A DNA stretch of 64,000 bases, taken from contig NZ_WQNI01000005.1 of assembly GCF_010993735.1 (NCBI RefSeq), forward strand, positions 312,501 to 376,500, written 5' to 3'. The notes under the pieces are model-generated. The model ran no database searches, was not told where the DNA came from, and worked only from the letters and a program-made list of their open reading frames with translations. The position numbers were made by a program, and so were the translations under genes. The stretch is from Chelativorans alearensis. Its GTDB lineage: Bacteria; Pseudomonadota; Alphaproteobacteria; Rhizobiales; Rhizobiaceae. Positions 1 through 64,000 of the stretch are shown piece after piece (positions within the stretch are counted from its first letter, which is position 1; the number at the start of each line of letters is the position of its first letter).

Positions 1-188
1 CCCGGATGCAGGCGATCAAAATTCAATCAAATACTTGATATAATTGAAAAAACTACCTGTGGAAACAGGTTGTATAAGGTCGTTCTCGGAGGGCAGCCGC
101 GGACAAAGTTGGGGCTGGAAAATGCAACTTTTACGTTTGGTATACGTGCTCGGGAGAGGCATCGTCAGGGTATGATTCGCACCACGGC
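1..188. other. Non-coding left edge downstream of the merR gene
   Basis: No convincing gene is visible in these 188 bases. The first 60 bases are AT-rich. A small perfect hairpin (ACCTGT, loop GGAA, ACAGGT) lies at 55-70. It sits beyond the 3' end of the leftward merR gene but has no T-tract, so a terminator role is not supported. What lies to the left of the window is unknown. Confidence 0.5.
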
Positions 189-617
189 TCAATGGGTGTC
201 GCTTCGGCATTTTCCGTGATCGGCCAAGACGTGGATGACCTGGCACTCGCACACCTTGCCGTGGCCGCATTCCTCCACCATGCGCCGCAATTCGCCGCTG
301 AGCGCCTGCAGCTTGGCGATGCGCATCTCGATCTCGCGCAGGTGGCGCGCGGCGATGCTGTCGGCTTCGTGGCAGGAGCGTTGCGGCTGCTCCGTCAAGG
401 CGAGGAGCTCGCGGATGTCGTCCATCTCGAAGCCCAGCTCCCGCGCATGGCGGATGAAGCTGAGGCGGCTCAGATCCTTCTCGTCGAACTGGCGGCGGTT
501 GCCCTCGCTGCGCGGCGGCGCGGGCATGAGGCCGATCTGCTCGTAGAAACGGATCGTCGGCACCTTCACGCCGCTCTGCCGGGCGGCCTCGCCGATGGAA
601 ATCGCGCGCGCTGTCAT
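189..617 (-). CDS. MerR-family regulator, cadmium/lead/zinc-responsive type
   Basis: A 142-residue transcription activator of the MerR family, probably sensing a divalent soft metal and switching on the divergent efflux ATPase. The N-terminal winged helix (helix-turn-helix at residues 6-17, then TIRFYEQIGL) is typical, followed by the long dimerisation helix. Cysteines at 82, 117, 123, 125 and 137 fit the ZntR/CadR/PbrR metal-binding pattern: one Cys at the helix start and a Cys-rich loop near the C-terminus with histidines. The start is the internal ATG at 617. The longer reading frame to 671 adds 18 residues with no family match and would run over the operator. Metal specificity cannot be read from sequence alone. 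Confidence 0.9.
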   Translation of the reverse strand: MTARAISIGEAARQSGVKVPTIRFYEQIGLMPAPPRSEGNRRQFDEKDLSRLSFIRHARELGFEMDDIRELLALTEQPQRSCHEADSIAARHLREIEMRIAKLQALSGELRRMVEECGHGKVCECQVIHVLADHGKCRSDTH

Positions 618-625
618 TTTTTCGC

Positions 626-656
626 TTGCTCCTATAGTCGCTAGAGGAAGTAAGGC
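626..656 (+). promoter_or_regulatory. MerR-type promoter/operator for the efflux ATPase
   Basis: A -35 element TTGCTC (626-631) is separated from a -10 element TAAGGC (651-656) by 19 bp, the stretched spacer typical of MerR-activated promoters. The spacer contains an interrupted palindrome, TCCTATAG-TCG-CTAGAGGA (630-648), very like the published CadR operator with CTATAG and CTA half-sites. It reads toward the ATPase gene and lies just upstream of the merR start, so the regulator probably also controls itself. Confidence 0.8.
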
Positions 657-711
657 TTTGCCCGGAAGCAATCAAGGACCAGCAATCAAGGGCCAGGCAG
701 GGACCGGGTGA

Positions 712-2889
712 ATGGCCGAAATTACGAGCAGGAGCCGCTACCGCGTCGACGGCATGGATTGCGCAGGCTGCGCGCGCAAGATCGACACCGCGGTGCGCCG
801 CATCAGCGGTGTGGAGGACGTTGCGGTCTCCGCCACGACCGGCACGATGACGGTGGATCATGCCGACCTGGCCGAGGTGCGCCCGGCGATCGAAAGGCAG
901 GTGACGCGGCTTGGCTACGGGCTGCGGCCGGTGACCGGGAGCGACGGCGCGGACGCCTCTGGCACATGCTGCGGCGGCTCGGCCCAGGCCGTCTCTACCC
1001 CTCGCCCCGACGATGGCGCTGAGGCGCCCTGGTGGGATCAGCCGCGCGTCCGGCTGACGGCTTCCTGCGGCCTTGCGCTGGCCGCTGCCTTTGCCGCCGG
1101 GCGCTTCTTCCCAGAATTCAACGGCTGGCTCTACGCGGCGGCCATGCTGGTGGGCCTGGTGCCGATCGCCCGCCGCGCCTTCACCGCCGCATTCGCCGGC
1201 ACGCCCTTTTCCATCGAGACGCTGATGACGATTGCCGCGGTCGGTGCCGTCATCATCGGAGCGGCGGAGGAAGCCGCGGTGGTCATCTTCCTGTTCCTCG
1301 TCGGCGAGCTTCTGGAAGGCATTGCGGCGGGCCGCGCACGCGCCAGCATCCGCGCCCTGAGCACCCTTGTGCCGAAGACGGCGCGCCTGGAGCGGGCGGG
1401 CGGGCGCACCGAGGAGGTGGCGGCCGACAGGCTCGCCATCGGCGACGTGATCGTGGTGCGGCCGGGCGACCGCGTTGCCGCCGACGGCGCGGTGCTTTCC
1501 GGCGCGAGCGCGGTGAACGAGGCACCGGTGACGGGCGAGAGCACGCCGGCCGGCAAGGAGCCGGGCGATGCCGTTTATGCAGGAACGGTGAACGGCGACG
1601 GCGTGCTGCGCATCCGCGTGGCTGCCGCGGCGAAGGACAACACCATCGCCCGGATCGTCAAGCTCGTCGAGGAGGCGCAGGAGAAGAAGGCGCCGACCGA
1701 GCGCTTTATCGATCGTTTCTCGCGTTACTATACGCCGGGCGTGGTGCTGCTTGCCCTGCTCGTGGCCACCGTACCGCCGCTTGCGGCTGGCGAACCCTTG
1801 CTTGAATGGGTCTATAAGGGCCTTACCATCCTCATCATCGGCTGCCCCTGCGCGCTGGTGATCTCCACGCCGGCCGCCATTGCCGCCGCGCTCTCGGCGG
1901 GGGCGCGGCGCGGGCTCCTGATGAAGGGCGGCGCCGTGCTGGAAGAGGTGGGCCGCCTGCAGGCCATCGCCTTCGACAAGACCGGGACGCTGACGGAAGG
2001 CCGGCCGCAGGTGACGGACGTCGTGGGCTTCGGGGAAGATGCAGTGGAGGTGCTGCGCCTGGCGGCGGCGCTGGAGTGGGACTCCAGCCATCCACTGGCG
2101 CTCTCCGTCATCGAGCGGGCAAGGGCCGACGGCATCGACGTTCCTGCCGCCACTGAGGCTTCCGCGCTCGGCGGCAGGGGCGTGACCGGCTCCGTGGAGG
2201 GCAAGGCGCTCTTCTTCGGATCTCCCAAAGCCGTGGGCGAAAGGCGCGCGCTGTCGGCGGAACAGAGACGGACAATCGCCGCGCTGAACGAGGAGGGCAA
2301 GACCGTTTCCGTCCTTCTGGCGGACGGCAGGGTCGCCGGCGCCATCGCCATGCGCGACGAGCCGCGCGAGGATGCCCGCTCCGGCCTCGCCCTGCTGAAG
2401 GCAGCCGGCATCCGCACAGTCATGCTGACCGGCGACAACCGCCATACCGCCGAAGCCATCGGCCGCGACCTGGGCGTCGAGGTGCATGCGGAGCTGATGC
2501 CCGAGGACAAGAGCCGCATCGTCAAGGCGCTAAAGGACGAGGGCTTGAAGGTCGGCAAGGTGGGGGACGGCATCAACGACGCGCCGGCGCTTGCCACCGC
2601 CGATATCGGCATCGCCATGGGCGGCGGCACAGACGTGGCGCTGGAGACGGCGGACGCGGCGATCCTGCACGGACGGCTGCACGACGTCTGGGCGATGGTT
2701 GCCCTTTCCAGGCGGGCGATGGCCAATATCCGGCAGAACATCTCCATCGCCATCGGGCTGAAGCTGGTGTTCTTCATCACGACCGTGCTCGGCATCACCG
2801 GGCTGTGGCCGGCCATCCTGGCCGACACCGGCGCGACGGTGCTGGTGACGGCGAATGCCATGCGGCTGCTTGGGTGGAAGGGGCGCTGA
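712..2889 (+). CDS. cadA: Heavy-metal P1B-type ATPase (Cd/Zn/Pb efflux)
   Basis: A 725-residue ATP-driven exporter that moves soft divalent cations out of the cytoplasm. The N-terminus carries a heavy-metal-associated domain with GMDCAGC (Cys17, Cys20). A short Cys-containing linker (GTCCGG) precedes the first membrane helices. The actuator motif TGES, the transmembrane metal site CPC (about 378-380), the phosphorylation motif DKTGT (Asp about 422), the SSHPLAL motif and the hinge GDGINDAPAL (from about 618) are all intact. CPC with this layout points to Zn/Cd/Pb rather than copper, which agrees with the ZntR/CadR-like regulator. It follows the MerR-type promoter directly and converges with the tro operon 39 bp downstream. 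The exact metal is inferred. Confidence 0.93.
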   Translation: MAEITSRSRYRVDGMDCAGCARKIDTAVRRISGVEDVAVSATTGTMTVDHADLAEVRPAIERQVTRLGYGLRPVTGSDGADASGTCCGGSAQAVSTPRPDDGAEAPWWDQPRVRLTASCGLALAAAFAAGRFFPEFNGWLYAAAMLVGLVPIARRAFTAAFAGTPFSIETLMTIAAVGAVIIGAAEEAAVVIFLFLVGELLEGIAAGRARASIRALSTLVPKTARLERAGGRTEEVAADRLAIGDVIVVRPGDRVAADGAVLSGASAVNEAPVTGESTPAGKEPGDAVYAGTVNGDGVLRIRVAAAAKDNTIARIVKLVEEAQEKKAPTERFIDRFSRYYTPGVVLLALLVATVPPLAAGEPLLEWVYKGLTILIIGCPCALVISTPAAIAAALSAGARRGLLMKGGAVLEEVGRLQAIAFDKTGTLTEGRPQVTDVVGFGEDAVEVLRLAAALEWDSSHPLALSVIERARADGIDVPAATEASALGGRGVTGSVEGKALFFGSPKAVGERRALSAEQRRTIAALNEEGKTVSVLLADGRVAGAIAMRDEPREDARSGLALLKAAGIRTVMLTGDNRHTAEAIGRDLGVEVHAELMPEDKSRIVKALKDEGLKVGKVGDGINDAPALATADIGIAMGGGTDVALETADAAILHGRLHDVWAMVALSRRAMANIRQNISIAIGLKLVFFITTVLGITGLWPAILADTGATVLVTANAMRLLGWKGR

Positions 2890-2928
2890 GGAGGGGTGAA
2901 GCGGCGAACTGGGTGTTGGCGCGTCTGT

Positions 2929-3855
2929 TCAAGCCCCTCTCGGCGCCCCGATCCGCGCGCGGTGCGGCGCGAAGAGGCAAGCTAGCGCCAGGATGAGGCC
3001 GGAGACGGTGGCGATCATGCCGGCGGCGCTGACGGCGTTGTCGGCGCCGAGCCATAGGGGGCCGTAGCCGGCGAGTACATAGCCGAGGACGGCGGAAAGC
3101 GTGGCGAAGGCGACGCTCCACAACACCTGGATTTCCAGCCGATTGGTCATCAGCCTGGCCGCAGCGGGCGGGCAGATGAACATGGCGATGACGATAATGG
3201 AGCCCACGGCATCGAATGCGGCGACGGCCGCCACGGCGGCGGTGATGACGAGGCCGAGGCTGAGTGCGGCCGTGGGGATGCCGACGGCCCCGGCGAAGCC
3301 CTCGTCGAAGGTGGAGAGCTTCAGGGGGCGCCAGAAGACGACGGTGAGAAGCCCGATGAGGACGGCGGCGGCGGCCATGCGGAAAAGCTCGGGCGGCAGC
3401 GCGGCGAGCGCTGCCGGATCCGTGAGCGAGCCCCAGCCTTCGGCCGAGAACCAGATGAGGCTTTCCAGATTGCCGTAGAGCGCGTGCTCCACGTCGAGAT
3501 GGACGCCGCTGGTGTCGCTCTGCTCCAGGAGCAGCACGCCGGCGGCGAAGAGCGACGTGAAGACGACACCCATGGCCGCCCCCGGCTCGATGCGCCCGAC
3601 GCGCCTGATGGCCTCGATGAGGACGACGGCGACCACCGCGGCGCCCGCCGCCCCGAGAAGCATCGGCCATGTGGAGATGACGCCCGTGAGGAGGAAGGCG
3701 ACGACGATGCCCGGCAGAACCACATGGCTGATGGCATCGCCGATCAGCGCCTGCCGCCGGAGAATGAGGAAATTGCCCGGCAGCGCGCAGGCGATCGCCG
3801 CGAGGATGCCGATCAGGAGCGGCGTGAGGCTGAGCTGTACGAATTCCACACCCAT
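2929..3855 (-). CDS. troD: Metal ABC transporter permease, second subunit (TroD/MntD type)
   Basis: A 308-residue inner-membrane permease of the ABC-3 (zinc/manganese/iron) family. It has about eight hydrophobic segments and the family signature near the N-terminus, RRQALIGDAISHVVLPG, followed by FDEGFAGAVGIP and a MFICPPAAARL segment that match the paired permease troC. The ATG at 3855 lies 11 bp after the troC stop, so the two are translated from one mRNA and presumably form a heterodimeric channel with the TroB ATPase. A longer in-frame extension toward 5175 is only the reverse complement of troC. It ends close to the convergent ATPase gene. Confidence 0.88.
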   Translation of the reverse strand: MGVEFVQLSLTPLLIGILAAIACALPGNFLILRRQALIGDAISHVVLPGIVVAFLLTGVISTWPMLLGAAGAAVVAVVLIEAIRRVGRIEPGAAMGVVFTSLFAAGVLLLEQSDTSGVHLDVEHALYGNLESLIWFSAEGWGSLTDPAALAALPPELFRMAAAAVLIGLLTVVFWRPLKLSTFDEGFAGAVGIPTAALSLGLVITAAVAAVAAFDAVGSIIVIAMFICPPAAARLMTNRLEIQVLWSVAFATLSAVLGYVLAGYGPLWLGADNAVSAAGMIATVSGLILALACLFAPHRARIGAPRGA

Positions 3856-3866
3856 TGCGATGCTCC

Positions 3867-5078
3867 TCAGGCGACCGGCGCCGGCGGGCCGAGCCGCCGG
3901 TCGATCTCTGCGATCTCGTCGCGCGTCAAAACGGATTCGATGGGGGTGAGCCCGTCGTAGCTGCCCGACACCGCCTCGTCCTGGTAGACCTGGCGGGCGA
4001 GTGCCCAGCGCTTCTCGTCGCGCAGGGTCTTGGCGGCAAGCGCCCTGCCCTCCTCCGTCGCCACGGCGTCCTGCCGGATGAGGCGCTCGCGGCGCAACAC
4101 GGTGAGTGTGAGCGGATCGAATATGGCCTCGCCATGGGCGAGCGCCAGGAGCCCCTGCCGCCGATGCACACGCAACTGGAACCGGCGGTGACGGACCAGC
4201 GCCGCCAGCACCCCGCGCCCCGGCGCAAAGAGAAGCGACAGGAGAAAGAGAGCAAAGCTCACCAAAACGATGATGGGACCCGTCGGCAGGTTGGGGGCCG
4301 ATGCCGAGAGCGCCGCCCCGAGATAGCCCGAAAACCCGCCGACGGCACCGGCGATGAGGAGCACACGGTCCGTCCGCTCCGTCCACAGGCGGGCGGTGAC
4401 GGGTGGGATGATGAGCATGGCCACGACGAGGATGAGACCGACCAGCTTCAGCCCGATGACGGTGACCGCCATCACAAGCCCCATCATGGCGAGATCCATA
4501 CGCCGCACGTTTATGCCGGAAGCTGTTGCGAACCCGGCGTCGAAGGCGACCAGCGTCATCGGCCGCCTCAGGAGCAGCACGAAGGCGACGGCGAGCGCGC
4601 CGCCCAGCGCGATGACCACGGCATCCTGGAAGAGCATGCCCGCCGTCGAGCCGAGCAGGAAGCTTTCCAACCCCGCCTGATAGCCGCTGGACATGGTCTG
4701 GATGATGGTGAGAAGCACGATGCCGAAGCCGAAGAAGACGGACAGCACCGCACCGATGGCCGCGTCCTCGGCAAGCCGTGTGCGGCTGGCGATCCACTGG
4801 ACGGCGAGAAGGCCGAGGCTGGCGGAGACGGCGGAGCCCAGGAGGAGACCTGGAAGATTGCGGCCGTCGCCGCCGAATACCACCATCACGATGAAGGCGA
4901 TGCCGACGCCCGGCAGTGTGGCGTGTGCCACGGCATCGCTCACCAGCGCCCGCTTGCGCAGGAAGAGGAACGTGCCGCCGGAGCCGGCGGCCATGCCGAG
5001 AAGCGCCGCGCCGAGTGCCACCAGGGCGGCGTTGTAGCCGGCCTGGAGGAGGAGCGCGTCGAGGAGGAGGCTGGGCAT
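3867..5078 (-). CDS. troC: Metal ABC transporter permease with C-terminal DtxR-like tail (TroC/MntC type)
   Basis: A 403-residue protein, longer than the usual 280-300 for ABC-3 permeases. Residues 1 to about 285 form the membrane domain, with the signature RKRALVSDAVAHATLPG and the MLIIPPVTARL segment. The last ~115 residues are hydrophilic and look like a winged-helix plus dimerisation segment of DtxR/MntR repressors (for example LRRERLIRQDAVATEEGRAL). Such extensions are known in some TroC-type permeases. Their role is unsettled and could be metal-dependent gating or simply structural. The gene lies between troB and troD, with a 131-bp gap before it in which I see no gene. Confidence 0.87.
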   Translation of the reverse strand: MPSLLLDALLLQAGYNAALVALGAALLGMAAGSGGTFLFLRKRALVSDAVAHATLPGVGIAFIVMVVFGGDGRNLPGLLLGSAVSASLGLLAVQWIASRTRLAEDAAIGAVLSVFFGFGIVLLTIIQTMSSGYQAGLESFLLGSTAGMLFQDAVVIALGGALAVAFVLLLRRPMTLVAFDAGFATASGINVRRMDLAMMGLVMAVTVIGLKLVGLILVVAMLIIPPVTARLWTERTDRVLLIAGAVGGFSGYLGAALSASAPNLPTGPIIVLVSFALFLLSLLFAPGRGVLAALVRHRRFQLRVHRRQGLLALAHGEAIFDPLTLTVLRRERLIRQDAVATEEGRALAAKTLRDEKRWALARQVYQDEAVSGSYDGLTPIESVLTRDEIAEIDRRLGPPAPVA

Positions 5079-5209
5079 GGGTCAGGGTCTCGGGTGGGGG
5101 AGGGAGGCGGCCCTTCCCTCGAAGCGTGGCGGACTTGCCCAATGGAGAGGTGAGGTCGGCGCCCCGGAGGACCATTCTAAATGCATTGAAATCGGCATCC
5201 CGGTCGCCC

Positions 5210-6025
5210 TCATGCCGCCGGCAGCTTCAGCTGGTCGATATGCGCCGTCGCCAGGCGCCCTCCGTAGGTTTTCTGCAGATTTTCGGCGGTGAAGGTGGTG
5301 GCGACGGGGCCTTCGGCGATCTTGCGCACGTTGATAAGGAGCACGTGGTCGAAATAGTCGGTAACGGTCGCCAGATCGTGATGCACGCACACCACGGTGC
5401 GCTTTTCCGCCTTGAGGGATTTCAGCACGTCGATGATGGCCTTTTCCGTGGCGGCGTCGACGCCGGCGAAGGGCTCGTCGAGCAGGTAGAGCTCGGCGTT
5501 CTGCGCCAGCGCGCGGGCGAGGAAGACGCGCTGCTGCTGGCCGCCGGAGAGCTGGCCGATCTGCCGGTCGGCGAAATCTGCCATGCCGACACGCTCCAGG
5601 CAGGCGATCGCCCGCTCGCGGTGGTGGTGGCGCACGAGATGAAGCAGGCCGAGCTCACGGTAGAGCCCCATCAAGACCACATCGATGACACGGGTCGGGA
5701 AATCCCAGTCCACGGAGGCGCGCTGCGGCACGTAGGCGATGCGGTGCATGACCTGCGCCAGCGGCGCGCCGAACACCATCACACGGCCGGAAAGGCGCGG
5801 CACGATGCCAAGCGCGGCCTTCAGAAGCGTCGACTTGCCGGCACCGTTGGGACCGATGATGGCAGTCATGGATTCGGCGGGCACCGTGGCGTCGATGGAA
5901 AAGACCGCCGGCTTCTCGCCGTAGGAGACCGTCAGCTCCTGCATGGCGAGGGGGCTGTCGGTGGGGGCCGGGCGGAAAACACGTTCTCCCGCCTCGCTGG
6001 CCAGTTCGAGCGCCGCGTTGTTCAT
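5210..6025 (-). CDS. troB: Manganese/zinc ABC transporter ATP-binding protein
   Basis: A 271-residue cytoplasmic ATPase energising the TroCD permease. Walker A is GPNGAGKST, the signature is LSGGQQQR, Walker B is [12 protein letters not shown], and the switch histidine is in VCVHHD. These and the closely linked ABC-3 permeases place it in the TroB/MntB/SitB group. The chosen ATG at 6025 has GAGG about 5 bp upstream. An in-frame TTG at 6043 overlaps the troA stop and is the alternative start. It follows troA with a 14-bp gap. Confidence 0.9.
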
Positions 6026-6039
6026 CTTCGCCTCGCTCC

Positions 6040-7014
6040 TCAACTGCCGGCGGCCAAGCGGCCGAGCATGCCGCGCTCCGGCGCCTCTCCGCCGAGCGCG
6101 CGGGTGATCGCCGTGACGTTATGATCGATCATGCCGATGTAGGTGCCCTCGTAGGTGCCGTCGCGGCCCATGGCATCGGAGAAGAGCTGGCCGCCGACCG
6201 TGACCTCCTGGCCCTTGGCCGCCGCCCCTTCGATGAGGGCGCGCATGTTGCGGTCCGAGACGGAGGATTCGACGAAGACGGCGCCGATCCTGCGCTCCAC
6301 CAGCGTGTCGACCAACTCCGAGACGCGGTTGAGCCCGGCCTCGCTCTGCGTCGAGATGCCCTGGATGCCGAGAACCTCGAAATCATAGGCGCGGCCGAAA
6401 TAGTTGAAGGCGTCGTGCGCGGTCACGAGGACGCGGGTTTCCTCCGGCACGGTGGCGAGCACCTGCTTCGCGTAGTCGGAAAGGGCGGCCACGTCCTCGA
6501 GGTGGTTTTCGGCATTGGCGCGGAAAAGCGCTTCGCCCTCGGGACGCGCAGCGATCAGCGCGTCACGCACTGAAACGACCACCTTCGACCATAGGTCGGG
6601 GTCCATCCACACATGCGGGTCGTAGCGGTTCTCGTAATCATCGTGGGCGAGCAGCACATTTCGCGGCAGTTCCTCGGCGACGGCGACCACCGTTCGCCGC
6701 GCCCCGAGCGAATGCATGAAGTCCTCCATCTGGGCTTCCAGGTAGAGGCCGTGCCACAGCACCAGGTCGGCGCGCGTCATGGCGAGGATGTCGGTGCGGG
6801 TCTGGCGGTAGGCATGCGGGTCGACGCCCGGCCCCATCAGCGCCCGCACCTCGACCAGGTCGCCGCCAATCTGGCGTGCCGCATCGGCGATCATGCCGGT
6901 GGTGGCGACCACCTTGAGCGGGCTTTGCGCCCCCGCCACCGAAACCGGCAATGCCGCCACGGCAAAAAGCGCGGCCAACCCCGCCAGCATCGAACGCCTG
7001 ATCCAGTCCGTCAT
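6040..7014 (-). CDS. troA: Periplasmic manganese/zinc-binding protein (cluster A-I, TroA-like)
   Basis: A 324-residue solute-binding protein that captures Mn(II) or Zn(II) in the periplasm for TroBCD. It has a Sec signal peptide (residues 1 to about 29, ending VAGAQ). Likely metal ligands are His67 (VDPHAYR) and His134 (DPHVWMD), followed by the acidic ligands in [10 protein letters not shown] and the FSDAMG motif, all in TroA/PsaA/SitA positions. There is no His-rich loop of the ZnuA type, which favours manganese. The ATG at 7014 is preferred because AAAGG sits 6 bp upstream. The ATG at 7020 is too close to that sequence, and the longer frame to 7179 would run through both operator boxes. 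Confidence 0.9.
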
Positions 7015-7042
7015 ATTCATCCTTTCGGGATTTCTTCTGCAA

Positions 7043-7059
7043 GCGCGAATTATTCGCAA
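7043..7059. promoter_or_regulatory. Promoter-proximal Mur/Fur-family operator upstream of troA
   Basis: The core GCGAATTATTCGC (7045-7057) is a perfect 13-bp palindrome about its central base. It fits the alphaproteobacterial Mur (manganese-responsive Fur-family) box, TGC-N-AAT-N-ATT-N-GCA. It lies about 30 bp upstream of the troA start. Binding of Mur with Mn(II) here would repress the importer (inference from the site type). Confidence 0.65.
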
Positions 7060-7097
7060 ACCTGCCTTGGCCCTCACATGTTCCATAATTAATGCAA

Positions 7098-7114
7098 TTG
7101 CGAATGATTTGCAA
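7098..7114. promoter_or_regulatory. Promoter-distal Mur/Fur-family operator upstream of troA
   Basis: TTGCGAATGATTTGCAA is a 17-bp interrupted palindrome closely matching published Mur boxes in rhizobia (TTGCAAAT / ATTTGCAA arms). It lies 38 bp upstream of the proximal box. Two boxes ahead of sit/mnt-type operons is a known arrangement. No mur gene is in this window. Confidence 0.75.
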
Positions 7115-7527
7115 GAAGGAAAATCGGCTTTGCGTTGTTCGACGGATAAGGTAGCGCTTTGGGTTAGGCCTCCAAGCATATCACGCCGTTCGACGCGTAT
7201 ACCTACATAACGAAAAGATTACGGCGCCACAAAAATCGTGAAATCCCGCCTATCGACAGGACGTCGATTTTGCTTCAGGGGAAATCCGTACTCTGGATAT
7301 TTACGGTAAACATATTATATAACTATCTGATCACGTATACATTTTTAAGCTTCGCCAACCGAAGAGGCCGCCCGAAGTTGCATATTCTCCTCCCCTCTGG
7401 ACGGCTGCTGACACGGCTGGCGAGATTTGAGCATGCGGGTACGCCCCGTCGGGCGCTACCCGTTTGCACCATCAATAACGACAATCTGGGAATTCATTTT
7501 TAGAACCAGTGGATTGCTCAACTGTCA

Positions 7528-7565
7528 GGGGCTGCGGCGGCGTCGATGCTTCCGCAGCCCTTTTT
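7528..7565 (+). terminator. Rightward intrinsic terminator at the end of a non-coding stretch
   Basis: GGGCTGCGG (7529-7537) pairs perfectly with CCGCAGCCC (7552-7560), followed at once by TTTTT. The orientation is rightward, yet no recognisable gene reads rightward into it. The stretch from about 7015 to 7588 otherwise holds only the Mur boxes and AT-rich, promoter-like sequence around 7260-7350. Either an unrecognised small RNA or short ORF ends here, or the site blocks read-through. Confidence 0.65.
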
Positions 7566-7588
7566 CTTTCCGGTCGCCCCGGCAGCCT

Positions 7589-9004
7589 TCATGAACGCCC
7601 GTAGACGTCGTCGAAGCGCACGATGTCGTCCTCGCCCAGATAGTCGCCCGTCTGCACCTCGATCAGCACAAGCATCATGATGCCCGGGTTTTCCAGGCGG
7701 TGTTTGGCGCCGCACGGGATATAGGTGGACTGGTCGGTGGCAAGCATCATCTCCTTGTCGCCGTTGACGATGCGCGCCGTCCCCGACACCACCACCCAGT
7801 GCTCGGCGCGATGGTGGTGCATCTGCAGGCTGAGGCGGGCGCCGGGCTTCACCTCGATGCGCTTGATCTTGAAACGCGGCCCCTCCTCCAGCACCGTGTA
7901 GGCGCCCCAGGGGCGGTAAACGGTGCGGTGGACGCGATGGGTCTCGTTGCCCTCCTCCTTGAGCCGGTTGTAGAGCAGCTTCACATCCTGCGCCCGCTCC
8001 CGCGTGGTCACCAGGAGGGCGTCCGGCGTGTCGGCGATGATCAGGTTCTCGACGCCGACGACGCCGATCAGCCGGTTGCTGCCGTGGATGACATTGCCGC
8101 TGGAGCCGATCGCCATGACGGGACCGAGGGTGCGGTTGCCCTCCTCGTCGCCCGCATATTGCGCGCCGAGGGCGGCCCACGAGCCGATGTCGTTCCAGCC
8201 GATGTCGCAGGGCACCACCGAGGTGTTCGGCGCCTTTTCCAGGACCGCGTAGTCGATCGAGTTGGAAGGCACCTGGGCGAAGAGCGCGGCGTCAAGCTCG
8301 ATCCGCTCGACGTTCTTGCCGTCGATGCGTATGGCGGCCTCGAGGCTTTCCCGGCAGCCTGAGAGGATATCCGGGCACAGCGTCTCCATCAGCCCGATCA
8401 TGGTCTGCGCCTGGAAACAGAACATGCCGGAGTTCCAGGAGAAGCGGCCGCTTTCCAGGTATTTCTGTGCCGTCTTCCCATCGGGCTTCTCCACGAAGCG
8501 CAGCACATCCGTGCCGTCGGCCTCGATGTAGCCGTAGCCGGTCTCCGGCCTGTCCGGCTTTATGCCGAACGTGACGACGCGGCCCTCGCGGGCAAGCTTT
8601 TCCGCCCGGCGCACCGCCTCGGTGAGCGCCGGCACGTCGCCGATCACGTGATCGGCCGGCAAAACGCACAGCACCGTCTCGCCGCCCAGCGCGTTGGCCG
8701 CCTCGAGGCAGGCGGCGGCGATGGCGGCCGCCGTGTTGCGGCCTTCGGGCTCGAGCAGGAAACGGCCATGGCCGAAATCGACGCCGAGCTGGCGGTACTC
8801 GTCCTCGATGGCGAAGAAGAGCTCGCGATTGGTCACGGTGATGAGATCGCCGGCCCCCGGCAAGGCCATCGCGCGCAGAAGCGCATGCTGGATGAGCGAG
8901 CGGCCGTCGGCCAGCCGGATGAGCGGCTTCGGGTGGTTCTCCCGCGACAGCGGCCAAAGGCGGGAACCCGCCCCGCCGCAGATGATAACCGGTACGATGC
9001 CCAT
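7589..9004 (-). CDS. manC: Mannose-1-phosphate guanylyltransferase / mannose-6-phosphate isomerase
   Basis: A 471-residue bifunctional enzyme that makes GDP-mannose for exopolysaccharide or lipopolysaccharide. The N-terminal nucleotidyltransferase domain begins VPVIICGGAGSRLWPLSR (the GTP-binding signature) and includes FVEKPD and the EPEGRNTAAAI segment. The C-terminal cupin (from about residue 340) carries YRPWGAYTVLEEG, LSLQMHHHRAEHW and TYIPCGAKHRLENPG, typical of type II phosphomannose isomerases. The ATG at 9004 is preceded by GGAGAG on the coding strand. The 27-residue upstream extension has no family match. It stands alone, with no glycosyltransferases beside it, so the glycan it serves is not evident. 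Confidence 0.93.
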   Translation of the reverse strand: MGIVPVIICGGAGSRLWPLSRENHPKPLIRLADGRSLIQHALLRAMALPGAGDLITVTNRELFFAIEDEYRQLGVDFGHGRFLLEPEGRNTAAAIAAACLEAANALGGETVLCVLPADHVIGDVPALTEAVRRAEKLAREGRVVTFGIKPDRPETGYGYIEADGTDVLRFVEKPDGKTAQKYLESGRFSWNSGMFCFQAQTMIGLMETLCPDILSGCRESLEAAIRIDGKNVERIELDAALFAQVPSNSIDYAVLEKAPNTSVVPCDIGWNDIGSWAALGAQYAGDEEGNRTLGPVMAIGSSGNVIHGSNRLIGVVGVENLIIADTPDALLVTTRERAQDVKLLYNRLKEEGNETHRVHRTVYRPWGAYTVLEEGPRFKIKRIEVKPGARLSLQMHHHRAEHWVVVSGTARIVNGDKEMMLATDQSTYIPCGAKHRLENPGIMMLVLIEVQTGDYLGEDDIVRFDDVYGRS

Positions 9005-9141
9005 CCCGCTCTCCGTCTTGTCTCTTCGGCCCGCTTGCACGCTCTTTAGTCTTACCAATAGCACAACGGGCCGGGGGTAGGGCATTGTACTTGCGGTAGG
9101 ACCAACACGTGAAAAAGACTAACCCTCCACGCGAGCCTCGC

Positions 9142-9801
9142 TCAATCCAGCTTCAACCGGGCGACGAGATTGCGCGCGGCCGAGAAGAACTCGCGATAAA
9201 GGATGACGACGAAGATCAGCACCGTCACGGCGATGGAGGCGGCGGGCGAGACGAACCAGGCGAGCATGCCGAGCGCAAAATAGTAGGCGCGGATACCCTG
9301 GTTGAAGTTGCGCGCGCCGAGCGTGTTCAGCGCCGCGATCACGAACACCTCCTCCGGATCGCTTTCCTCCGCGTGGTCGGCCGCGCCCAGCATGATGCAG
9401 AAGTGGTTGAACTGCCGGAGCGACAGGGTGAAGGAGAGAAAGGCCAGGACGAACATCAGGAGCAGGACCGCCAGATGCAGTTCCACGTCCCGCTTGGTCA
9501 CCGCCTGGTCGGGCTGGATGGCGCTGACGGCCTCCACCACCGAGTTGATCTGGCCGAAGACGGCGAACAGCGCCAGGATGATCAGAACCGTGGTCGAGGC
9601 GAAGAAGGCGACTGCGCTCATCAGGTTGCCGGACAGGATGGCGTCGAGCGGCGTCTCCCGGCGCACGGCGTTCTCGACCCAGCGGCGGCGTTGCGCGCCC
9701 ATGATGATCGAAAGCGACGGCCGCACGACCTCGATGCGGCCGGCAAGCAGAGTATAGAAGATCCAGCACAACAGCGGGAACAGAGAGCTGGCCAGCGTCA
9801 C
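9142..9801 (-). CDS. DUF599 family membrane protein
   Basis: A 219-residue integral membrane protein with about four hydrophobic segments (residues about 1-20, 60-85, 110-130 and 180-205). It matches the pattern of the DUF599 family, for example the IMGAQRRRWVENAVRRE motif after the first helix and the conserved NTLGARNFNQGIRAYYFALG segment. No enzymatic or transport role has been established for the family. The gene lies alone between manC and the glycosidase gene, all on the same strand but separated by over 70 bp on each side, so an operon is not supported. Confidence 0.8.
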   Translation of the reverse strand: MTLASSLFPLLCWIFYTLLAGRIEVVRPSLSIIMGAQRRRWVENAVRRETPLDAILSGNLMSAVAFFASTTVLIILALFAVFGQINSVVEAVSAIQPDQAVTKRDVELHLAVLLLMFVLAFLSFTLSLRQFNHFCIMLGAADHAEESDPEEVFVIAALNTLGARNFNQGIRAYYFALGMLAWFVSPAASIAVTVLIFVVILYREFFSAARNLVARLKLD

Positions 9802-9877
9802 GTCGCTTCACCTCGGAAAGGTTGAGTTTTCCCTTTCTATGCGCGCGTGCCATGGCGCGCAAATGCCGGGGTTCCCT

Positions 9878-11236
9878 TCAGCCCGCCGCCAGCGCGCCCT
9901 TCAACGCGTGCCACGATGCCTTAGGCGTGCGCTCCAGCGTTTCGAAGTCCACATGCACGAGGCCGAAGCGTTTCTCGTAGCCGAGCGCCCATTCGTAGTT
10001 GTCGAGCAGCGACCAGACGATATAGCCCTTGATCGGGATGCCTTCCTCTATGGCGCGGCGCACCTGCGCAAGGTGGCGGTTGAGGAATTCGATGCGGTCC
10101 GGGTCGTCGGCCTTGCCGCCCGCAAGGCGGTCGGGCGAGGCCATGCCGTTCTCGGTGACATAGATCGGCAGGCCCTTCGCATAGTCCTGATGCACGCGGC
10201 GCATGAAGAAGGCGAGACCTTCGGGATAGATCTCCCAATCCATCAGCGTCTTCGGCAGCGGGCCTTCCACCTCCTTCAGCGCCGGGAACTGGCCCGTGCC
10301 GTCAGGGGCGATCAGCTTTCGCGTGTAATAGTTGATGCCGACCCAGTCGACGGGCGTGGCGATCACATCGAAATCATCCTCATAGCCCTCCGGCATGTGC
10401 GGACCGAGGCCGGCAAGGACCTCCGACGGGTAGGCCTTCTTGAACACGCCGTCGAGGAACCAGCGATTGTAGATGCCGTCGTAGAGATGCGCGGCCGCCT
10501 TCGCTTCCGTGCTGTCGTCGGCCGGCGCGGCATATTCGAAATTGGTCACCAGGCCGAGATTCCTCATACCCAGCGCACGCATGGCCTCAATCGACCGGCC
10601 GTGCGCCAGAAGCACGTGATGCATGGCGCGGGCGGTGGCGCGTATGTCACGCAGGCCCGGTGCGTGATGGCCCATGAAATGGCTGAGCCAGGCCACGCAC
10701 CATGGCTCGTTGATGGGCGCGGTGGCCGCCAGCCGGTCGCCGAGGCGCCGCCCCACCACTTCCGTATAGTCGGCGAACCAGGAGGCGATGTCGCGGTTGC
10801 GCCATCCGCCGAGATCGGCGAGCGGTGCCGGCAGGTCCCAATGGTAGAGCGTGGCGAAGGGCTTGATACCGCGCTCGAGCATACCGTCCACCAGGCGATC
10901 GTAAAAATCCAGGCCCTCGGCGTTCGGCTTTCCGGTCCCCTCGGGCAGCACGCGCGCCCACGAGATGGAGAAGCGGTAGCAGTCGAGGCCGGCGCCGCTG
11001 ACGAGGTCGAGATCCCGCGGCCAGCGATGGTAGTGATCGCAAGCGACCGAGCCGTCCTCGCCGCGCGCGGTGTTGCCCGGCGTGGCGGCGAAGGTGTCCC
11101 AATGCGAGGTGCCGCAGCCGCCGAAGCGCGATCCTTCGATCTGGTAGCTCGAGGCGGCAACGCCGAACTGGAAGTCCGGCGGGAAGTCCGAGCGCGTGTA
11201 ATCGATTACATCCCTGGCGGCTTGGCGTTCTGCCAT
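9878..11236 (-). CDS. Family GH1 beta-glucosidase
   Basis: A 452-residue cytoplasmic glycoside hydrolase with a retaining mechanism. The family signatures are complete: FQFGVAASSYQIEG at the N-terminus, TLYHWDLP, the acid/base glutamate in PINEPWC, the nucleophile glutamate in YVTENG, and SLLDNYEWALGYEKRFGLV near the C-terminus. No signal peptide is present, so it acts on sugars already imported. The ATG at 11236 has AAGGG 8 bp upstream, better than the ATG at 11251. It lies 55 bp after the lacI-type gene on the same strand and is probably co-transcribed with it, opposite the importer genes. GH1 usually cleaves beta-linked disaccharides and phospho-sugars. The GH1 partner suggests a beta-glucoside for this locus (inference). 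Confidence 0.9.
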   Translation of the reverse strand: MAERQAARDVIDYTRSDFPPDFQFGVAASSYQIEGSRFGGCGTSHWDTFAATPGNTARGEDGSVACDHYHRWPRDLDLVSGAGLDCYRFSISWARVLPEGTGKPNAEGLDFYDRLVDGMLERGIKPFATLYHWDLPAPLADLGGWRNRDIASWFADYTEVVGRRLGDRLAATAPINEPWCVAWLSHFMGHHAPGLRDIRATARAMHHVLLAHGRSIEAMRALGMRNLGLVTNFEYAAPADDSTEAKAAAHLYDGIYNRWFLDGVFKKAYPSEVLAGLGPHMPEGYEDDFDVIATPVDWVGINYYTRKLIAPDGTGQFPALKEVEGPLPKTLMDWEIYPEGLAFFMRRVHQDYAKGLPIYVTENGMASPDRLAGGKADDPDRIEFLNRHLAQVRRAIEEGIPIKGYIVWSLLDNYEWALGYEKRFGLVHVDFETLERTPKASWHALKGALAAG

Positions 11237-11291
11237 GATGTTTCCCTTCACAAGTTCGGATTGGATCTACTGGGCTATCTGCGGGGCGTTA

Positions 11292-12374
11292 TCAGCTTTT
11301 GGCTGCGGCCGGAAGGGGCGTTTGCTCTACCGGACGGGGCGCGGTGGTCTCGCCGATGACCAGCTCGGCTTCCCACAATTCGTGCCGCCGACCGCCGTCG
11401 GGCGCGGCGATCTGCTCCAGGAGCATTTCGGCGACCCGCCGACCGGCCTCACGGATGGAGGAGCGCATGGCGGTGAGGAAGGGCACATCCCGCGCCTTGC
11501 CCTCGCTCGCCGTCTGCAGAAAGGAAAGGCAGTCGTCGAAGGCAATGATGGAGACGTCCGCGCCGGGCCTGATGCCGAATTCGGCCAGCGCCCGCACCAC
11601 GCCCATGGCCGGCAGCACGCTGGAGATGAGAATGGCCGTCGGCGGGCGCGGCGAGGAGAACAACTGCCGCGCCACCCGGTAGCCGTAAGGCTCCACCATA
11701 TCCTCGCTGAAGATGAGAGACGGATCCTGATCCAGCCCACGCTCGGCAAGGACGGATTCGTAACCCTGGCGGCGCCGGCTGGCGAAGTTCATCACCTCCA
11801 GCCCGTTGATCAGGGCGATGCGGCGGTGGCCGAGGTCGGCCAGGAAGCCTGTCGCGCGGCAGAAGGCGCGCCGGTTGTTGACGTCGAGCCAGGAGTAGTC
11901 GCCGGTGCCGTCGTCGCAGCGTCCGTGCACGACAAAGGGCAGCCCCAGCGATTTGAGGAGTGGAATGCGCGGGTCGTTCGTCAACGGCCCGTGCACGACG
12001 ACGCCGTCGACACGGCTGCGGCTGGCGAAATCGCGATAGACGTCGGCCTCTTCGGCCTGCGCAACCACGTGCAAGAGCATTTCGTAGCCGAACTGCGCAT
12101 AGACCTCGCCCGCGCCGGCCAAGAAGTCGGAGAAATGCGGGTTTATCATCATGTGCTCGGCCAGGGGCACCACATGCCCAATGGCGCAGGCCTTGCCTGT
12201 GGCGAGGCTCGCGGCGCTCGCGCTGGGCCGGTAATTGAGCCGCCGCGCCGCCTCCACCACCCGCGCACGCGTCCGCTCGTTGACTTCGGGAAACCCGTTA
12301 AGGGCGCGCGAAACCGTGGTCTGTGAAAGACCCAGAACCTCTGAAAGCCTACGCAGATTGACCGTTTCCCGCAT
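11292..12374 (-). CDS. aglR: LacI-family repressor of the agl-type locus
   Basis: A 360-residue regulator. Residues 5-55 are the LacI helix-turn-helix and hinge (LRRLSEVLGLSQTTVSRALNG, then RLNYRPSASAASLATGKA); the remainder is a periplasmic-binding-protein-like sugar sensor. Its start lies 23 bp from the nearest palindromic operator, so it probably represses itself, the downstream GH1 gene and the divergent transporter. AglR of Sinorhizobium is the nearest family I can name. The true inducer is unknown. Confidence 0.88.
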   Translation of the reverse strand: MRETVNLRRLSEVLGLSQTTVSRALNGFPEVNERTRARVVEAARRLNYRPSASAASLATGKACAIGHVVPLAEHMMINPHFSDFLAGAGEVYAQFGYEMLLHVVAQAEEADVYRDFASRSRVDGVVVHGPLTNDPRIPLLKSLGLPFVVHGRCDDGTGDYSWLDVNNRRAFCRATGFLADLGHRRIALINGLEVMNFASRRRQGYESVLAERGLDQDPSLIFSEDMVEPYGYRVARQLFSSPRPPTAILISSVLPAMGVVRALAEFGIRPGADVSIIAFDDCLSFLQTASEGKARDVPFLTAMRSSIREAGRRVAEMLLEQIAAPDGGRRHELWEAELVIGETTAPRPVEQTPLPAAAKS

Positions 12375-12397
12375 ATTGCCCGCCGCGGCACCTCCTC

Positions 12398-12413
12398 CTC
12401 AAAGCGCTTTGAG
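12398..12413. promoter_or_regulatory. LacI-type operator 1
   Basis: CTCAAAGCGCTTTGAG is a perfect 16-bp palindrome with the central CG of LacI/GalR-family sites. It lies just upstream of the repressor gene. Confidence 0.85.
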
Positions 12414-12570
12414 AATATTTCGCATACCGGTTTTCAAATCAAGCCTGTGTCATGCCCACACTGACACCGCAGCGCAAAAGGCCCGCAGATACATGGGCAA
12501 AAAAGGGAGATGGCACCTCGCTTTATCGACCGTCTTGACTCGGCTTCATCGAGGCTCAATGCTAGACGTC

Positions 12571-12585
12571 CCAAAGCGCTTTGAG
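12571..12585. promoter_or_regulatory. LacI-type operator 2
   Basis: A second copy of the same palindrome core, CAAAGCGCTTTG (12572-12583), lies about 100 bp ahead of the solute-binding protein gene and 171 bp from operator 1. The paired sites would let one repressor control both divergent promoters, possibly through a loop. The rest of this 310-bp intergenic region shows no gene. Confidence 0.85.
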
Positions 12586-12684
12586 TTTTTGGGAGTAATG
12601 CCACCAGCGGCAGCGCGTCGGCGCCGCCCGGCACACATGAATTTATCGAGCCTTTGGAGGCAAAGGCGGCTTGTGGAGGAGACG

Positions 12685-14040
12685 ATGAAGAGATGGACCG
12701 TTGTCGGCGCTTGCGCGCTGGCGCTTTCGTGCAGCGCCGCCGCAGCGCAGGAGCTCAAGTTCGCACCGGGTGAGGACGACCGCTTCAACTGGCAGAGTTT
12801 CGACGATTACGCCGCCGAATATGACCTGTCGGGCCAGCGGATGACCCTTTTCGGGCCATGGCTTGGCCCTGACAAGGACTTGATCGAATCCATCACCGCC
12901 TATTTCGAGGAGGCGACCGGCGCCGAAGTGGCCTATTCCGGCTCCGACTCCTTCGAGCAGCAGATCGTCATCGACGCCCAGGCCGGCAGCGCGCCGAACG
13001 TGGCGGTGTTCCCGCAGCCCGGCCTCGCCGCCAACCTGGCGGCGCAGGGCCATCTGACGCCGCTCGGCGAGGAGAATGCGGACTGGCTGCAGGAAAACTA
13101 TGCAGCCGGCCAGTCCTGGGTCAATCTCAGCACCTATCCCGGTGAGGACGGCGAGCCCCAGCTCTTCGCCTTCCCCTACAAGATCGATGTGAAGTCGCTC
13201 GTCTGGTACGTGCCTGAGAACTTCGAGGACGCCGGCTATGAAGTGCCGGAAACCATGGAAGATCTGAAGGCGCTGACCGAGCAGATCGTCGCCGACGGTG
13301 GCACGCCCTGGTGCATCGGCCTCGGCTCCGGCGGCGCCACGGGTTGGCCGGCGACCGACTGGGTCGAGGATATGATGCTGCGCACGCAGCCGCCGGAGGT
13401 CTACGATCAGTGGGTGACCAACGAGATCCCGTTCGACGATGAGCGTGTCGTCGCCGCCATCGAGGAGTTCGGCTGGTTCGCCAGGAACGACGACTTCGTC
13501 GACGGTGGCGCCGAGGCCGTCGCCTCCACCGACTTCCGCGACAGCCCGAACGGTCTCTTCTCTTTCCCGCCGAAGTGCTACCTGCACCATCAGGCTTCCT
13601 TCATTCCCAGCTTCTTCCCGGAGGGTACGGAGCTCGGCGTCGATGCCGACTTCTTCTACCTCCCGCCGTATGAAGAGAAGGATTTGGGCAGGCCGGTCCT
13701 TGGCGCCGGCACACTCTTTGCCATCACCTCCGACTCGGAGCCGGCGCGCGCCTTCATCGAGTTCCTGAAGACGCCGATCGCCCACGAATTGTGGATGGCG
13801 CAGTCCGGGTTCCTGACGCCTTACACGGAGGCCAATCCCGAGGCATACGCCAACGAGCCTCTGAAGAAGCAGGGCGAGATCCTGACGAATGCGACCACCT
13901 TCCGCTTCGACGGCTCGGACCTGATGCCCGGCCGCATCGGCGCCGGCGCGTTCTGGACCGGCATGGTCGACTATGTCGGCGGCAAGTCCGCCGAGGAAGT
14001 CGGGGCGGACATCCAGAGGGAGTGGGATGCCATCAAATAG
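12685..14040 (+). CDS. aglE: Sugar ABC transporter substrate-binding protein (AglE-like)
   Basis: A 451-residue periplasmic binding protein of the CUT1 class. It has a signal peptide of about 21 residues (ending CSAAAAQ). The mature part begins LKFAPGEDDRFNW and contains FGPWLGPDKDLIES and GSDSFEQQIVIDAQAGSAPN, which I recognise as characteristic of rhizobial alpha-glucoside-binding AglE. The ATG at 12685 follows GGAGGAG with good spacing. The open frame extends far upstream but has no family match there. It is the first gene of aglEFGK, controlled by the LacI operators upstream. A strong hairpin follows its stop. Confidence 0.9.
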   Translation: MKRWTVVGACALALSCSAAAAQELKFAPGEDDRFNWQSFDDYAAEYDLSGQRMTLFGPWLGPDKDLIESITAYFEEATGAEVAYSGSDSFEQQIVIDAQAGSAPNVAVFPQPGLAANLAAQGHLTPLGEENADWLQENYAAGQSWVNLSTYPGEDGEPQLFAFPYKIDVKSLVWYVPENFEDAGYEVPETMEDLKALTEQIVADGGTPWCIGLGSGGATGWPATDWVEDMMLRTQPPEVYDQWVTNEIPFDDERVVAAIEEFGWFARNDDFVDGGAEAVASTDFRDSPNGLFSFPPKCYLHHQASFIPSFFPEGTELGVDADFFYLPPYEEKDLGRPVLGAGTLFAITSDSEPARAFIEFLKTPIAHELWMAQSGFLTPYTEANPEAYANEPLKKQGEILTNATTFRFDGSDLMPGRIGAGAFWTGMVDYVGGKSAEEVGADIQREWDAIK

Positions 14041-14062
14041 CCGCGCGAGCGGCAGACGGGAT

Positions 14063-14085
14063 GGGGCGCCACTACCGGGCGCCCC
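14063..14085 (+). other. Intercistronic hairpin after the binding-protein gene
   Basis: GGGGCGCC (14063-14070) pairs perfectly with GGCGCCCC (14078-14085) across a 7-nt loop. No T-tract follows. It lies 23 bp after the aglE stop and before the permease gene. Such structures often protect the binding-protein mRNA from 3' decay, so that it outnumbers the permeases. Confidence 0.6.
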
Positions 14086-14204
14086 GCCCGCAACGAAATT
14101 CATCGGGGAAGACGGACCGCCGCACCGGCTTCCTCTATAAGAAAAGCGAGAGCGGACCTCGCGGCAGGGAGACGAAGCGTCCGCTCCAGCCGGGAGGGCT
14201 GAAA

Positions 14205-15356
14205 GTGGCAGTATCGACGACGGCGGGGCCATCGGCATCCGCATCGGATTTGGGGTCGCTCCTGACGACGGCGCTCCTCACCCTCTTCATCATGGCGGCG
14301 GGCATCATTGTCAGCGTGGTTTTCGCCGTTGGCGCCTACGCGCTCATCAGCCTCATCCTGCCGGCATACAAATTGATCGGAGCCGTGGCCGTTATGGTCC
14401 TGGGCGTGGCCGCCTGCTTCGGCTATTTCTGGGGTTCCAACCGCCTTCTCGACACCATCTACCCCGCCTCCGGCGCCAACATCGGCGCCAACCTGACCAA
14501 GGCCAACGCCATCCGCCCCTGGCTCTTCCTCGGGCCGGCGATCGTCATCCTGACCATCTATCTGGTCTATCCGGTCTTCAACTCCATCTGGCTGAGCTTC
14601 CACGGCCCCAGCGGACGGGGCTGGGTCGGCACGTCGAACTACGAGTGGCTGGCGCGCGACGGCGGCTTCCGCGAAAGCATGCGCAACAATCTGCTGTGGC
14701 TTGTCGTGGTGCCCGCGGCGGCCACCTTCTTCGGCCTCATCGCCGCAGCGCTGACCGACCGTATCTCCTGGGGCAACATCGCCAAGAGCCTGATCTTCAT
14801 GCCGATGGCGATCTCCTTCATCGGCGCCAGCGTCATCTGGAAATTCATCTACGACTACCGTCCCGAGGGGGCCGACCAGATCGGCGCGCTGAACTCCATC
14901 GTCACCACCCTCGGGGGAGCGCCGCAGGCCTGGATCACCCTGCCGTTCTGGAACAATTTTTTCCTCATGGTGGTGCTGATCTGGATCCAGACCGGTTTTG
15001 CCATGGTCATCCTGTCGGCCGCCCTCCGCGGCATACCCGAAGAGACCATCGAAGCGGCCATCATCGACGGCGCCTCGCCCTTCCAGATCTTCTACAAGAT
15101 CAAGGTGCCGCAGATCTGGGGCACCATCGCCGTGGTGTGGACCACCATCACCATCCTGGTCCTGAAGGTGTTCGATATCGTGCTTGCCATGACCAACGGC
15201 CAGTGGGGCAGCCAGGTGCTGGCCAACTACATGTTCGACTGGATGTTCCGCGGGCTCGACTTCGGCCGTTCGTCCACCATCGCCCTGGTCATCATGGTGC
15301 TGGTGGTGCCCATCATGATCTGGAACATCCGTGAAGCACGAAAGGATATACGATGA
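14205..15356 (+). CDS. aglF: Sugar ABC transporter permease (AglF-like)
   Basis: A 383-residue inner-membrane permease of the MalF type. Two extra N-terminal helices (from about residue 20) precede the core domain, which begins PWLFLGPAIVILTIYLVYPV. The cytoplasmic EAA loop is at EETIEAAIIDGASPFQIFYKI and contacts the ATPase. No ATG suits the N-terminus. The GTG at 14205 has GGGAGGG 7 bp upstream and gives a family-like start, whereas the longer frame to 13791 overlaps aglE in another frame. Its last bases overlap the next start. Confidence 0.88.
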   Translation: MAVSTTAGPSASASDLGSLLTTALLTLFIMAAGIIVSVVFAVGAYALISLILPAYKLIGAVAVMVLGVAACFGYFWGSNRLLDTIYPASGANIGANLTKANAIRPWLFLGPAIVILTIYLVYPVFNSIWLSFHGPSGRGWVGTSNYEWLARDGGFRESMRNNLLWLVVVPAAATFFGLIAAALTDRISWGNIAKSLIFMPMAISFIGASVIWKFIYDYRPEGADQIGALNSIVTTLGGAPQAWITLPFWNNFFLMVVLIWIQTGFAMVILSAALRGIPEETIEAAIIDGASPFQIFYKIKVPQIWGTIAVVWTTITILVLKVFDIVLAMTNGQWGSQVLANYMFDWMFRGLDFGRSSTIALVIMVLVVPIMIWNIREARKDIR

Positions 15357-16489
15357 GCACGGCAGTCGGCCAGCGCCCCGCGCTTACCTGGGCAGTCAAC
15401 CTCGCCGTCCTCCTGCTCGTCGTGATCTGGACGGTCCCCACCTTCGGCATCCTCGTTTCCTCCTTGCGCGACAAGGACCAGCTTGCCGTAAGCGGCTGGT
15501 GGACGGCGCTTTTCCCCTCCGAGCAGAGCATCGCCGCGCGCACCGCTCCGCCGGCGGAGGCCGAGCGGGAGGGCGCCAACTGGGTGCTGCGCGGCAACGT
15601 TTTCGAAAGTGGATCGGGCCGCATAAGCGCCTTCGGCGTCTCCATCCAGCGGCCGTCGGAGTTCCAGCCCGGCGAGGTTGCGGAAATGCGCGGCGGCGGC
15701 ACGGCCACCGTGGAGGAGAACGGCGACTACGTCGTCGCCTACTCGGAACAGCCGGACGACACACGCGGCGAGAGGCTGTTCGTTACCGCCCTGGAGGCTC
15801 CGAAGTTCACCTTGGCGAACTATAGGACGGTGCTGTTCTCCGAAGGCATTGGCCAGAGCTTCATCAACACGCTCACCGTCACCATTCCGGCGACCGTGAT
15901 CCCCATTCTCATCGCGGCTTACGCGGCCTACGCGCTCTCCTGGATGCAGTTTCCGGGGCGTGCGCTGCTTCTGGCGGTCGTGGTCGGCCTTCTGGTGGTG
16001 CCGCTGCAGATGTCGCTCATACCGCTGCTCAGGCTCTATAATGGTGTTGGCATCGGCAAGTCCTATATCGGCATCTGGCTGGCGCACACGGGCTTCGGCC
16101 TGCCGCTCGCCATCTATCTCCTGCGCAACTACATCTCCGGCCTACCGCGCGAGATCATCGAAAGCGCGAAGGTGGACGGCGCGTCGGATTTCGAGATTTT
16201 CAGGAAGATCGTCCTGCCGCTGTCGTTCCCGGCGCTGGCTTCCTTTGCCATCTTCCAGTTCCTGTGGGTGTGGAACGACCTTCTGGTGGCCACGGTCTTC
16301 CTCGGCAACAACGAGGAGCAGCTGGTGATGACGGGAAGGCTGCGCGAGCTTCTGGGCTCCCGCGGCGGCAATTGGGAGATCCTCACCGCTTCGGCCTTCG
16401 TCGCCATCGTGGTGCCCATCGCCGTCTTCTTCCTGCTGCAGCGCTATCTCGTCCGGGGGCTGCTTGCCGGCTCCGTCAAGGGAGGTTGA
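15353..16489 (+). CDS. aglG: Sugar ABC transporter permease (AglG-like)
   Basis: A 378-residue MalG-type permease. After the first helix (about 12-35) there is a large periplasmic insertion of roughly 110 residues, a hallmark of AglG proteins, before the core helices starting near YRTVLFSEGIGQSFINT. The EAA loop reads REIIESAKVDGASDFEIF. The start ATG overlaps the aglF stop by 4 bp (ATGA), so translation is coupled. With AglF it forms the pore used by AglE and AglK. Confidence 0.9.
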   Translation: MSTAVGQRPALTWAVNLAVLLLVVIWTVPTFGILVSSLRDKDQLAVSGWWTALFPSEQSIAARTAPPAEAEREGANWVLRGNVFESGSGRISAFGVSIQRPSEFQPGEVAEMRGGGTATVEENGDYVVAYSEQPDDTRGERLFVTALEAPKFTLANYRTVLFSEGIGQSFINTLTVTIPATVIPILIAAYAAYALSWMQFPGRALLLAVVVGLLVVPLQMSLIPLLRLYNGVGIGKSYIGIWLAHTGFGLPLAIYLLRNYISGLPREIIESAKVDGASDFEIFRKIVLPLSFPALASFAIFQFLWVWNDLLVATVFLGNNEEQLVMTGRLRELLGSRGGNWEILTASAFVAIVVPIAVFFLLQRYLVRGLLAGSVKGG

Positions 16490-16493
16490 CGCC

Positions 16494-16582
16494 ATGCACA
16501 CGGCGATTGGCAAAGGCGGCAGCCACGAGATAGAAACGCTGAACCTGCGGTTGGCCAGGGCATATCACCGGGGAGGAGAGTA

Positions 16583-16583
<1 letters not shown>
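16494..16583 (+). CDS. Possible 29-residue ORF between aglG and aglK
   Basis: A short ORF starting MHTAIGKGGS and ending YHRGGE. It has GGAGG 8 bp before its ATG, and its TAA overlaps the ATG of aglK (TAATG). The arrangement suggests translational coupling into aglK. I do not recognise the peptide. In Sinorhizobium the alpha-glucosidase gene aglA sits at this position, but the peptide does not resemble the start of a GH13 enzyme, so a remnant is not shown. It may be only a coupling leader or chance. Confidence 0.3.
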
Positions 16584-17671
<1,088 letters not shown>

Positions 17672-17681
17672 GCGCCCGGTC

Positions 17682-18086
17682 TTAAGGCACAGTGCGGATA
17701 TCGGTCTCTCGCAAGAGTTGATCGAGGGTAAGAATCGGCGCCTCCATCGCCTTGGCATAGGCGTAGTGGAAACAATCGAAGTTGCTGAGGTAGCGGCGCC
17801 CGATCCCCTGTTCCTGCGCGACCGCGACAGCATAGGACAGCACGGGCCGGAGTGATTCTGGCTCGCGCAGCTGGATGTTGCGGGCCTCCAGCCACTCCAC
17901 GACCGCGCCTTCCGCCTCGCTGTACCGGCAATTGAGCTGGTCCGGTCGGGAAAGAACGATAATCGCCTCCCACGCAGCAAGGACCGACGTAAAGGCGGCC
18001 GGTGCGTCAAGCAACGCAGCCTCATAGGCCCCGGCGGTATCCTCGCCAGCCATCAGCGATACGATCGCGCAGGCATCGACGAACAT
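17682..18086 (-). CDS. vapC: PIN-domain ribonuclease toxin, VapC family
   Basis: A 134-residue toxin of a type II toxin-antitoxin pair. The PIN-domain acidic residues are visible: Asp near the start (MFVDACAIVS), Glu in AAWEAIIVL, Asp in FDCFHYAYAKA and Asp in LTLDQLL. VapC toxins cut tRNA or rRNA with Mg2+ when the antitoxin is lost. The ATG at 18086 overlaps the antitoxin stop (TGATG), so the pair is translationally coupled. It abuts aglK, with only 10 bp between their convergent ends. Confidence 0.88.
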   Translation of the reverse strand: MFVDACAIVSLMAGEDTAGAYEAALLDAPAAFTSVLAAWEAIIVLSRPDQLNCRYSEAEGAVVEWLEARNIQLREPESLRPVLSYAVAVAQEQGIGRRYLSNFDCFHYAYAKAMEAPILTLDQLLRETDIRTVP

Positions 18087-18340
18087 CACGCATCACCGCC
18101 CAGATCATGGTCGAGGTCGTGAAAGGCTTCCGGCGGCACCGGTTTGCGATTGGGCTGAAAGGATAGGCCCCGCCGCGCGAGTATCCTGCGCGCTGTCTCA
18201 CGGGGTGTTTCCTTGCGCATCCGGCTGTCGAGTGTTTCCCGAAGCGCGGAGACCACCGCATTGGTAATGCTGGTCCGGTCGATGCGCGCCAATCGGCGGG
18301 CGAGTTCGTCGGCCTCTTCATTTCGTATGTTCAGCGTCAT
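18086..18340 (-). CDS. vapB: Ribbon-helix-helix antitoxin, VapB family
   Basis: An 84-residue antitoxin. The N-terminal segment MTLNIRNEEADELARRLA fits the VapB/Rv0623-like ribbon-helix-helix DNA-binding domain, and the charged C-terminus (PEAFHDLDHDLGGDA) would neutralise the toxin. The ATG at 18340 has GGAG 6 bp upstream. The in-frame ATG at 18352 lacks this and lies inside the operator repeats. The complex with VapC should repress its own promoter through the repeats just upstream. Confidence 0.87.
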   Translation of the reverse strand: MTLNIRNEEADELARRLARIDRTSITNAVVSALRETLDSRMRKETPRETARRILARRGLSFQPNRKPVPPEAFHDLDHDLGGDA

Positions 18341-18382
18341 GTGTAGCTCCATATGTGTAGCATACAATACACATTTGTGTAG
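18341..18382. promoter_or_regulatory. Repeat-containing operator of vapBC
   Basis: GTGTAG occurs three times in direct orientation (18341, 18355, 18377), and TGTGTA (18354-18359) pairs with TACACA (18368-18373) as an inverted repeat. The cluster lies immediately upstream of the vapB start, where VapBC complexes normally bind. Part of it overlaps the vapB ribosome binding region. Confidence 0.6.
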
Positions 18383-18511
18383 CCTAGCGCAAATAAGCGC
18401 ACTTCCCACTACCCTTTTGCAAGGGAGGTGACCCCGCCGCCGCCCTGTGCTATGAGCGCCTCCAGATGAACGGGCGGCCAAGGCGCCGCCCGAAACGCAT
18501 TTGAATGCACC

Positions 18512-19738
18512 ATGACCCTGACAATCGATACATCGACCCCTGAAAGCCGCACGCGGCTGCGTCCTGAGATACAGGCGGAGAAGAAACCGTTGATCGGCCT
18601 GTCGCGCGAAGAGCTGGGCGAAGCCCTTGCCTCCGTCGGCGTGCCCGAGCGGCAGGTGCGCATGCGCGTGCGCCAGCTCTGGCACTGGCTTTACGTGCGC
18701 GGCGTTTCCGATTTCTCGAAGATGTTCAACATCTCCAAGGAGCTGCGCTCGGCGCTTGAAGAGACTTTCACCATCGCCCGGCCGGAGATCGTCGAGGAGC
18801 AGATTTCACAGGACGGCACGCGCAAGTGGCTCCTGCGTTTCCCGCCGCGCGGCGCCGGCCGCCCGGTCGAGGTGGAGACGGTGTACATCCCCGAGGAAGG
18901 CCGCGGCACGCTGTGCATCTCCTCCCAGGTCGGCTGCACGCTTACCTGCACCTTCTGCCACACCGGCACGCAGAAGATGGTGCGAAACCTGACACCGGGC
19001 GAGATCCTCGATCAGTTGCTGGTCGCCCGCGACCGGCTGGGCGACTTCCCCGATGCCGACACGCCGGACGGCGCCATCGTGCCGGCGGAAGGCCGCAAGG
19101 TGACGAATATCGTCATGATGGGCATGGGCGAGCCGCTCTACAATTTCGAGAACGTGAAGCAGGCGCTTCTGATCGCCTCCGATGGCGAGGGCCTGTCGCT
19201 GTCGAAACGCCGCATCACGCTGTCGACCTCGGGCGTGGTGCCGGAGATCTACCGCACCGGCGAAGAGATCGGCGTCATGCTGGCGATCTCCCTGCACGCC
19301 GTGCGCGACGAACTGCGCGACGAATTGGTGCCGATCAACAAGAAATATCCGCTAAAAGAACTGCTGGACGCCTGCCGCGCCTATCCCGGCCTGTCGAACG
19401 CCCGGCGCATCACCTTCGAATATGTGATGCTGAAGGGGGTGAACGATACGCTCGACGACGCGCGAGAACTGGTGCGGCTCCTGAAGGGCACCCCGGCCAA
19501 GATCAACCTGATCCCCTTCAACCCGTGGCCCGGCAGCGCCTATGAGTGCTCGGACTGGGAGCAGATCGAGAAATTCGCCGAGATGGTCAACCGCGCCGGC
19601 TACGCCTCGCCCATCCGCACCCCGCGCGGCCGCGATATCCTTGCCGCCTGCGGTCAGCTCAAATCGGCTTCGGAGCGCATGAAGAAGACGGAGCGGCTGA
19701 AGCTCGAGGCGATGATGATCGCCGGGCACGGCGAGTAG
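18512..19738 (+). CDS. rlmN: 23S rRNA (adenine2503-C2)/tRNA (adenine37-C2) methyltransferase RlmN
   Basis: A 408-residue radical-SAM enzyme that methylates C2 of A2503 in 23S rRNA and A37 of some tRNAs. The iron-sulfur cluster motif is [12 protein letters not shown]. Neighbouring signatures are [30 protein letters not shown], and [12 protein letters not shown] before the C-terminal cysteine in ILAACGQL, which forms the methyl carrier intermediate. All catalytic parts are present and the length is normal for alphaproteobacteria. It is a housekeeping gene with no operon partner here. Confidence 0.96.
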
Positions 19739-19763
19739 GTGCCTTTCCCCTTGGGGAGGGAAT

Positions 19764-20405
19764 CTACCGCGCCTGCGCCGTCAAAATCTTCACCGCAAAG
19801 GCCGAGAACACGCCGGCGAACAGGTAGTCCACCGCCCGCGTCACCTTCGGGCTCTTCCTGAGCAGCTTGGAAAACCCGTCCGCGGCGAGCACCATGGGGG
19901 CGGTGATCGGTAGGGCGAGTGGAATGAACAGCAGGCCGAGAAAGAGCAGCTTCGAGGAGGCGTGGGGGTCGCTAGGCGACACGAACTGCGGCAGGAAGGT
20001 CATGAAGAACAGGATGATCTTCGGGTTCAAAAGGTTGATGCCGAGGCCGGTCACCCAGTTCTTGAACAACGACCGCCCGGCACCCGCCTTCGTCTCCGGC
20101 GCGAAGGCGGAACCGTGGCGGATGGCCTGCCAGGCGAGCCAGACGAGATAACCGGCGCCGAAGATCTTCAACGCCAGGAAGGCCTGCGGCGAGGCGACGA
20201 TCAGCGCCGACAGCCCCAGCGCCACCAGAAGCGTGTGCACCAGGATGCCGGTCATGGCGCCGAACATGCAGGCAAAGCCCGCCGCCCGCCCCTGCGACAG
20301 GGCGCGGCCGACGAACAGCGTCATGTCCGGACCGGGGGTGACCGCGATCACGAAGGTGGCGGCGGCGAATTGCAGGATGAGGGCGAGATCGGGCACGAAG
20401 ACCAT
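19764..20405 (-). CDS. LysE/RhtB-family amino-acid exporter
   Basis: A 213-residue inner-membrane protein with about six hydrophobic helices. The N-terminal family signature (FVIAVTPGPDMTLFVGRAL) and the loop GAGYLVWLAWQAIR are typical of RhtB-type exporters of amino acids such as threonine and homoserine lactone. NLLNPKIILFFMTFLPQFV is the family's central conserved segment. Substrate cannot be assigned. It converges with rlmN and diverges from the TRAP operon. The 194-bp gap to the right holds the TRAP promoter region and no gene. Confidence 0.9.
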   Translation of the reverse strand: MVFVPDLALILQFAAATFVIAVTPGPDMTLFVGRALSQGRAAGFACMFGAMTGILVHTLLVALGLSALIVASPQAFLALKIFGAGYLVWLAWQAIRHGSAFAPETKAGAGRSLFKNWVTGLGINLLNPKIILFFMTFLPQFVSPSDPHASSKLLFLGLLFIPLALPITAPMVLAADGFSKLLRKSPKVTRAVDYLFAGVFSAFAVKILTAQAR

Positions 20406-20599
20406 GACGAGTACCTTGATTCCGGAGGCGCGCGACAGGCTATCGTGCCTGCCGGCGCCGCGCCAGCCTTATACGACTTTAGTATTATAAAGGCCGTTGC
20501 CGCTTCCGCTCCGCCCTATTTTTCCTGCATGATTGGAAGGATGGCTTGATGAGCTATGCTCGATAACAACAATAATGAGCCACCGATAAAGGGAGGAAT

Positions 20600-21730
20600 A
20601 TGATGAGTGACAAGACGCTTTCACGCCGTAAGTTCCTCGGCACGGCTACCACTGCCGCGGGGGCGGCGGCGGCCGGCTCTCTGGCCGCTCCGGCCGTTCT
20701 CGCACAGTCTCCGATCACGCTCAAGATGCAGTCGTCCTGGCCATCTTCGGATATCTTCCAGGACATGGCCGCGCAATATGTCGAGCGCGTCGAGGTGATG
20801 TCCGGCGGCCGCCTGAAGATCGATCTCCTGCCGGCGGGCGCCGTGGTCGGCGCTTTCCAGGTTCAGGACGCATGCCATGACGGCGTCATCGACGCCGCCC
20901 ACACCGTGCCGGTCTACTGGTACGGCAAGAACAAGGCGGCATCGCTGTTCGGCACGGGCCCGGTGTTCGGCGCCGACGCCAACCAGATGATCGCCTGGAT
21001 GTATCATGGCGGTGGCGACGAGTTCTACCGCGAGCTCGTTCAGGACGTTCTGGGCCTCAACGTTGTCGGCTTCTTCGCTTTCGGCATGCCGGCGCAGCCG
21101 CTCGGCTGGTTCAAGGAGCCGATCGAGAGCGCCGACCAGATCCAGGGCCTGAAGTACCGCACGGTGGGCCTGGCCGCCGACCTGTTCCAGGCCATGGGCG
21201 CCAGCGTGGCGCAGCTTCCGGGCGGCGAGATCGTACCGGCCATGGAGCGTGGCGTCATCGACGCTTTCGAGTTCAACAACCCGACCTCGGACATGCGCTT
21301 CGGCTCGCAGGATGTGGCCAAGAACTACATGCTCTCCTCCTACCACCAGGCGAGTGAATCCTTCGAGTTCATCTTCAACCGTGACCGCTTCGAAAGCCTC
21401 GATCCCGACCTGCAGGCGATCCTCAAACACGGCGTCGAGGCGGTGCACCTGGCGAACTTCGCGCTCGCCATGGACCAGTATTCGAAGGATCTGGATGCGC
21501 TGCAGGCGGAGCACAGCGTCAACGTGCGGCGCACGCCGGACGACGTGCTTCAGGTGCAGCTCGACGCCTGGGACCAGATCCTGCCGGACCTGATGGAGGA
21601 CGAGTTCTTTTCCAAGGTCGTGGAGAGCCAGAAACAATGGTGCGAGCGCGTGGTCTTCTACACGCTGATGAATTCGCCGGACTACAAGCTGGCGTACCAG
21701 CACTACTTCCCGGACAAGATAAACTTCTAA
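20600..21730 (+). CDS. takP: TRAP transporter binding protein, TakP-like (2-oxo-acid type)
   Basis: A 376-residue periplasmic DctP-family protein with a twin-arginine signal (SRRKFLGTATTAAG, cleavage near AVLAQ). The segments LLPAGAVVGAFQVQDA, YWYGKNKAASLFGTGPVFG and KYRTVGLAADLFQAMGASV match what I recall of TakP of Rhodobacter sphaeroides, which binds 2-oxo acids such as pyruvate, and the related lactate-binding proteins. The arginine in KYRT is the usual carboxylate contact. GGGAGG precedes the ATG. It leads an operon with both TRAP membrane subunits. The exact acid bound is inferred. Confidence 0.88.
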   Translation: MMSDKTLSRRKFLGTATTAAGAAAAGSLAAPAVLAQSPITLKMQSSWPSSDIFQDMAAQYVERVEVMSGGRLKIDLLPAGAVVGAFQVQDACHDGVIDAAHTVPVYWYGKNKAASLFGTGPVFGADANQMIAWMYHGGGDEFYRELVQDVLGLNVVGFFAFGMPAQPLGWFKEPIESADQIQGLKYRTVGLAADLFQAMGASVAQLPGGEIVPAMERGVIDAFEFNNPTSDMRFGSQDVAKNYMLSSYHQASESFEFIFNRDRFESLDPDLQAILKHGVEAVHLANFALAMDQYSKDLDALQAEHSVNVRRTPDDVLQVQLDAWDQILPDLMEDEFFSKVVESQKQWCERVVFYTLMNSPDYKLAYQHYFPDKINF

Positions 21731-21743
21731 CCGGTGTTGGGTC

Positions 21744-21773
21744 GTCACGGGGCGGTGTCGCCCGCCCCGTGAC
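21744..21773 (+). other. Intercistronic hairpin after the TRAP binding-protein gene
   Basis: A perfect 12-bp stem: GTCACGGGGCGG (21744-21755) pairs with CCGCCCCGTGAC (21762-21773) across a 6-nt loop. No T-tract follows. It is 13 bp after the takP stop and ahead of the small membrane subunit, so it probably sets a high binding-protein to permease ratio. Confidence 0.65.
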
Positions 21774-21801
21774 CATCGCTTTCCGCGAGTAGAGCACTTT
21801 C

Positions 21802-22422
21802 ATGCATCGATACATCCACTTTGCCGACACGGTGTCCGCGTGGTTCGGCAAGGCCTTTGCCTGGTGCGTCGTCCTGATGACCTTCGCCGTCAGCTATGAG
21901 GTCGTCGTACGCTATTGGTTCAGGGCACCCACCGTCTGGGCCTTCGATCTCACCTACATCATGTATGGCACGCTGTTCATGATGGCAGGCGCCTACACGC
22001 TATCGCGCGACGGCCATGTGCGCGGCGACTTCATCTACCGCCTGTGGAAGCCGAGGACCCAGGCCAAGGTGGAGCTCGTGCTCTATTTCCTCTTCTTCTT
22101 TCCTGGCATTCTGGCGCTGGTCTTTTCCGGCTGGCGATACGCCAGCCGTTCCTGGCGCTATCTCGAAGTCAGCACCATGAGCCCGGCGAATGTGCCGATC
22201 TATCAATTTAAGTCGATAATCATCGCCGCCGGCATCCTCCTGGTCATCCAGGGCATCGCCCAGGTCTTCCGCTGCATCATCACCATCCGCACGGGGGAGT
22301 GGCCGCGCCAGAGGGAGGATGTGGAGGAGCTTGAAACGATACTGCAGAAGGAGCGCGCCGAGGCGCTCCGTCACGGCAGCGAGGCCGTGGATGTGATCGA
22401 GCCGAGGGAGCCGCGGTCATGA
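21802..22422 (+). CDS. TRAP transporter small membrane subunit (DctQ family)
   Basis: A 206-residue protein with four predicted membrane helices. It contains the family-typical FAVSYEVVVRYWFRAPTVWAFD and the downstream LSRDGHVRGDFIY. It pairs with the large DctM subunit to form the sodium-driven permease for the TakP-like binding protein. The stop overlaps the dctM start by 4 bp. The hydrophilic C-terminal tail of about 40 residues (REDVEELETILQKERAEAL) is longer than usual and could form a coiled coil. Confidence 0.88.
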   Translation: MHRYIHFADTVSAWFGKAFAWCVVLMTFAVSYEVVVRYWFRAPTVWAFDLTYIMYGTLFMMAGAYTLSRDGHVRGDFIYRLWKPRTQAKVELVLYFLFFFPGILALVFSGWRYASRSWRYLEVSTMSPANVPIYQFKSIIIAAGILLVIQGIAQVFRCIITIRTGEWPRQREDVEELETILQKERAEALRHGSEAVDVIEPREPRS

Positions 22423-23834
22423 CCGACCCGCAAGTCGCCGTGGCCATGCTCGGCATCTTCATCTTCATCATCCTCTTGGGCTTTCCCATCGCTTTCACCC
22501 TCATGGCGATGGGCATCGGCTTCGGCTATTACGCCTATTACGACCCCGACCGCATGTGGATACGCTACACGCGTGCGCTGCAGGAGGATGCCGACACGAT
22601 AACGCTGATCCAGCATTGGATCGGCGGCTTCTTCAACAATCGGGTCTTCGACCTCTTCGTCAACCAGACCTACTCCGTCATGGCGAACGACGTTTTGACC
22701 GCCGTACCGCTGTTCCTCTTCATGGGGTACCTGGTGGAGCGGGCCAACATCGTCGACCGCCTGTTCCACACGCTGAGCGTGACCACACGGCGCCTGCCCG
22801 GCTCGATGGCGGTGGCCGCGCTTATCACCTGCGCGCTTTTCGCCACCGCCACCGGCATCGTCGGCGCCGTGGTCACGCTGATGGGGCTTCTCGCTTTCCC
22901 GGCTATGCTGAAGGCCCGCTACGACACGCGCTTCGCCTCCGGCGTCATCTGCGCCGGCGGCACGCTGGGCATCCTCATCCCGCCCTCCATCATGCTGATC
23001 GTCTACGCGGCGACGTCCGGCGTCTCCATCGTGCGGCTTTATGCCGGTGCGCTGCTGCCGGGCTTCCTGCTGGCGGGCATGTATCTCGTCTATATCGTCG
23101 GCCGCGCGCTCTTGCAGCCGAAGCTCGCGCCGCAGGCCGAGAAAATGGAGGATATCAGCCTCCTGAGAGTGGCCTGGCTGCTGCTGACCTCTTTCCTCCC
23201 CCTCGCCACCCTCATCACGGTGGTGCTGGGGGCGATCCTGCTCGGCTTCGCCACGCCGTCGGAGGCCGCCGCCGTCGGCGCGCTGGGCGGGCTGGTATTG
23301 GCCATCGCCTACCGCGCGCTCACCTGGCAGCGCCTGCAGGAATCGGTCTATCTGACGGTGCGTACGACGGCCATGGTCTGCTGGCTCTTCGTCGGCTCCT
23401 GGGTCTTCGCCTCGGTCTTCTCCTATCTCGGCGGCGAGCAGCTGGTGCGCGAGTTCGTCGAGGGGCTGAGCCTGACGCCGCTGCAGTTCCTGCTTCTGGC
23501 GCAGCTCATCATCTTCCTGCTCGGCTGGCCGCTGGAGTGGTCGGAGATCATCATCATCTTCGTGCCGATCTTCCTGCCGCTCCTGCCGCTCTTCGACATC
23601 GATCCGCTGTTCTTCGGCATCCTGATCGCGCTTAACCTGCAGACCTCGTTCCTGACGCCGCCGATGGCCATGTCGGCCTATTACCTGAAGGGCATCGCGC
23701 CGCGGCATGTGCAGCTCACGCACATCTTTGCGGGCTCACTGCCCTATGTGGCGATGGTGTTCCTCGCCATGATCGTGATCTACAATGTACCGTCGATCAT
23801 CTACTACCTGCCGCAGCTCATTTACGGACGCTAG
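22419..23834 (+). CDS. TRAP transporter large membrane subunit (DctM family)
   Basis: A 471-residue sodium-coupled transport subunit with about twelve hydrophobic segments. Characteristic parts are VPLFLFMGYLVERANI, the GTLGILIPPSIMLIVYA motif and the re-entrant region near the C-terminus containing LGWPLEWSEIIIIF. It is co-translated with the small subunit (ATGA overlap) and followed after 9 bp by a 56-codon membrane ORF. Confidence 0.92.
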   Translation: MTDPQVAVAMLGIFIFIILLGFPIAFTLMAMGIGFGYYAYYDPDRMWIRYTRALQEDADTITLIQHWIGGFFNNRVFDLFVNQTYSVMANDVLTAVPLFLFMGYLVERANIVDRLFHTLSVTTRRLPGSMAVAALITCALFATATGIVGAVVTLMGLLAFPAMLKARYDTRFASGVICAGGTLGILIPPSIMLIVYAATSGVSIVRLYAGALLPGFLLAGMYLVYIVGRALLQPKLAPQAEKMEDISLLRVAWLLLTSFLPLATLITVVLGAILLGFATPSEAAAVGALGGLVLAIAYRALTWQRLQESVYLTVRTTAMVCWLFVGSWVFASVFSYLGGEQLVREFVEGLSLTPLQFLLLAQLIIFLLGWPLEWSEIIIIFVPIFLPLLPLFDIDPLFFGILIALNLQTSFLTPPMAMSAYYLKGIAPRHVQLTHIFAGSLPYVAMVFLAMIVIYNVPSIIYYLPQLIYGR

Positions 23835-23843
23835 GGGGACCCG

Positions 23844-24014
23844 ATGCTGCTCGACCGGATCATCGCCCTTGCCGCCCTGCTGACGCTGACGGGCTATCTC
23901 GGCATCTTCGTCTTCTCGGTGCCGCGTCCGGCGCTGTTCGTGGTGACCGGCGTCGTGCTTTGCCTTGCGTTCTATGACTTCTGGAACCAGCTCTTCCGCC
24001 AGGGACGGAAATAG
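23844..24014 (+). CDS. Small membrane protein at the end of the TRAP operon
   Basis: A 56-residue ORF starting MLLDRIIALAALLTLTG and ending WNQLFRQGRK. It has two hydrophobic stretches (about residues 6-24 and 31-46) joined by a short SVPRPAL turn, and a basic C-terminus. An AGGGGG sequence lies 5 bp ahead of the ATG, and the gene starts 9 bp after dctM, so it is almost surely co-transcribed. I do not recognise the family. A third, small TRAP component or assembly factor is possible (inference). It converges with nagA only 5 bp further on. Confidence 0.7.
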   Translation: MLLDRIIALAALLTLTGYLGIFVFSVPRPALFVVTGVVLCLAFYDFWNQLFRQGRK

Positions 24015-24019
24015 CCGGC

Positions 24020-25177
24020 CTATTGCGGCCTGCCCGCCAGCCACACCCGGCGCACATGGAGGTCGTCGCCGAGATGCACGAGGTCGCCGCGCGCGCCCGG
24101 CATCAGAAAGCCACGCTCGCCCTCGATACCGAGGAAGGTCGCCGGATAGGCGCCCGCCATCTTGAGCGACTCCTCGACCGGCAGGCCCAGCACCTCGACG
24201 CTGAAACGCACGGCGGAGGCCATGTCCAGATCGGAGCCGGCGAGCGTTCCATCCTCAAGGACAAGCTTCGAGCACACGGCCCCGGGCTCGCGCCGCACCG
24301 TGCGCCCGTTGAGCTGAAAGCTCCCCGCCTCGCTGCCCACCAGCGCCATGGCGTCTGTTACGTGGTAAAGGCGCCCCGGCCCGCGCTTGGCGCGAAGTGC
24401 CACGCCGAGCGCCAGCGGGTCGACGTGATGGCCGTCGGCGATGATGCCGCACCACACCTCGCCGGCGTCGAGCGCCGCGCCCACCAGCCCCGGCGTGCGG
24501 TGGGAAAGCCCGCTCATGGCGTTGAAGAGATGGGTGACGCCACGCACGCCAGCGTCGAACAGGCGCCGCGCCTCTTCGCTCGTGCAGTTCGTATGGCCGA
24601 GGCTGACAATGACGCCGCCCCTGGCGAGCCGCTCCACCTGCTCCGCCGTCACCTGTTCCGCCGCCAGCGTGACGTGCAGGACCGGAAGCGCTTCGGCAGC
24701 ACGGCAGAGCGTTTCGACATCCGCCCCCTCCATCGGCCGCATCAGCTCGGCCAGATGCGCACCGCGCCGCGCCGGCGCCAGATGTGGCCCTTCCAGATGC
24801 AGGCCCACGACGCCTTCCGCCGTGCGGCAGGCCTCTATGGCGCTGGCGATCGCCGCCTCTGTCACCGCGCGCGTGTCGGTGATCAGCGTCGGCAAGAGGG
24901 CCGTGGTGCCGTAGCGGCGATGCGCGGCGGCGATGCGGGCCATCGTCTGCGGCGAAGGATCGTTGTTGAGCATCCGCCCGCCGCCGCCATTGACCTGCAC
25001 GTCGACGAAACCCGGCGCCAGGATACCGCCGTCTAGCCGAGTGACACCGTCGCGGCCGGCGATTTCCGCCTCCGGCACGACCGCCTTCACGCGCCCTTCC
25101 TCGACAACGAGCGCATGGCCGTCGTGGAAGCGTTCGCCGTCGAACAGCCGCGCACCGGCGATTGTGGCGTCGCCCAT
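24020..25177 (-). CDS. nagA: N-acetylglucosamine-6-phosphate deacetylase
   Basis: A 385-residue amidohydrolase converting GlcNAc-6-phosphate to glucosamine-6-phosphate. It has the early barrel motif GFVDVQVNGGGG (first metal-binding region), the HLEGPHLAPARRGAH motif, LGHTNCTSEEA, THLFNAMSGLSHRTPG and the catalytic aspartate in VTDAMAL. The ATG at 25177 overlaps the stop of the upstream SIS-domain gene (TGATG), so the two are coupled. The open frame continues upstream only because it is antisense-free of stops. The product goes to the SIS-domain deaminase next door. Confidence 0.94.
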   Translation of the reverse strand: MGDATIAGARLFDGERFHDGHALVVEEGRVKAVVPEAEIAGRDGVTRLDGGILAPGFVDVQVNGGGGRMLNNDPSPQTMARIAAAHRRYGTTALLPTLITDTRAVTEAAIASAIEACRTAEGVVGLHLEGPHLAPARRGAHLAELMRPMEGADVETLCRAAEALPVLHVTLAAEQVTAEQVERLARGGVIVSLGHTNCTSEEARRLFDAGVRGVTHLFNAMSGLSHRTPGLVGAALDAGEVWCGIIADGHHVDPLALGVALRAKRGPGRLYHVTDAMALVGSEAGSFQLNGRTVRREPGAVCSKLVLEDGTLAGSDLDMASAVRFSVEVLGLPVEESLKMAGAYPATFLGIEGERGFLMPGARGDLVHLGDDLHVRRVWLAGRPQ

Positions 25178-26208
25178 CAGATGGTCTCCGTCACCTTCTT
25201 GAGCTTGTCGGGGGCATCCGGGTCGAGCCCCCGCTCCCGCGCCAGGCGCTCGACCAGCCGGTAATAGGCGACGAGCGCCACCAGCGGATCGAGCCGGCCG
25301 TGCCCGGTGGACGGCACGGCGATGGTGTGGGGCCCAAGCGCCCGCGAGGAGAAGGCAACGACCGCAGCGCCCAGCCCGCTGAGCCTGTCCACAGCCTGGA
25401 TGCTGGAGGTGAGCGCCTCGTCTTCCGGCAGGAAGGCGAGGATGGGGAAGCCCTCGTCGACGAGCTGCATAGGGCCGTGCATCAACTCGGCCAGCGAAAA
25501 GGCCTCGGCGTGCAGCTTCGCCGTTTCCTTGGCCTTGAGCGCGGCCTCGAGCGCGATGGCGAAGCCCGGTCCCCGCCCGGCCGTATAGAGGGAACCGGCC
25601 CCGGCGATGAGGGGCAGGGCCGGCGCGTGGTCGGCCTCGCATGCGGCCGCCAGCGCCTCCGGCAGCCGCGCGAGGCCCGCGGCCAGGCCGGCGTCCCCGG
25701 TGGCAGCCTGCGTTACGGCGGCGAGAGCGGCGGCCGAGGCGATGAAGCTCTTGGTGGCGGCCACGCTCCTCTCCTCGCCTGCGTGGATGGGCAAGACGAC
25801 GTCGGCGCCATGCGCCAGCGGGCTGTCGGCGACGTTGACGACCGCCACCGTCAGCGCTCCGCCGCGTTTGGCCGCGTCCTGCACGGCAATGATATCGGGG
25901 CTTGCGCCCGACTGCGAGACGGTGATGTGCAACCCACCGGAAAGATGCAGCGAGGCCCGGTAGACCGAGGCGACGGAAGGCCCAATGGAGGCGACCGGAA
26001 TGCCGGCCGTGATCTCGAACAGATATTTGAAGAAGCTCACCGCGTGGTCGGACGAGCCGCGCGCCGCCACCGTGACGACCGGGGGGCGGCGCTCGCCGAT
26101 CAACCGGCCGAGCTCACTGAACGTCTTGTCTTCCCGCGACAGGAGCCTTGCCACGGCTTGCGCCGCCTCTCCCGTCTCGCTGAACATCAGCGAGGGTGCC
26201 TCGTTCAT
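25177..26208 (-). CDS. SIS-domain glucosamine-6-phosphate deaminase (NagB-II type)
   Basis: A 343-residue protein with two tandem sugar-isomerase domains like the isomerase half of GlmS, but lacking the glutaminase domain. Motifs include ARGSSDHAVSFFKYLFE, SQSGASPDIIAV, ATKSFIASAAAL and HAEAFSLAELMHGPMQLVD. Proteins of this kind beside nagA act as NagB-II, converting glucosamine-6-phosphate to fructose-6-phosphate and ammonia. AgaS-like activity on galactosamine-6-phosphate is the alternative. It heads a two-gene operon with nagA. No GlcNAc kinase, PTS or NagR-type regulator is nearby. The 178-bp gap to recQ shows no gene. Confidence 0.85.
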   Translation of the reverse strand: MNEAPSLMFSETGEAAQAVARLLSREDKTFSELGRLIGERRPPVVTVAARGSSDHAVSFFKYLFEITAGIPVASIGPSVASVYRASLHLSGGLHITVSQSGASPDIIAVQDAAKRGGALTVAVVNVADSPLAHGADVVLPIHAGEERSVAATKSFIASAAALAAVTQAATGDAGLAAGLARLPEALAAACEADHAPALPLIAGAGSLYTAGRGPGFAIALEAALKAKETAKLHAEAFSLAELMHGPMQLVDEGFPILAFLPEDEALTSSIQAVDRLSGLGAAVVAFSSRALGPHTIAVPSTGHGRLDPLVALVAYYRLVERLARERGLDPDAPDKLKKVTETI

Positions 26209-26386
26209 CGGATTCGCCTCCTGCTGGCATGTCGGGATGGTGTCGCCGCGCTATCCCGAAATGGTGAACACCGGGTACATAGCGGCTTCCCCACCGAGTT
26301 TCACGTCTTAAAGGTCGGCTCCGGGTGCAAAATGAAGGTAGGCCTGTTATGAGGACGGAACAGCCCTCTTATGCACCCCGATTTGA

Positions 26387-28185
<1,799 letters not shown>

Positions 28186-28189
<4 letters not shown>

Positions 28190-29337
28190 TTCCGGGGATA
28201 GCGCGGTGCCGGCCTAGCCAGAGTGCGCTTGAACAGCAGGCCCGAGACAAGCGCCTTGACGTGGCGCTTTGCCTGGAAGCGGCCGTTCAGCGAGACGCGC
28301 GGCAAGGCCGTCGGCCGCTCAAGGCTGGCCTGCCTTAAAACGCCGGGCTGCGTCGTCACGGCGAGGGGGAACCCCGCCTCCGCCACCGCCCGTACCTCGC
28401 GCTCTCCCAGCGACCAAGGCTGGCCATAGGGATAGGCAAAAGAGCGCGGGGGACGGCCGACATATCTTTCGACGGCGCGCGCCGATGCCTCCACCTCCTC
28501 GCGCAGCCGCTCGCTGCCGACGCGCCGGAGGTTGACGTGGGTGAGCGTGTGGGCGCCGAAATGGGCAAGAGGATCCTCGCCGAGCGCGCGGAGATCGGCC
28601 TCGTCCATGACGAGTTCGTCGACAATGGCAGCGGGTTCGATACCTGCGGCGCGGGAGGCCCGGTCGATCCGCTCCACCGCTTCGTCCTCGTCGACCGTCC
28701 CCACGAAGGCCGCGAGGCGCGCAAAGGCGGCCCGCTTCTGCGCGGCAGTCGTGGTTGCGACCTTTTCGGGGCCGTCGCCGAAATCGAACGTCAGCCCCAT
28801 GTTTTTGTCCACGAGCGCGGCCGCCGTCTCCCACCAGATGGTGCGTGTGCGCTCGACGAAGCCGGCGGTGAGGAAAATCGTATAGGGCACATCGAACTTG
28901 TGGAAGACGGGTGCGGCGAACGTGGCGTTGTTGCGGTATCCGTCGTCGAGCGTGAAGGCGGCGAACTTCCGCTTGTCCGCCGGGTCGGACAAGAGTGCCG
29001 GCAGGTCGTGAAGGTGCACCGGCACGAGGCCGCACTCGCGTGCCGCGACGATGGCCTGCGCTAGAAAATCGGGGGTGACGGAGAGATGAGCGTTGGGAGC
29101 AAAACGCGGGGCCTCGACAGGCCTCACGTGATGCAGCGTGAAGATGACGCCGCGCCCGCCAAGGGCGGGAAATAGAGCCTGTGCATGGGTGTGGGCGACA
29201 GCTTCGAGACCGGCTCGAATGGCCGCGTATTTGAGGAATTCCCGGGCTGAATGGAGAAGCGCGGGCCGGCTCGCCGGGCCGACACGGAAAGCGGCGGGGT
29301 AGCCCGCGCGACCGCTTCGTGAAATGCCCTTTTCCAT
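28186..29337 (-). CDS. Polysaccharide deacetylase (NodB homology domain)
   Basis: A 383-residue protein of carbohydrate esterase family 4. The NodB motifs are FTLDDGYRNN (catalytic and metal aspartates) and FGAHTLTHVNLR (metal histidines HxxxH), followed by RSFAYPYGQPWS. There is no clear signal peptide, so it may be cytoplasmic or membrane-associated. CE4 enzymes remove N-acetyl groups from surface glycans or peptidoglycan. The ATG at 29337 is chosen; a GTG at 29376 would add 13 residues. It is not obviously in an operon, though the type I secretion locus upstream is also a surface function. Confidence 0.8.
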
Positions 29338-29427
29338 CCGCCCCGGCCTGATACCTCTATCCCCAACCGGCGTCACCGATACGCCAAAAACCTTTAGAGG
29401 CGGTTTCGGAGTGAGGCCCCTGACAGA

Positions 29428-29460
29428 AAGCCCTCCCCGCTGTGGCAGCGGGAAGGGCTT
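29428..29460 (-). terminator. Hairpin terminator after the surface-protein gene
   Basis: A 15-bp stem (29428-29442 with 29446-29460, one mismatch) with a 3-nt loop, built on AAGCCCT...AGGGCTT. On the minus strand it is followed by TCTGTC after a CTTT end, a weak T-run. It lies about 60 bp beyond the stop of the leftward surface-protein gene and ahead of the deacetylase start, so termination of the former is likely. Confidence 0.6.
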
Positions 29461-29517
29461 GTGTGACGTGTGGAGGGGGCGGCCGCTTTTCGGCCACCAA
29501 GTGCTTTCGGTGTTAGG

Positions 29518-32500
29518 TCAAACCACGACCTGGATATCGGTATCCACCCAGACCTGCGCATTGCCCTGCGTGTAAAGCTCGTAGGCGGTATCTCCACTCG
29601 GCTGGGTCTCGGTCGGCTTGCTTTCGTGGCGGAAGCCGTGGAGGGTGACCACGTCTTCGCTATCGCCGTCGATCCGCAGGATCCCGGTGATATTCTTGCT
29701 CAGCTGTTTCACATGGCCCGGGTCCAGCGTCAGCGTGTTCTTGCCGGAGCCGGTCAGATCAAGAATCTCCACGCCGGAGATGTTCACCTTGGCAAGGCCC
29801 GAAAGATCCTCAAGGTCCGTCACCGCTAGCCTGTCGACGCCCAATCCGCCGTCGACGCTCGTGAAGTTCAGATCGGGCACGAAGATCAGGTCATCGCCGC
29901 CTCCGGCCGAAATTGTGTCCTTCCCGCCGTGGCCGATCAGGCGATCCGCGTCGTTGCCACCGTTGAGCGGTTCGCCCGCGGTGGTACCTTCCTGCGTCTT
30001 ATACGTCGCATAGACGAAATGGTTGCCCAGGAGGGGCGTATAGAGTTCGAAGTTGGCCTGCATGCCGACCATGCCTTTCGGCAAATCCATTTCGATAACG
30101 CGATCATCGGAGAACTCACCTTTTTCGTCCGCAAGGTAGGCGGTCAAAACGCCCTCGCTGTTGCGGTCGGTTCCGTTATTCGTAGGGTTCCCATCGTGGA
30201 TGAACACGTAGTCGAGCCTTCCGTCGCCGTTCACGTCGAAGACATGGGTGGATTGGTCGAGTGAGGCCCCAGTCCACGCCGCAATGCCGACCCGGTCTCC
30301 TTTCAGCGTGCTGCTGATGGGTTTCGGATCAAACTCACCCCGCCTATCGCTGGAGCCGAGCAGGACATCTATACGCGTGTCTTCGCCGACACGCTCCGCA
30401 TAAAGATAGTCGCCAATGCCATCTCCATTGAAGTCGCCGACAAATGTTGCCTTGTCTATGTTATATCCCGCCTTCTTATATTCATCGGTCACCTTTGGGG
30501 TCTTGGAGAAGGTTCCGTCGCCGTTGCCAAGGAGAACCCTTATATCCGTCCCGTTCTTACCGTAGACATAGTCGACATTCCCATCTCCATCCATATCGGC
30601 CAGGAACGTGCTTTGGTCGTCCGATTGCCCTTCCAGGTCCCAACCGACCGTTGCGTTATGACTGAAAGTATGGGTAACGGGGTCGTCCTCGAAGCTTCCG
30701 TCGCCCTTTCCCAGATATACATCCATTTGCATCGCTGAAACCGTATCATGCGTATGCACGTAGTCCAGGATGCCATCGTTATCGACATCCGCGGTAAGGG
30801 TCGATTGCGAATTGTCCTGACCCGATGTTTTCTCCTTCAAGGCCGTCGAGATTCCGCGTGCCTCGAAGCCGCCGTCGGGCTTTCCGGCAAAAACATTTAT
30901 GATCGTATCGTGGAAACCGTCGATGGAGAACAAAATATCGGATATTCCATCACCGTTGAAGTCGCCGAGGGTTGTCGTTCGAGCGCCGTCGTTGCCCGCA
31001 TATCCTTCGTTGTACTTAGTACCGTTACGATCGACTATGGATCCAGATATTCTGCTTTCCTTTTGGCTGGCGAAGTTGGCGGTGAGCTTGTCTCCCGCCG
31101 TATTCGTTATCTCGTGTCCGACAAAGCTGGTTATCGTCGCCTCACTAAAAGTCGAATGGTCAAACGTATACATGAGATCGGACGTGACCGTCCGAAGATC
31201 GCTCGAAGCCAGCGAAGTTCCGTTGGAGTCGACCGCTTCGATCCTGATCTTGTCACCGCCCGAGATAGAGCCGCTGCCGGGCGTGATCGAGAACGTATAA
31301 TCGTCATCCACGGTTGCGGTACCGATGGTTTGGCCGGTGGTCTCGTTGATCGCCCGCAACATATCGCCGGCAACGCCTTTACCGCTGATCTCGCTGGGCA
31401 AGACAGCGTCCACCTTCGGTTTGTGCACCGCAGCGGAGGGATCTATTGCGACGGTTAAAGACTTGTTCTCGCTCTCATTGCCGGCGGCGTCTTCGGCCGA
31501 CACAGTGAACGTCTCGCCAAGGTTGGCCAGCGCGCTTGCCGGGATTTCAAGCACGCCGTTGTCAGGCACGGTATACGAGATCGCACCGGCGCTCGCTGCG
31601 CCTCCATTGGAACCCTTGACGGGCTTGAAGGTAACCAGGGTACCGCCTTCCGATTCGACGTGGATTTTACCATCGTTGGTCGAGCTCACGTCGAGCGGCG
31701 GCGGCGTTGTGTCGACTTCAACTGCCGTGTCGACGATATTGCCCGTATTGCCGGCCTTATCGACCACCCTCAGGTGAACGGTGTGCCCGCCTTCGGTGAG
31801 ATCACCGGCGACATTGTACGACCAGTTCACTCCGTTGACCGCCTCGACGTTACTCCAGCCTTCCACGTTGACGTCGTCGTCGACCTTGATCTGCAGGCTC
31901 TCGCCTTTCTTGAGGCTGGATGACAGCTTGCCCGTTATGACCGGCGTCTCTTCATTGGTGATGAAGCCACCGTCGCTCCCGGGACGGCTGTCCACCGTCA
32001 TGACCTCGACTGTCTGCGAAGGCGCCTGTGTGTCGACTTCCACCTCCTGGCGGTCCCGGGCTGAGGCAATCAGGTGGTTCTCATGGTCGAGCACCCGCAC
32101 CTCATATGTGTACCTGCCGTCGACAGCCTGATCCACGAAGTGCCAGGTCCCGTCGTCCGCAACCTCCACGGTTTTCCATTCGGTCCAGCCGCTTCGGTGG
32201 ATTTGTACCGTGTCGCCGGCGTCCAAGGTCGCCTTGCCGCGGATCTCGAAATTCATCTCTCGGGTGACGAAGTCGCTGCTCGATTCACCTGTGCCGGAGG
32301 AGACCGCCGTGATCTCGACACTCTGCTCGATGCCGCGTTTGACGCCGCCGGTGTTGCCGTCGCCCATCCCGCCGTCGGTATTGCCGTCGCCCGTGCCACC
32401 AGTGCTGCCACCGCCCGTGCCACCATTGCCCGTGTTACCGCCTGTGCCACCGCCGGTGTTGCCGTTGCCCGTGCTACCGCCGGTGCTGCCGCCCGTACCG

Positions 32501-33165
32501 CTGCCGGTGTTGCCATTGTCCGTGCCACTGCCGGTGCTGCCGCCCGTGCCATCGCCGGTGTTGCCGTTGCCCGTGCCACTGCCGGTGCTGTCGCCCGTGC
32601 CGCTGCCGGTGTTGCCGTTACCCGTGCCACCGCCGGTGTTGCCGCCCGTGCCGCCGCCGGTGCTGCCGTCGCCTGTACCGCCACCGGTGCTGCCGCCCGT
32701 GCCGCCGCCTGTACCGCCGGTGTTGTCGTCGTCCTTACCGCGGCTGGAGCTGGCCGCCGCGGCGCCGCCGACCACAGCGCCCGCGAGCGCCATCAGCCCC
32801 ACCGCAGCCGACGCGCCCACGTGGCTCTGACCGGAAATGGCCGGCTCGACGATCCCCTGGGGAGCGTTGTGAAACGACGTGTCGGCGAAGTCGCCACCGC
32901 CCGCGTGCTCCCCGTCAACGAACCTGAGGGAAGGCTCGCCGTCCGCATCGTTCCGGAAAAAATCCTCGAGGCGGATCTTCCTGCCATCCGCGAGCGTCAG
33001 GACCAAGTCGTCGCCCAGCCGCTCGTAAACGACAACATCGGTCTCCGGAATGAGCAGCGTCACGCGCGCAGCGTTGCCCGCTTTCAGGAGAGAGGACGGC
33101 CCGGCAAGCACTGCCGTTTGAGGAGTGGACGAACCGGTATGAATGACTTCAGCCTGGATATTCAT
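29518..33165 (-). CDS. Large Bap-like surface protein, type I secretion substrate with VCBS/FG-GAP and RTX repeats
   Basis: A 1,215-residue acidic protein, probably exported and attached to or shed from the cell surface. Residues 1-145 resemble the BapA/LapF prefix domain (including LVLTLADGRKIRLEDFF and an Ala/Gly hydrophobic stretch at 117-140). Residues 149-274 are a Gly/Thr/Asn linker with five perfect-length 17-residue repeats. Ig-like domains follow (about 280-600). Then come five FG-GAP/VCBS calcium-binding motifs such as DFNGDGISD, DVDNDGILD, DMDGDGNVD, DFNGDGIGD and DVNGDGRLD. A single RTX cluster (GHGGKDTISAGGGDDLIF) lies near the C-terminus, the usual place for the type I signal. 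The secretion machinery lies just upstream on the same strand. A biofilm adhesin role is inference. Confidence 0.85.
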   Translation of the reverse strand: MNIQAEVIHTGSSTPQTAVLAGPSSLLKAGNAARVTLLIPETDVVVYERLGDDLVLTLADGRKIRLEDFFRNDADGEPSLRFVDGEHAGGGDFADTSFHNAPQGIVEPAISGQSHVGASAAVGLMALAGAVVGGAAAASSSRGKDDDNTGGTGGGTGGSTGGGTGDGSTGGGTGGNTGGGTGNGNTGSGTGDSTGSGTGNGNTGDGTGGSTGSGTDNGNTGSGTGGSTGGSTGNGNTGGGTGGNTGNGGTGGGSTGGTGDGNTDGGMGDGNTGGVKRGIEQSVEITAVSSGTGESSSDFVTREMNFEIRGKATLDAGDTVQIHRSGWTEWKTVEVADDGTWHFVDQAVDGRYTYEVRVLDHENHLIASARDRQEVEVDTQAPSQTVEVMTVDSRPGSDGGFITNEETPVITGKLSSSLKKGESLQIKVDDDVNVEGWSNVEAVNGVNWSYNVAGDLTEGGHTVHLRVVDKAGNTGNIVDTAVEVDTTPPPLDVSSTNDGKIHVESEGGTLVTFKPVKGSNGGAASAGAISYTVPDNGVLEIPASALANLGETFTVSAEDAAGNESENKSLTVAIDPSAAVHKPKVDAVLPSEISGKGVAGDMLRAINETTGQTIGTATVDDDYTFSITPGSGSISGGDKIRIEAVDSNGTSLASSDLRTVTSDLMYTFDHSTFSEATITSFVGHEITNTAGDKLTANFASQKESRISGSIVDRNGTKYNEGYAGNDGARTTTLGDFNGDGISDILFSIDGFHDTIINVFAGKPDGGFEARGISTALKEKTSGQDNSQSTLTADVDNDGILDYVHTHDTVSAMQMDVYLGKGDGSFEDDPVTHTFSHNATVGWDLEGQSDDQSTFLADMDGDGNVDYVYGKNGTDIRVLLGNGDGTFSKTPKVTDEYKKAGYNIDKATFVGDFNGDGIGDYLYAERVGEDTRIDVLLGSSDRRGEFDPKPISSTLKGDRVGIAAWTGASLDQSTHVFDVNGDGRLDYVFIHDGNPTNNGTDRNSEGVLTAYLADEKGEFSDDRVIEMDLPKGMVGMQANFELYTPLLGNHFVYATYKTQEGTTAGEPLNGGNDADRLIGHGGKDTISAGGGDDLIFVPDLNFTSVDGGLGVDRLAVTDLEDLSGLAKVNISGVEILDLTGSGKNTLTLDPGHVKQLSKNITGILRIDGDSEDVVTLHGFRHESKPTETQPSGDTAYELYTQGNAQVWVDTDIQVVV
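32422..32676 (-). repeat. Five tandem 51-bp in-frame repeats in the surface-protein linker
   Basis: The DNA encodes five consecutive 17-residue units (residues 164-180, 181-197, 198-214, 215-231, 232-248) with consensus TGNGNTGxGTGGSTGxG. The units differ only at a few positions. Flanking sequence (149-163 and 249-274) holds degenerate partial units. Because the period is a multiple of three, gain or loss of units would change linker length without a frameshift. Confidence 0.85.
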
Positions 33166-33460
33166 GATAGTTCCCTAATAAATATCTTATATTTAAATCG
33201 GTTATGAGGTAAACGATGCGCCGCAAAAGTCCCGGTGGCCAACATACCCACGGCGTCTCCGGGCGCGTGGACAGCACCCACCCGCCTCGCGGCCGCGCTG
33301 CATATGCACGGCACATGCTACTGCCGAACCGCAGGAAGCACCAGAAGGGCTAAAAGTGTGCCCGCTAGGCCACGACAAACCCTTCTTGTCAAGCATAATG
33401 TTTACATAACTTCGCTCGTATACGTATACATTGCCATACAAACGAATCCTGGAGGATCCC
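33166..33460. other. Intergenic region between secretion operon and surface-protein gene
   Basis: This is 295 bp with no gene. It should carry the surface-protein promoter on the minus strand. A perfect 12-bp palindrome GTATACGTATAC lies at 33418-33429. Sequence near 33166-33200 is AT-rich. I see no strong terminator. Confidence 0.5.
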
Positions 33461-34669
33461 TCATCGCTCCCCCAGCGCCTCCTGGCCTTTCAAAAGCGGC
33501 TTCAGCAGATACTCCAGCACGGTCTTGCTCCCGGTCTGGATGTCCACCTCGGCGACCATGCCCGGCTTGATCGGCAACAAGCCCTTGGGGCCCTTCAGCG
33601 CGGCCGAATCGGTGAGCACCCGGACGCGGTAATAGGGTTCACCGTCGCGGCGGGTCTCGTCCCTGATCGTGTCGGCGCTGATGAAGACAAGCTTGCCGCT
33701 CAGCGCGCCGTAGATCGTGTAATCGTAAGCGGTGATCTTCACCGTTGCCGGCAGGCCCGGCCTTAGAAAGGCAACGTCCTGCGGTCGGATTTCCGCCTCC
33801 ACGTAAAGCTGATCGTCCAGCGGCACGATTTCCATGATCGTCTCGCCAGGCGCCGCCACGCCGCCACGGGTCGTTACTTTCAGGTTCTTGACGATGCCTC
33901 GGACAGGCGACTTCAACTCCGTGTGCTCCAGCGTGTCGCGCTTCTGGGCGAGCTGCTGCTCGAGGCTCGACAGCTCGGCGCCTTTCTGGGCGATCTCGCT
34001 GCTGATGTCCTGGGCGTAGCCGTTCTCCATTTCAGCCAGTTCGCCCTTCAGATCCGCGATGGTGCGCTCCAGCTGAATCTCGTCCACCGCGCTCACCGCC
34101 CCCCGCTCGGCCATCGGGTGGACGAGGGCGAGCTGGCTTTCGGCAAGCGATAGTCGCTCACGCAGGGAGGCGGTGGCTTCGGCCAGCTTGCGCCGCCGTG
34201 CCTGGAAAAGCTCCCGCTCCGCTTCCACCACATCCTTGTTTTGGGCTATCTCGGCATCGAATTCGACCGTTTCGGCAGCGGCCTGTTCGGCATGAAGGCG
34301 GGTGAGGGCGGCGCGCAGCGTGATCGTCTGCCCCTTCAGATCCTGGAAAGCCGCGCGGAAATGTGTGTCGTCCAGCACCGCCAGCGTCTGCCCGGCAGCG
34401 ACCTCCTCGCCTTCCTGCACCGCGATGGACCTGACGATGCCCCCCTCCAGGCTCTGGATGATCTGCCCGTGGCTCAACGGCGCGACCTTGCCCATGCCGC
34501 GGGTCACCTCCTCGAGTGGCGCATTCGCCGCCCAGACGAAGAAGGCGACAACCGTAAAGGCTGTCAGCCAGAGCACGGGGCGCTGCAGGCCACGCTTTTG
34601 AAAGGGTTTGGTAACGAGCCGATTCTGATCCGGCCCGTCGCCCGCCGCGTCCCTGAGATCGTCGGTCAT
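33461..34669 (-). CDS. Type I secretion membrane-fusion protein (HlyD/LapC family)
   Basis: A 402-residue periplasmic adaptor linking the ABC exporter to the outer-membrane channel. One N-terminal membrane helix (about 33-50, VLWLTAFTVVAFFVWA) is followed by a lipoyl half-motif (QSLEGGIVRSIAVQEGEEV) and a long coiled-coil hairpin (about 95-245, rich in E, L and Q). Then come the second lipoyl half (LKSPVRGIVKNL) and a C-terminal beta-barrel with GMVAEVDIQTG, the HlyD signature region. The ATG at 34669 lies one base after the exporter stop, so the frame beyond it toward 35053 is antisense overlap only. Confidence 0.92.
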   Translation of the reverse strand: MTDDLRDAAGDGPDQNRLVTKPFQKRGLQRPVLWLTAFTVVAFFVWAANAPLEEVTRGMGKVAPLSHGQIIQSLEGGIVRSIAVQEGEEVAAGQTLAVLDDTHFRAAFQDLKGQTITLRAALTRLHAEQAAAETVEFDAEIAQNKDVVEAERELFQARRRKLAEATASLRERLSLAESQLALVHPMAERGAVSAVDEIQLERTIADLKGELAEMENGYAQDISSEIAQKGAELSSLEQQLAQKRDTLEHTELKSPVRGIVKNLKVTTRGGVAAPGETIMEIVPLDDQLYVEAEIRPQDVAFLRPGLPATVKITAYDYTIYGALSGKLVFISADTIRDETRRDGEPYYRVRVLTDSAALKGPKGLLPIKPGMVAEVDIQTGSKTVLEYLLKPLLKGQEALGER

Positions 34670-34670
34670 T

Positions 34671-36866
34671 CTACGCTTCCTCGGCTGGTGCGACGGCGGC
34701 TCGCGGCCGGTTGGAGGAAAGGGCGGCCAGCACGCCTTCCACCGGGCCGTCCGCCACCGGCCGTCCGTTCTTGACGACGATCGCTCGCCGCACGAGGGAA
34801 AGAACCGGCTGACGGTGCGTGGCCACGACCAGTGTGCGCCCGGAGAGCCACACGCGCATATTGTTGATGACACGCATTTCGAGCGCCTGGTCCATGGCCG
34901 CCGTCGGCTCGTCCAGGAGCACGATCCGCGGGTCGCGCAGCCATATACGGGCAAGCCCGATCGACTGGCGCTGTCCGCCCGAAACGCCTGCTCCTCCTTC
35001 GCCGATCTGCCGATCGAGGCCGAGCGGATGGTCCCGCACCAGGCCCTCCGCACCGACGAAGGCCAGCGCCTCCAGAAGCTCCTCGTCCCCGCGCGCCGTC
35101 AGCCCCAGATTTAGATTGTCGCGCAAGGTGCCGTAAAACAGCCGCACGTCCTGCGGCAGATAGGCAATGGCCCGACGAACGTCGGCCGGATCGATCTGGC
35201 GGATGTCCGTACCGTCGAGCACAAGCTGCCCCTGTGCGGGCTGGTAGAGCCCAGCCAAGAGCTTGAGCAGCGTCGATTTGCCGGAACCGTTGGCGCCGAG
35301 CAGCGCCGTTGCCGTGCCCGGCTCGAAGGCGAGGGCTGGAATCCGCAGAGCCGGCTCACTGTCCTGATCGTAGCGGAACGCCATCTCCTCAAGTCGATAG
35401 GCACCGGCAAGACGGGGGCGGTGAACGAATTTCCGCTCCGCCGGCCGGTCGATCGGCGCCTGCATGATCGCCTCCATCCCCTTGAGCGCCGCGCGCATGT
35501 GCTGCCAGCGCGAGAAAATCCCGGCAAGCTGCGTCAGCGGTGCGGTCGTGCGCGAGGAAAGGATCGCACAGGCCAACAGCCCGCCCGACGTCATGTGGCC
35601 GGCAGCGATCTGATAAACGCCGACGACCATGACCAAGACATAGGAGGACTGCTGCACCGCCGTGGCCGAATAGGTGAGCGTGCTGGACAACGCCCGCATA
35701 CGCGCGCCGTTGCCGGCGAGGAGCGCGGTGTACTCCTCCCAAAGCCGCTGGAAATGCCCCTCACCCTGCAGCGTCTTGACCGTTTCGGCACCCGACATCG
35801 CCTCGATCAGAAGGCCGTTGCGGATCGAACCTTCCTTCAAGTGCATGCGCGACATGCGCGAGAGCGGCCACTGCGCCAAGATGCCGGGCAGGACGATGCA
35901 GGGTACGGCGGCAGCCAGAACCCAGGCCACCGGCCCACCGATCATGGCGATGATGCCGATGAAGAGAAGGACGAAGGGAAAGTCGCTAAGCGCGCCGATC
36001 GTCGTCGAGGTGAAGAACTCGCGAACCGCGTCGAACTCGCGAACCTGGTTGGTGAAGGAGCCGGTCGACTTCGGCCGCGCCTCCAGCCGCATGCCGAGTG
36101 CCCTTTCGAAAACCCGCGATGACAGGGCGAGATCGAGCCTGCGGCCGACGATATCCACCAGATGGCTGCGCACGATCCGCATCACGGCTTCGATGAAGAT
36201 GGCAAGCCCGACGCCAACGGCAAGAACCCACAGGGTGGCGAAGGCCAGATTGGGCACTACCCGATCGTAGACCTGCATCGAAAAGAGTGAGGTGGTCACC
36301 GCAAGCAAGTTGGCGACGGCGGCTGCGAGGGCGACTTCCAGCACGTTCCACTTGTAGCGCGCGAACTCTCCCCAGAACCAGTGCCGCCGCGGCTCCCCGG
36401 CAAAACCCTCCGCGCGACCGTCGGCGCGCACCAGCGGTGCGGCAAGGATCACGAGACCGGAATGCTCCTCCTCGAGGTCCTTACGCGATACGACATGCTC
36501 GCGGCTTTCCATATCCGGCAGGAGGATCGTACAACGCCCGTCCTCGATTTTCGACAGCACGCATACGGTCCCGTCCCGCTGGACCAGGAGAACGGGCAGC
36601 AGTTCCGCGGCGATTGAGCCGAGCCTTTTCTCGTGCTTTACCCGGACGTCGAGATCCGCCCGGGCACCGGCCCGCCGCAGGAGAGTCAGCGTCATACGCC
36701 CTTCCGCAAGCGGAAGGCCCGCGGTCAATTCGCCGGCCGTGGACGGGCGATCATAGAGCCGGCAAAGCAGCAGAAGGCCCTCGAGCAGAGCGTCCTGCGG
36801 ATCGCGGCCAGAGGCCGCGAAACGCTCAGGCCTCGCCGTCCAATCATGGCTCTCACCGGCGGTCAT
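34671..36866 (-). CDS. Type I secretion ABC exporter with peptidase-like N-terminal domain (LapB/HlyB type)
   Basis: A 731-residue fused ABC transporter. Residues 15-140 are a C39-peptidase-like domain. I see no catalytic Cys-His pair in the usual context, so it is probably the non-cleaving kind (CLD) that binds unfolded substrate. The membrane domain (about 155-440) has six helices. The nucleotide-binding domain has Walker A LLGANGSGKST, signature VSGGQRQS, Walker B IVLLDEPTAAMD and switch THRQ. It overlaps the TolC-like gene by 4 bp, giving the order outer-membrane protein, exporter, adaptor. Substrate: very likely the surface protein downstream. Confidence 0.92.
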   Translation of the reverse strand: MTAGESHDWTARPERFAASGRDPQDALLEGLLLLCRLYDRPSTAGELTAGLPLAEGRMTLTLLRRAGARADLDVRVKHEKRLGSIAAELLPVLLVQRDGTVCVLSKIEDGRCTILLPDMESREHVVSRKDLEEEHSGLVILAAPLVRADGRAEGFAGEPRRHWFWGEFARYKWNVLEVALAAAVANLLAVTTSLFSMQVYDRVVPNLAFATLWVLAVGVGLAIFIEAVMRIVRSHLVDIVGRRLDLALSSRVFERALGMRLEARPKSTGSFTNQVREFDAVREFFTSTTIGALSDFPFVLLFIGIIAMIGGPVAWVLAAAVPCIVLPGILAQWPLSRMSRMHLKEGSIRNGLLIEAMSGAETVKTLQGEGHFQRLWEEYTALLAGNGARMRALSSTLTYSATAVQQSSYVLVMVVGVYQIAAGHMTSGGLLACAILSSRTTAPLTQLAGIFSRWQHMRAALKGMEAIMQAPIDRPAERKFVHRPRLAGAYRLEEMAFRYDQDSEPALRIPALAFEPGTATALLGANGSGKSTLLKLLAGLYQPAQGQLVLDGTDIRQIDPADVRRAIAYLPQDVRLFYGTLRDNLNLGLTARGDEELLEALAFVGAEGLVRDHPLGLDRQIGEGGAGVSGGQRQSIGLARIWLRDPRIVLLDEPTAAMDQALEMRVINNMRVWLSGRTLVVATHRQPVLSLVRRAIVVKNGRPVADGPVEGVLAALSSNRPRAAVAPAEEA

Positions 36867-38224
36867 GGGGCTTCTCCCGGGGGAGCCAGTTGCAGCGAAC
36901 CGAGCAATGTGCCGACGGCTCCCGCCGCCGCATACTGCAGATCGAGAATGTCGTAGCGCGCGTTTACGCGGCTGCTCTCGATGCGGAAGATGTCCGCCTG
37001 CATATTGACGAGATCGGCAACTTTCCGCTCGCCGATCTTGAACTGATCCTCGTAGAGCGCGCGCAACGCGCGGGCTCTCTTAAGCTCTGCGCCGAGAATT
37101 CCCAGCCGCCTGCGCAGTGTCGGCTCCTGGTCCAAAAGCTGGCGGACCTGAAGGCTGGCACCGCGCCGCGCCGTCTCGGCAGCCCATTTCGCGCTATCGG
37201 CCTGTAGACGCGCCGCCTCGACTTTGTTGAAATTGCTCAGACCGGCCATGGTCGGCCCGGTTATACGCAGGCCAACCCCAGTGTCTGCTCCGCCAGAATT
37301 CTGGTCGCCGCGCACGAAAGCTTCCGCGCTCACCTTGGGCAGAAGGCCCGCCTGCTCCGACTTCACCGCCTGACGAGCCGCGGCCTCGCGGGCGCGCGCT
37401 GCCTTTACCGCCGGCGCCTCGGAAACGGCTACATCCACGCCGGTATCCAGCGTCAACGGAAGCTCCGGCACCTCCGACAGACCATCGGCCTCGGCACCAA
37501 TGCGCAGAAGGTAAACACTGTGCGCCTTGCGCAGGGCGCCGCGGACATCCTCAAGGGCCGATTCCGCCTCTCCCTGCCGCACGCCGACGAGTTCGAGATC
37601 TGTCGCATCGCCGACGCCGCCACTGGCACGCTGCTTGGCAAGCGCCGCAAAGTGGCGGTAAACGGCGAGGTTTCTTTCGGCCGCCGCGATCAATTCCTCG
37701 CTGCGCTTTACCGCGATATGGGCGGCCGCCGCCTCCAGAGCTGCCGTTTCGCGGGCTTCCGTATATTCCGCCAGCGCCCCCGCCTGACCTGCTTCGGCCC
37801 GATCGACCTGTGCGCCGGTGCGCCCCCAATCGTAAAGCGGCTGGGCGAGCGAGACACGGTAGTCATAGGAATCTCGTGTTCCCACGGCGGCGCTGCTTTG
37901 CAACGACGGCTGATAGCCGGAATAGGCGATCTTGACGTCGACAGCGGCGGCGGAAAGGTCGGCCTGTGCACGCCGTACGGTGGAGCTATGGCTAAGTGCG
38001 GAGATGACCGATGCCCGCAAGCTTCCCGCCTCTGCCGTCGCGGCACCACCGCGGTTTACCGCGGACCGTTGCATGGGCGTGGCAGTGGCATCGTGCGGCT
38101 CTGTCTGAGCGATGGCCGAAGTGCTTGCCCGTCCGCTGGAGGGGCCGGGCTTCTGAGCTGCGGGCATGCCGCCGGCGCATGCCTGCAGCACCAAACCTGC
38201 CGTGAGGGTGAACACTATGGGCAT
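36863..38224 (-). CDS. TolC-family outer-membrane channel of the type I secretion system
   Basis: A 453-residue outer-membrane efflux protein. It begins with a likely lipoprotein signal (MPIVFTLTAGLVLQAC). Two long repeated helical halves follow, each with the TolC-like pattern (LYDWGRTGAQVDRAEA in the first and LDQEPTLRRRLGIL in the second). An ALYEDQFKIGERKVADLVNMQ segment is typical for these channels. The ATG at 38224 is chosen because AGAGAG lies about 7 bp upstream and it puts the lipobox at the right distance; the frame continues to 38383. It is the first gene of the secretion operon, so the promoter should lie to the right. Confidence 0.85.
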   Translation of the reverse strand: MPIVFTLTAGLVLQACAGGMPAAQKPGPSSGRASTSAIAQTEPHDATATPMQRSAVNRGGAATAEAGSLRASVISALSHSSTVRRAQADLSAAAVDVKIAYSGYQPSLQSSAAVGTRDSYDYRVSLAQPLYDWGRTGAQVDRAEAGQAGALAEYTEARETAALEAAAAHIAVKRSEELIAAAERNLAVYRHFAALAKQRASGGVGDATDLELVGVRQGEAESALEDVRGALRKAHSVYLLRIGAEADGLSEVPELPLTLDTGVDVAVSEAPAVKAARAREAAARQAVKSEQAGLLPKVSAEAFVRGDQNSGGADTGVGLRITGPTMAGLSNFNKVEAARLQADSAKWAAETARRGASLQVRQLLDQEPTLRRRLGILGAELKRARALRALYEDQFKIGERKVADLVNMQADIFRIESSRVNARYDILDLQYAAAGAVGTLLGSLQLAPPGEAP

Positions 38225-38799
38225 CGGACGCTCTCTTGAGCCGGAGTGGCTTCGTAGAGGGATCAAATTCTGCTCCTGCTTGATGACGATATGCATGACC
38301 AACGAGGAGAGGACGATGTCGCGGATGAGCCGACGCAAACCCGGCACCGCAACCCCACGAAGGGGATGCACTGCCGCTGTCATGAAGGGCGCCAGCAGCC
38401 AGATCGTCTGAACCCGCTCGACGCGGAAAACCGAACTCTGTTGCTGTGACTGCTCGTTTACGGGAGAACCGGACCATACCTGCGAGGCGGTTTTTGTTTA
38501 TCTATGCGCCAATCCAGATACCTGTTCTTCATGGGGCTAATACGTTAAAATATCTATAATTTTCCATAATAGTTATGAGTTATACAGGGATTATATATTC
38601 GTTTGCCATAAACGAAATATCTGCACTTGTCGAGTGCCTACGCGGTCAATTTATGCCGGATGCTTCTCTCTTTGGGCGCAAGCAGACGCACCGCCGCTCT
38701 TCCAGCGGGTTCGAAACGGCCTGCCGGCACGTAGGGAAGCGATGGTGGGATATCCAACAACCTACATGGCAGGGAGGCGAAGAGCGGTAGCGCTGTTTC
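38225..38799. other. Sparse region upstream of the secretion operon
   Basis: A 575-bp stretch with no gene I can support. The part around 38500-38600 is AT-rich and probably carries the promoter of the leftward secretion operon. Two rightward ORFs (71 and 113 codons) are present but have no recognisable domain and lack good ribosome binding sites. One arm of an inverted 34-bp repeat lies at 38716-38749. Confidence 0.55.
38716..38749 (+). repeat. Inverted 34-bp repeat, left arm
   Basis: This arm matches the reverse complement of 39071-39104 at 28 of 34 positions, with a shared core CACGTAGG-AAGCGATGG. In the right arm that core covers the start of the Cys-rich protein gene. The two arms flank that gene and lie about 320 bp apart. 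Confidence 0.6.
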
Positions 38800-39078
38800 T
38801 CACCCGGCTCCTCGACTGGGCCGAACATCAACGAGGCTGTCTGCCAAGCCGGTGCCCGCATCCGTGTCGATGCCGGACCAGCTCATCGGGTCGGCTTGCC
38901 GAACAAGGCGGAGCTGGCAGTGCGGGCAGAGCTGGCATTTTCGGGAGAACCGGGTCTCTCCGGGCCCTGACGTGATGACGATGGCGACGATCCGGTGTTC
39001 GTCGATCTTACGAAGCGTTCGCTCGTCGCCGCATCCGTCGCAGCGCCAAACCTTTTTCGCCTTGCTATCCTCCGCCAT
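38800..39078 (-). CDS. Small Cys-rich, zinc-ribbon-like protein
   Basis: A 92-residue protein of unknown function. It has CDGC at residues 13-16 and a CQLCPHC cluster near residues 48-54, spaced like a treble-clef or zinc-ribbon site. The C-terminal third is Gly/Asp-rich and may be disordered. The ATG at 39078 has GGAAAG close upstream. It has no operon partner: bhcD ends 196 bp away on the same strand and that gap shows no gene. Its real status as a gene is moderately supported by the paired cysteine motifs. Confidence 0.5.
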   Translation of the reverse strand: MAEDSKAKKVWRCDGCGDERTLRKIDEHRIVAIVITSGPGETRFSRKCQLCPHCQLRLVRQADPMSWSGIDTDAGTGLADSLVDVRPSRGAG

Positions 39079-39104
39079 CGCTTTCCTACGTGTCGGCCGG
39101 CCGC
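39071..39104 (-). repeat. Inverted 34-bp repeat, right arm
   Basis: Reverse-complement partner of 38716-38749 (28 of 34 identical). It covers the start codon and ribosome binding region of the Cys-rich protein gene. Confidence 0.6.
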
Positions 39105-39274
39105 TTCGGGCGTTTCGCCACCCGCGGGCTCAGGCACATAGGCTTGCAAAGCGTCTCCGGTTTCACAGACCCCGCCCATGCGTACACCCGGAAACAGTGC
39201 AGCCCCCAATTCCTGAATGTAAGGCAGAAACCTTGCGCGCGGCTTGCGCTTGGCAGAATGCGCATTGGGTTTGG

Positions 39275-40240
39275 TTAGAGGGGCAACTCGGTGGCAAGGC
39301 CTCTGCTGCGGGCGGCGGAGGCAGCGACGGAGGCAAGGGCCAGATCCTGCAGGCCGACGCCGGTGCCATCGAACAGGGTGATCTCGTCCGGCGACGAGCG
39401 CCCGGGGTGCATGCCGTTGACGACAGTGCCGATAGGCGTGATCTGCGCTTCCTCGATCAGGCCTGCCGCTACCGCGTGCTGACACTCGCCGATGCTGACC
39501 GCCTGGGCGACTTCATCGGTGAAGAGCTTTGCTGCGGCAACGAGTTCGGCGGCGACCTCCTGCTTGCCCCTGGTGTCGCTTCCCATGCAAGCCAGGTGCA
39601 CACCCGGCCGCACGTGATCCAGAGTCAGGAGCGGCGCGAAGCTCGAGGTGATGGTGATGATGATGTCGGCCTCCGCTCCGAGCCGCTCGAGCGTGACCGC
39701 CTCGAAGGGCAAGCCGAGCTCCGCCGCGGTTTCCTTCAGCCGTGAGAGCATTTCGGGATGCGGGTTCCAGCCGATCACCTTCTCGAACTCCCGCTGCGCC
39801 GCCGCTGCCCGCATCTGGAAGGCGGACTGGAAGCCGGCACCGACCATGCCGAGCACCCTGGCATCCGGGCGCGCCAGATAGCGGATGGAGACGGCAGAGG
39901 CCGCCGCGGTGCGCATGGCTGTCAGATAGTTGCCGCCGACCATTGCCTGCGGTCGCCCGGTATCGGGATCGAAGAGGAAGACGGTCGACTGATGGTTGGT
40001 CAGACCCCGCTTCTCGTTGCCTGGCCAATAGCCGCCCGACTTCAGCCCCAGCACGCCATGCGCACGGTCGAAGCCGGACTTGAAGCCGTAGAGCGCGTCC
40101 GCATGGCCGATCGCCTCACGGATGACCGGGAAGTTGGAGGCCTCGCCGCTGGCCATGGCGGCGAAAACGCCCTCCACGGCAGTAAAAGCGTCCTCGCGCG
40201 TGATGACGTTGCTGCAGGTTTCCTCCGTGACGACCAGCAT
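39275..40240 (-). CDS. bhcD: Iminosuccinate reductase (ornithine cyclodeaminase / mu-crystallin family)
   Basis: A 321-residue NAD(P)H enzyme of the ornithine cyclodeaminase fold. The Rossmann motif is VLGMVGAGFQSAFQMRA; the family's substrate-side segments are ALYGFKSGFDRAHGVLGLKSG in part and AMVGGNYLTAMRTAAAS. By itself this would be annotated as ornithine cyclodeaminase. Beside an aminotransferase, a threonine-dehydratase-like and a threonine-aldolase-like enzyme it fits BhcD, which reduces iminosuccinate to L-aspartate and so regenerates the amino donor of the beta-hydroxyaspartate cycle. It is the last gene of bhcABCD, 9 bp after bhcC. Confidence 0.88.
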   Translation of the reverse strand: MLVVTEETCSNVITREDAFTAVEGVFAAMASGEASNFPVIREAIGHADALYGFKSGFDRAHGVLGLKSGGYWPGNEKRGLTNHQSTVFLFDPDTGRPQAMVGGNYLTAMRTAAASAVSIRYLARPDARVLGMVGAGFQSAFQMRAAAAQREFEKVIGWNPHPEMLSRLKETAAELGLPFEAVTLERLGAEADIIITITSSFAPLLTLDHVRPGVHLACMGSDTRGKQEVAAELVAAAKLFTDEVAQAVSIGECQHAVAAGLIEEAQITPIGTVVNGMHPGRSSPDEITLFDGTGVGLQDLALASVAASAARSRGLATELPL

Positions 40241-40249
40241 GGCGGCGCC

Positions 40250-41404
40250 TCAGTAGGCCATGCCGCGCGCCGTGACCGGCCAAAGGCATTCCACCTTGCC
40301 GTCGCGGATGCCGACATACCAATCGTAGATATTGCATGTGGGGTCGCAATGGCCGGGCACGAGCTTCAGCTTGTCATTGAGCTTCAGCGCGTTGCCGGGA
40401 TCGGCGATGACGCCGTGTTCGTCGGAGCATTTGACGTATTCGACATCGTCGCGCCCGTAAATGACCGGCAGGCCGGAATCCACGCTCTGCGCCTTGAGGC
40501 CAGCGTCGCAGATCGCCTTGTCGGCCTTGGTCTTGGACATGATCGACGTCCAAATGAATAAGCTGTTCTCGAACGCATGAATGAAATCGCCGTCCTCGTC
40601 CCGCACCCTCTGGTAGTCGGCATCCATGAAAATGTAGGAGCCGCATTGCAGCTCGTTGTAGACGCCGGACGTGCCCTCGAAATAGTAGGAGCCCGTGCCG
40701 GCGCCGCCGACGATCCCGCATTCCAGGCCTTCCAACTTCAGCATGGCGACGGTGGCAGCGACTTGGGAGATGGCGGCTTCGATCTTCGCCTTGCGCTCCC
40801 CGTAGTCGTGAACATGCTGGGCCGCGCCCTGGTAGGCCTGCAGGCCGGAGAATTTCAGCCCAGGGGCGGCAGCGATCTTCTTTGCCAGGTCGACCACCGG
40901 CTTGCCCCACTGCACGCCGCAGCGCCCTGCCCCGCAGTCGATCTCGACAAGGCATTCGATCGTGGTGTCGTGCCTTTGTGCCGCCTTGGACAAATCCTCG
41001 ACATTGCCGAGATCGTCGACGCAAACGAGTGTGCGGGCTCGGCCTGCAAGCTGCGCCAGACGGTCGATCTTCCCGGGATCGACCACCTGGTTCGAGACGA
41101 GGACATCCCGCACACCGGCGGCGACGATCGCCTCGGCTTCCGACACCTTCTGGCAGCACACGCCGACCGCCCCGCCAAGTTCCATCTGAATGCGTGCGAT
41201 ATCGGCGGACTTATGCGTCTTGGCATGCGCCCGGTGGCGAACGCCCATCTCCTCGGCAAAGCGGCGCATGCGCTTCACATTGCGCTCGAAGGCGTCGAGG
41301 TCGATGATCAGCGCCGGCGTCTGCACCTCCTCCAGATTCATGCCGACGGCAGCCGGAATGTTCAGGCCGACGACGGGCACAGCAGTCTTGTTGAGGGCGT
41401 TCAT
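40250..41404 (-). CDS. bhcC: Beta-hydroxyaspartate aldolase (D-threonine-aldolase-like fold)
   Basis: A 384-residue PLP enzyme with an alanine-racemase-type barrel (PLP lysine at about 62, RAHAKTHKSADIA) and a C-terminal DSD1-like domain containing VKCSDEHGVI, which supplies divalent-metal ligands. In the beta-hydroxyaspartate cycle BhcC joins glycine and glyoxylate to (2R,3S)-beta-hydroxyaspartate. The assignment rests on the fold plus gene order; alone it could be a D-threonine or 3-hydroxy-amino-acid aldolase. It lies 31 bp after bhcB. Confidence 0.9.
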   Translation of the reverse strand: MNALNKTAVPVVGLNIPAAVGMNLEEVQTPALIIDLDAFERNVKRMRRFAEEMGVRHRAHAKTHKSADIARIQMELGGAVGVCCQKVSEAEAIVAAGVRDVLVSNQVVDPGKIDRLAQLAGRARTLVCVDDLGNVEDLSKAAQRHDTTIECLVEIDCGAGRCGVQWGKPVVDLAKKIAAAPGLKFSGLQAYQGAAQHVHDYGERKAKIEAAISQVAATVAMLKLEGLECGIVGGAGTGSYYFEGTSGVYNELQCGSYIFMDADYQRVRDEDGDFIHAFENSLFIWTSIMSKTKADKAICDAGLKAQSVDSGLPVIYGRDDVEYVKCSDEHGVIADPGNALKLNDKLKLVPGHCDPTCNIYDWYVGIRDGKVECLWPVTARGMAY

Positions 41405-41435
41405 GGCATTCCTCCTTGTTCTTCAGGCACGGCGC

Positions 41436-42389
41436 TCAGGCCGCCATCCAGGGCAGCTTGCCCAGGTCGACATTGCCGCCGGTGAGGACGACGCAGACCC
41501 GTTTGCCGGCAAAAATATGCTTGTTCTTAAGAATTGCCGCCAAGGGGACGGCGCTCGATGGCTCGACGACGATCTTCATGCGCTGCCAGATAAGCCGCAT
41601 CGCCTCGACGATCTCCTCTTCGGTGGCGAGGAGGATGTCTTCCACGTGGCGGAAGACGAAGTGCCAGGTAAGCTCCTTGAGCGGCACCTTCAGCCCGTCC
41701 GCCACCGTCTGCGGCGCATCGTCGGCAATGATGTGGCCTGCCTTGAGGGAGCGGTAGGCATCGTCGGCGTTTTTGGGCTCGGCCGCATAGATCTTCGCTT
41801 GCGGGGCGATGGCCGACAAGGTCAGGCAGCAACCCGAGATCATGCCGCCGCCGCCGATGGGGGCGATGACGGCATCGAGCGGACCCAGTTCCTCGACGAT
41901 TTCCTTCGCGCAGGTGCCCTGGCCGGCAATCACGCGGGGGTCGTTGTACGGGTGCACGAATTCAGCACCGGTCTCGGCCACCACCGCGGCGAGCGCGGCC
42001 TCGCGCGAGGATGTGCTGGGCTCGCATTCGACGATCCTGCCGCCATAGCCGCGCACCGCCGCCTTCTTGGGCTCCGGCGCTGTTTTCGGCATGACCACGG
42101 TTACCGGAATTCCGCGCTTGCCGGCAGCATAGCTGAGCGACAGCGCGTGGTTGCCCGATGAATGGGTGGCAACACCTGCCGCCGCCTTCTCCTCATCCAG
42201 GCCGAACACGGCGTTGGAGGCGCCGCGCACCTTGAACGCGCCGGCCTTCTGGAAGTTCTCGCACTTGAAGAACAGGGTGGCGCCGGTGAGACTGTCGAGG
42301 AACGTGCTGGTGAAGATCGGCGTGCGGTGGATATGTGGCGCGATGCGCGCATGCGCGGACACGACGTCGTCGTAGGTGGGGATTTCCAT
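41436..42389 (-). CDS. bhcB: Beta-hydroxyaspartate dehydratase (threonine dehydratase family)
   Basis: A 317-residue fold-type II PLP enzyme. PLP lysine 53 is in GAFKVRGASNA, the phosphate/substrate loop is THSSGNHALSLSYA, the Gly-rich phosphate cradle is PIGGGGMISG, and VLTGGNVD lies near the end. No ACT regulatory domain is present, as in serine racemase-like and hydroxyaspartate dehydratases. BhcB removes water from beta-hydroxyaspartate to give iminosuccinate. It starts 15 bp after bhcA. Confidence 0.9.
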   Translation of the reverse strand: MEIPTYDDVVSAHARIAPHIHRTPIFTSTFLDSLTGATLFFKCENFQKAGAFKVRGASNAVFGLDEEKAAAGVATHSSGNHALSLSYAAGKRGIPVTVVMPKTAPEPKKAAVRGYGGRIVECEPSTSSREAALAAVVAETGAEFVHPYNDPRVIAGQGTCAKEIVEELGPLDAVIAPIGGGGMISGCCLTLSAIAPQAKIYAAEPKNADDAYRSLKAGHIIADDAPQTVADGLKVPLKELTWHFVFRHVEDILLATEEEIVEAMRLIWQRMKIVVEPSSAVPLAAILKNKHIFAGKRVCVVLTGGNVDLGKLPWMAA

Positions 42390-42404
42390 CCGTTCCGGCT
42401 CCCT

Positions 42405-43607
42405 TCACGCTGCAGCGGGGACGGCCGAGGCGTCGTCCCCGCTGTGACCGGCGCGATAGAACTCCTGCGCGGCACCTACGCCGGAGCCAAATGTAATCGA
42501 AAGGCCCAGATCGACCATGACCATTTCGGCGGTGGCGATGCCGGCGAGCGCCATGACGTCCGTCATGCTGCCCAGATGGCCGATGCGGAACACCTTGCCG
42601 GCCACCTCGCCGAGGCCGACGCCGAAAGCGACCCCGTATTTCTCGGCGGCGTGCGTGACGATCCTGGTAGCGTCGAAGCCCGTGGGCACGGTGACGGCGC
42701 TCACCGTGTCGGAGTAAAGGGAGGGCTCTCTTGCGCAGAGCGAGAGGCCCCACGCCTCCACCGCCTTGCGAACGCCTTCGGCGATCCTGCGATGGCGGCT
42801 GAAGACATGGGGCAGCCCCTCCTCCTCCAGCATGGCGATCGACTGGCCGAGCCCGCGAATGAGATTGACCGGCGGGGTGTAGGGAAAGCCCCCGGCGGCC
42901 GCGCTTTCCAGCATGTCGCGGAAATCGAAGAAGCAGCGGGGGCATCGCGCCAAGGCCGTCGCCTCCATGGCCTTCGGGCTGACGCCGAGGATGGCCAGAC
43001 CGGCCGGCAGCATGAAGCCCTTCTGCGAACCGGTGATGGCGATGTCGACGCCCCATTCGTCCATGCGGAAATCCATGGAGGCGATGGAGCTGACGCCGTC
43101 GACGTAAAGGAGTGCGGGATGCTTCGCGGCATCGATGGCACGCCGTACGGCGGCGATGTCGCTTCGCACACCGGTGGCGGTTTCATTGTGGCAGACGAGC
43201 ACGGCTTTGATCCGGTGCTCCCTGTCGGTCTTCAGCGCGCGCTCGAATTCCGCTGCCGGAGCGCCGGCGCCCCACGGCGTCTCGATAACCTGAACATCGA
43301 GGCCGTGCCGCCGGCAGAGGTCGATCCAGCGGTGCGAGAACATGCCGTAGCGCGCTGCGAGAACCTTGTCGCCCGGAGAGAGCGTGTTGGTGACCGCCGC
43401 CTCCCAGGCGCCGGTGCCGGTGGCGGGAAAAAGGATGATTTCCGCACCCTCCGTCTTGAGGACGCGCCGCACACCCTCCAGCGCCGGCTTATACATCTGC
43501 GCGAAGGCGGGCGAGCGGTGGTCGATCGACGGATAGTCCACGGCACGCCGGAGCCTTTCGGGGATGTTCGTGGGGCCTGGAACGAAAATCGGGTTTTGTG
43601 TCGACAT
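42405..43607 (-). CDS. bhcA: Aspartate-glyoxylate aminotransferase
   Basis: A 400-residue class V PLP aminotransferase. It begins STQNPIFVPGPTNIPE; the PLP lysine is in ITGSQKGFMLPAG, and NETATGVRSDI and FRIGHLGSMTDVMALAGIA are further signatures. It resembles serine-glyoxylate aminotransferases and BhcA of Paracoccus denitrificans. BhcA transfers the amino group of L-aspartate to glyoxylate, giving oxaloacetate and glycine. The ATG at 43607 has GGAG about 9 bp upstream; the ATG at 43613 is only 3 bp from it. First gene of the operon, divergent from bhcR. Confidence 0.92.
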   Translation of the reverse strand: MSTQNPIFVPGPTNIPERLRRAVDYPSIDHRSPAFAQMYKPALEGVRRVLKTEGAEIILFPATGTGAWEAAVTNTLSPGDKVLAARYGMFSHRWIDLCRRHGLDVQVIETPWGAGAPAAEFERALKTDREHRIKAVLVCHNETATGVRSDIAAVRRAIDAAKHPALLYVDGVSSIASMDFRMDEWGVDIAITGSQKGFMLPAGLAILGVSPKAMEATALARCPRCFFDFRDMLESAAAGGFPYTPPVNLIRGLGQSIAMLEEEGLPHVFSRHRRIAEGVRKAVEAWGLSLCAREPSLYSDTVSAVTVPTGFDATRIVTHAAEKYGVAFGVGLGEVAGKVFRIGHLGSMTDVMALAGIATAEMVMVDLGLSITFGSGVGAAQEFYRAGHSGDDASAVPAAA

Positions 43608-43693
43608 CGGCATTGTCTCCGAGACCTGGTCGAGAGCAGCGGTGTTCCAACAGGCAGATTAAGACAGGTATTGGAGCGAAGGCAATTTTTTTG

Positions 43694-43730
43694 GAAAATA
43701 TTTTTATTTTCTCGACATTCCATATAGAAT
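43694..43730. promoter_or_regulatory. Candidate BhcR operators between bhcA and bhcR
   Basis: This 229-bp divergent intergenic region is strikingly AT-rich. It holds a perfect inverted repeat, GAAAATA (43694-43700) with TATTTTC (43705-43711), and, 5 bp on, the palindrome ATTCCATATAGAAT (43717-43730). IclR-family regulators such as BhcR bind sites of this general kind. Which site is used is not known from sequence. Confidence 0.5.
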
Positions 43731-43836
43731 ATTGATTTTATTACGTCTTTAAATTTTGCGCCCTGCGCAAATCATTTCTGAAACCTTGACGGCGGAGCGA
43801 GGGCGCATAAATCTTCGCGGCAACTGGGAGAAGATC

Positions 43837-44661
43837 ATGCCGCCCCATATCAGCCGCGCGCGGGGAAGGCCGCGCTCGTTCAACGACACGTCGAAAAGCA
43901 CGCTTATCCAATCGCTGGATCGCGCAATGGATGTGCTCAAGGTGGTGGCGAAGGGCCGCGGGATGTCGCTGACGGAGATCGCCGAGGCGTCCGGCCAGTC
44001 CGCGTCGACGGCTTACAGAATCCTGATTACGCTGGAGAAACACGGCATCGTCCAGTTCGATGAGCCGGCGCAGCTCTGGCAGGTGGGGTTGGAGGCATTC
44101 CGCATCGGCAGCAGCTTGCTCGGCCGCACGCAGGTCGTCGAGCAAAGCCGGCCGGTCATGCAGCGGATCATGACGGCAACGGGGGAGACCGCAAATCTGG
44201 CCATCGTCGATCAAGGCGAGGTGATCTTCGTCAGCCAGGTCGAAACGCATGAGCCGATCCGCGCCTTCTTCCGGCCCGGCACACGCGGCCCGATCCACGC
44301 TTCGGGCATCGGCAAGGCCTTGCTCGCCTTCTTTCCCGAGGCGCAGATCGAGGCGGTTCTCAAGAGACGGGCGCTCACCGCCTTCACCGACAAGACAATC
44401 ACCTCGAAAGAGGCGCTCCTTGCGGAACTCGAGCGCATCCGCACCCGCGGCTGGTCGATCGACGACGAAGAGCGCACACCCGGCATGCGCTGCATCGCCG
44501 CCCCCATCTTCAACCAATTTGGCGAGGCGACGGCCGGCATCTCGCTGTCCGGCCCGTCGGTGCGTGTCATGCCCGAGCGCGACGCCGAATACGGCACCCT
44601 CGTGCGCGAGGCGGCCGAGGAGATCACCCGAGCCATCGGCGGGAGCTGGCCGCAGCCCTAA
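43837..44661 (+). CDS. bhcR: IclR-family regulator of the beta-hydroxyaspartate cycle
   Basis: A 274-residue regulator. The N-terminal winged helix (about 20-80, MSLTEIAEASGQSASTAYR) is followed by the IclR effector domain with IHASGIGKALLAFFP, TRGWSIDDEERTPGMRCIAAPIF and a conserved SLSGPS segment. In Paracoccus BhcR senses glyoxylate and controls bhcABCD. The same divergent arrangement here supports the call. The ATG at 43837 has GGGAG about 7 bp upstream; the frame is open further upstream to 43756 into the operator region. Confidence 0.88.
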   Translation: MPPHISRARGRPRSFNDTSKSTLIQSLDRAMDVLKVVAKGRGMSLTEIAEASGQSASTAYRILITLEKHGIVQFDEPAQLWQVGLEAFRIGSSLLGRTQVVEQSRPVMQRIMTATGETANLAIVDQGEVIFVSQVETHEPIRAFFRPGTRGPIHASGIGKALLAFFPEAQIEAVLKRRALTAFTDKTITSKEALLAELERIRTRGWSIDDEERTPGMRCIAAPIFNQFGEATAGISLSGPSVRVMPERDAEYGTLVREAAEEITRAIGGSWPQP

Positions 44662-44692
44662 CATCCAGCCCCCGCTATTCGGACAGGCTTCG

Positions 44693-45985
44693 CTATTCGG
44701 ATACGAAGGCGAACCGCAGGACGAAAAGTGCCGCGACGCTCCAAGTCGCCGGATGCACGGCGCGCGGACGCCCTGCCAAGGTATTGATCACTGCGTAGCT
44801 GACGAAACCGAAGGCCAACCCGTTGGCGATCGAGTAGGTGAACGGCATCATCATTGCCGTCAGCACGGCCGGCACCGCCTCGGCCGTCTCCTCCCACTCG
44901 ATCTCGACCAGTTCACGCATCATCAGAGCGGCCACGTAAAGCAGCGCCGGCGCCGTTGCATAGGCGGGCACTGAGCCGGCGAGCGGCGAGAACATCAAGG
45001 CCGCAAGGAACAGAACGGCGATCACCAGCGCCGTGAGCCCCGTGCGGCCGCCTGCCTGAACACCAGAGGCGCTTTCGGCATAGGCCGTCGTGCTGCTCGT
45101 TCCCAGCAGCGAGCCGGCAACGATCGCCGTACTGTCCGCCATCAGCGCGCGGCCGAGACGATTGGGCCGGTCGGGCTTCATGAGCCCGGCGCGTTTGGCC
45201 ACGCCGATCAGCGTGCCCGTGGCGTCGAAAACCTCGACCAGGACGAAGACGAGGATGACATGCAGGAGCCCGGCGGAAAGCGCGCCCCAGACGTCGAGCT
45301 GCATGAAGGTGGGCAGGATGCTCGGCGGGGCTGAGATGACGCCCTGAAACTCGTTTATGCCCAACAGCATCGACAGGACAGTCACCGCCAGGATGCCGAT
45401 GAGGATGGCACCGCGCACGTGGAGGGCGTCCAGCCCGGCGATGATGAAGAAGCCGAGAATGGCAAGCATGGGGCCAGCCTGGGAGAGATCGCCGAGGGTA
45501 ACGAAAGTGGCCTCCGAGGCGACGACGATGCCGGAGCTCTTGAGCGCGATGATCGCCAGGAACAGCCCGATGCCGGCGACGATGGCGCAGCGCATGGATT
45601 GCGGAATGCCGGAGATGAGCCAGCGCCGGACGCCGGTCACCGTCAGGATCAGGAAGATGACGCCGGAAACGAAAACCGCCCCCAGCGCCTGCTGCCAGGA
45701 AAACCCCATCGTGCCGACAACGGTGAAGGCGAAGAAGGCATTGAGCCCCATGCCCGGCGCCATGCCGATCGGCCACTTCGCAAACAGCGCCATGATGACA
45801 GTGCCAAGCGCGGCGGCCAGACACGTCGCCACGAAGACGGCGCCGCGATCCATCCCCGTCGTGGAGAGGATCGCCGGATTGACGAAGATGATATAAGCCA
45901 TCGTCAGGAACGTGGTGACGCCGGCGATCACCTCGGTGCGCACCGACGTACCGTGGGCCCGCAGATCAAAGAGCTTTTCGAACAT
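44693..45985 (-). CDS. NCS2/AzgA-type purine permease
   Basis: A 430-residue inner-membrane transporter with about 13 hydrophobic segments. Its FLTMAYIIFVNPAILS, PIGMAPGMGLNAFFAFTVV and LGTSSTTAYAESASGVQAGGRTGLTA signatures are those of the AzgA-like (adenine/guanine/hypoxanthine) branch of nucleobase transporters. The ATG at 45985 has GGAGG 5 bp upstream. The gene is convergent with bhcR, 31 bp apart. Purine catabolism yields glyoxylate, so the neighbourhood suggests a functional link (inference). No purine-degrading enzyme is nearby. Confidence 0.88.
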   Translation of the reverse strand: MFEKLFDLRAHGTSVRTEVIAGVTTFLTMAYIIFVNPAILSTTGMDRGAVFVATCLAAALGTVIMALFAKWPIGMAPGMGLNAFFAFTVVGTMGFSWQQALGAVFVSGVIFLILTVTGVRRWLISGIPQSMRCAIVAGIGLFLAIIALKSSGIVVASEATFVTLGDLSQAGPMLAILGFFIIAGLDALHVRGAILIGILAVTVLSMLLGINEFQGVISAPPSILPTFMQLDVWGALSAGLLHVILVFVLVEVFDATGTLIGVAKRAGLMKPDRPNRLGRALMADSTAIVAGSLLGTSSTTAYAESASGVQAGGRTGLTALVIAVLFLAALMFSPLAGSVPAYATAPALLYVAALMMRELVEIEWEETAEAVPAVLTAMMMPFTYSIANGLAFGFVSYAVINTLAGRPRAVHPATWSVAALFVLRFAFVSE

Positions 45986-46322
45986 TTCTCCTCCCGCCTG
46001 CGCGCGGCGAACCGGCTGCAGCGTTTGCGTTGGTGAATAGGCCTGCCTGTCGCTTGCGAAGCGGAACACCGCTCCTCAGACGCCTCACCTTTCCGGCTTC
46101 GTATCCTCACTCCCGAAGCCGCATGAGCGACACCGCGGACGACCTCCGAGGCATCATCGCGCTGGACGGACCGCCCAGGGTTGCCAGCAGCGCGAAGCTA
46201 AAGCCGTTCGCGCAAACGGCAAGAGCGTGGAGGTGGAAGGAGTTTCAAAAAAAGATGGTGGGAGGCGGGGCGGAAGCCTTTGGGGCTGTATGAGATACCC
46301 CGCCCCGTCACCTTCCCGAAGG
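45986..46322. other. Intergenic region upstream of the purine permease
   Basis: 337 bp holding the promoter of the permease and the terminator of the sugar-transporter operon. A hairpin GCCGTT...AACGGC lies at 46203-46220. An 87-codon rightward ORF (46030-46293) is open but has no recognisable domain. Confidence 0.5.
46247..46306 (-). terminator. Probable terminator of the ribose-type transporter operon
   Basis: On the minus strand GGCGGGG (46304-46298) pairs with CCCCGCC (46270-46264) around an internal GGCTT/AAGCC-like hairpin. After a 10-nt gap comes a run of seven T (46253-46247). It lies just past the isomerase stop at 46323. Confidence 0.5.
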
Positions 46323-47177
46323 TCACCCGAGCGTCAGCCCCGCCTGCCGCGCCGCCTCGCGCAGGAATGGCAGTCCGACGTCGATGACATCCTGCGGGTT
46401 TTCCGCCACCGGCCGCCACACGGCGAGCCCGCCGGCGATGTCGGCATCGACGTGGTTCATGCTTTCGAGCGCGATCGGCCCCTCGTAGCCGATCGCGGCC
46501 ATGGCCTCGAAAGCGGCTGGCCAATTGACCATCCCGCGGCCGGGGACACCGCGATTGGCTTCAGAGACGTGAACATACCCGAGATAAGGGGCGGCGGCGC
46601 GGAAGCCCGTCTCGAAACTCTCCTCCTCGATATGCATGTGGTAGGTGTCGAGATGGATGAAAACGTTCTCCGCGCCCACGCGCTCGATGATCCGGGCCGC
46701 GTCGACGCCCCTGTTGATCAGGTGCGTCTCGTAGCGGTTGCACGGCTCGATGCCGAGCCGCAGGCCGTGGCCGGCGGCCTGCGCTGCCGCGCGTTCGAGG
46801 AAGCGGCAGATGCCGTCGATCTCGGCTTGCGTCGGCGCGCGGCCCGTGGTCTTGCCGATCGTGCCGTAGGTGACGCCGCAAAGCGCGCCACTGCCCACGG
46901 CCCGCGTTGCGCGGAAAGCGGCTTCCAGAAATGCCAGCGCCTCGTCGGGCCGCGCCACCACGTTGAGGCTTGCCGGCAGGCCGAGCGAGCAGATGAGCTC
47001 GACATCGTGCCGTGCCGCAAAGGCGGTCGCGGCGGCAACGTCGAGTTCCTCCGGTCGGAGCAACGGGATCTCGAACAGGCCGACGCCATGCGCCTTGAGC
47101 GCTTCCATCTGCGGTTCGATGCGCGCGACCTCCCACATGGGTGAGATCGCGAAGGTATGCAGTCCGAGCGTGTTCAT
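46323..47177 (-). CDS. Sugar phosphate isomerase/epimerase (xylose-isomerase-like TIM barrel)
   Basis: A 284-residue protein of the AP-endonuclease-2 / sugar isomerase superfamily. Likely metal ligands are the Glu of GIEPCNRYETHL, Asp/His in IHLDTYHMHIEEE, His in VHVSEANRGVPG and the final Glu in IALESMNHV, the arrangement of tagatose/allulose 3-epimerases and related enzymes. It is the last gene of the transporter operon (2 bp after the ATPase stop). It therefore probably isomerises the imported sugar or polyol. The substrate is unknown. Confidence 0.85.
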   Translation of the reverse strand: MNTLGLHTFAISPMWEVARIEPQMEALKAHGVGLFEIPLLRPEELDVAAATAFAARHDVELICSLGLPASLNVVARPDEALAFLEAAFRATRAVGSGALCGVTYGTIGKTTGRAPTQAEIDGICRFLERAAAQAAGHGLRLGIEPCNRYETHLINRGVDAARIIERVGAENVFIHLDTYHMHIEEESFETGFRAAAPYLGYVHVSEANRGVPGRGMVNWPAAFEAMAAIGYEGPIALESMNHVDADIAGGLAVWRPVAENPQDVIDVGLPFLREAARQAGLTLG

Positions 47178-47179
47178 CG

Positions 47180-47953
47180 TTATCCTCTTGCTTCGTGGGA
47201 GGCTGCCGCGGCCATATCTCCGCCGCCGACGATGCGGCTCACCACCTCGCTCATGTTGGTCTTGCCGGTGACGAGATCGGCTTCGGCCCGTCCATGGCGC
47301 AGGACGACGATCCGGTCCGTTACCGAAAGCACGTCGTTGAGGCGGTGCGATATCAGGATGACCGCGATACCTTCCGATTTCAGTCGGCGGATCAGGTCGA
47401 GCACGCTCTGCACTTCGCGAACGGCCAGCGCGGCCGTCGGCTCGTCCATGATGACGAGCTTCGGGTTGAAGGTGAGCGCCCGGGCGATGGCGACTGTTTG
47501 CTGCTGGCCTCCCGAAAAGGAGCCGACAGCGCGGTTGATCGACGGCAGATGCGCGTTGAGCCGCTCGATCATCTGCGCCGCCTGGCGGTCCATCGCCGCC
47601 TTGTCGACGAAGGGGAAGAGACCGAAGAGCTTCCTTGTCGGCTCGCGGCCGAGGAAGATGTTGCTGGAGACGTCCTGCTGTCTGGCGAGCGACAGGTCCT
47701 GATAGATCATTTCGATACCCAGCCGCCGGCGCTCGCCGGGATCGAGATCGAGGATGCCCCGGCCGTCGAAGGCGATCGAGCCGGCGTCCGCCTGATAGAT
47801 GCCGGTGATCGTCTTCATCAAGGTGGACTTGCCGGCGCCGTTGTCGCCGACCAGCCCGACGACCTCACCGGCTTTCACGGCGAGATCGACCCCGTGCAGC
47901 ACGTCGATCGCGCCGAAGCTCTTGCGGATGCCCTCAAGCTTGAGAAGGGTCAT
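47180..47953 (-). CDS. Ribose-type sugar ABC transporter ATP-binding protein (single domain)
   Basis: A 257-residue ATPase of the CUT2 class, but with one nucleotide-binding domain rather than the usual two fused copies (about 500 residues). Walker A is GDNGAGKST, the signature is FSGGQQQTVAIARA, Walker B is LVIMDEPTAAL and the switch is ILISHRL. The short single-domain form is known in FrcA/XylG-like rhizobial systems. The ATG at 47953 overlaps the permease stop by 4 bp. Confidence 0.9.
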   Translation of the reverse strand: MTLLKLEGIRKSFGAIDVLHGVDLAVKAGEVVGLVGDNGAGKSTLMKTITGIYQADAGSIAFDGRGILDLDPGERRRLGIEMIYQDLSLARQQDVSSNIFLGREPTRKLFGLFPFVDKAAMDRQAAQMIERLNAHLPSINRAVGSFSGGQQQTVAIARALTFNPKLVIMDEPTAALAVREVQSVLDLIRRLKSEGIAVILISHRLNDVLSVTDRIVVLRHGRAEADLVTGKTNMSEVVSRIVGGGDMAAAASHEARG

Positions 47954-48942
47954 ACCCGGCTCTCCTTCCTCACCTGGTACTGGTCGATGAAGACGGCGAG
48001 GATAAGCACCGCGCCGATGGCCATCTGCTGGTAGTAGGACTGCACGGCCAGCAAGTTGAGGCCGTTCTGCAGCACGCCCATGATGAGGGCGCCGATCATC
48101 GTGCCGAGGATGGAGCCGCGCCCGCCGAACAGGTTCGTGCCGCCGATGACGGCCGCCGTGATCGCCGTCAGCTCGTAGTTGAGCCCGGCGGTCGGGTCGC
48201 CCGAATTGATGCGCGCGGAAAAGAGCAGGCCGGCAAGGCCGGCAAGCGCCCCGGACAGCGTGTAAAGGATGCGCCGCTGCCGCTCGACGCGGATGCCGGC
48301 GGCCCGCGCAGCCCCCTCGGAATCGCCCAGCGCCAGCGTGTGCCTGCCGAAGCGCGTATAGGCCAGCACGCAATGGGCGACGACCGCCGTGGCGACGAAG
48401 ATGATGACCGGCATCGGAATGCCGAAGGGCCGGCCCTGGCCGAGGTAGAGCATGAATTCCGGCAAGCCATAGATGACGCGGCCGCCCGAGATGACGAGCG
48501 CCAGCCCACGCGCCAGCCCCAACATGCCGAGCGTCACAATGAAGGCCGGGACGAAGGCGCGCGTGACGAGCTGGCCGTTGATATAGCCGGCAATGCCGCC
48601 CGCCAGGATGCAGGCGATGACGCCCAGCGCGGATGGTGCCCCGAGATTGACGGCGACGAAAGCGCCCACCACTCCCGAAAGCCCCATCACCGAGCCCAGC
48701 GACAGGTCGAGACCGCCCGAGCCGATGACGAAGGTCGCGGCGATGGCCAGGATGCCGATCGTCGAGGTGGCGAGCAGGATGTTGAGGAGGTTGCTGAAGG
48801 ACAGAAAATACGGAGACAGGACCGCCATAAGGGCGCTGAGCGCCACCAGCACCAGGAACGACTCGAGCCTGATGTGCAGACGTTCGACCGAGGCGCGCTG
48901 GGCCCGCGTCCACACCCCCGGTGTTGCAAGATCAGAAGACAT
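47950..48942 (-). CDS. Ribose-type sugar ABC transporter permease (RbsC family)
   Basis: A 330-residue permease with about ten helices. The segment FVIGSGGLDLSLGSVMGLSG and the AITAAVIGGTNLFGGRGSILGT stretch are hallmarks of RbsC/XylH-type subunits. It starts 57 bp after the binding-protein stop, with a strong hairpin in between, and overlaps the ATPase start by 4 bp. Confidence 0.93.
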   Translation of the reverse strand: MSSDLATPGVWTRAQRASVERLHIRLESFLVLVALSALMAVLSPYFLSFSNLLNILLATSTIGILAIAATFVIGSGGLDLSLGSVMGLSGVVGAFVAVNLGAPSALGVIACILAGGIAGYINGQLVTRAFVPAFIVTLGMLGLARGLALVISGGRVIYGLPEFMLYLGQGRPFGIPMPVIIFVATAVVAHCVLAYTRFGRHTLALGDSEGAARAAGIRVERQRRILYTLSGALAGLAGLLFSARINSGDPTAGLNYELTAITAAVIGGTNLFGGRGSILGTMIGALIMGVLQNGLNLLAVQSYYQQMAIGAVLILAVFIDQYQVRKESRV

Positions 48943-48962
48943 TGTGCCTCGACCGGAAAAGG

Positions 48963-48985
48963 GGCTGGCGCCTCTCGCGCCAGCC
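48963..48985 (-). other. Intercistronic hairpin after the sugar-binding-protein gene
   Basis: A perfect 9-bp stem, GGCTGGCGC paired with GCGCCAGCC, with a 5-nt loop. On the minus strand it is followed by CCTTTT, so it may attenuate as well as stabilise. It sits between the binding-protein stop and the permease start. Confidence 0.6.
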
Positions 48986-48999
48986 AGGTTTCGGGAGGA

Positions 49000-49977
49000 T
49001 TATTTGACGTATTCGAGCAGCGGCTCGTTGCCGTCCTCGAGCACCTCTTGCGTGAGCACGAGAGTCGGCACGGCAATGTCCGACGGCACCTCTTCGCCGG
49101 CCAGCGCCTTCTTGACGTTCTCGACCGCCTGCTTGCCGACGAGATAGGGGAGCTGAGCGACGGAGGCGTTGAGTCGCCCGTCCTTGATCGACTTCACCGC
49201 GTCCGAGTTGCCGTCGACGCCGATGATGACGATCTGATCGCCCTTGCCGGCCGCATAGGCCGCCTCCACCGCGCCCAGCGCCATACCGTCGTTGGCCGCG
49301 AAGATGGCGACAAGGTCTGGATTGCGGGTCAAGATGTCGTTGGTGATGGATGCCGCCTTGCCGCGGTCCCAGTCGCCCGGAAGAGAGGCTACGATCTCCA
49401 GCCCCGGCGCCAGCTCGGCGAGCTTGTCGGCGAAGCCTTCCGCACGCATCTGGCCGGTGATGTTGCCCGACAGGCCCTCGATGACCAGCACTGCCCCGGT
49501 GGCATCGGCGCCGAGCTGGGAGACGAGATACTCCGCCCCTTGCGCGCCGGCCGCCACATTGTCGGAGCCGATGCGGAACGTGATCTCGATCCCTTCCTTG
49601 TCGAGGATCGCCTGGTCGAGATTGCCGTCGAGGTCAACCACCTTGATGCCCTGTTCCTGCGCGGCCTTCAGGCACGGAAGCAGGTTGGTGGAGTTGATGG
49701 CGGCGGTGATCATCGCCACCGGCTGGCGCTCGAGCATCGTGTTGCACACGTTGAGCTGCGGCTCTGCGGCCTGGTCGCTCTCGACCGCCTGCACGAAATA
49801 GTCGACGCCTGCTTCCTTGGCGCCGTCCTCAACGCCCTGCCCCATCGCACCCCAGAAGGGGTTGGAAAGCGTCTTCATCAGCACACCGTACTGGCCATCC
49901 TGGGCATGGGCGCCCAGCACGGAGAGCGACAGCGCCGCCGCCGAAATCAGGTTCATTCTCAGCATCTTGCCTATCAT
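49000..49977 (-). CDS. Ribose-type sugar ABC transporter substrate-binding protein
   Basis: A 325-residue periplasmic protein of the RbsB-like (cluster B) group. A signal peptide (about residues 1-25, ending LGAHAQ) precedes a mature part starting DGQYGVLMKTLSNPFWG, the usual family opening. AIFAANDGMALGAVEAA and IVIIGVDGNSDAVKSIKDG are the conserved hinge and sugar-site segments. The ATG at 49977 is preceded by GGAGGAG; a GTG further upstream at 49989 is the alternative. The sugar is unknown. Confidence 0.9.
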   Translation of the reverse strand: MIGKMLRMNLISAAALSLSVLGAHAQDGQYGVLMKTLSNPFWGAMGQGVEDGAKEAGVDYFVQAVESDQAAEPQLNVCNTMLERQPVAMITAAINSTNLLPCLKAAQEQGIKVVDLDGNLDQAILDKEGIEITFRIGSDNVAAGAQGAEYLVSQLGADATGAVLVIEGLSGNITGQMRAEGFADKLAELAPGLEIVASLPGDWDRGKAASITNDILTRNPDLVAIFAANDGMALGAVEAAYAAGKGDQIVIIGVDGNSDAVKSIKDGRLNASVAQLPYLVGKQAVENVKKALAGEEVPSDIAVPTLVLTQEVLEDGNEPLLEYVK

Positions 49978-50050
49978 TGACTCCTCCACAGACTTGCGAC
50001 GCCGCCTTTCAGGCCGAGCGCGGCGTCATTTCGGGTTTTGACAATCGGGG

Positions 50051-51109
50051 TCATTGTCCTGTTCCTCCCCCCGAGTGCGGGCCGCTGCTCGGCGCTCCAA
50101 CGGATTCCCGCACCAATAGCTGGCATCGTTCGAGCCGTGCCGTCGGCGGCCCGCTCTCGCCGTCTATGCGGCGAAAAAGCATATCCATGGCCTGGGCGGC
50201 GATCTGGCCGACCGGCTGCACGACGGCGGCGATTGTCGGCCATGTCACCGACATCCATTCCGCATCGTCGAAGCCGACCAGCGAGATGTCGTCCGGGCAG
50301 TGCCAGCCGCGGCGGCGGAACTCGCTTAAGGCGACGAGGGTCCCTTTGAGAAATAGGGAGAAAACCGCGGTCGGCCGCTCGCCGCGCGAGAAGTAGTCGC
50401 GGATCGAGGCGCGCAACGGCTCCACGTCGCTCTCGCACAGGATCACGTCTATCCGCACCTTCGGATCCAGCGCTTCCGCCATTTTGCGGAACCCTTCCAG
50501 GCGTGCCCGCACGCAGGCCCCCTGCTCTCCAAGCCCGACCACCAGCACATGGCGGTGGCCACGCCCGATAAGCTCGCGCGCGACCTCCGCGCTCGCCGAG
50601 AGGCTGTCGGCCGAAACCGTGTCGAAGGATTTGTCGGAGAGCACCCGGTCGATCATCACGCCGGTCATCCCGTGCGCCCGCATCGATTCGCCGCCCCGGC
50701 CATGCTCGTCGCGTACGGGGGCGAGCACGACACCGGCCACGCGCCAGTCCTGCATGCGCCTCAGGATTTCCGCTTCGCGCTCCTCCGATTCGCCGCTCGA
50801 CGCCGCCACCAGCGTATAGCCGCGCAGTTCCGCAAGACGCTCCAGATGCGTGACCATGGAGCCGAAGAACTCGCTTTCGAATTCCGGCAGGATCGCTCCA
50901 ATGATGCGGCGCTTGGCGCGCCTCAAGTCGGAGGCAAGCGGGTCCGCCCGGTAGCCCAGCCGCTCCACCGCCTCGAAAACGCGCTGTGCGTTCTCCGGCT
51001 TCACGGTCGGCACGCCGTGCATGACCTTCGAGACGGTCGCCGCCGACACGCCCGCATGGTTCGCCACGTCGTGGATCGACGGCCGCTTGTGCACGGCACC
51101 GCTCGACAA
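50051..51109 (-). CDS. LacI-family repressor, TTG start
   Basis: A 352-residue regulator with the LacI helix-turn-helix (IHDVANHAGVSAATVSKVMHG) and hinge (RLGYRADPLASDLRRAKR), followed by a sugar-binding sensor domain. No ATG suits the N-terminus. A TTG at 51109 follows GGAGG by 5 bp and gives a normal-length head; a GTG at 51094 is the alternative. It is the first gene upstream of the sugar transporter genes (73-bp gap) and faces a dehydrogenase gene across an intergenic region with two operator-like sites, so it probably regulates both. Confidence 0.82.
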   Translation of the reverse strand: MSSGAVHKRPSIHDVANHAGVSAATVSKVMHGVPTVKPENAQRVFEAVERLGYRADPLASDLRRAKRRIIGAILPEFESEFFGSMVTHLERLAELRGYTLVAASSGESEEREAEILRRMQDWRVAGVVLAPVRDEHGRGGESMRAHGMTGVMIDRVLSDKSFDTVSADSLSASAEVARELIGRGHRHVLVVGLGEQGACVRARLEGFRKMAEALDPKVRIDVILCESDVEPLRASIRDYFSRGERPTAVFSLFLKGTLVALSEFRRRGWHCPDDISLVGFDDAEWMSVTWPTIAAVVQPVGQIAAQAMDMLFRRIDGESGPPTARLERCQLLVRESVGAPSSGPHSGGGTGQ

Positions 51110-51150
51110 ACGCTCCTCCCAAAGCTCGCTTTTCCAAGCCAAACTATTGA

Positions 51151-51183
51151 TAAATCGATTTTTCAGTGCTGTAAATCGTTTTA
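51151..51183. promoter_or_regulatory. Paired LacI-type operator-like sites
   Basis: TAAATCGATTT (51151-51161), with a perfect AAATCGATTT core, and TAAATCGTTTTA (51172-51183) are 21 bp apart, centre to centre about two helical turns. Both have the central CG of LacI sites. They lie between the divergent repressor and dehydrogenase genes. Confidence 0.7.
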
Positions 51184-51233
51184 TCGTGGATGTGTGCCTG
51201 ATACTGTCCGCAAATCGTGCAGGGAGAAAAATT

Positions 51234-52265
51234 ATGGCCGAGACATCGAGGCCGCTGGTCATCAGCGCACCGGAACCGCGCACGCTGGACCTGATCTTCA
51301 CGCCCGAGGCCCGGCGTCGGCTGCATGAGGGCTACGACATCCGCGAGACCGAGGCCGCGCAGCTGCACCGCCTTGATGAGGAAGTGCTTGGCCTCGCACG
51401 CTATATTATCGGGCAGCCGCCGATCTCGCCGGAAACGCTCGGCCGGATGAAAAGCCTGCGCTGCGTCTTCAACGTCGAAACCAATCTCATCAACAACATG
51501 CCCTACGAGAGGCTCTTCGAGCGCGGTATACACGTGGTGACCACCGGAGCGGTGTTTGCCGAGCCTGTGGCGGAGATGGGGTTGGCGCTGGCACTTAATC
51601 TCGCGCGCGGCATCGTCGACGCGGATCTCGACTTCCGCCAAGGCCGCGAGCTTTGGGGCGGCGACGGCAATGCCTCCGCACGCCTCGTCTCGGGCTCAGA
51701 GATCGGCATTGTCGGCTTCGGCGATCTCGGCCGCGCGCTCAATCGCGTGCTTGCCGGCTTTCGCGCCACGGTCCGGGTTTTCGACCCGTGGCTGCCGCCC
51801 TCCATCCTGCGCGAAGCGGGCGTGGAGCCGGCCCCGCTCGACACCGTGCTTTCTGAAAGCGACTTCGTCTTCGTCGTCGCGGCAGTGACGAGCGAGAACC
51901 GCGGCTTCCTCGGCGCCGAAGCCTTTCAGAAGATGCGGCCGGGCGCCGCCTTCATCCTGCTCAGCCGGGCCGGCGTCGTGGATTTCGACGCCCTGATAGA
52001 GGCCGTGCGGCGCGGCCATATCGTGGCGGCAAGCGACGTCTTCCCCGAAGAGCCCCTGCCCGCCGATCATCCCGTCCGCTCCCTCGACGGCTTCCTGCGC
52101 TCCGCGCATCGCGCCGGCGCCCTCGACATCGCCTTCAAGCGCATGGGCGACATGGTGCTCGAAGACATGGCGCTGATGGACCGCGGACTGCCGCCGATGC
52201 GCTGCAAGCGCGCCGAGCGTGAGACAGTCTCGCGTATGCGCTCGAAGCCGGTCGAGAGGAACTAA
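51234..52265 (+). CDS. D-isomer-specific 2-hydroxyacid dehydrogenase family protein
   Basis: A 343-residue NAD(P)-dependent oxidoreductase. The dinucleotide motif is IGIVGFGDLGRALNRVL. The catalytic Arg is in the LLSRAGVVD segment, Glu in VFPEEPLP, and His in LRSAHRAGALD, giving the Arg-Glu-His set of the family. Here it acts on an unknown 2-hydroxy or 2-oxo acid, possibly from the sugar brought in by the divergent transporter. GGGAG precedes the ATG by about 7 bp. Downstream a 111-bp gap separates it from a convergent ATPase gene. Confidence 0.85.
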   Translation: MAETSRPLVISAPEPRTLDLIFTPEARRRLHEGYDIRETEAAQLHRLDEEVLGLARYIIGQPPISPETLGRMKSLRCVFNVETNLINNMPYERLFERGIHVVTTGAVFAEPVAEMGLALALNLARGIVDADLDFRQGRELWGGDGNASARLVSGSEIGIVGFGDLGRALNRVLAGFRATVRVFDPWLPPSILREAGVEPAPLDTVLSESDFVFVVAAVTSENRGFLGAEAFQKMRPGAAFILLSRAGVVDFDALIEAVRRGHIVAASDVFPEEPLPADHPVRSLDGFLRSAHRAGALDIAFKRMGDMVLEDMALMDRGLPPMRCKRAERETVSRMRSKPVERN

Positions 52266-52376
52266 GCGGCGGCTTTGCCATCGTCGTCCCGGCGGAGGCA
52301 CGTGCTATGCTCGACCTGCCGAAGGCGGCTATCTCCTGCGCTTGGCGATAATGCCGCCGACAGACCCTCTGCAGCA

Positions 52377-53456
52377 TCAGGCGGCCTCGACCGCCGGGAT
52401 GAGCCATCCCGACGTTAGGGCGAGCCGCGCCCGGCTGCCGGCTGCGAAGGTGACGGGATCCGGCCGCTCGAAATGCAGGCCGAGATGCGGTGCGCCGTCC
52501 GGCTCGAACTCGATCCGCGCCGCGCCGCCGCGATAGACGGCGCGCTTCACCGTGCCGTCGAAGCCCGGTTTCTTGGCGGTGACAGCTGTCAACTGCGAGG
52601 CACGGCAGCAGATGCGCGCTTTATCGCGAGGGCGCTCGCCCTTGCGGCAGCGCACCACCAGATCCTGGTCGAGCACGCGCACACGACAATGGCCGTCGGC
52701 TTCCGGGCTTTCCACCGTGGCCGGCAGGACCATGCCCTGGGAAATGAAGGAGGCGACCATCTCGTTGGCCGGCTCATGATAGATCGTCTGCGGGGTGGCG
52801 AGTTGCATGAGGCGGCCGTGGTCGATCACGGCGATCCTGTCGGCCAGTGCCATGGCCTCCGCCTGGTCGTGGGTGATGTAGAGGACGGTGGTGCCGGTCC
52901 GCTTGTGAAAATCGGCGAACTCATCTTCCATGGAGGCGCGCAGGTGCACGTCGAGGTTGGCGAGCGGCTCGTCGAACAGCACCAGCCGCGGCTCGGCCAC
53001 CAGACAGCGCGCGAGCGCCACGCGCTGCCGCTGGCCGCCGGAAAGACTGGCTGGCCGACGGCCGCCATACCGCTCCATGTCGACCAGGGCCAGGGCGCGG
53101 CGGACGCGCTCTTCGCGCTCGGCGCGGCTGATACGCGCCACCTTCAGCGCGTAGCCGATGTTCTCCGCCACCGTCATGTGCGGCCACAGGGCGTAGTTTT
53201 GGAAGACGATGCCGACACGCCGCTTTTCTGGCGGCACGTTGACGTGCCGGGAGGAGACCTCGCGCTCACCGATGCGGATGCATCCGCCGGTCAGGGTTTC
53301 GAACCCGGCGATGAGCCGCAAGAGCGTGGTCTTGCCGCAACCCGACGGCCCGAGAACGGCAAGGAACTCGCCGTCGGCCACGTCGATCGACACCCCATCG
53401 AGCGCGCTGGCCCCGTCAAAGCGCTTGGTCACGTCCTTGATGCTCAGTCCCGCCAT
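52377..53456 (-). CDS. ABC transporter ATP-binding protein (AfuC/FbpC/PotA type)
   Basis: A 359-residue ATPase with Walker A GPSGCGKTT, signature LSGGQRQRVALARC, Walker B LVLFDEPLANLD and switch ITHDQAEAM, then a C-terminal TOBE domain from about 245. It energises the fused permease upstream, overlapping its stop by 13 bp. The family imports ferric iron, putrescine, thiamine or phosphonates; nothing in the ATPase decides which. Confidence 0.9.
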   Translation of the reverse strand: MAGLSIKDVTKRFDGASALDGVSIDVADGEFLAVLGPSGCGKTTLLRLIAGFETLTGGCIRIGEREVSSRHVNVPPEKRRVGIVFQNYALWPHMTVAENIGYALKVARISRAEREERVRRALALVDMERYGGRRPASLSGGQRQRVALARCLVAEPRLVLFDEPLANLDVHLRASMEDEFADFHKRTGTTVLYITHDQAEAMALADRIAVIDHGRLMQLATPQTIYHEPANEMVASFISQGMVLPATVESPEADGHCRVRVLDQDLVVRCRKGERPRDKARICCRASQLTAVTAKKPGFDGTVKRAVYRGGAARIEFEPDGAPHLGLHFERPDPVTFAAGSRARLALTSGWLIPAVEAA

Positions 53457-55147
53457 GGGAGCACTCCGCTCGGTAGTTTGCCTGCAAGAAGGTTGGCCAG
53501 AAGCATCAGGAGAAAGGTGCTGGCCACCATGATCGCGGAGACGGCCGCGGCATACTTGGAATCGCCGCCCTGCTCGAACGCGAAGATGATGACACCGATG
53601 GTCTCCGCCTCGGATGACCATAGAAGCGCGGAGACCGTCAGCTCGCTCAACGCCGTCATAAAGATGAGCAGCCCGCCGGCGATGGCCGCCGGCGCGACAA
53701 GGGGGAAAACGATCGTGCGCAACCTTGTGAACAGCCCCGCGCCCGCCACCTGCGCCGCCTCCTCCAGCGCCCGGTCGAGCTGCAGGTAGCCGCTGACCGC
53801 CGGCCGCACCGCCAAGACGAGGAAGCGCGCCAGATAGGCGTAGAGGATGATCCAGACCGTGTTGTAGATGTGGATGCCGGTGATCGGCACAGGCTTCAGG
53901 AATAGCAGCAGCGAGGCGATCGCCAGCACCACGCCCGGCAGCGCGTAGGGCAGTTCCACCGCCAGGTTGAGCACCTTGATCCAGCGGTTCTTGCCCCAGG
54001 CGATGGCATAGCCGAGCGGGATCGCCGCGAAGACGGCGAAGGCGGCGGCACCGAACGACAGGTACAGGCTGTTGACGAAGGCGCGCCGCGCGGCGGCGTG
54101 CTCGAAAAGGATGAAGCGGTAATTCTCCAGCGTCGCCGTATCGGCGCTCAGCGTCACGCCGTAGCCGCGCACCAGCGACGTCAGCACCAGCCCGACCAGC
54201 GGCAGGACGAGGATAATCACGATCAGCAACCACATGCCCAGCTCGACCGGGTGCCGCCAGCGGCCGAGCGAATAAGGCGCGGCGGGCAGCGATGTCGCGG
54301 TGATCCGGAAGTCGCGCCGGCGGCTGATCCTGTCCTGCAGGACGATACCGACCATGGCGACCACGCCGATCAGCACGGAAAGGAACGCCGCCTCGGAAAG
54401 CACCGCCGGCCCGCCGCCGGCCAGGCGCTGATAGATGAGTGTCGGCAGCACCAGATAGTTGGCCGGAATACCGAGAAAGGCGGGAATGCCGAAATTGCCG
54501 ACGCAGGAAACGAAGGTGAGTGCCGCCGCGCCGACGATGGACGGCGTCATCAGCGGCAGGATGACGGTGCGCAGCACGGTGAACCAGCCGGCGCCGGCCG
54601 ACCGCGCCGCCTCGACCAGCTCCCGCGGCAGCTTGCGAAGGCCGGCACGCACGATGAGGAAGACCAGCGGTGCGTACTGGATGCCGAGCAGCAGAACGAT
54701 GCCTTCGGGCGAATAGAGCGGGTTGGGCGCGCCGAGCGGCGGCGCCAGGCCCAGGAGATCGAGCAGCGGGCTGGAGGGACCGAAAAGCTGCAGCCAGGCA
54801 AGCGCTGTGACCTGCGGGGCGATCATCAACGGGGTGACGAAGCACAGGACGAACGCCTGACGCCGCCGCACGTCGGTGAGCGAGACCAGGAGGGCCACCG
54901 CCACCCCAAGAATGAGGGAGAAGGCGGTGCCGCCCAGGCCCACGCAAAGCGTGTTCCAGGTGGCTCGCCACGTGGTGCTGCCGACAATGCCGGCGTGGAT
55001 AACGTTCAGGGAAAACCTGCCGCCCGGCAGAACGACCTCCTGCAGAAGCCGAACCATGGGCAACAGCGAGAAGACCGCGATGATCGCGACAATCCCCACC
55101 GTCAGGGCCATATCCTGGCCCTGACGCTCCTGGCGCGGAACCGACAT
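53444..55147 (-). CDS. ABC transporter permease with two fused halves (AfuB/FbpB type)
   Basis: A 567-residue protein with about twelve hydrophobic helices. Two permease halves are fused (first EAA-like loop near RELVEAARSAGAGWFTVLR, second near RALEEAAQVAGAGLFTRLR), as in FbpB, ThiP and PhnU-type transporters. It sits between the binding-protein gene (12 bp upstream) and the ATPase. A fused permease is typical for iron, thiamine and 2-aminoethylphosphonate importers. Confidence 0.9.
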   Translation of the reverse strand: MSVPRQERQGQDMALTVGIVAIIAVFSLLPMVRLLQEVVLPGGRFSLNVIHAGIVGSTTWRATWNTLCVGLGGTAFSLILGVAVALLVSLTDVRRRQAFVLCFVTPLMIAPQVTALAWLQLFGPSSPLLDLLGLAPPLGAPNPLYSPEGIVLLLGIQYAPLVFLIVRAGLRKLPRELVEAARSAGAGWFTVLRTVILPLMTPSIVGAAALTFVSCVGNFGIPAFLGIPANYLVLPTLIYQRLAGGGPAVLSEAAFLSVLIGVVAMVGIVLQDRISRRRDFRITATSLPAAPYSLGRWRHPVELGMWLLIVIILVLPLVGLVLTSLVRGYGVTLSADTATLENYRFILFEHAAARRAFVNSLYLSFGAAAFAVFAAIPLGYAIAWGKNRWIKVLNLAVELPYALPGVVLAIASLLLFLKPVPITGIHIYNTVWIILYAYLARFLVLAVRPAVSGYLQLDRALEEAAQVAGAGLFTRLRTIVFPLVAPAAIAGGLLIFMTALSELTVSALLWSSEAETIGVIIFAFEQGGDSKYAAAVSAIMVASTFLLMLLANLLAGKLPSGVLPWRD

Positions 55148-55159
55148 TTGGGTACGTCC

Positions 55160-56152
55160 TCAGCCGCCGAACATGGCGGAGAATTTTTCCTTGTTGGCGT
55201 CGATCTCTTCGACCACCTTTTTCACGTCGACCGACATGACGTTGATCGCGATGCCCTCCGGCAGCCAGTCGGGACGCCCGGCCGAAGGTTTGGCCGGCAG
55301 GTAGCCTTGGCTCAAGGCCAGCTTCTGGCCCTCGTCGGAAAGGATGAAGTCGACGAATGCCTTGGCCGCGTCCGGGTTCTTCGCTGTCGACATGATGGCC
55401 ACCGGCTCGGTCACCGCCGTCACGCCCTCCTCGGGAAAGACGAACTCGATGGGCGATCCGTCCTTCTTGGCATTCATCGCCATGAAATCAACGAGGATGC
55501 CGTAGGCCTTCTCGCCGCTCGCCACCGATTTGAGCACGGCGCCATTGCCGCGCACGCTGACCAGGCCGTTTTCCTGGAGCTTTTCGAAATAGTCCCAGCC
55601 GAGATCGTCGCGCCCGACAAAGGCCGAAAGCATGTAGGCCGCGGCACCCGAGTAGAGCGGGCTCGGCATGATCGCCAGGTCCTTGTAGGCGTCTCCTGAA
55701 AGATCGGACCAGTGCCCCGGCTTCTCGGCGGCGCGGGTATTGTAGGCGATGCCGGTGGTGATGAGCTTGGAGCCGAAATAGGTCTTATCGGCGTCGTAGG
55801 CGGCCTCCTCGAAACCTTCGAGGTTGGCCTCGGGATAGGCCATGAGACGGCCATCCTTCTTGAGCGTCTCCATGCTGACGGCGTCGGCGATCAACAGCAC
55901 GTCGGGCTGCGGGCTGCCGGCCGCGAACTCGGCGGCCAGCTTGGTCAGGAGGTCGCTGGTGCCGGAGCGGAAAATTTCGACCTCGACGCCCGGATTGGCC
56001 GCCTTGAAGGCATCGACCGTCTGGGCGGCGTCCGCATCGGGCTGCGAGGTGTAGAGCACCAGATTATCGGCGGAGGCCGCAGGGGCGAAGGCCACGGATG
56101 CGAGCATCGCTGCCGCCAATGCGGCCTTACGGATCGTATAATTGCGTTCCAT
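55160..56152 (-). CDS. ABC transporter substrate-binding protein (AfuA/PotD-like)
   Basis: A 330-residue periplasmic protein with a signal peptide (about residues 1-26, ending APAASA). The mature part begins DNLVLYTSQPDADAAQTV, a family-1 extracellular solute-binding fold. I do not see the adjacent tyrosine pair typical of ferric-iron FbpA, so iron is not supported; a small anion or organic acid is equally possible. The ATG at 56152 gives a standard signal peptide; the open frame runs upstream to 57061 with no match. It is divergent from the MarR/TDP-enzyme operon. Confidence 0.85.
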   Translation of the reverse strand: MERNYTIRKAALAAAMLASVAFAPAASADNLVLYTSQPDADAAQTVDAFKAANPGVEVEIFRSGTSDLLTKLAAEFAAGSPQPDVLLIADAVSMETLKKDGRLMAYPEANLEGFEEAAYDADKTYFGSKLITTGIAYNTRAAEKPGHWSDLSGDAYKDLAIMPSPLYSGAAAYMLSAFVGRDDLGWDYFEKLQENGLVSVRGNGAVLKSVASGEKAYGILVDFMAMNAKKDGSPIEFVFPEEGVTAVTEPVAIMSTAKNPDAAKAFVDFILSDEGQKLALSQGYLPAKPSAGRPDWLPEGIAINVMSVDVKKVVEEIDANKEKFSAMFGG

Positions 56153-56259
56153 AGGAAATGGACTCCTCTCGTTTGCATCTCCCGGCGATCGCATCGCCAG
56201 AACTCCTCCCGTGCATGCGCAGTATGACAACGAGGTAACAGCCGCTGCGATTAGGGCGC

Positions 56260-56273
56260 TCAAACTGGTTTGA
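56260..56273. promoter_or_regulatory. Candidate MarR operator in the divergent region
   Basis: TCAAAC-TG-GTTTGA is a 14-bp palindrome mismatched only at the centre. It lies between the binding-protein gene and the marR gene, near AT-rich promoter-like sequence (TATAAAACTAAG). MarR-type dimers bind palindromes of this length. Confidence 0.55.
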
Positions 56274-56386
56274 TATAAAACTAAGTTGATGGACCTTGGC
56301 CTTTGCCATATAGTTCTTGTCGAGGCGCGGTTCGCCGCGAGGGAGGCGCGCGGTGGAGATTGTCCCCGCGTGAAACGTCGGGAGCG

Positions 56387-56878
56387 ATGGACAAGACGGA
56401 GATTTCCAAAGGCGGCAGTGCCCGAGCCCGAGTGAAGGATGACGGCAAGCCGGTGCTGCTGGGCGAGCTGGAAAACTATGTCGGCTTTCACCTGCGGCTG
56501 GCGCAGAGCGCCTCCTTCAAGGCCTTCCGGCGGCTTACGGGTGAGAGCGACCTGCGGCCGGGCTGGTTTGCGGTACTGGCCATCATCCACAACAATCCGG
56601 GCATCACGCCGATGGCGCTCAGCCGCGCCAGCGGCCGCGACAAGTCGACCATCACACCGGTGCTGCGAGAGTTGCTGCGCGAAGAGCTCGTCCGGCGCAG
56701 CGCAAACCCCGCGGACAAGCGCAGCTACGCGCTGTTTCTGACGCCCCATGGCGAGGAGAAGCTGGCGCATCTGGCGGCCTGCGCGGCCGAGCACGACCGG
56801 GAACTGGACGAGATCGTCGGCGACAAGAAGCAGGAGCTGATCCGGCTTCTGCGCCGGATCGTCGCCGTACTGGATTGA
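56387..56878 (+). CDS. MarR-family transcriptional regulator
   Basis: A 163-residue winged-helix regulator. ITPMALSRASGRDKSTITPVLRELLREELVRR-type helices and the wing PADKRSYALFLTPHGEE are the MarR signatures. The ATG at 56387 gives a normal length; GGAG lies close upstream. It is followed after 10 bp by the TDP-dependent enzyme, so the two are one operon. It probably senses the aromatic or organic acid this locus handles (inference). Confidence 0.85.
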   Translation: MDKTEISKGGSARARVKDDGKPVLLGELENYVGFHLRLAQSASFKAFRRLTGESDLRPGWFAVLAIIHNNPGITPMALSRASGRDKSTITPVLRELLREELVRRSANPADKRSYALFLTPHGEEKLAHLAACAAEHDRELDEIVGDKKQELIRLLRRIVAVLD

Positions 56879-56888
56879 GGACGGCAAG

Positions 56889-58601
56889 ATGTACACGGCC
56901 AGCACAGCATTTCTCGAAGCGCTGAGTGAAGCAGGCGTCAGCCACATCTTCGCGAATTTCGGCAGCGACCACCCTGCCCTCATCGAGGCGATCGCCGAGG
57001 CACGGGCAGAGGGACGCAAGGTGCCGATGATCGTGACCTGTCCCAACGAGATGGTCGGCATGAGCGCCGCACACGGCTTTGCTCAGGTTTCCGGCCAGGC
57101 GCAGGCCGTGCTCGTCCATGTGGAGTGCGGCACCCAGGCGCTCGCCGGCGCCATCCACAACGCGGCCAAGGGGCGGGCGCCCATGCTCGTCTTTGCCGGC
57201 GCCTCGCCCTTTACCCAGGAAGGCGAAATGAAGGGCAGCCGCAACGAATTCATCCAATGGATCCAGGACGTGCACGACCAACGCGGCATCGTGCGCGGCT
57301 ACATGAAATACGACAACGAGATCAGGACCGGCAGGAACATCAAGCAGCTCGTGCACAGGGCCCTGCAGATCGCCGGCTCGGATCCCAAAGGCCCGGCTTA
57401 TCTGATGGGCGCGCGCGAGGTGATGGAGGAGACGCTTTCCTCGCCCGTCGAAATCGATCCCGCGGGGTGGCGTCCGCTCGCCCCTTCCCCGCTCCCCGAA
57501 GAGGCGGTGGAGACGCTGCTGACGGCGTTGGAAGGGGCAGCGCGCCCGCTCGTCGTCACCTCCTATCTCGGGCGCAATCCGAAGGCGGCGGAGCAGCTCG
57601 TCCTGTTGTGCGAGGCGCTGGGTGTCGGCGTTCTGGAATCGGTGCCGAATGCGATGAACTTCCCCCACGACCATCCGCTCTACCAGGGCAACCAGTGGAA
57701 CGAGCCGCACCAGAACGCCACCCTCGCAGAGGCCGACTGCATCCTGGTGATCGACAGCGACGTGCCGTGGATCCCGACCGTCAGCCGCCCGCGCGAGGAG
57801 GCACCGATCTTCCACATCGACGTCGACCCGCTGAAGGAGAACATGCCTTTGTGGTACATCGGCGCGCGGGCGAGCTTTCGCGCCCACGCCGAGACGGCGC
57901 TGCGCCAACTCAATGCGGCCCTGGCGCGCCGCAAGCCCGACGCGGAGCGAGTGCGCGCCCGTGTCGAGCACTACCGCCGCACAAGTAGCGAGCGCGTAAA
58001 GGCGCTGGACGCCCTCGAGAAGGCCGACGCCGTTATCACGCCGGAATTCCTGACCGCCTGTGTGCGCCGCCACATCGACGACGACACCATCGTGCTCAAC
58101 GAGGGCATCACCAACTACCCGACGATCTTCAATCACCTGGCCATGCGCCGGCCTGGTTCGATCTTCACCGCCGGCGGCGGCTCGCTCGGCTGGAGCGGCG
58201 GGGCGGCGATCGGCGCCAAGCTTGCGGCACCCAACAAGACGGTGGTCTCGTTGACGGGCGATGGCTCCTACATGTTCTCCGTACCCTCGAGCGTCCATTG
58301 GATCGCCGCGAAGTACAACACGCCGTTCCTGCAGATCGTCTACAACAACCGCGGCTGGAAGGCGCCGCGCTTTTCCACGCTCGCCGTCCATCCCGACGGC
58401 TATGCGAGCCGTGCGAACGACATCGACGTCGCCTTCGATCCACCGCCGGACTATGCCGGCATCGCCGCCGCCGCCGGCGCCGCCTATGCGCGAAAGGTGG
58501 AAAGGCCGGAAGAAGTGGAGGAGGCGGTGGGGGAAGCTTTCGAGACCGTGCGCAAGGGGGAGCGGGCGGCGGTGCTCGACGTCTGGCTTCCGCATTTATA
58601 A
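56889..58601 (+). CDS. Thiamine-diphosphate-dependent enzyme of unassigned function
   Basis: A 570-residue protein with the three-domain acetolactate synthase / pyruvate oxidase fold. The N-terminal PYR domain has the activating Glu in TCPNEMVGMSAAHG. The C-terminal PP domain has the cofactor motif from TGDGSYMFSVPSS to VYNNRGW (Mg2+-binding GDG to NN). The middle domain is present (ARPLVVTSYLGRNPKAAEQL). No FAD-specific or regulatory subunit is linked, so it is more likely a decarboxylase or lyase than an anabolic acetolactate synthase. I cannot name the substrate. It sits in an operon with marR and directly upstream of a TRAP transporter for an organic acid. Confidence 0.85.
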   Translation: MYTASTAFLEALSEAGVSHIFANFGSDHPALIEAIAEARAEGRKVPMIVTCPNEMVGMSAAHGFAQVSGQAQAVLVHVECGTQALAGAIHNAAKGRAPMLVFAGASPFTQEGEMKGSRNEFIQWIQDVHDQRGIVRGYMKYDNEIRTGRNIKQLVHRALQIAGSDPKGPAYLMGAREVMEETLSSPVEIDPAGWRPLAPSPLPEEAVETLLTALEGAARPLVVTSYLGRNPKAAEQLVLLCEALGVGVLESVPNAMNFPHDHPLYQGNQWNEPHQNATLAEADCILVIDSDVPWIPTVSRPREEAPIFHIDVDPLKENMPLWYIGARASFRAHAETALRQLNAALARRKPDAERVRARVEHYRRTSSERVKALDALEKADAVITPEFLTACVRRHIDDDTIVLNEGITNYPTIFNHLAMRRPGSIFTAGGGSLGWSGGAAIGAKLAAPNKTVVSLTGDGSYMFSVPSSVHWIAAKYNTPFLQIVYNNRGWKAPRFSTLAVHPDGYASRANDIDVAFDPPPDYAGIAAAAGAAYARKVERPEEVEEAVGEAFETVRKGERAAVLDVWLPHL

Positions 58602-58806
58602 GCCCGCATTTGTGAGGTTGAAAGAAGGAGGAACGGCAGAGGAGGCACGATGAACGACAGGATGGAAAACCGGTGCGTCCTGTGGCAGCATAGTTTGTCC
58701 TAAAACAATTGCGGCCCGCGCGGCATCCGTGCGGGCGGCGACGAGAACCGGGCGCCAGGCCTGGCGGGAGGGGCGCCACTCGGCGCTGGAACGGAGGAGG
58801 AGACAC
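58602..58806. other. Intergenic region ahead of the second TRAP operon
   Basis: 205 bp without a gene. It holds a strong hairpin at 58714-58736: GCCCGCGCGG pairs with CCGTGCGGGC (one G-U) around a 3-nt loop. No T-tract follows. Just upstream TTGTCCTAAAACAA (from about 58694) is a TTGT/ACAA interrupted palindrome that could be a regulator site. Confidence 0.5.
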
Positions 58807-59844
58807 ATGAAAAGGCGCGAATTCCTGATTACCACGGCCGGGGCTCTGGCAACGCCGGCGCTGCTGCGTCCCGGCTTCGCCCAGGAGGCGGAGGTGACGC
58901 TGAAGCTGCATCACCTGCTTGGCCCCCAGGCGCCCGCCCACACGCAGATGCTGGAACCGTGGGTACGCTCCATCGAAGAGGATTCCGGCGGGCGTGTGAA
59001 GATCGATATCTATCCCTCGATGTCGCTCGGCGGCGCGCCGCCGCAGCTCGTCCGTCAGGTAGCCGACGGCGTGGTGGACATCGTCTGGACGGTCAACGGC
59101 TATACGCCGGGTCTCTTCCCGCGCTCGGAGATCTTCGAGCTGCCGACCATCTTCACCAACGACATCGTGGCGACCAACCTGGCCATGCGCGAGCTGTTCG
59201 ATGAATTCCTGGCGCCCGAATACGAGGCAATGCATGTGCTCTTCAACCATGTGCACGCCGGCCAGGCACTGCACATGGCGCGGGAACCAGTGCACACCGT
59301 CGCCGACACACGGGGCAAGAAGTTGCGCGTGCCGGGACCGACCGGCAACGAGGTCGTGAAGGCGATGGGCGCCACCCCGGTCACCATGCCAGTGCCCGAT
59401 CTGCCGCAGGCGCTTTCCACCAATGCGGTGGACGGGGCGCTGATCCCGTGGGAGATCATCCCCGCCCTGCAGCTTCAGGACGTGACAGACTACCAGATCG
59501 AAGGGCCCAACATGACACGCTTCGGCACCACGACTTTCCAGGTGTCGATGAACAAGGCCCGCTGGGAATCGCTCCCCGACGATCTGAAAGAGGTCTTCGC
59601 GAAGAACTCCGACGAGGAGTGGCTGCGGCAGGTGGCGCAGATCTGGCGCGATGGGGACGACAAAGGCATTCAGATCGCCGTCGACGCGGGCAACGAGTAC
59701 ATCGTGCTCACCGAGGAGGAGATGGATACCTTCAACGAGGCGCTCGCCCCAGTGGTCGACAAGTGGATTGCCGACCACACGGACTTCGATGCCGCCGCCC
59801 TCGCCGAGGCCGCCAAGGCGGCGATAGCGAACAACGCATCTTGA
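58807..59844 (+). CDS. TRAP transporter binding protein (DctP family)
   Basis: A 345-residue periplasmic protein with a twin-arginine-like signal (MKRREFLITTAGALATPALL, cleavage near GFAQ). Typical DctP motifs are ISIYPSMSLGG-like DIYPSMSLGGAPPQLVRQV and the carboxylate-site segment TRGKKLRVPGPTGNEVVKAMGATPV, which contains the conserved arginine. It is a different subgroup from the TakP-like protein earlier in the window. GGAGGAG precedes the ATG. Substrate unknown but likely a carboxylate used by the neighbouring TDP enzyme. Confidence 0.88.
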   Translation: MKRREFLITTAGALATPALLRPGFAQEAEVTLKLHHLLGPQAPAHTQMLEPWVRSIEEDSGGRVKIDIYPSMSLGGAPPQLVRQVADGVVDIVWTVNGYTPGLFPRSEIFELPTIFTNDIVATNLAMRELFDEFLAPEYEAMHVLFNHVHAGQALHMAREPVHTVADTRGKKLRVPGPTGNEVVKAMGATPVTMPVPDLPQALSTNAVDGALIPWEIIPALQLQDVTDYQIEGPNMTRFGTTTFQVSMNKARWESLPDDLKEVFAKNSDEEWLRQVAQIWRDGDDKGIQIAVDAGNEYIVLTEEEMDTFNEALAPVVDKWIADHTDFDAAALAEAAKAAIANNAS

Positions 59845-59888
59845 GTGGCGAACGCCAGTATCGGGCCCCCGGCGGCGATGGGGCGAGG

Positions 59889-60407
59889 GTGATATCCATC
59901 CTCGCCTCGCTTATCCGCAATTGGGCATTGCTCGGCGGATTGATCACCGCCGGGCTTGCCGTGATGACCGCTGCGAGCGCGGCGTCGAACCTGCTCTTTG
60001 CGGCGCCCTTTCCGGCCGACTACGAGCTGGTGAAGCATTTCGTGGCGGTCGTCATCTTCATGTTCCTGCCCTATTGCCAGCTCACCGGTGCCAATGTGGC
60101 CGTCGACATTTTCACCGAAAATATGAGCGAGGGGAAAAAGGCGGCCATGGCCATGCTCTCGGCGCTCTTCGCCGCCGCGTTCGCGCTGCTGCTTTTCAGG
60201 CAGATGTGGCTCGGCTTTCTCGGCTATCTGCAATATCCGGAGATCACGCCGGTCCTTCGGCTGCCCCTGTGGACCGCCTTTCCGCCGATCCTCGTTTCGC
60301 TCGTCCTGCTCCTGGTGGCCGCGCTCATTACCTTGCTCAACAGCTGGCGGATGATGCGCGGAAGGTCGGCCTTGCCGCTTGGCGAACGTGGAAGGACGAC
60401 CGAATAA
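59889..60407 (+). CDS. TRAP transporter small membrane subunit (DctQ family), GTG start
   Basis: A 172-residue protein with four membrane helices and the DctQ features PFPADYELVKHFVAVVIF and CQLTGANVAVDIFTENMSEG. No ATG is available near the expected N-terminus. A GTG at 59889 gives VISILASLIRNW as the start; a TTG at 59841 overlapping the binding-protein stop is the alternative. It is followed 4 bp later by the large subunit. Confidence 0.78.
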   Translation: MISILASLIRNWALLGGLITAGLAVMTAASAASNLLFAAPFPADYELVKHFVAVVIFMFLPYCQLTGANVAVDIFTENMSEGKKAAMAMLSALFAAAFALLLFRQMWLGFLGYLQYPEITPVLRLPLWTAFPPILVSLVLLLVAALITLLNSWRMMRGRSALPLGERGRTTE

Positions 60408-60411
60408 CACC

Positions 60412-61734
60412 ATGATGGACAGCTTCGCCCTTGGACTTGCCGGCCTCCTTGCCCTTCTGGCCCTGATCGCCATCCGCGTGCCGGTCGCCTACACGATGAT
60501 CCTTGTCGGCATTATCGGCACAATGTTGCAGACAGGGCCGGCGATCGTGCTCAACCAGCTCAAGGATTTGGCCTACGCCCAGTTCTCCAACTACGACCTG
60601 ACTGTGCTCCCGATGTTCATCCTGATGGGCGGGCTTGCGGCACGTATCGGCCTTTCGAGCGACCTGTTCCGCGGGGCGAACGCCTGGCTTGGACGCTTTC
60701 CGGGCGGCGTGGCGATGGCGGCAGTTGCCGCCTGCGCCGGCTTCGGCGCGCTTTCCGGCTCCTCCACGGCCACCGCGTCGACCATGGGCCAGGTCGCCCT
60801 GCCCGAACTCAGGCGCTACAAATTCTCGCCGGCGCTCGCCACCGGCACGGTCGCCGCCGGCGGCACACTGGGCATCCTCATCCCGCCGTCAGTGGTGCTG
60901 ATCGTCTATGCCATCATCGTCGAGGCGAACATCGTCACCATGTTCGCCGCAGCCCTGCTGCCCGGCATCCTGGCAATGGTGCTGTTCATTGCCACCATCG
61001 CCGTCTACGTCTGGGCCGTACCGGGCGCCGGGCCCACGGGCCACAAAGTGCCGCGCGACGAGCTCTTGCAGGCGACCCTCACCATCATTCCCGTGTTCGT
61101 CATTTTCGGTATCGTCATCGGCGGCATCTATGCCGGGATCTACAATCCTACGCCCGCCGCCGCCATCGGCGTCTTCCTGGTCGGCGCCTACGGCATCGTG
61201 CGCGGGCGGCTCGACTGGTCCGGGTTTCGCGGCGCGCTCCTGGAGACGGCGCGCACCAGCGGCATGATCTTCCTCATCCTGCTGGGCGCCGAATTATTGA
61301 AGATATTCATGGCACGCGCCGGCGTTCCCCAGGCAGCGGCGGCGGCCTTGCACGATAGTGCGCTTCCGGCGCTCGCCATTCTCGTGATGATCATTGTCGC
61401 GTTCCTGATCCTCGGCTGCTTGATGGACAGCCTGTCGATGGTCATCCTGGCGATCCCATTCTTCTGGCCGATCGTCGCGGGCCTCGAGTTCGGCCTCGGG
61501 CCGCAAGAGCTCAAGATCTGGTTCGGAATCATCATTCTCGTCGTTGTGGAGCTGGGGCTGATCACACCGCCCGTCGGTCTCAACGTCTTCATCATCAACT
61601 CCCTGGCGCCGGATGTGCCGATGCGCGAGACCTTCAAGGGGGTCATGCCCTTCTTCGCGTCCGAGATCGTCCGTGTCACACTGCTCATCGCCTTTCCGGG
61701 GATTACGCTGCTGCTGCCGCGGCTCCTTCAATAG
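60412..61734 (+). CDS. TRAP transporter large membrane subunit (DctM family)
   Basis: A 440-residue sodium-coupled permease subunit with about twelve hydrophobic segments. The conserved stretches are LTVLPMFILMGGLAARIGL, SGSSTATASTMGQVALPEL and GTLGILIPPSVVLIVYAI. The ATG at 60412 starts MMDSFALGLAG; upstream TTG/GTG codons in frame are weaker. It completes the second TRAP transporter and overlaps the convergent lysR gene by 7 bp. Confidence 0.9.
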   Translation: MMDSFALGLAGLLALLALIAIRVPVAYTMILVGIIGTMLQTGPAIVLNQLKDLAYAQFSNYDLTVLPMFILMGGLAARIGLSSDLFRGANAWLGRFPGGVAMAAVAACAGFGALSGSSTATASTMGQVALPELRRYKFSPALATGTVAAGGTLGILIPPSVVLIVYAIIVEANIVTMFAAALLPGILAMVLFIATIAVYVWAVPGAGPTGHKVPRDELLQATLTIIPVFVIFGIVIGGIYAGIYNPTPAAAIGVFLVGAYGIVRGRLDWSGFRGALLETARTSGMIFLILLGAELLKIFMARAGVPQAAAAALHDSALPALAILVMIIVAFLILGCLMDSLSMVILAIPFFWPIVAGLEFGLGPQELKIWFGIIILVVVELGLITPPVGLNVFIINSLAPDVPMRETFKGVMPFFASEIVRVTLLIAFPGITLLLPRLLQ

Positions 61735-62636
61735 GCGAGCGGGTTTGCTCCTTCGCCCAATTCCTCAACGAGAAAGTCGAGAAAAGCGCGCACCTTGGGA
61801 ACGACGTAGCGCCTCGACGGATAGACGGCGTAGACGGAAAGCGCGACCGCCGACCACTCGCCGAGAACGGTGCGCAGGCGCCCCTGCTCGATATCTTCGC
61901 GGACGTAAGCCCAGGGGATCAGGCTGAGACCGAAGCCGGCGCTCAGGGCATCGCGAACAGCCAGGCTCGAAGTCACCTTGTAGCGGCCGCTTATGGGAAC
62001 GCGGATATGGCGGTCAGCCTTCTCGAACGCCCATTCATCGGCATGGCCGGACAAGGTGAATTGGATGCAGCAGTGGTGCTTGAGCTCCTCGGGGCTCACC
62101 GGTGTGCCTGCGCGTTCGAGATAGGACGGCGCGCCACAGACGACGTGCGGGATCGTGGTGAGCTTTCGCGCGATCAGGCTGGAGTCCTCGAGGCTGCCGC
62201 TGGCACGGATGGCGATGTCGAAGCCCTCCTCGACGATGTTGACCCGTCGATCGTCAAGCCTCAGGTCAAGGGTGAGGTCGGGATGGCGGCCAAGGAAGCC
62301 AGGCAGTGCTTGGGAGAGACAGACCAACGTCAGCGTCACCGGCGCGCTGACCCGCAAAAGACCGCTCGGGCTCTCCTGCAGCGGCCCGAGCGAGCTATCC
62401 GCCTCCTCCAGCTCGTCCAGGATGCGCGCGACCTGATCGTAGTAGAGCGAGCCCGCCTCGGTGAGGCTCATGCGCCGGGTGGTGCGGTTGAGAAGCCGCA
62501 CGGCGAGATGAGCCTCCAACTCGCCCACATTCTTGCTGACGGCCGCGGGTGAAAGACGGAGCTGCCGGGCAGCTTCCGCAAAGCTGCCAAGCTCCACCAC
62601 ATGGCGAAAGACCTTCAATGCGGTCAAGCGATCCAC
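61728..62636 (-). CDS. LysR-family transcriptional regulator
   Basis: A 302-residue regulator. The N-terminal winged helix (ALKVFRHVVELGSFAEAARQLRLSPAAVSKNV) is typical of the DsdC/CrgA-like LysR group with the NRTTRRMSLTEAG wing. The effector domain follows (IAIRASGSLEDSSLIARKL). It is divergent from an EamA-type exporter gene, 132 bp away, and so is more likely to control that gene than the convergent TRAP operon. Confidence 0.88.
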   Translation of the reverse strand: MDRLTALKVFRHVVELGSFAEAARQLRLSPAAVSKNVGELEAHLAVRLLNRTTRRMSLTEAGSLYYDQVARILDELEEADSSLGPLQESPSGLLRVSAPVTLTLVCLSQALPGFLGRHPDLTLDLRLDDRRVNIVEEGFDIAIRASGSLEDSSLIARKLTTIPHVVCGAPSYLERAGTPVSPEELKHHCCIQFTLSGHADEWAFEKADRHIRVPISGRYKVTSSLAVRDALSAGFGLSLIPWAYVREDIEQGRLRTVLGEWSAVALSVYAVYPSRRYVVPKVRAFLDFLVEELGEGANPLAY

Positions 62637-62768
62637 AATTCTTCACTTTCAGTAGATAGTCTCCCCAAAAGATCAGATATTATCGGTGAATTGGCAATCT
62701 ATTAGCTTTGGCCCTGCGCGGATGGGTGTTCTTCCGCTCTTTCGGTGCGGAAGCCAAGGAGGTGTGCC

Positions 62769-63713
62769 ATGACGATGTCCGGGATAACGCAAGGCGCGCG
62801 CGGCACGCACGCCGGTATGCTCCTGTGGGCGCTGATCGTGGGGCTGTCGTTCCCGGCTGTCGGGCTGATGAGCGAGGGCCTGCCGCCGCTGCTTCTGACG
62901 GCGATCCGCTTTGCCATCGCCGCCCTCGCCATTGGCGTACTCGTCTGGCGGACACCTGATCGCTGGCCAAGCCTTCCGGGGCTCCTGCTCTATGCCGTCA
63001 TGGGACTGTGCCTTGCCGGCTTCTTCGGCGCCATGTTCTGGGCCGCGCATCGCGCCACCGCATTGTCGATGGCAACCCTCTATGTCAGTGTCCCGTTGCT
63101 CGCCTATTGCCTCGGCCGCGGGCTTGGCGTGGAAAACCCGGCGGGGCGCCTGCTTGCCATCCTGGCCCTCGGCGCGATCGGCGCACTGGGGCTCGCCCTT
63201 GCGGAAAGCGGCGCCACGCTCGACGGGCTGCAGTTCGGTATCGCCGAAGCGGCATTCTTTCTCGGCTGCGTGGCTTCCGCGCTGTACCCGGTCTTGACCA
63301 AGTGGGGACTGGCGCACGGCTGGCTTTCGGATCGAGCGGCGCTGCGTACCTTCTGGAGCCTGGTTGCCGGCGGCGTGCTGATCGGCCTTCTGGGGCTGGC
63401 CATGGAGACGCCGCGGGCGCTCGCCGCCATGACGCTTTTCGATTTCCTGCTGGTGGCCTATCTGGGCGTGTTCTCAAGTGGCGTCACCTTCTGGCTGATG
63501 CAGCGGGCAACCGCCGTGCTAACCCCGGGCGCGGTCACGGCCTACACCTATCTCGTTCCGTTCGTTTCCATGCTGCTCCTCTTTGCCGGTGAGCCCGGGC
63601 GCATAGGCTGGCAGTGGCTGCCGGGCGCCGTGATGGTGGTGCTGGCAATCGCGCTCCTGTTGCGCCGCGCACCTTCCACGCCGTCCCGATGGCGCGCGGC
63701 ACCTTCTTCCTGA
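62769..63713 (+). CDS. EamA-type (DMT superfamily) transporter
   Basis: A 314-residue membrane protein with ten predicted helices in two EamA repeats (first about 10-140, second about 165-300 containing AYTYLVPFVSMLLLFAGEP). Such proteins usually export amino acids or other metabolites. AAGGAGG lies 6 bp ahead of the ATG at 62769, so this start is secure and the longer frame to 62745 is not used. It faces the lysR gene across the intergenic region. The C-terminal tail (APSTPSRWRAAPSS) is cytoplasmic. Confidence 0.88.
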   Translation: MTMSGITQGARGTHAGMLLWALIVGLSFPAVGLMSEGLPPLLLTAIRFAIAALAIGVLVWRTPDRWPSLPGLLLYAVMGLCLAGFFGAMFWAAHRATALSMATLYVSVPLLAYCLGRGLGVENPAGRLLAILALGAIGALGLALAESGATLDGLQFGIAEAAFFLGCVASALYPVLTKWGLAHGWLSDRAALRTFWSLVAGGVLIGLLGLAMETPRALAAMTLFDFLLVAYLGVFSSGVTFWLMQRATAVLTPGAVTAYTYLVPFVSMLLLFAGEPGRIGWQWLPGAVMVVLAIALLLRRAPSTPSRWRAAPSS

Positions 63714-63745
63714 ACAATCCAACCGATCTAAGAGGACTAGGGCCG

Positions 63746-64000
63746 ATGCGCATCACCGTCTTCGGAGCCACAGGTAGTGTCGGGCGTCACGTCGTGACCG
63801 AGGCGCTCGAACGCGGCCACCACGTCACCGCCGTCGCGCGCGATACGGCCCGGTTTGCAGAGCTGCCCGCCGCGGCCACCGCACGCACGGGCAATGCCGC
63901 GAACGCCGACGATGTTGCCGCGCTGAGCGCCGGCCAGGATCTGGTGATCAGCGCCACCCGCCCAGCGCCCGGCAGCGAACGCGATCTCGTGACCACGGCC
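63746..64000 (+). CDS. NAD(P)-binding oxidoreductase, truncated by window end
   Basis: The first 85 codons of a Rossmann-fold protein. The dinucleotide motif VFGATGSVGRHVV at the N-terminus is that of NmrA-like / atypical short-chain dehydrogenases, followed by GHHVTAVARDTARF. AGAGGA lies upstream of the ATG. It starts 32 bp after the EamA gene on the same strand and may be co-transcribed. The window cuts it, so no substrate call is possible. Confidence 0.8.
   Translation, partial: MRITVFGATGSVGRHVVTEALERGHHVTAVARDTARFAELPAAATARTGNAANADDVAALSAGQDLVISATRPAPGSERDLVTTA

Follow-up and report, generated by a model that had tools for sequence, protein, structure and literature searches.

A predicted beta-hydroxyaspartate cycle operon of Chelativorans alearensis, with an aldolase of a second type that appears to have been exchanged in place

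The window analyzed here, a stretch of 64,000 nucleotides, carries four consecutive genes on the reverse strand and a divergent regulatory gene upstream of them. The first, bhcA, is assigned to L-aspartate--glyoxylate aminotransferase (42405..43613 (-), 402 aa; NCBIfam NF045640, 723.3 bits, cut-off 650) and is followed by bhcB for beta-hydroxyaspartate dehydratase (41436..42389 (-), 317 aa; NF045641, 602.3 bits, cut-off 550), bhcC for 3-hydroxy-D-aspartate aldolase, type II of two (40250..41404 (-), 384 aa; NF045642, 680.0 bits, cut-off 690), and bhcD for iminosuccinate reductase (39275..40240 (-), 321 aa; NF045643, 585.0 bits, cut-off 500). In the ORF list, gaps of 15, 31 and 9 bases separate bhcA-bhcB, bhcB-bhcC and bhcC-bhcD, respectively. 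The divergent gene, bhcR, encodes an IclR-type regulator (43837..44661 (+), 274 aa; NF045644, 408.1 bits, cut-off 350) and is adjoined by a gene for an NCS2-family permease (44693..46069 (-); Pfam PF00860, E 3e-56). A preliminary description had reported bhcA-B-C-D in this order with a divergent IclR gene at 39275-44661; its open reading frames proved exact and its layout was matched, the one revision being the start of the regulator. The longer bhcR frame spans 43756-44661 (+), while an ATG at 43837 gives 274 aa; we placed the start at 43837 because the family match begins just downstream of that ATG, which is probably the true start, the longer frame from 43756 being less likely. Within 38300-46400, no sigma-70-like promoter was found (shuffles, mean 1.2) and nine terminator-like sites were found (shuffles, mean 6.2), both results being uninformative.

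Four of the five proteins (BhcA, BhcB, BhcD and BhcR) passed their NCBIfam cut-offs, with BhcC 10 bits below, and all five scored higher on Bhc equivalog models than on generic models. The next-best model for BhcB was threo-3-hydroxy-L-aspartate ammonia-lyase, at 367.9 bits against a cut-off of 452. Pfam returned generic family names only. The suggestion that these enzymes are usually misannotated holds in part: some records still bear generic names, but NCBIfam equivalog models cover all five. Among solved structures, BhcD was closest to 6rqa, "iminosuccinate reductase" (E 6e-137, versus 1e-44 for alanine dehydrogenase), and BhcC to 6qkb, "D-3-hydroxyaspartate aldolase" (E 6e-156, versus 2e-114 for the best D-threonine aldolase); for BhcA and BhcB the structure matches included none bearing a Bhc name. 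The proteins were thus placed with the Bhc enzymes, and the grouping away from them that the preliminary description had named as counter-evidence was not observed. In a comparison with annotated Bhc records from Ruegeria, Aminobacter and Methylobacterium, the bhcA-B-C-D order with a divergent bhcR was common to the window, L102, L104 and L105; a Sulfitobacter locus had bhcA-D without a bhcR match. Equivalog scores, structures and locus layout support the earlier interpretation, and it is very probable that the cluster encodes the beta-hydroxyaspartate cycle. The pathway and the gene layout are already known; gene identities, order, residues, trees and genome context are our own observations.

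A predicted BhcR operator, TGGAAAATATTTTTA, which we take to resemble an IclR site, lies at 43692..43706, 79-93 bases upstream of bhcA, and has one mismatch to TGRAAANNNTTTYCA. This pattern, with at most one mismatch, occurred in 22/28 bhcR-bhcA gaps (mean of 0.49 and maximum of 3 in shuffles), the same 28 gaps on which the pattern had been written; in the hold-out it was present at 6 of 14 loci (shuffles, mean 0.25, max 2). With this predicted operator, a direct test of the two-site model put forward in PMC11323563 becomes possible. The BhcR pocket in the window reads G/I/D/S/S at the oxygen-binding positions (G160, I161, D212, S239 and S241 in IclR numbering) and P/A/G/M at the hydrophobic-patch positions, that is, a glyoxylate pocket with the pyruvate patch lost. 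The same script returned G/I/D/S/S and T/A/S/M for Paracoccus denitrificans BhcR, in agreement with Table 1 of PMC11323563, and between the two proteins 5/5 oxygen-contacting residues and 2/4 patch residues are equal.

At the sequence level, BhcC exists as two diverged types. In trees, BhcA, BhcB and BhcD of six genus genomes each form one group, and the BhcC proteins of the same genomes comprise three of the Paracoccus type and three, including that of the window, of the other type. Constraining the six genus BhcC proteins together was rejected (p 8e-56), the groups having been defined once the discordance had come to light. Along the operon, identity switches partner near the ends of bhcC, and on the BhcA, BhcB and BhcD trees of 40 loci there are 4-5 changes of BhcC type. 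An apparent in-place exchange among relatives has affected one of the four enzymes. Type I BhcC is a clade (100); type II was not one clade in the free search, and the tree holding type II together was the better one (p 0.761). The type II group includes copies whose available sequence piece shows no further bhc gene, and we know of no assayed member. A separate recruitment of the two types from stand-alone aldolases was considered and dropped, the topology with types I and II as one clade not being rejected (p 0.499). We can propose only tentatively, and with some doubt, that the aldolase is an exchangeable module, its two deeply diverged types swapped in place several times within bhc operons that otherwise agree, with type II differing catalytically (in rate, metal, stereochemistry or substrate range) from the one type that has been assayed and the exchange being adaptive. 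The literature titles and abstract openings covered mention neither types of BhcC nor a replacement of bhcC, which is weak evidence of absence.

Two alternatives to a working beta-hydroxyaspartate cycle concern the enzymes themselves. Chance adjacency of unrelated amino-acid genes, namely those for a class V aminotransferase, a threonine dehydratase, a D-threonine aldolase and an ornithine cyclodeaminase, would fit the Pfam names, which are generic only; it has next to no probability and is already refuted by the equivalog scores, the same order across many loci and the matching regulator. It is also very improbable that type II BhcC is a D-threonine-aldolase-like enzyme, with the cycle broken or different at that step. 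The score below the BhcC cut-off (680.0 vs 690) would be in keeping with this, as would the PLP-lysine motif, HAK in the window BhcC and in the two aligned D-threonine aldolases and HGK in 6qkb, and the several close relatives lacking bhcA, B and D in the available piece. However, 6qkb ranks first among the solved-structure relatives (522.7 bits versus 385.8 for the best D-threonine aldolase), and its motif GHCDPTCN is identical in the window BhcC, in contrast to SHVDPT in both D-threonine aldolases with alignments shown. In addition, type II copies lie between bhcB and bhcD in 16/40 complete loci compared, and the same position in related operons is filled by the Paracoccus type. K62 of the window BhcC aligns with the PLP lysine, and H352 and D354 with the metal ligands, of D-threonine aldolase, given as Lys59, His347 and Asp349 in the accessible text of PMC4401734.

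The genome contains two glyoxylate sources, glycolate oxidase and purine breakdown to ureidoglycolate lyase. GlcE and GlcF were over cut-off and GlcD was below it on both models (550.1/567.9 and 730.6/897); the GlcDEF locus has a divergent GntR regulator. A GlcD match was present in 16/16 genus genomes, in none over cut-off, but BhcD was over cut-off in 7/16, and therefore glycolate oxidase occurs without the cycle in nine of the 16. EDTA uptake and metabolism are reported for Chelativorans strain BNC1, and EDTA and NTA are named as glyoxylate sources in PMC11323563, as far as the available portions of these sources go; EDTA was rejected as a source for the present strain, with 0 matches to NTA monooxygenase family TIGR03860 in its genome. 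Malate synthase G is present and could provide an alternative fate for glyoxylate. The earlier exclusion of the glycerate pathway fits our results: glyoxylate carboligase over cut-off was found in 0/16 genus genomes, the own genome included, where the best match (365 vs 711 bits) is an acetolactate synthase and the other 12 matches reach at most 216 bits.

A further possibility, which we consider unlikely, leaves the cycle as proposed but makes assimilation of glyoxylate from purine breakdown, rather than from glycolate, its main duty. The same contig carries purine genes at a distance of 52-61 kb (XDH subunits, XdhC, HIU hydrolase, an allantoinase/OHCU-decarboxylase fusion, ureidoglycine aminohydrolase and ureidoglycolate lyase), the NCS2 permease gene adjoins bhcR, the bhc loci of Methylobacterium oryzae and Sulfitobacter OXR-159 have an NCS2 symporter and purine genes on their flanks, and purines are named as a glyoxylate source in the part of PMC11323563 available. 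Nevertheless, ureidoglycolate lyase occurs in 15/16 genus genomes and BhcD over cut-off in just 7/16, and GlcDEF is also present. NCS2 lies beside bhcR in three of the seven bhc-bearing genus genomes, elsewhere only in L033, and in 0/52 further loci; the annotated symporters of L105 and L106 showed no match to the window NCS2 at the E-value used. A conserved purine linkage was not general across the bhc loci compared and is kept as a rival only. The permease is a lineage-specific neighbor and not part of the cycle, with a possible role in purine uptake.

In the beta-hydroxyaspartate cycle as proposed here, BhcA would transfer the amino group of aspartate to glyoxylate, giving oxaloacetate and glycine, and BhcC would join glycine to a second glyoxylate, giving beta-hydroxyaspartate. 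BhcB would then remove water to yield iminosuccinate, which BhcD would reduce with NAD(P)H to aspartate, the net being one oxaloacetate from two glyoxylate with no CO2 lost. Details of the four reactions are reportedly those of the 2019 P. denitrificans work by Schada von Borzyskowski et al. BhcR would be a glyoxylate sensor controlling the operon via the IclR-like site located between bhcR and bhcA; glyoxylate would be supplied from glycolate through GlcDEF and probably from purines; and the bhcC gene would be one of two exchangeable types. The reactions, regulation and growth role of the window's operon are modeled on P. denitrificans, in which growth on glycolate or glyoxylate requires the cycle according to the available text of PMC11323563.

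For the host organism, the finding is ordinary good annotation. The exchanged aldolase suggests that in a fixed operon of four genes a single step is replaceable by itself, and a second, naturally exchanged type would offer an alternative part for engineering of the cycle, which saves carbon relative to the glycerate pathway and which is now being introduced into plants and Pseudomonas (PMC12214560).

When compared with known systems, the window shares with the P. denitrificans strain locus (L101) the gene order, the divergent regulator, all four enzymes and the oxygen-contacting BhcR pocket residues, as the preliminary description had anticipated for the layout. Identities are 72% for BhcA, 72% for BhcB, 60% for BhcC, 67% for BhcD and 50% for BhcR; the window BhcC is of the other type, and in the window BhcR Pro and Gly occupy the positions of Thr and Ser in the P. 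denitrificans protein. The genus loci G004, G014 and G009 are closer to the window in BhcA (82-85%), BhcB (86%), BhcD (81-82%) and BhcR (75-82%), but their BhcC is just 67-68% identical and of the Paracoccus type, and unlike the window they have no NCS2 permease next to bhcR. Escherichia coli IclR and AllR belong to the same regulator family and share the glyoxylate-binding residues, whereas BhcR is without the hydrophobic patch and is the bhc activator in P. denitrificans, as described in the available part of PMC11323563.

Based on its reading frames, the interval 39275-44661 of the window holds four tightly packed minus-strand genes and one divergent plus-strand gene. NCBIfam models placed BhcA (723.3 bits, cut-off 650), BhcB (602.3, cut-off 550), BhcD (585.0, cut-off 500) and the plus-strand regulator BhcR (408.1, cut-off 350) above threshold, and BhcC narrowly below it (680.0, cut-off 690). 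Pfam matches of these proteins were to generic families, with nothing more specific, and the nearest solved structures were 6qkb for BhcC and 6rqa for BhcD, entries that carry the names of these same enzymes. The preliminary description had read the region as bhcA-B-C-D with a divergent regulator, and the scores and structures confirm that it was found and interpreted correctly. The start of bhcR most likely lies at 43837.

Gene trees were built for the window and 25 loci, with duplicates (L004, L005) and incomplete loci excluded. The BhcA, BhcB and BhcD trees unite the window and two genomes of its genus, G007 and G015, with three others, G004, G014 and G009 (support 87, 95 and 83, respectively; only the BhcB value is starred). 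The BhcC tree places G004, G014 and G009 inside the Paracoccus denitrificans clade (type I), and the window, G007 and G015 in a separate clade (type II). Forcing the six BhcC proteins together was 205.7 log-likelihood units worse (p-AU 8e-56), a test that was not blind, the group having been chosen post hoc with the discordance already seen, although the margin is large. Identity between the window and G014 was 85% for A, 86% for B and 82% for D, yet only 68% for C. Five type I operons (L128, L103, L104, L105 and L101, the last from P. denitrificans) share 84–87% identity with G014 in BhcC and 65–80% in BhcA, B and D. Sliding DNA identity revealed two switches of partner, one close to the end of bhcB and the other close to that of bhcC, the final ~ 250 bases of which are similar in both. 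The simplest reading of these sequences is that a single gene, bhcC, was replaced within an operon. Since the BhcC of G004, G014 and G009 nests within the type I clade, next to four rhizobial copies and Paracoccus, these three genomes may be the recipients.

We examined the distribution of both types in 387 evenly drawn alphaproteobacterial genomes, including that of the window (G000). BhcA matched at E 1e-150 in 48 of them, in 18 above the cut-off. Among all 52 places besides the window, the four genes were present in 14, and A, B and C in one (L141, probably the same genome as L020); the remaining 37 had no B and C of comparable similarity, some pieces terminating at contig ends. All 14 complete loci carry type I BhcC. 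The L144 protein is nearly intermediate (70% identical to the window, 71% to P. denitrificans), and that of L141 is closer to the window's type (75% versus 64%). The combined set comprised 40 rows, 16 of type II and 24 of type I; type II is over-represented, most of its rows having been retrieved with the window's own BhcC as query. In quick trees without bootstrap, several branches of which are weak, type changed once on the BhcC tree, and five, four and five times on those of BhcA, BhcB and BhcD. A single clade of type-II-bearing operons was rejected for BhcA (p 7e-5), BhcB (0.007) and BhcD (2e-4); in a test of whether the two types were recruited separately, type I and type II as one clade was not rejected (p 0.499).

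In the alignment with solved structures, K62 of the window BhcC corresponds to the PLP lysine, and H352 and D354 to the two metal ligands, that PMC4401734 describes for Alcaligenes D-threonine aldolase. The metal-site motif is GHCDPTCN, as in 6qkb; both D-threonine aldolases aligned have SHVDPT. C. xinjiangense BhcC (L004 and L126) reads GHSDPT, and the other type II copies compared GHCDPT. At the pocket positions listed in Table 1 of PMC11323563, the window BhcR has all five glyoxylate-oxygen-binding residues of P. denitrificans BhcR and lacks the hydrophobic patch of IclR, having Pro, Ala, Gly and Met instead; as a control, our P. denitrificans row reproduced the published letters.

The genome G000 (5,702,301 bases, 36 contigs), probably that of a Chelativorans, is 99.87% complete, and the top BhcC matches in named genomes, among the best 80 of 317 candidates, were Chelativorans xinjiangense (96%) and C. 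salis (94%). None of the 16 genus genomes searched, G000 among them, has a glyoxylate carboligase above the cut-off; the best match in G000 exceeds an acetolactate synthase cut-off. Malate synthase G was found in G000 and is therefore another possible exit for glyoxylate. GlcE and GlcF score above cut-off in G000, and GlcD below on both its models (550.1 of 567.9; 730.6 of 897); a divergent GntR regulator adjoins them, with none of its models above cut-off. A purine route lies on the bhc contig, 52–61 kb from bhc, with xanthine dehydrogenase, HIU hydrolase, allantoinase/OHCU decarboxylase, ureidoglycine aminohydrolase and ureidoglycolate lyase. TIGR03860 (NTA/EDTA-type monooxygenases) had no match in G000. 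BhcD is above cut-off in 7 of the 16 genomes, whereas GlcD matches strongly in all 16 (above cut-off in none) and ureidoglycolate lyase occurs in 15; thus, neither source alone predicts the cycle.

Adjoining bhcR, at 44693-49989, are an NCS2 permease, a TIM-barrel epimerase-like protein and a sugar-type ABC transporter, retained in G007 and G015 and not in G004, G014 or G009. On plasmids of Methylobacterium oryzae (L105) and Sulfitobacter sp. OXR-159 (L106), bhc is flanked by an NCS2 symporter together with purine genes, in the former 8-oxoguanine deaminase and a molybdopterin-binding protein, in the latter ureidoglycolate lyase and allantoinase. At 29518-38383, Ig-like and FG-GAP repeats mark a large protein that adjoins an ABC exporter and an outer-membrane efflux protein; it may be an adhesin exported by type I secretion.

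Seven gammaproteobacterial loci (L037:9006-13386, L035:437-5671, L030, L036, L038, L039 and L040) have bhcB-bhcC and a BhcR-like regulator, and in the pieces examined neither bhcA nor bhcD is matched; these loci might encode a shortened path by which glycine and glyoxylate give oxaloacetate. L037 scores below the cut-offs for BhcB (523.4 of 550), BhcC (607.6 of 690) and BhcR (345.4 of 350). In the interval from bhcC to the regulator, the longest open frames, L037:11204-12475 and L035:3061-4536, have no Pfam match, the former also no NCBIfam match at 1e-30, and they may not be genes. A second bhc locus in the genus genome G005 (L127, contig C14) has bhcB, bhcC and bhcD, with no bhcA or bhcR match within the 17.8 kb read. 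BhcC proteins 72–76% identical to the window's occur in L018, L021, L023-L026, L029 and L031, where the full set was not found in the pieces, some contigs being short; the upstream neighbour of bhcC in L018 is homocysteine S-methyltransferase-like, below its cut-off.

The bhcR-bhcA gap contains an IclR-like inverted repeat. The pattern TGRAAANNNTTTYCA was drawn up from palindromes in 28 such gaps, guided also by the IclR site of E. coli. Allowing up to one mismatch, it occurs in 22 of the 28 gaps (shuffles mean 0.49, max 3), and allowing up to two, in 27 (mean 3.95, max 10; none in L048), counts that are partly circular because the pattern came from these gaps with the IclR site in mind. In 14 further loci outside pattern-making (for two, which lack a bhcR match, the 260 bases before bhcA were taken), it occurs in six with up to one mismatch (shuffles mean 0.25, max 2; one genome supplies two of these loci) and in nine with up to two (mean 2.2, max 6), leaving five without a site. 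Of 1013 pieces from the same loci, the gap itself included, 7 match with up to one mismatch. Predicted sites mostly lie ~ 55–85 bases upstream of the bhcA match start. The window gap has one predicted site, and five of the 28 gaps have paired separate sites, each with at most one mismatch (mean 0.01, max 1), which fits the two-site hypothesis put forward in PMC11323563.

The neighbourhood of GntR and GlcDEF in G000 resembles the glcR-glcDEF arrangement described in PMC11323563. The beta-hydroxyaspartate cycle cluster is an already known system, to which this genome adds one holder; worth retaining are the in-place exchange of bhcC, the type II aldolase, known from sequence, and a predicted operator that can be tested.
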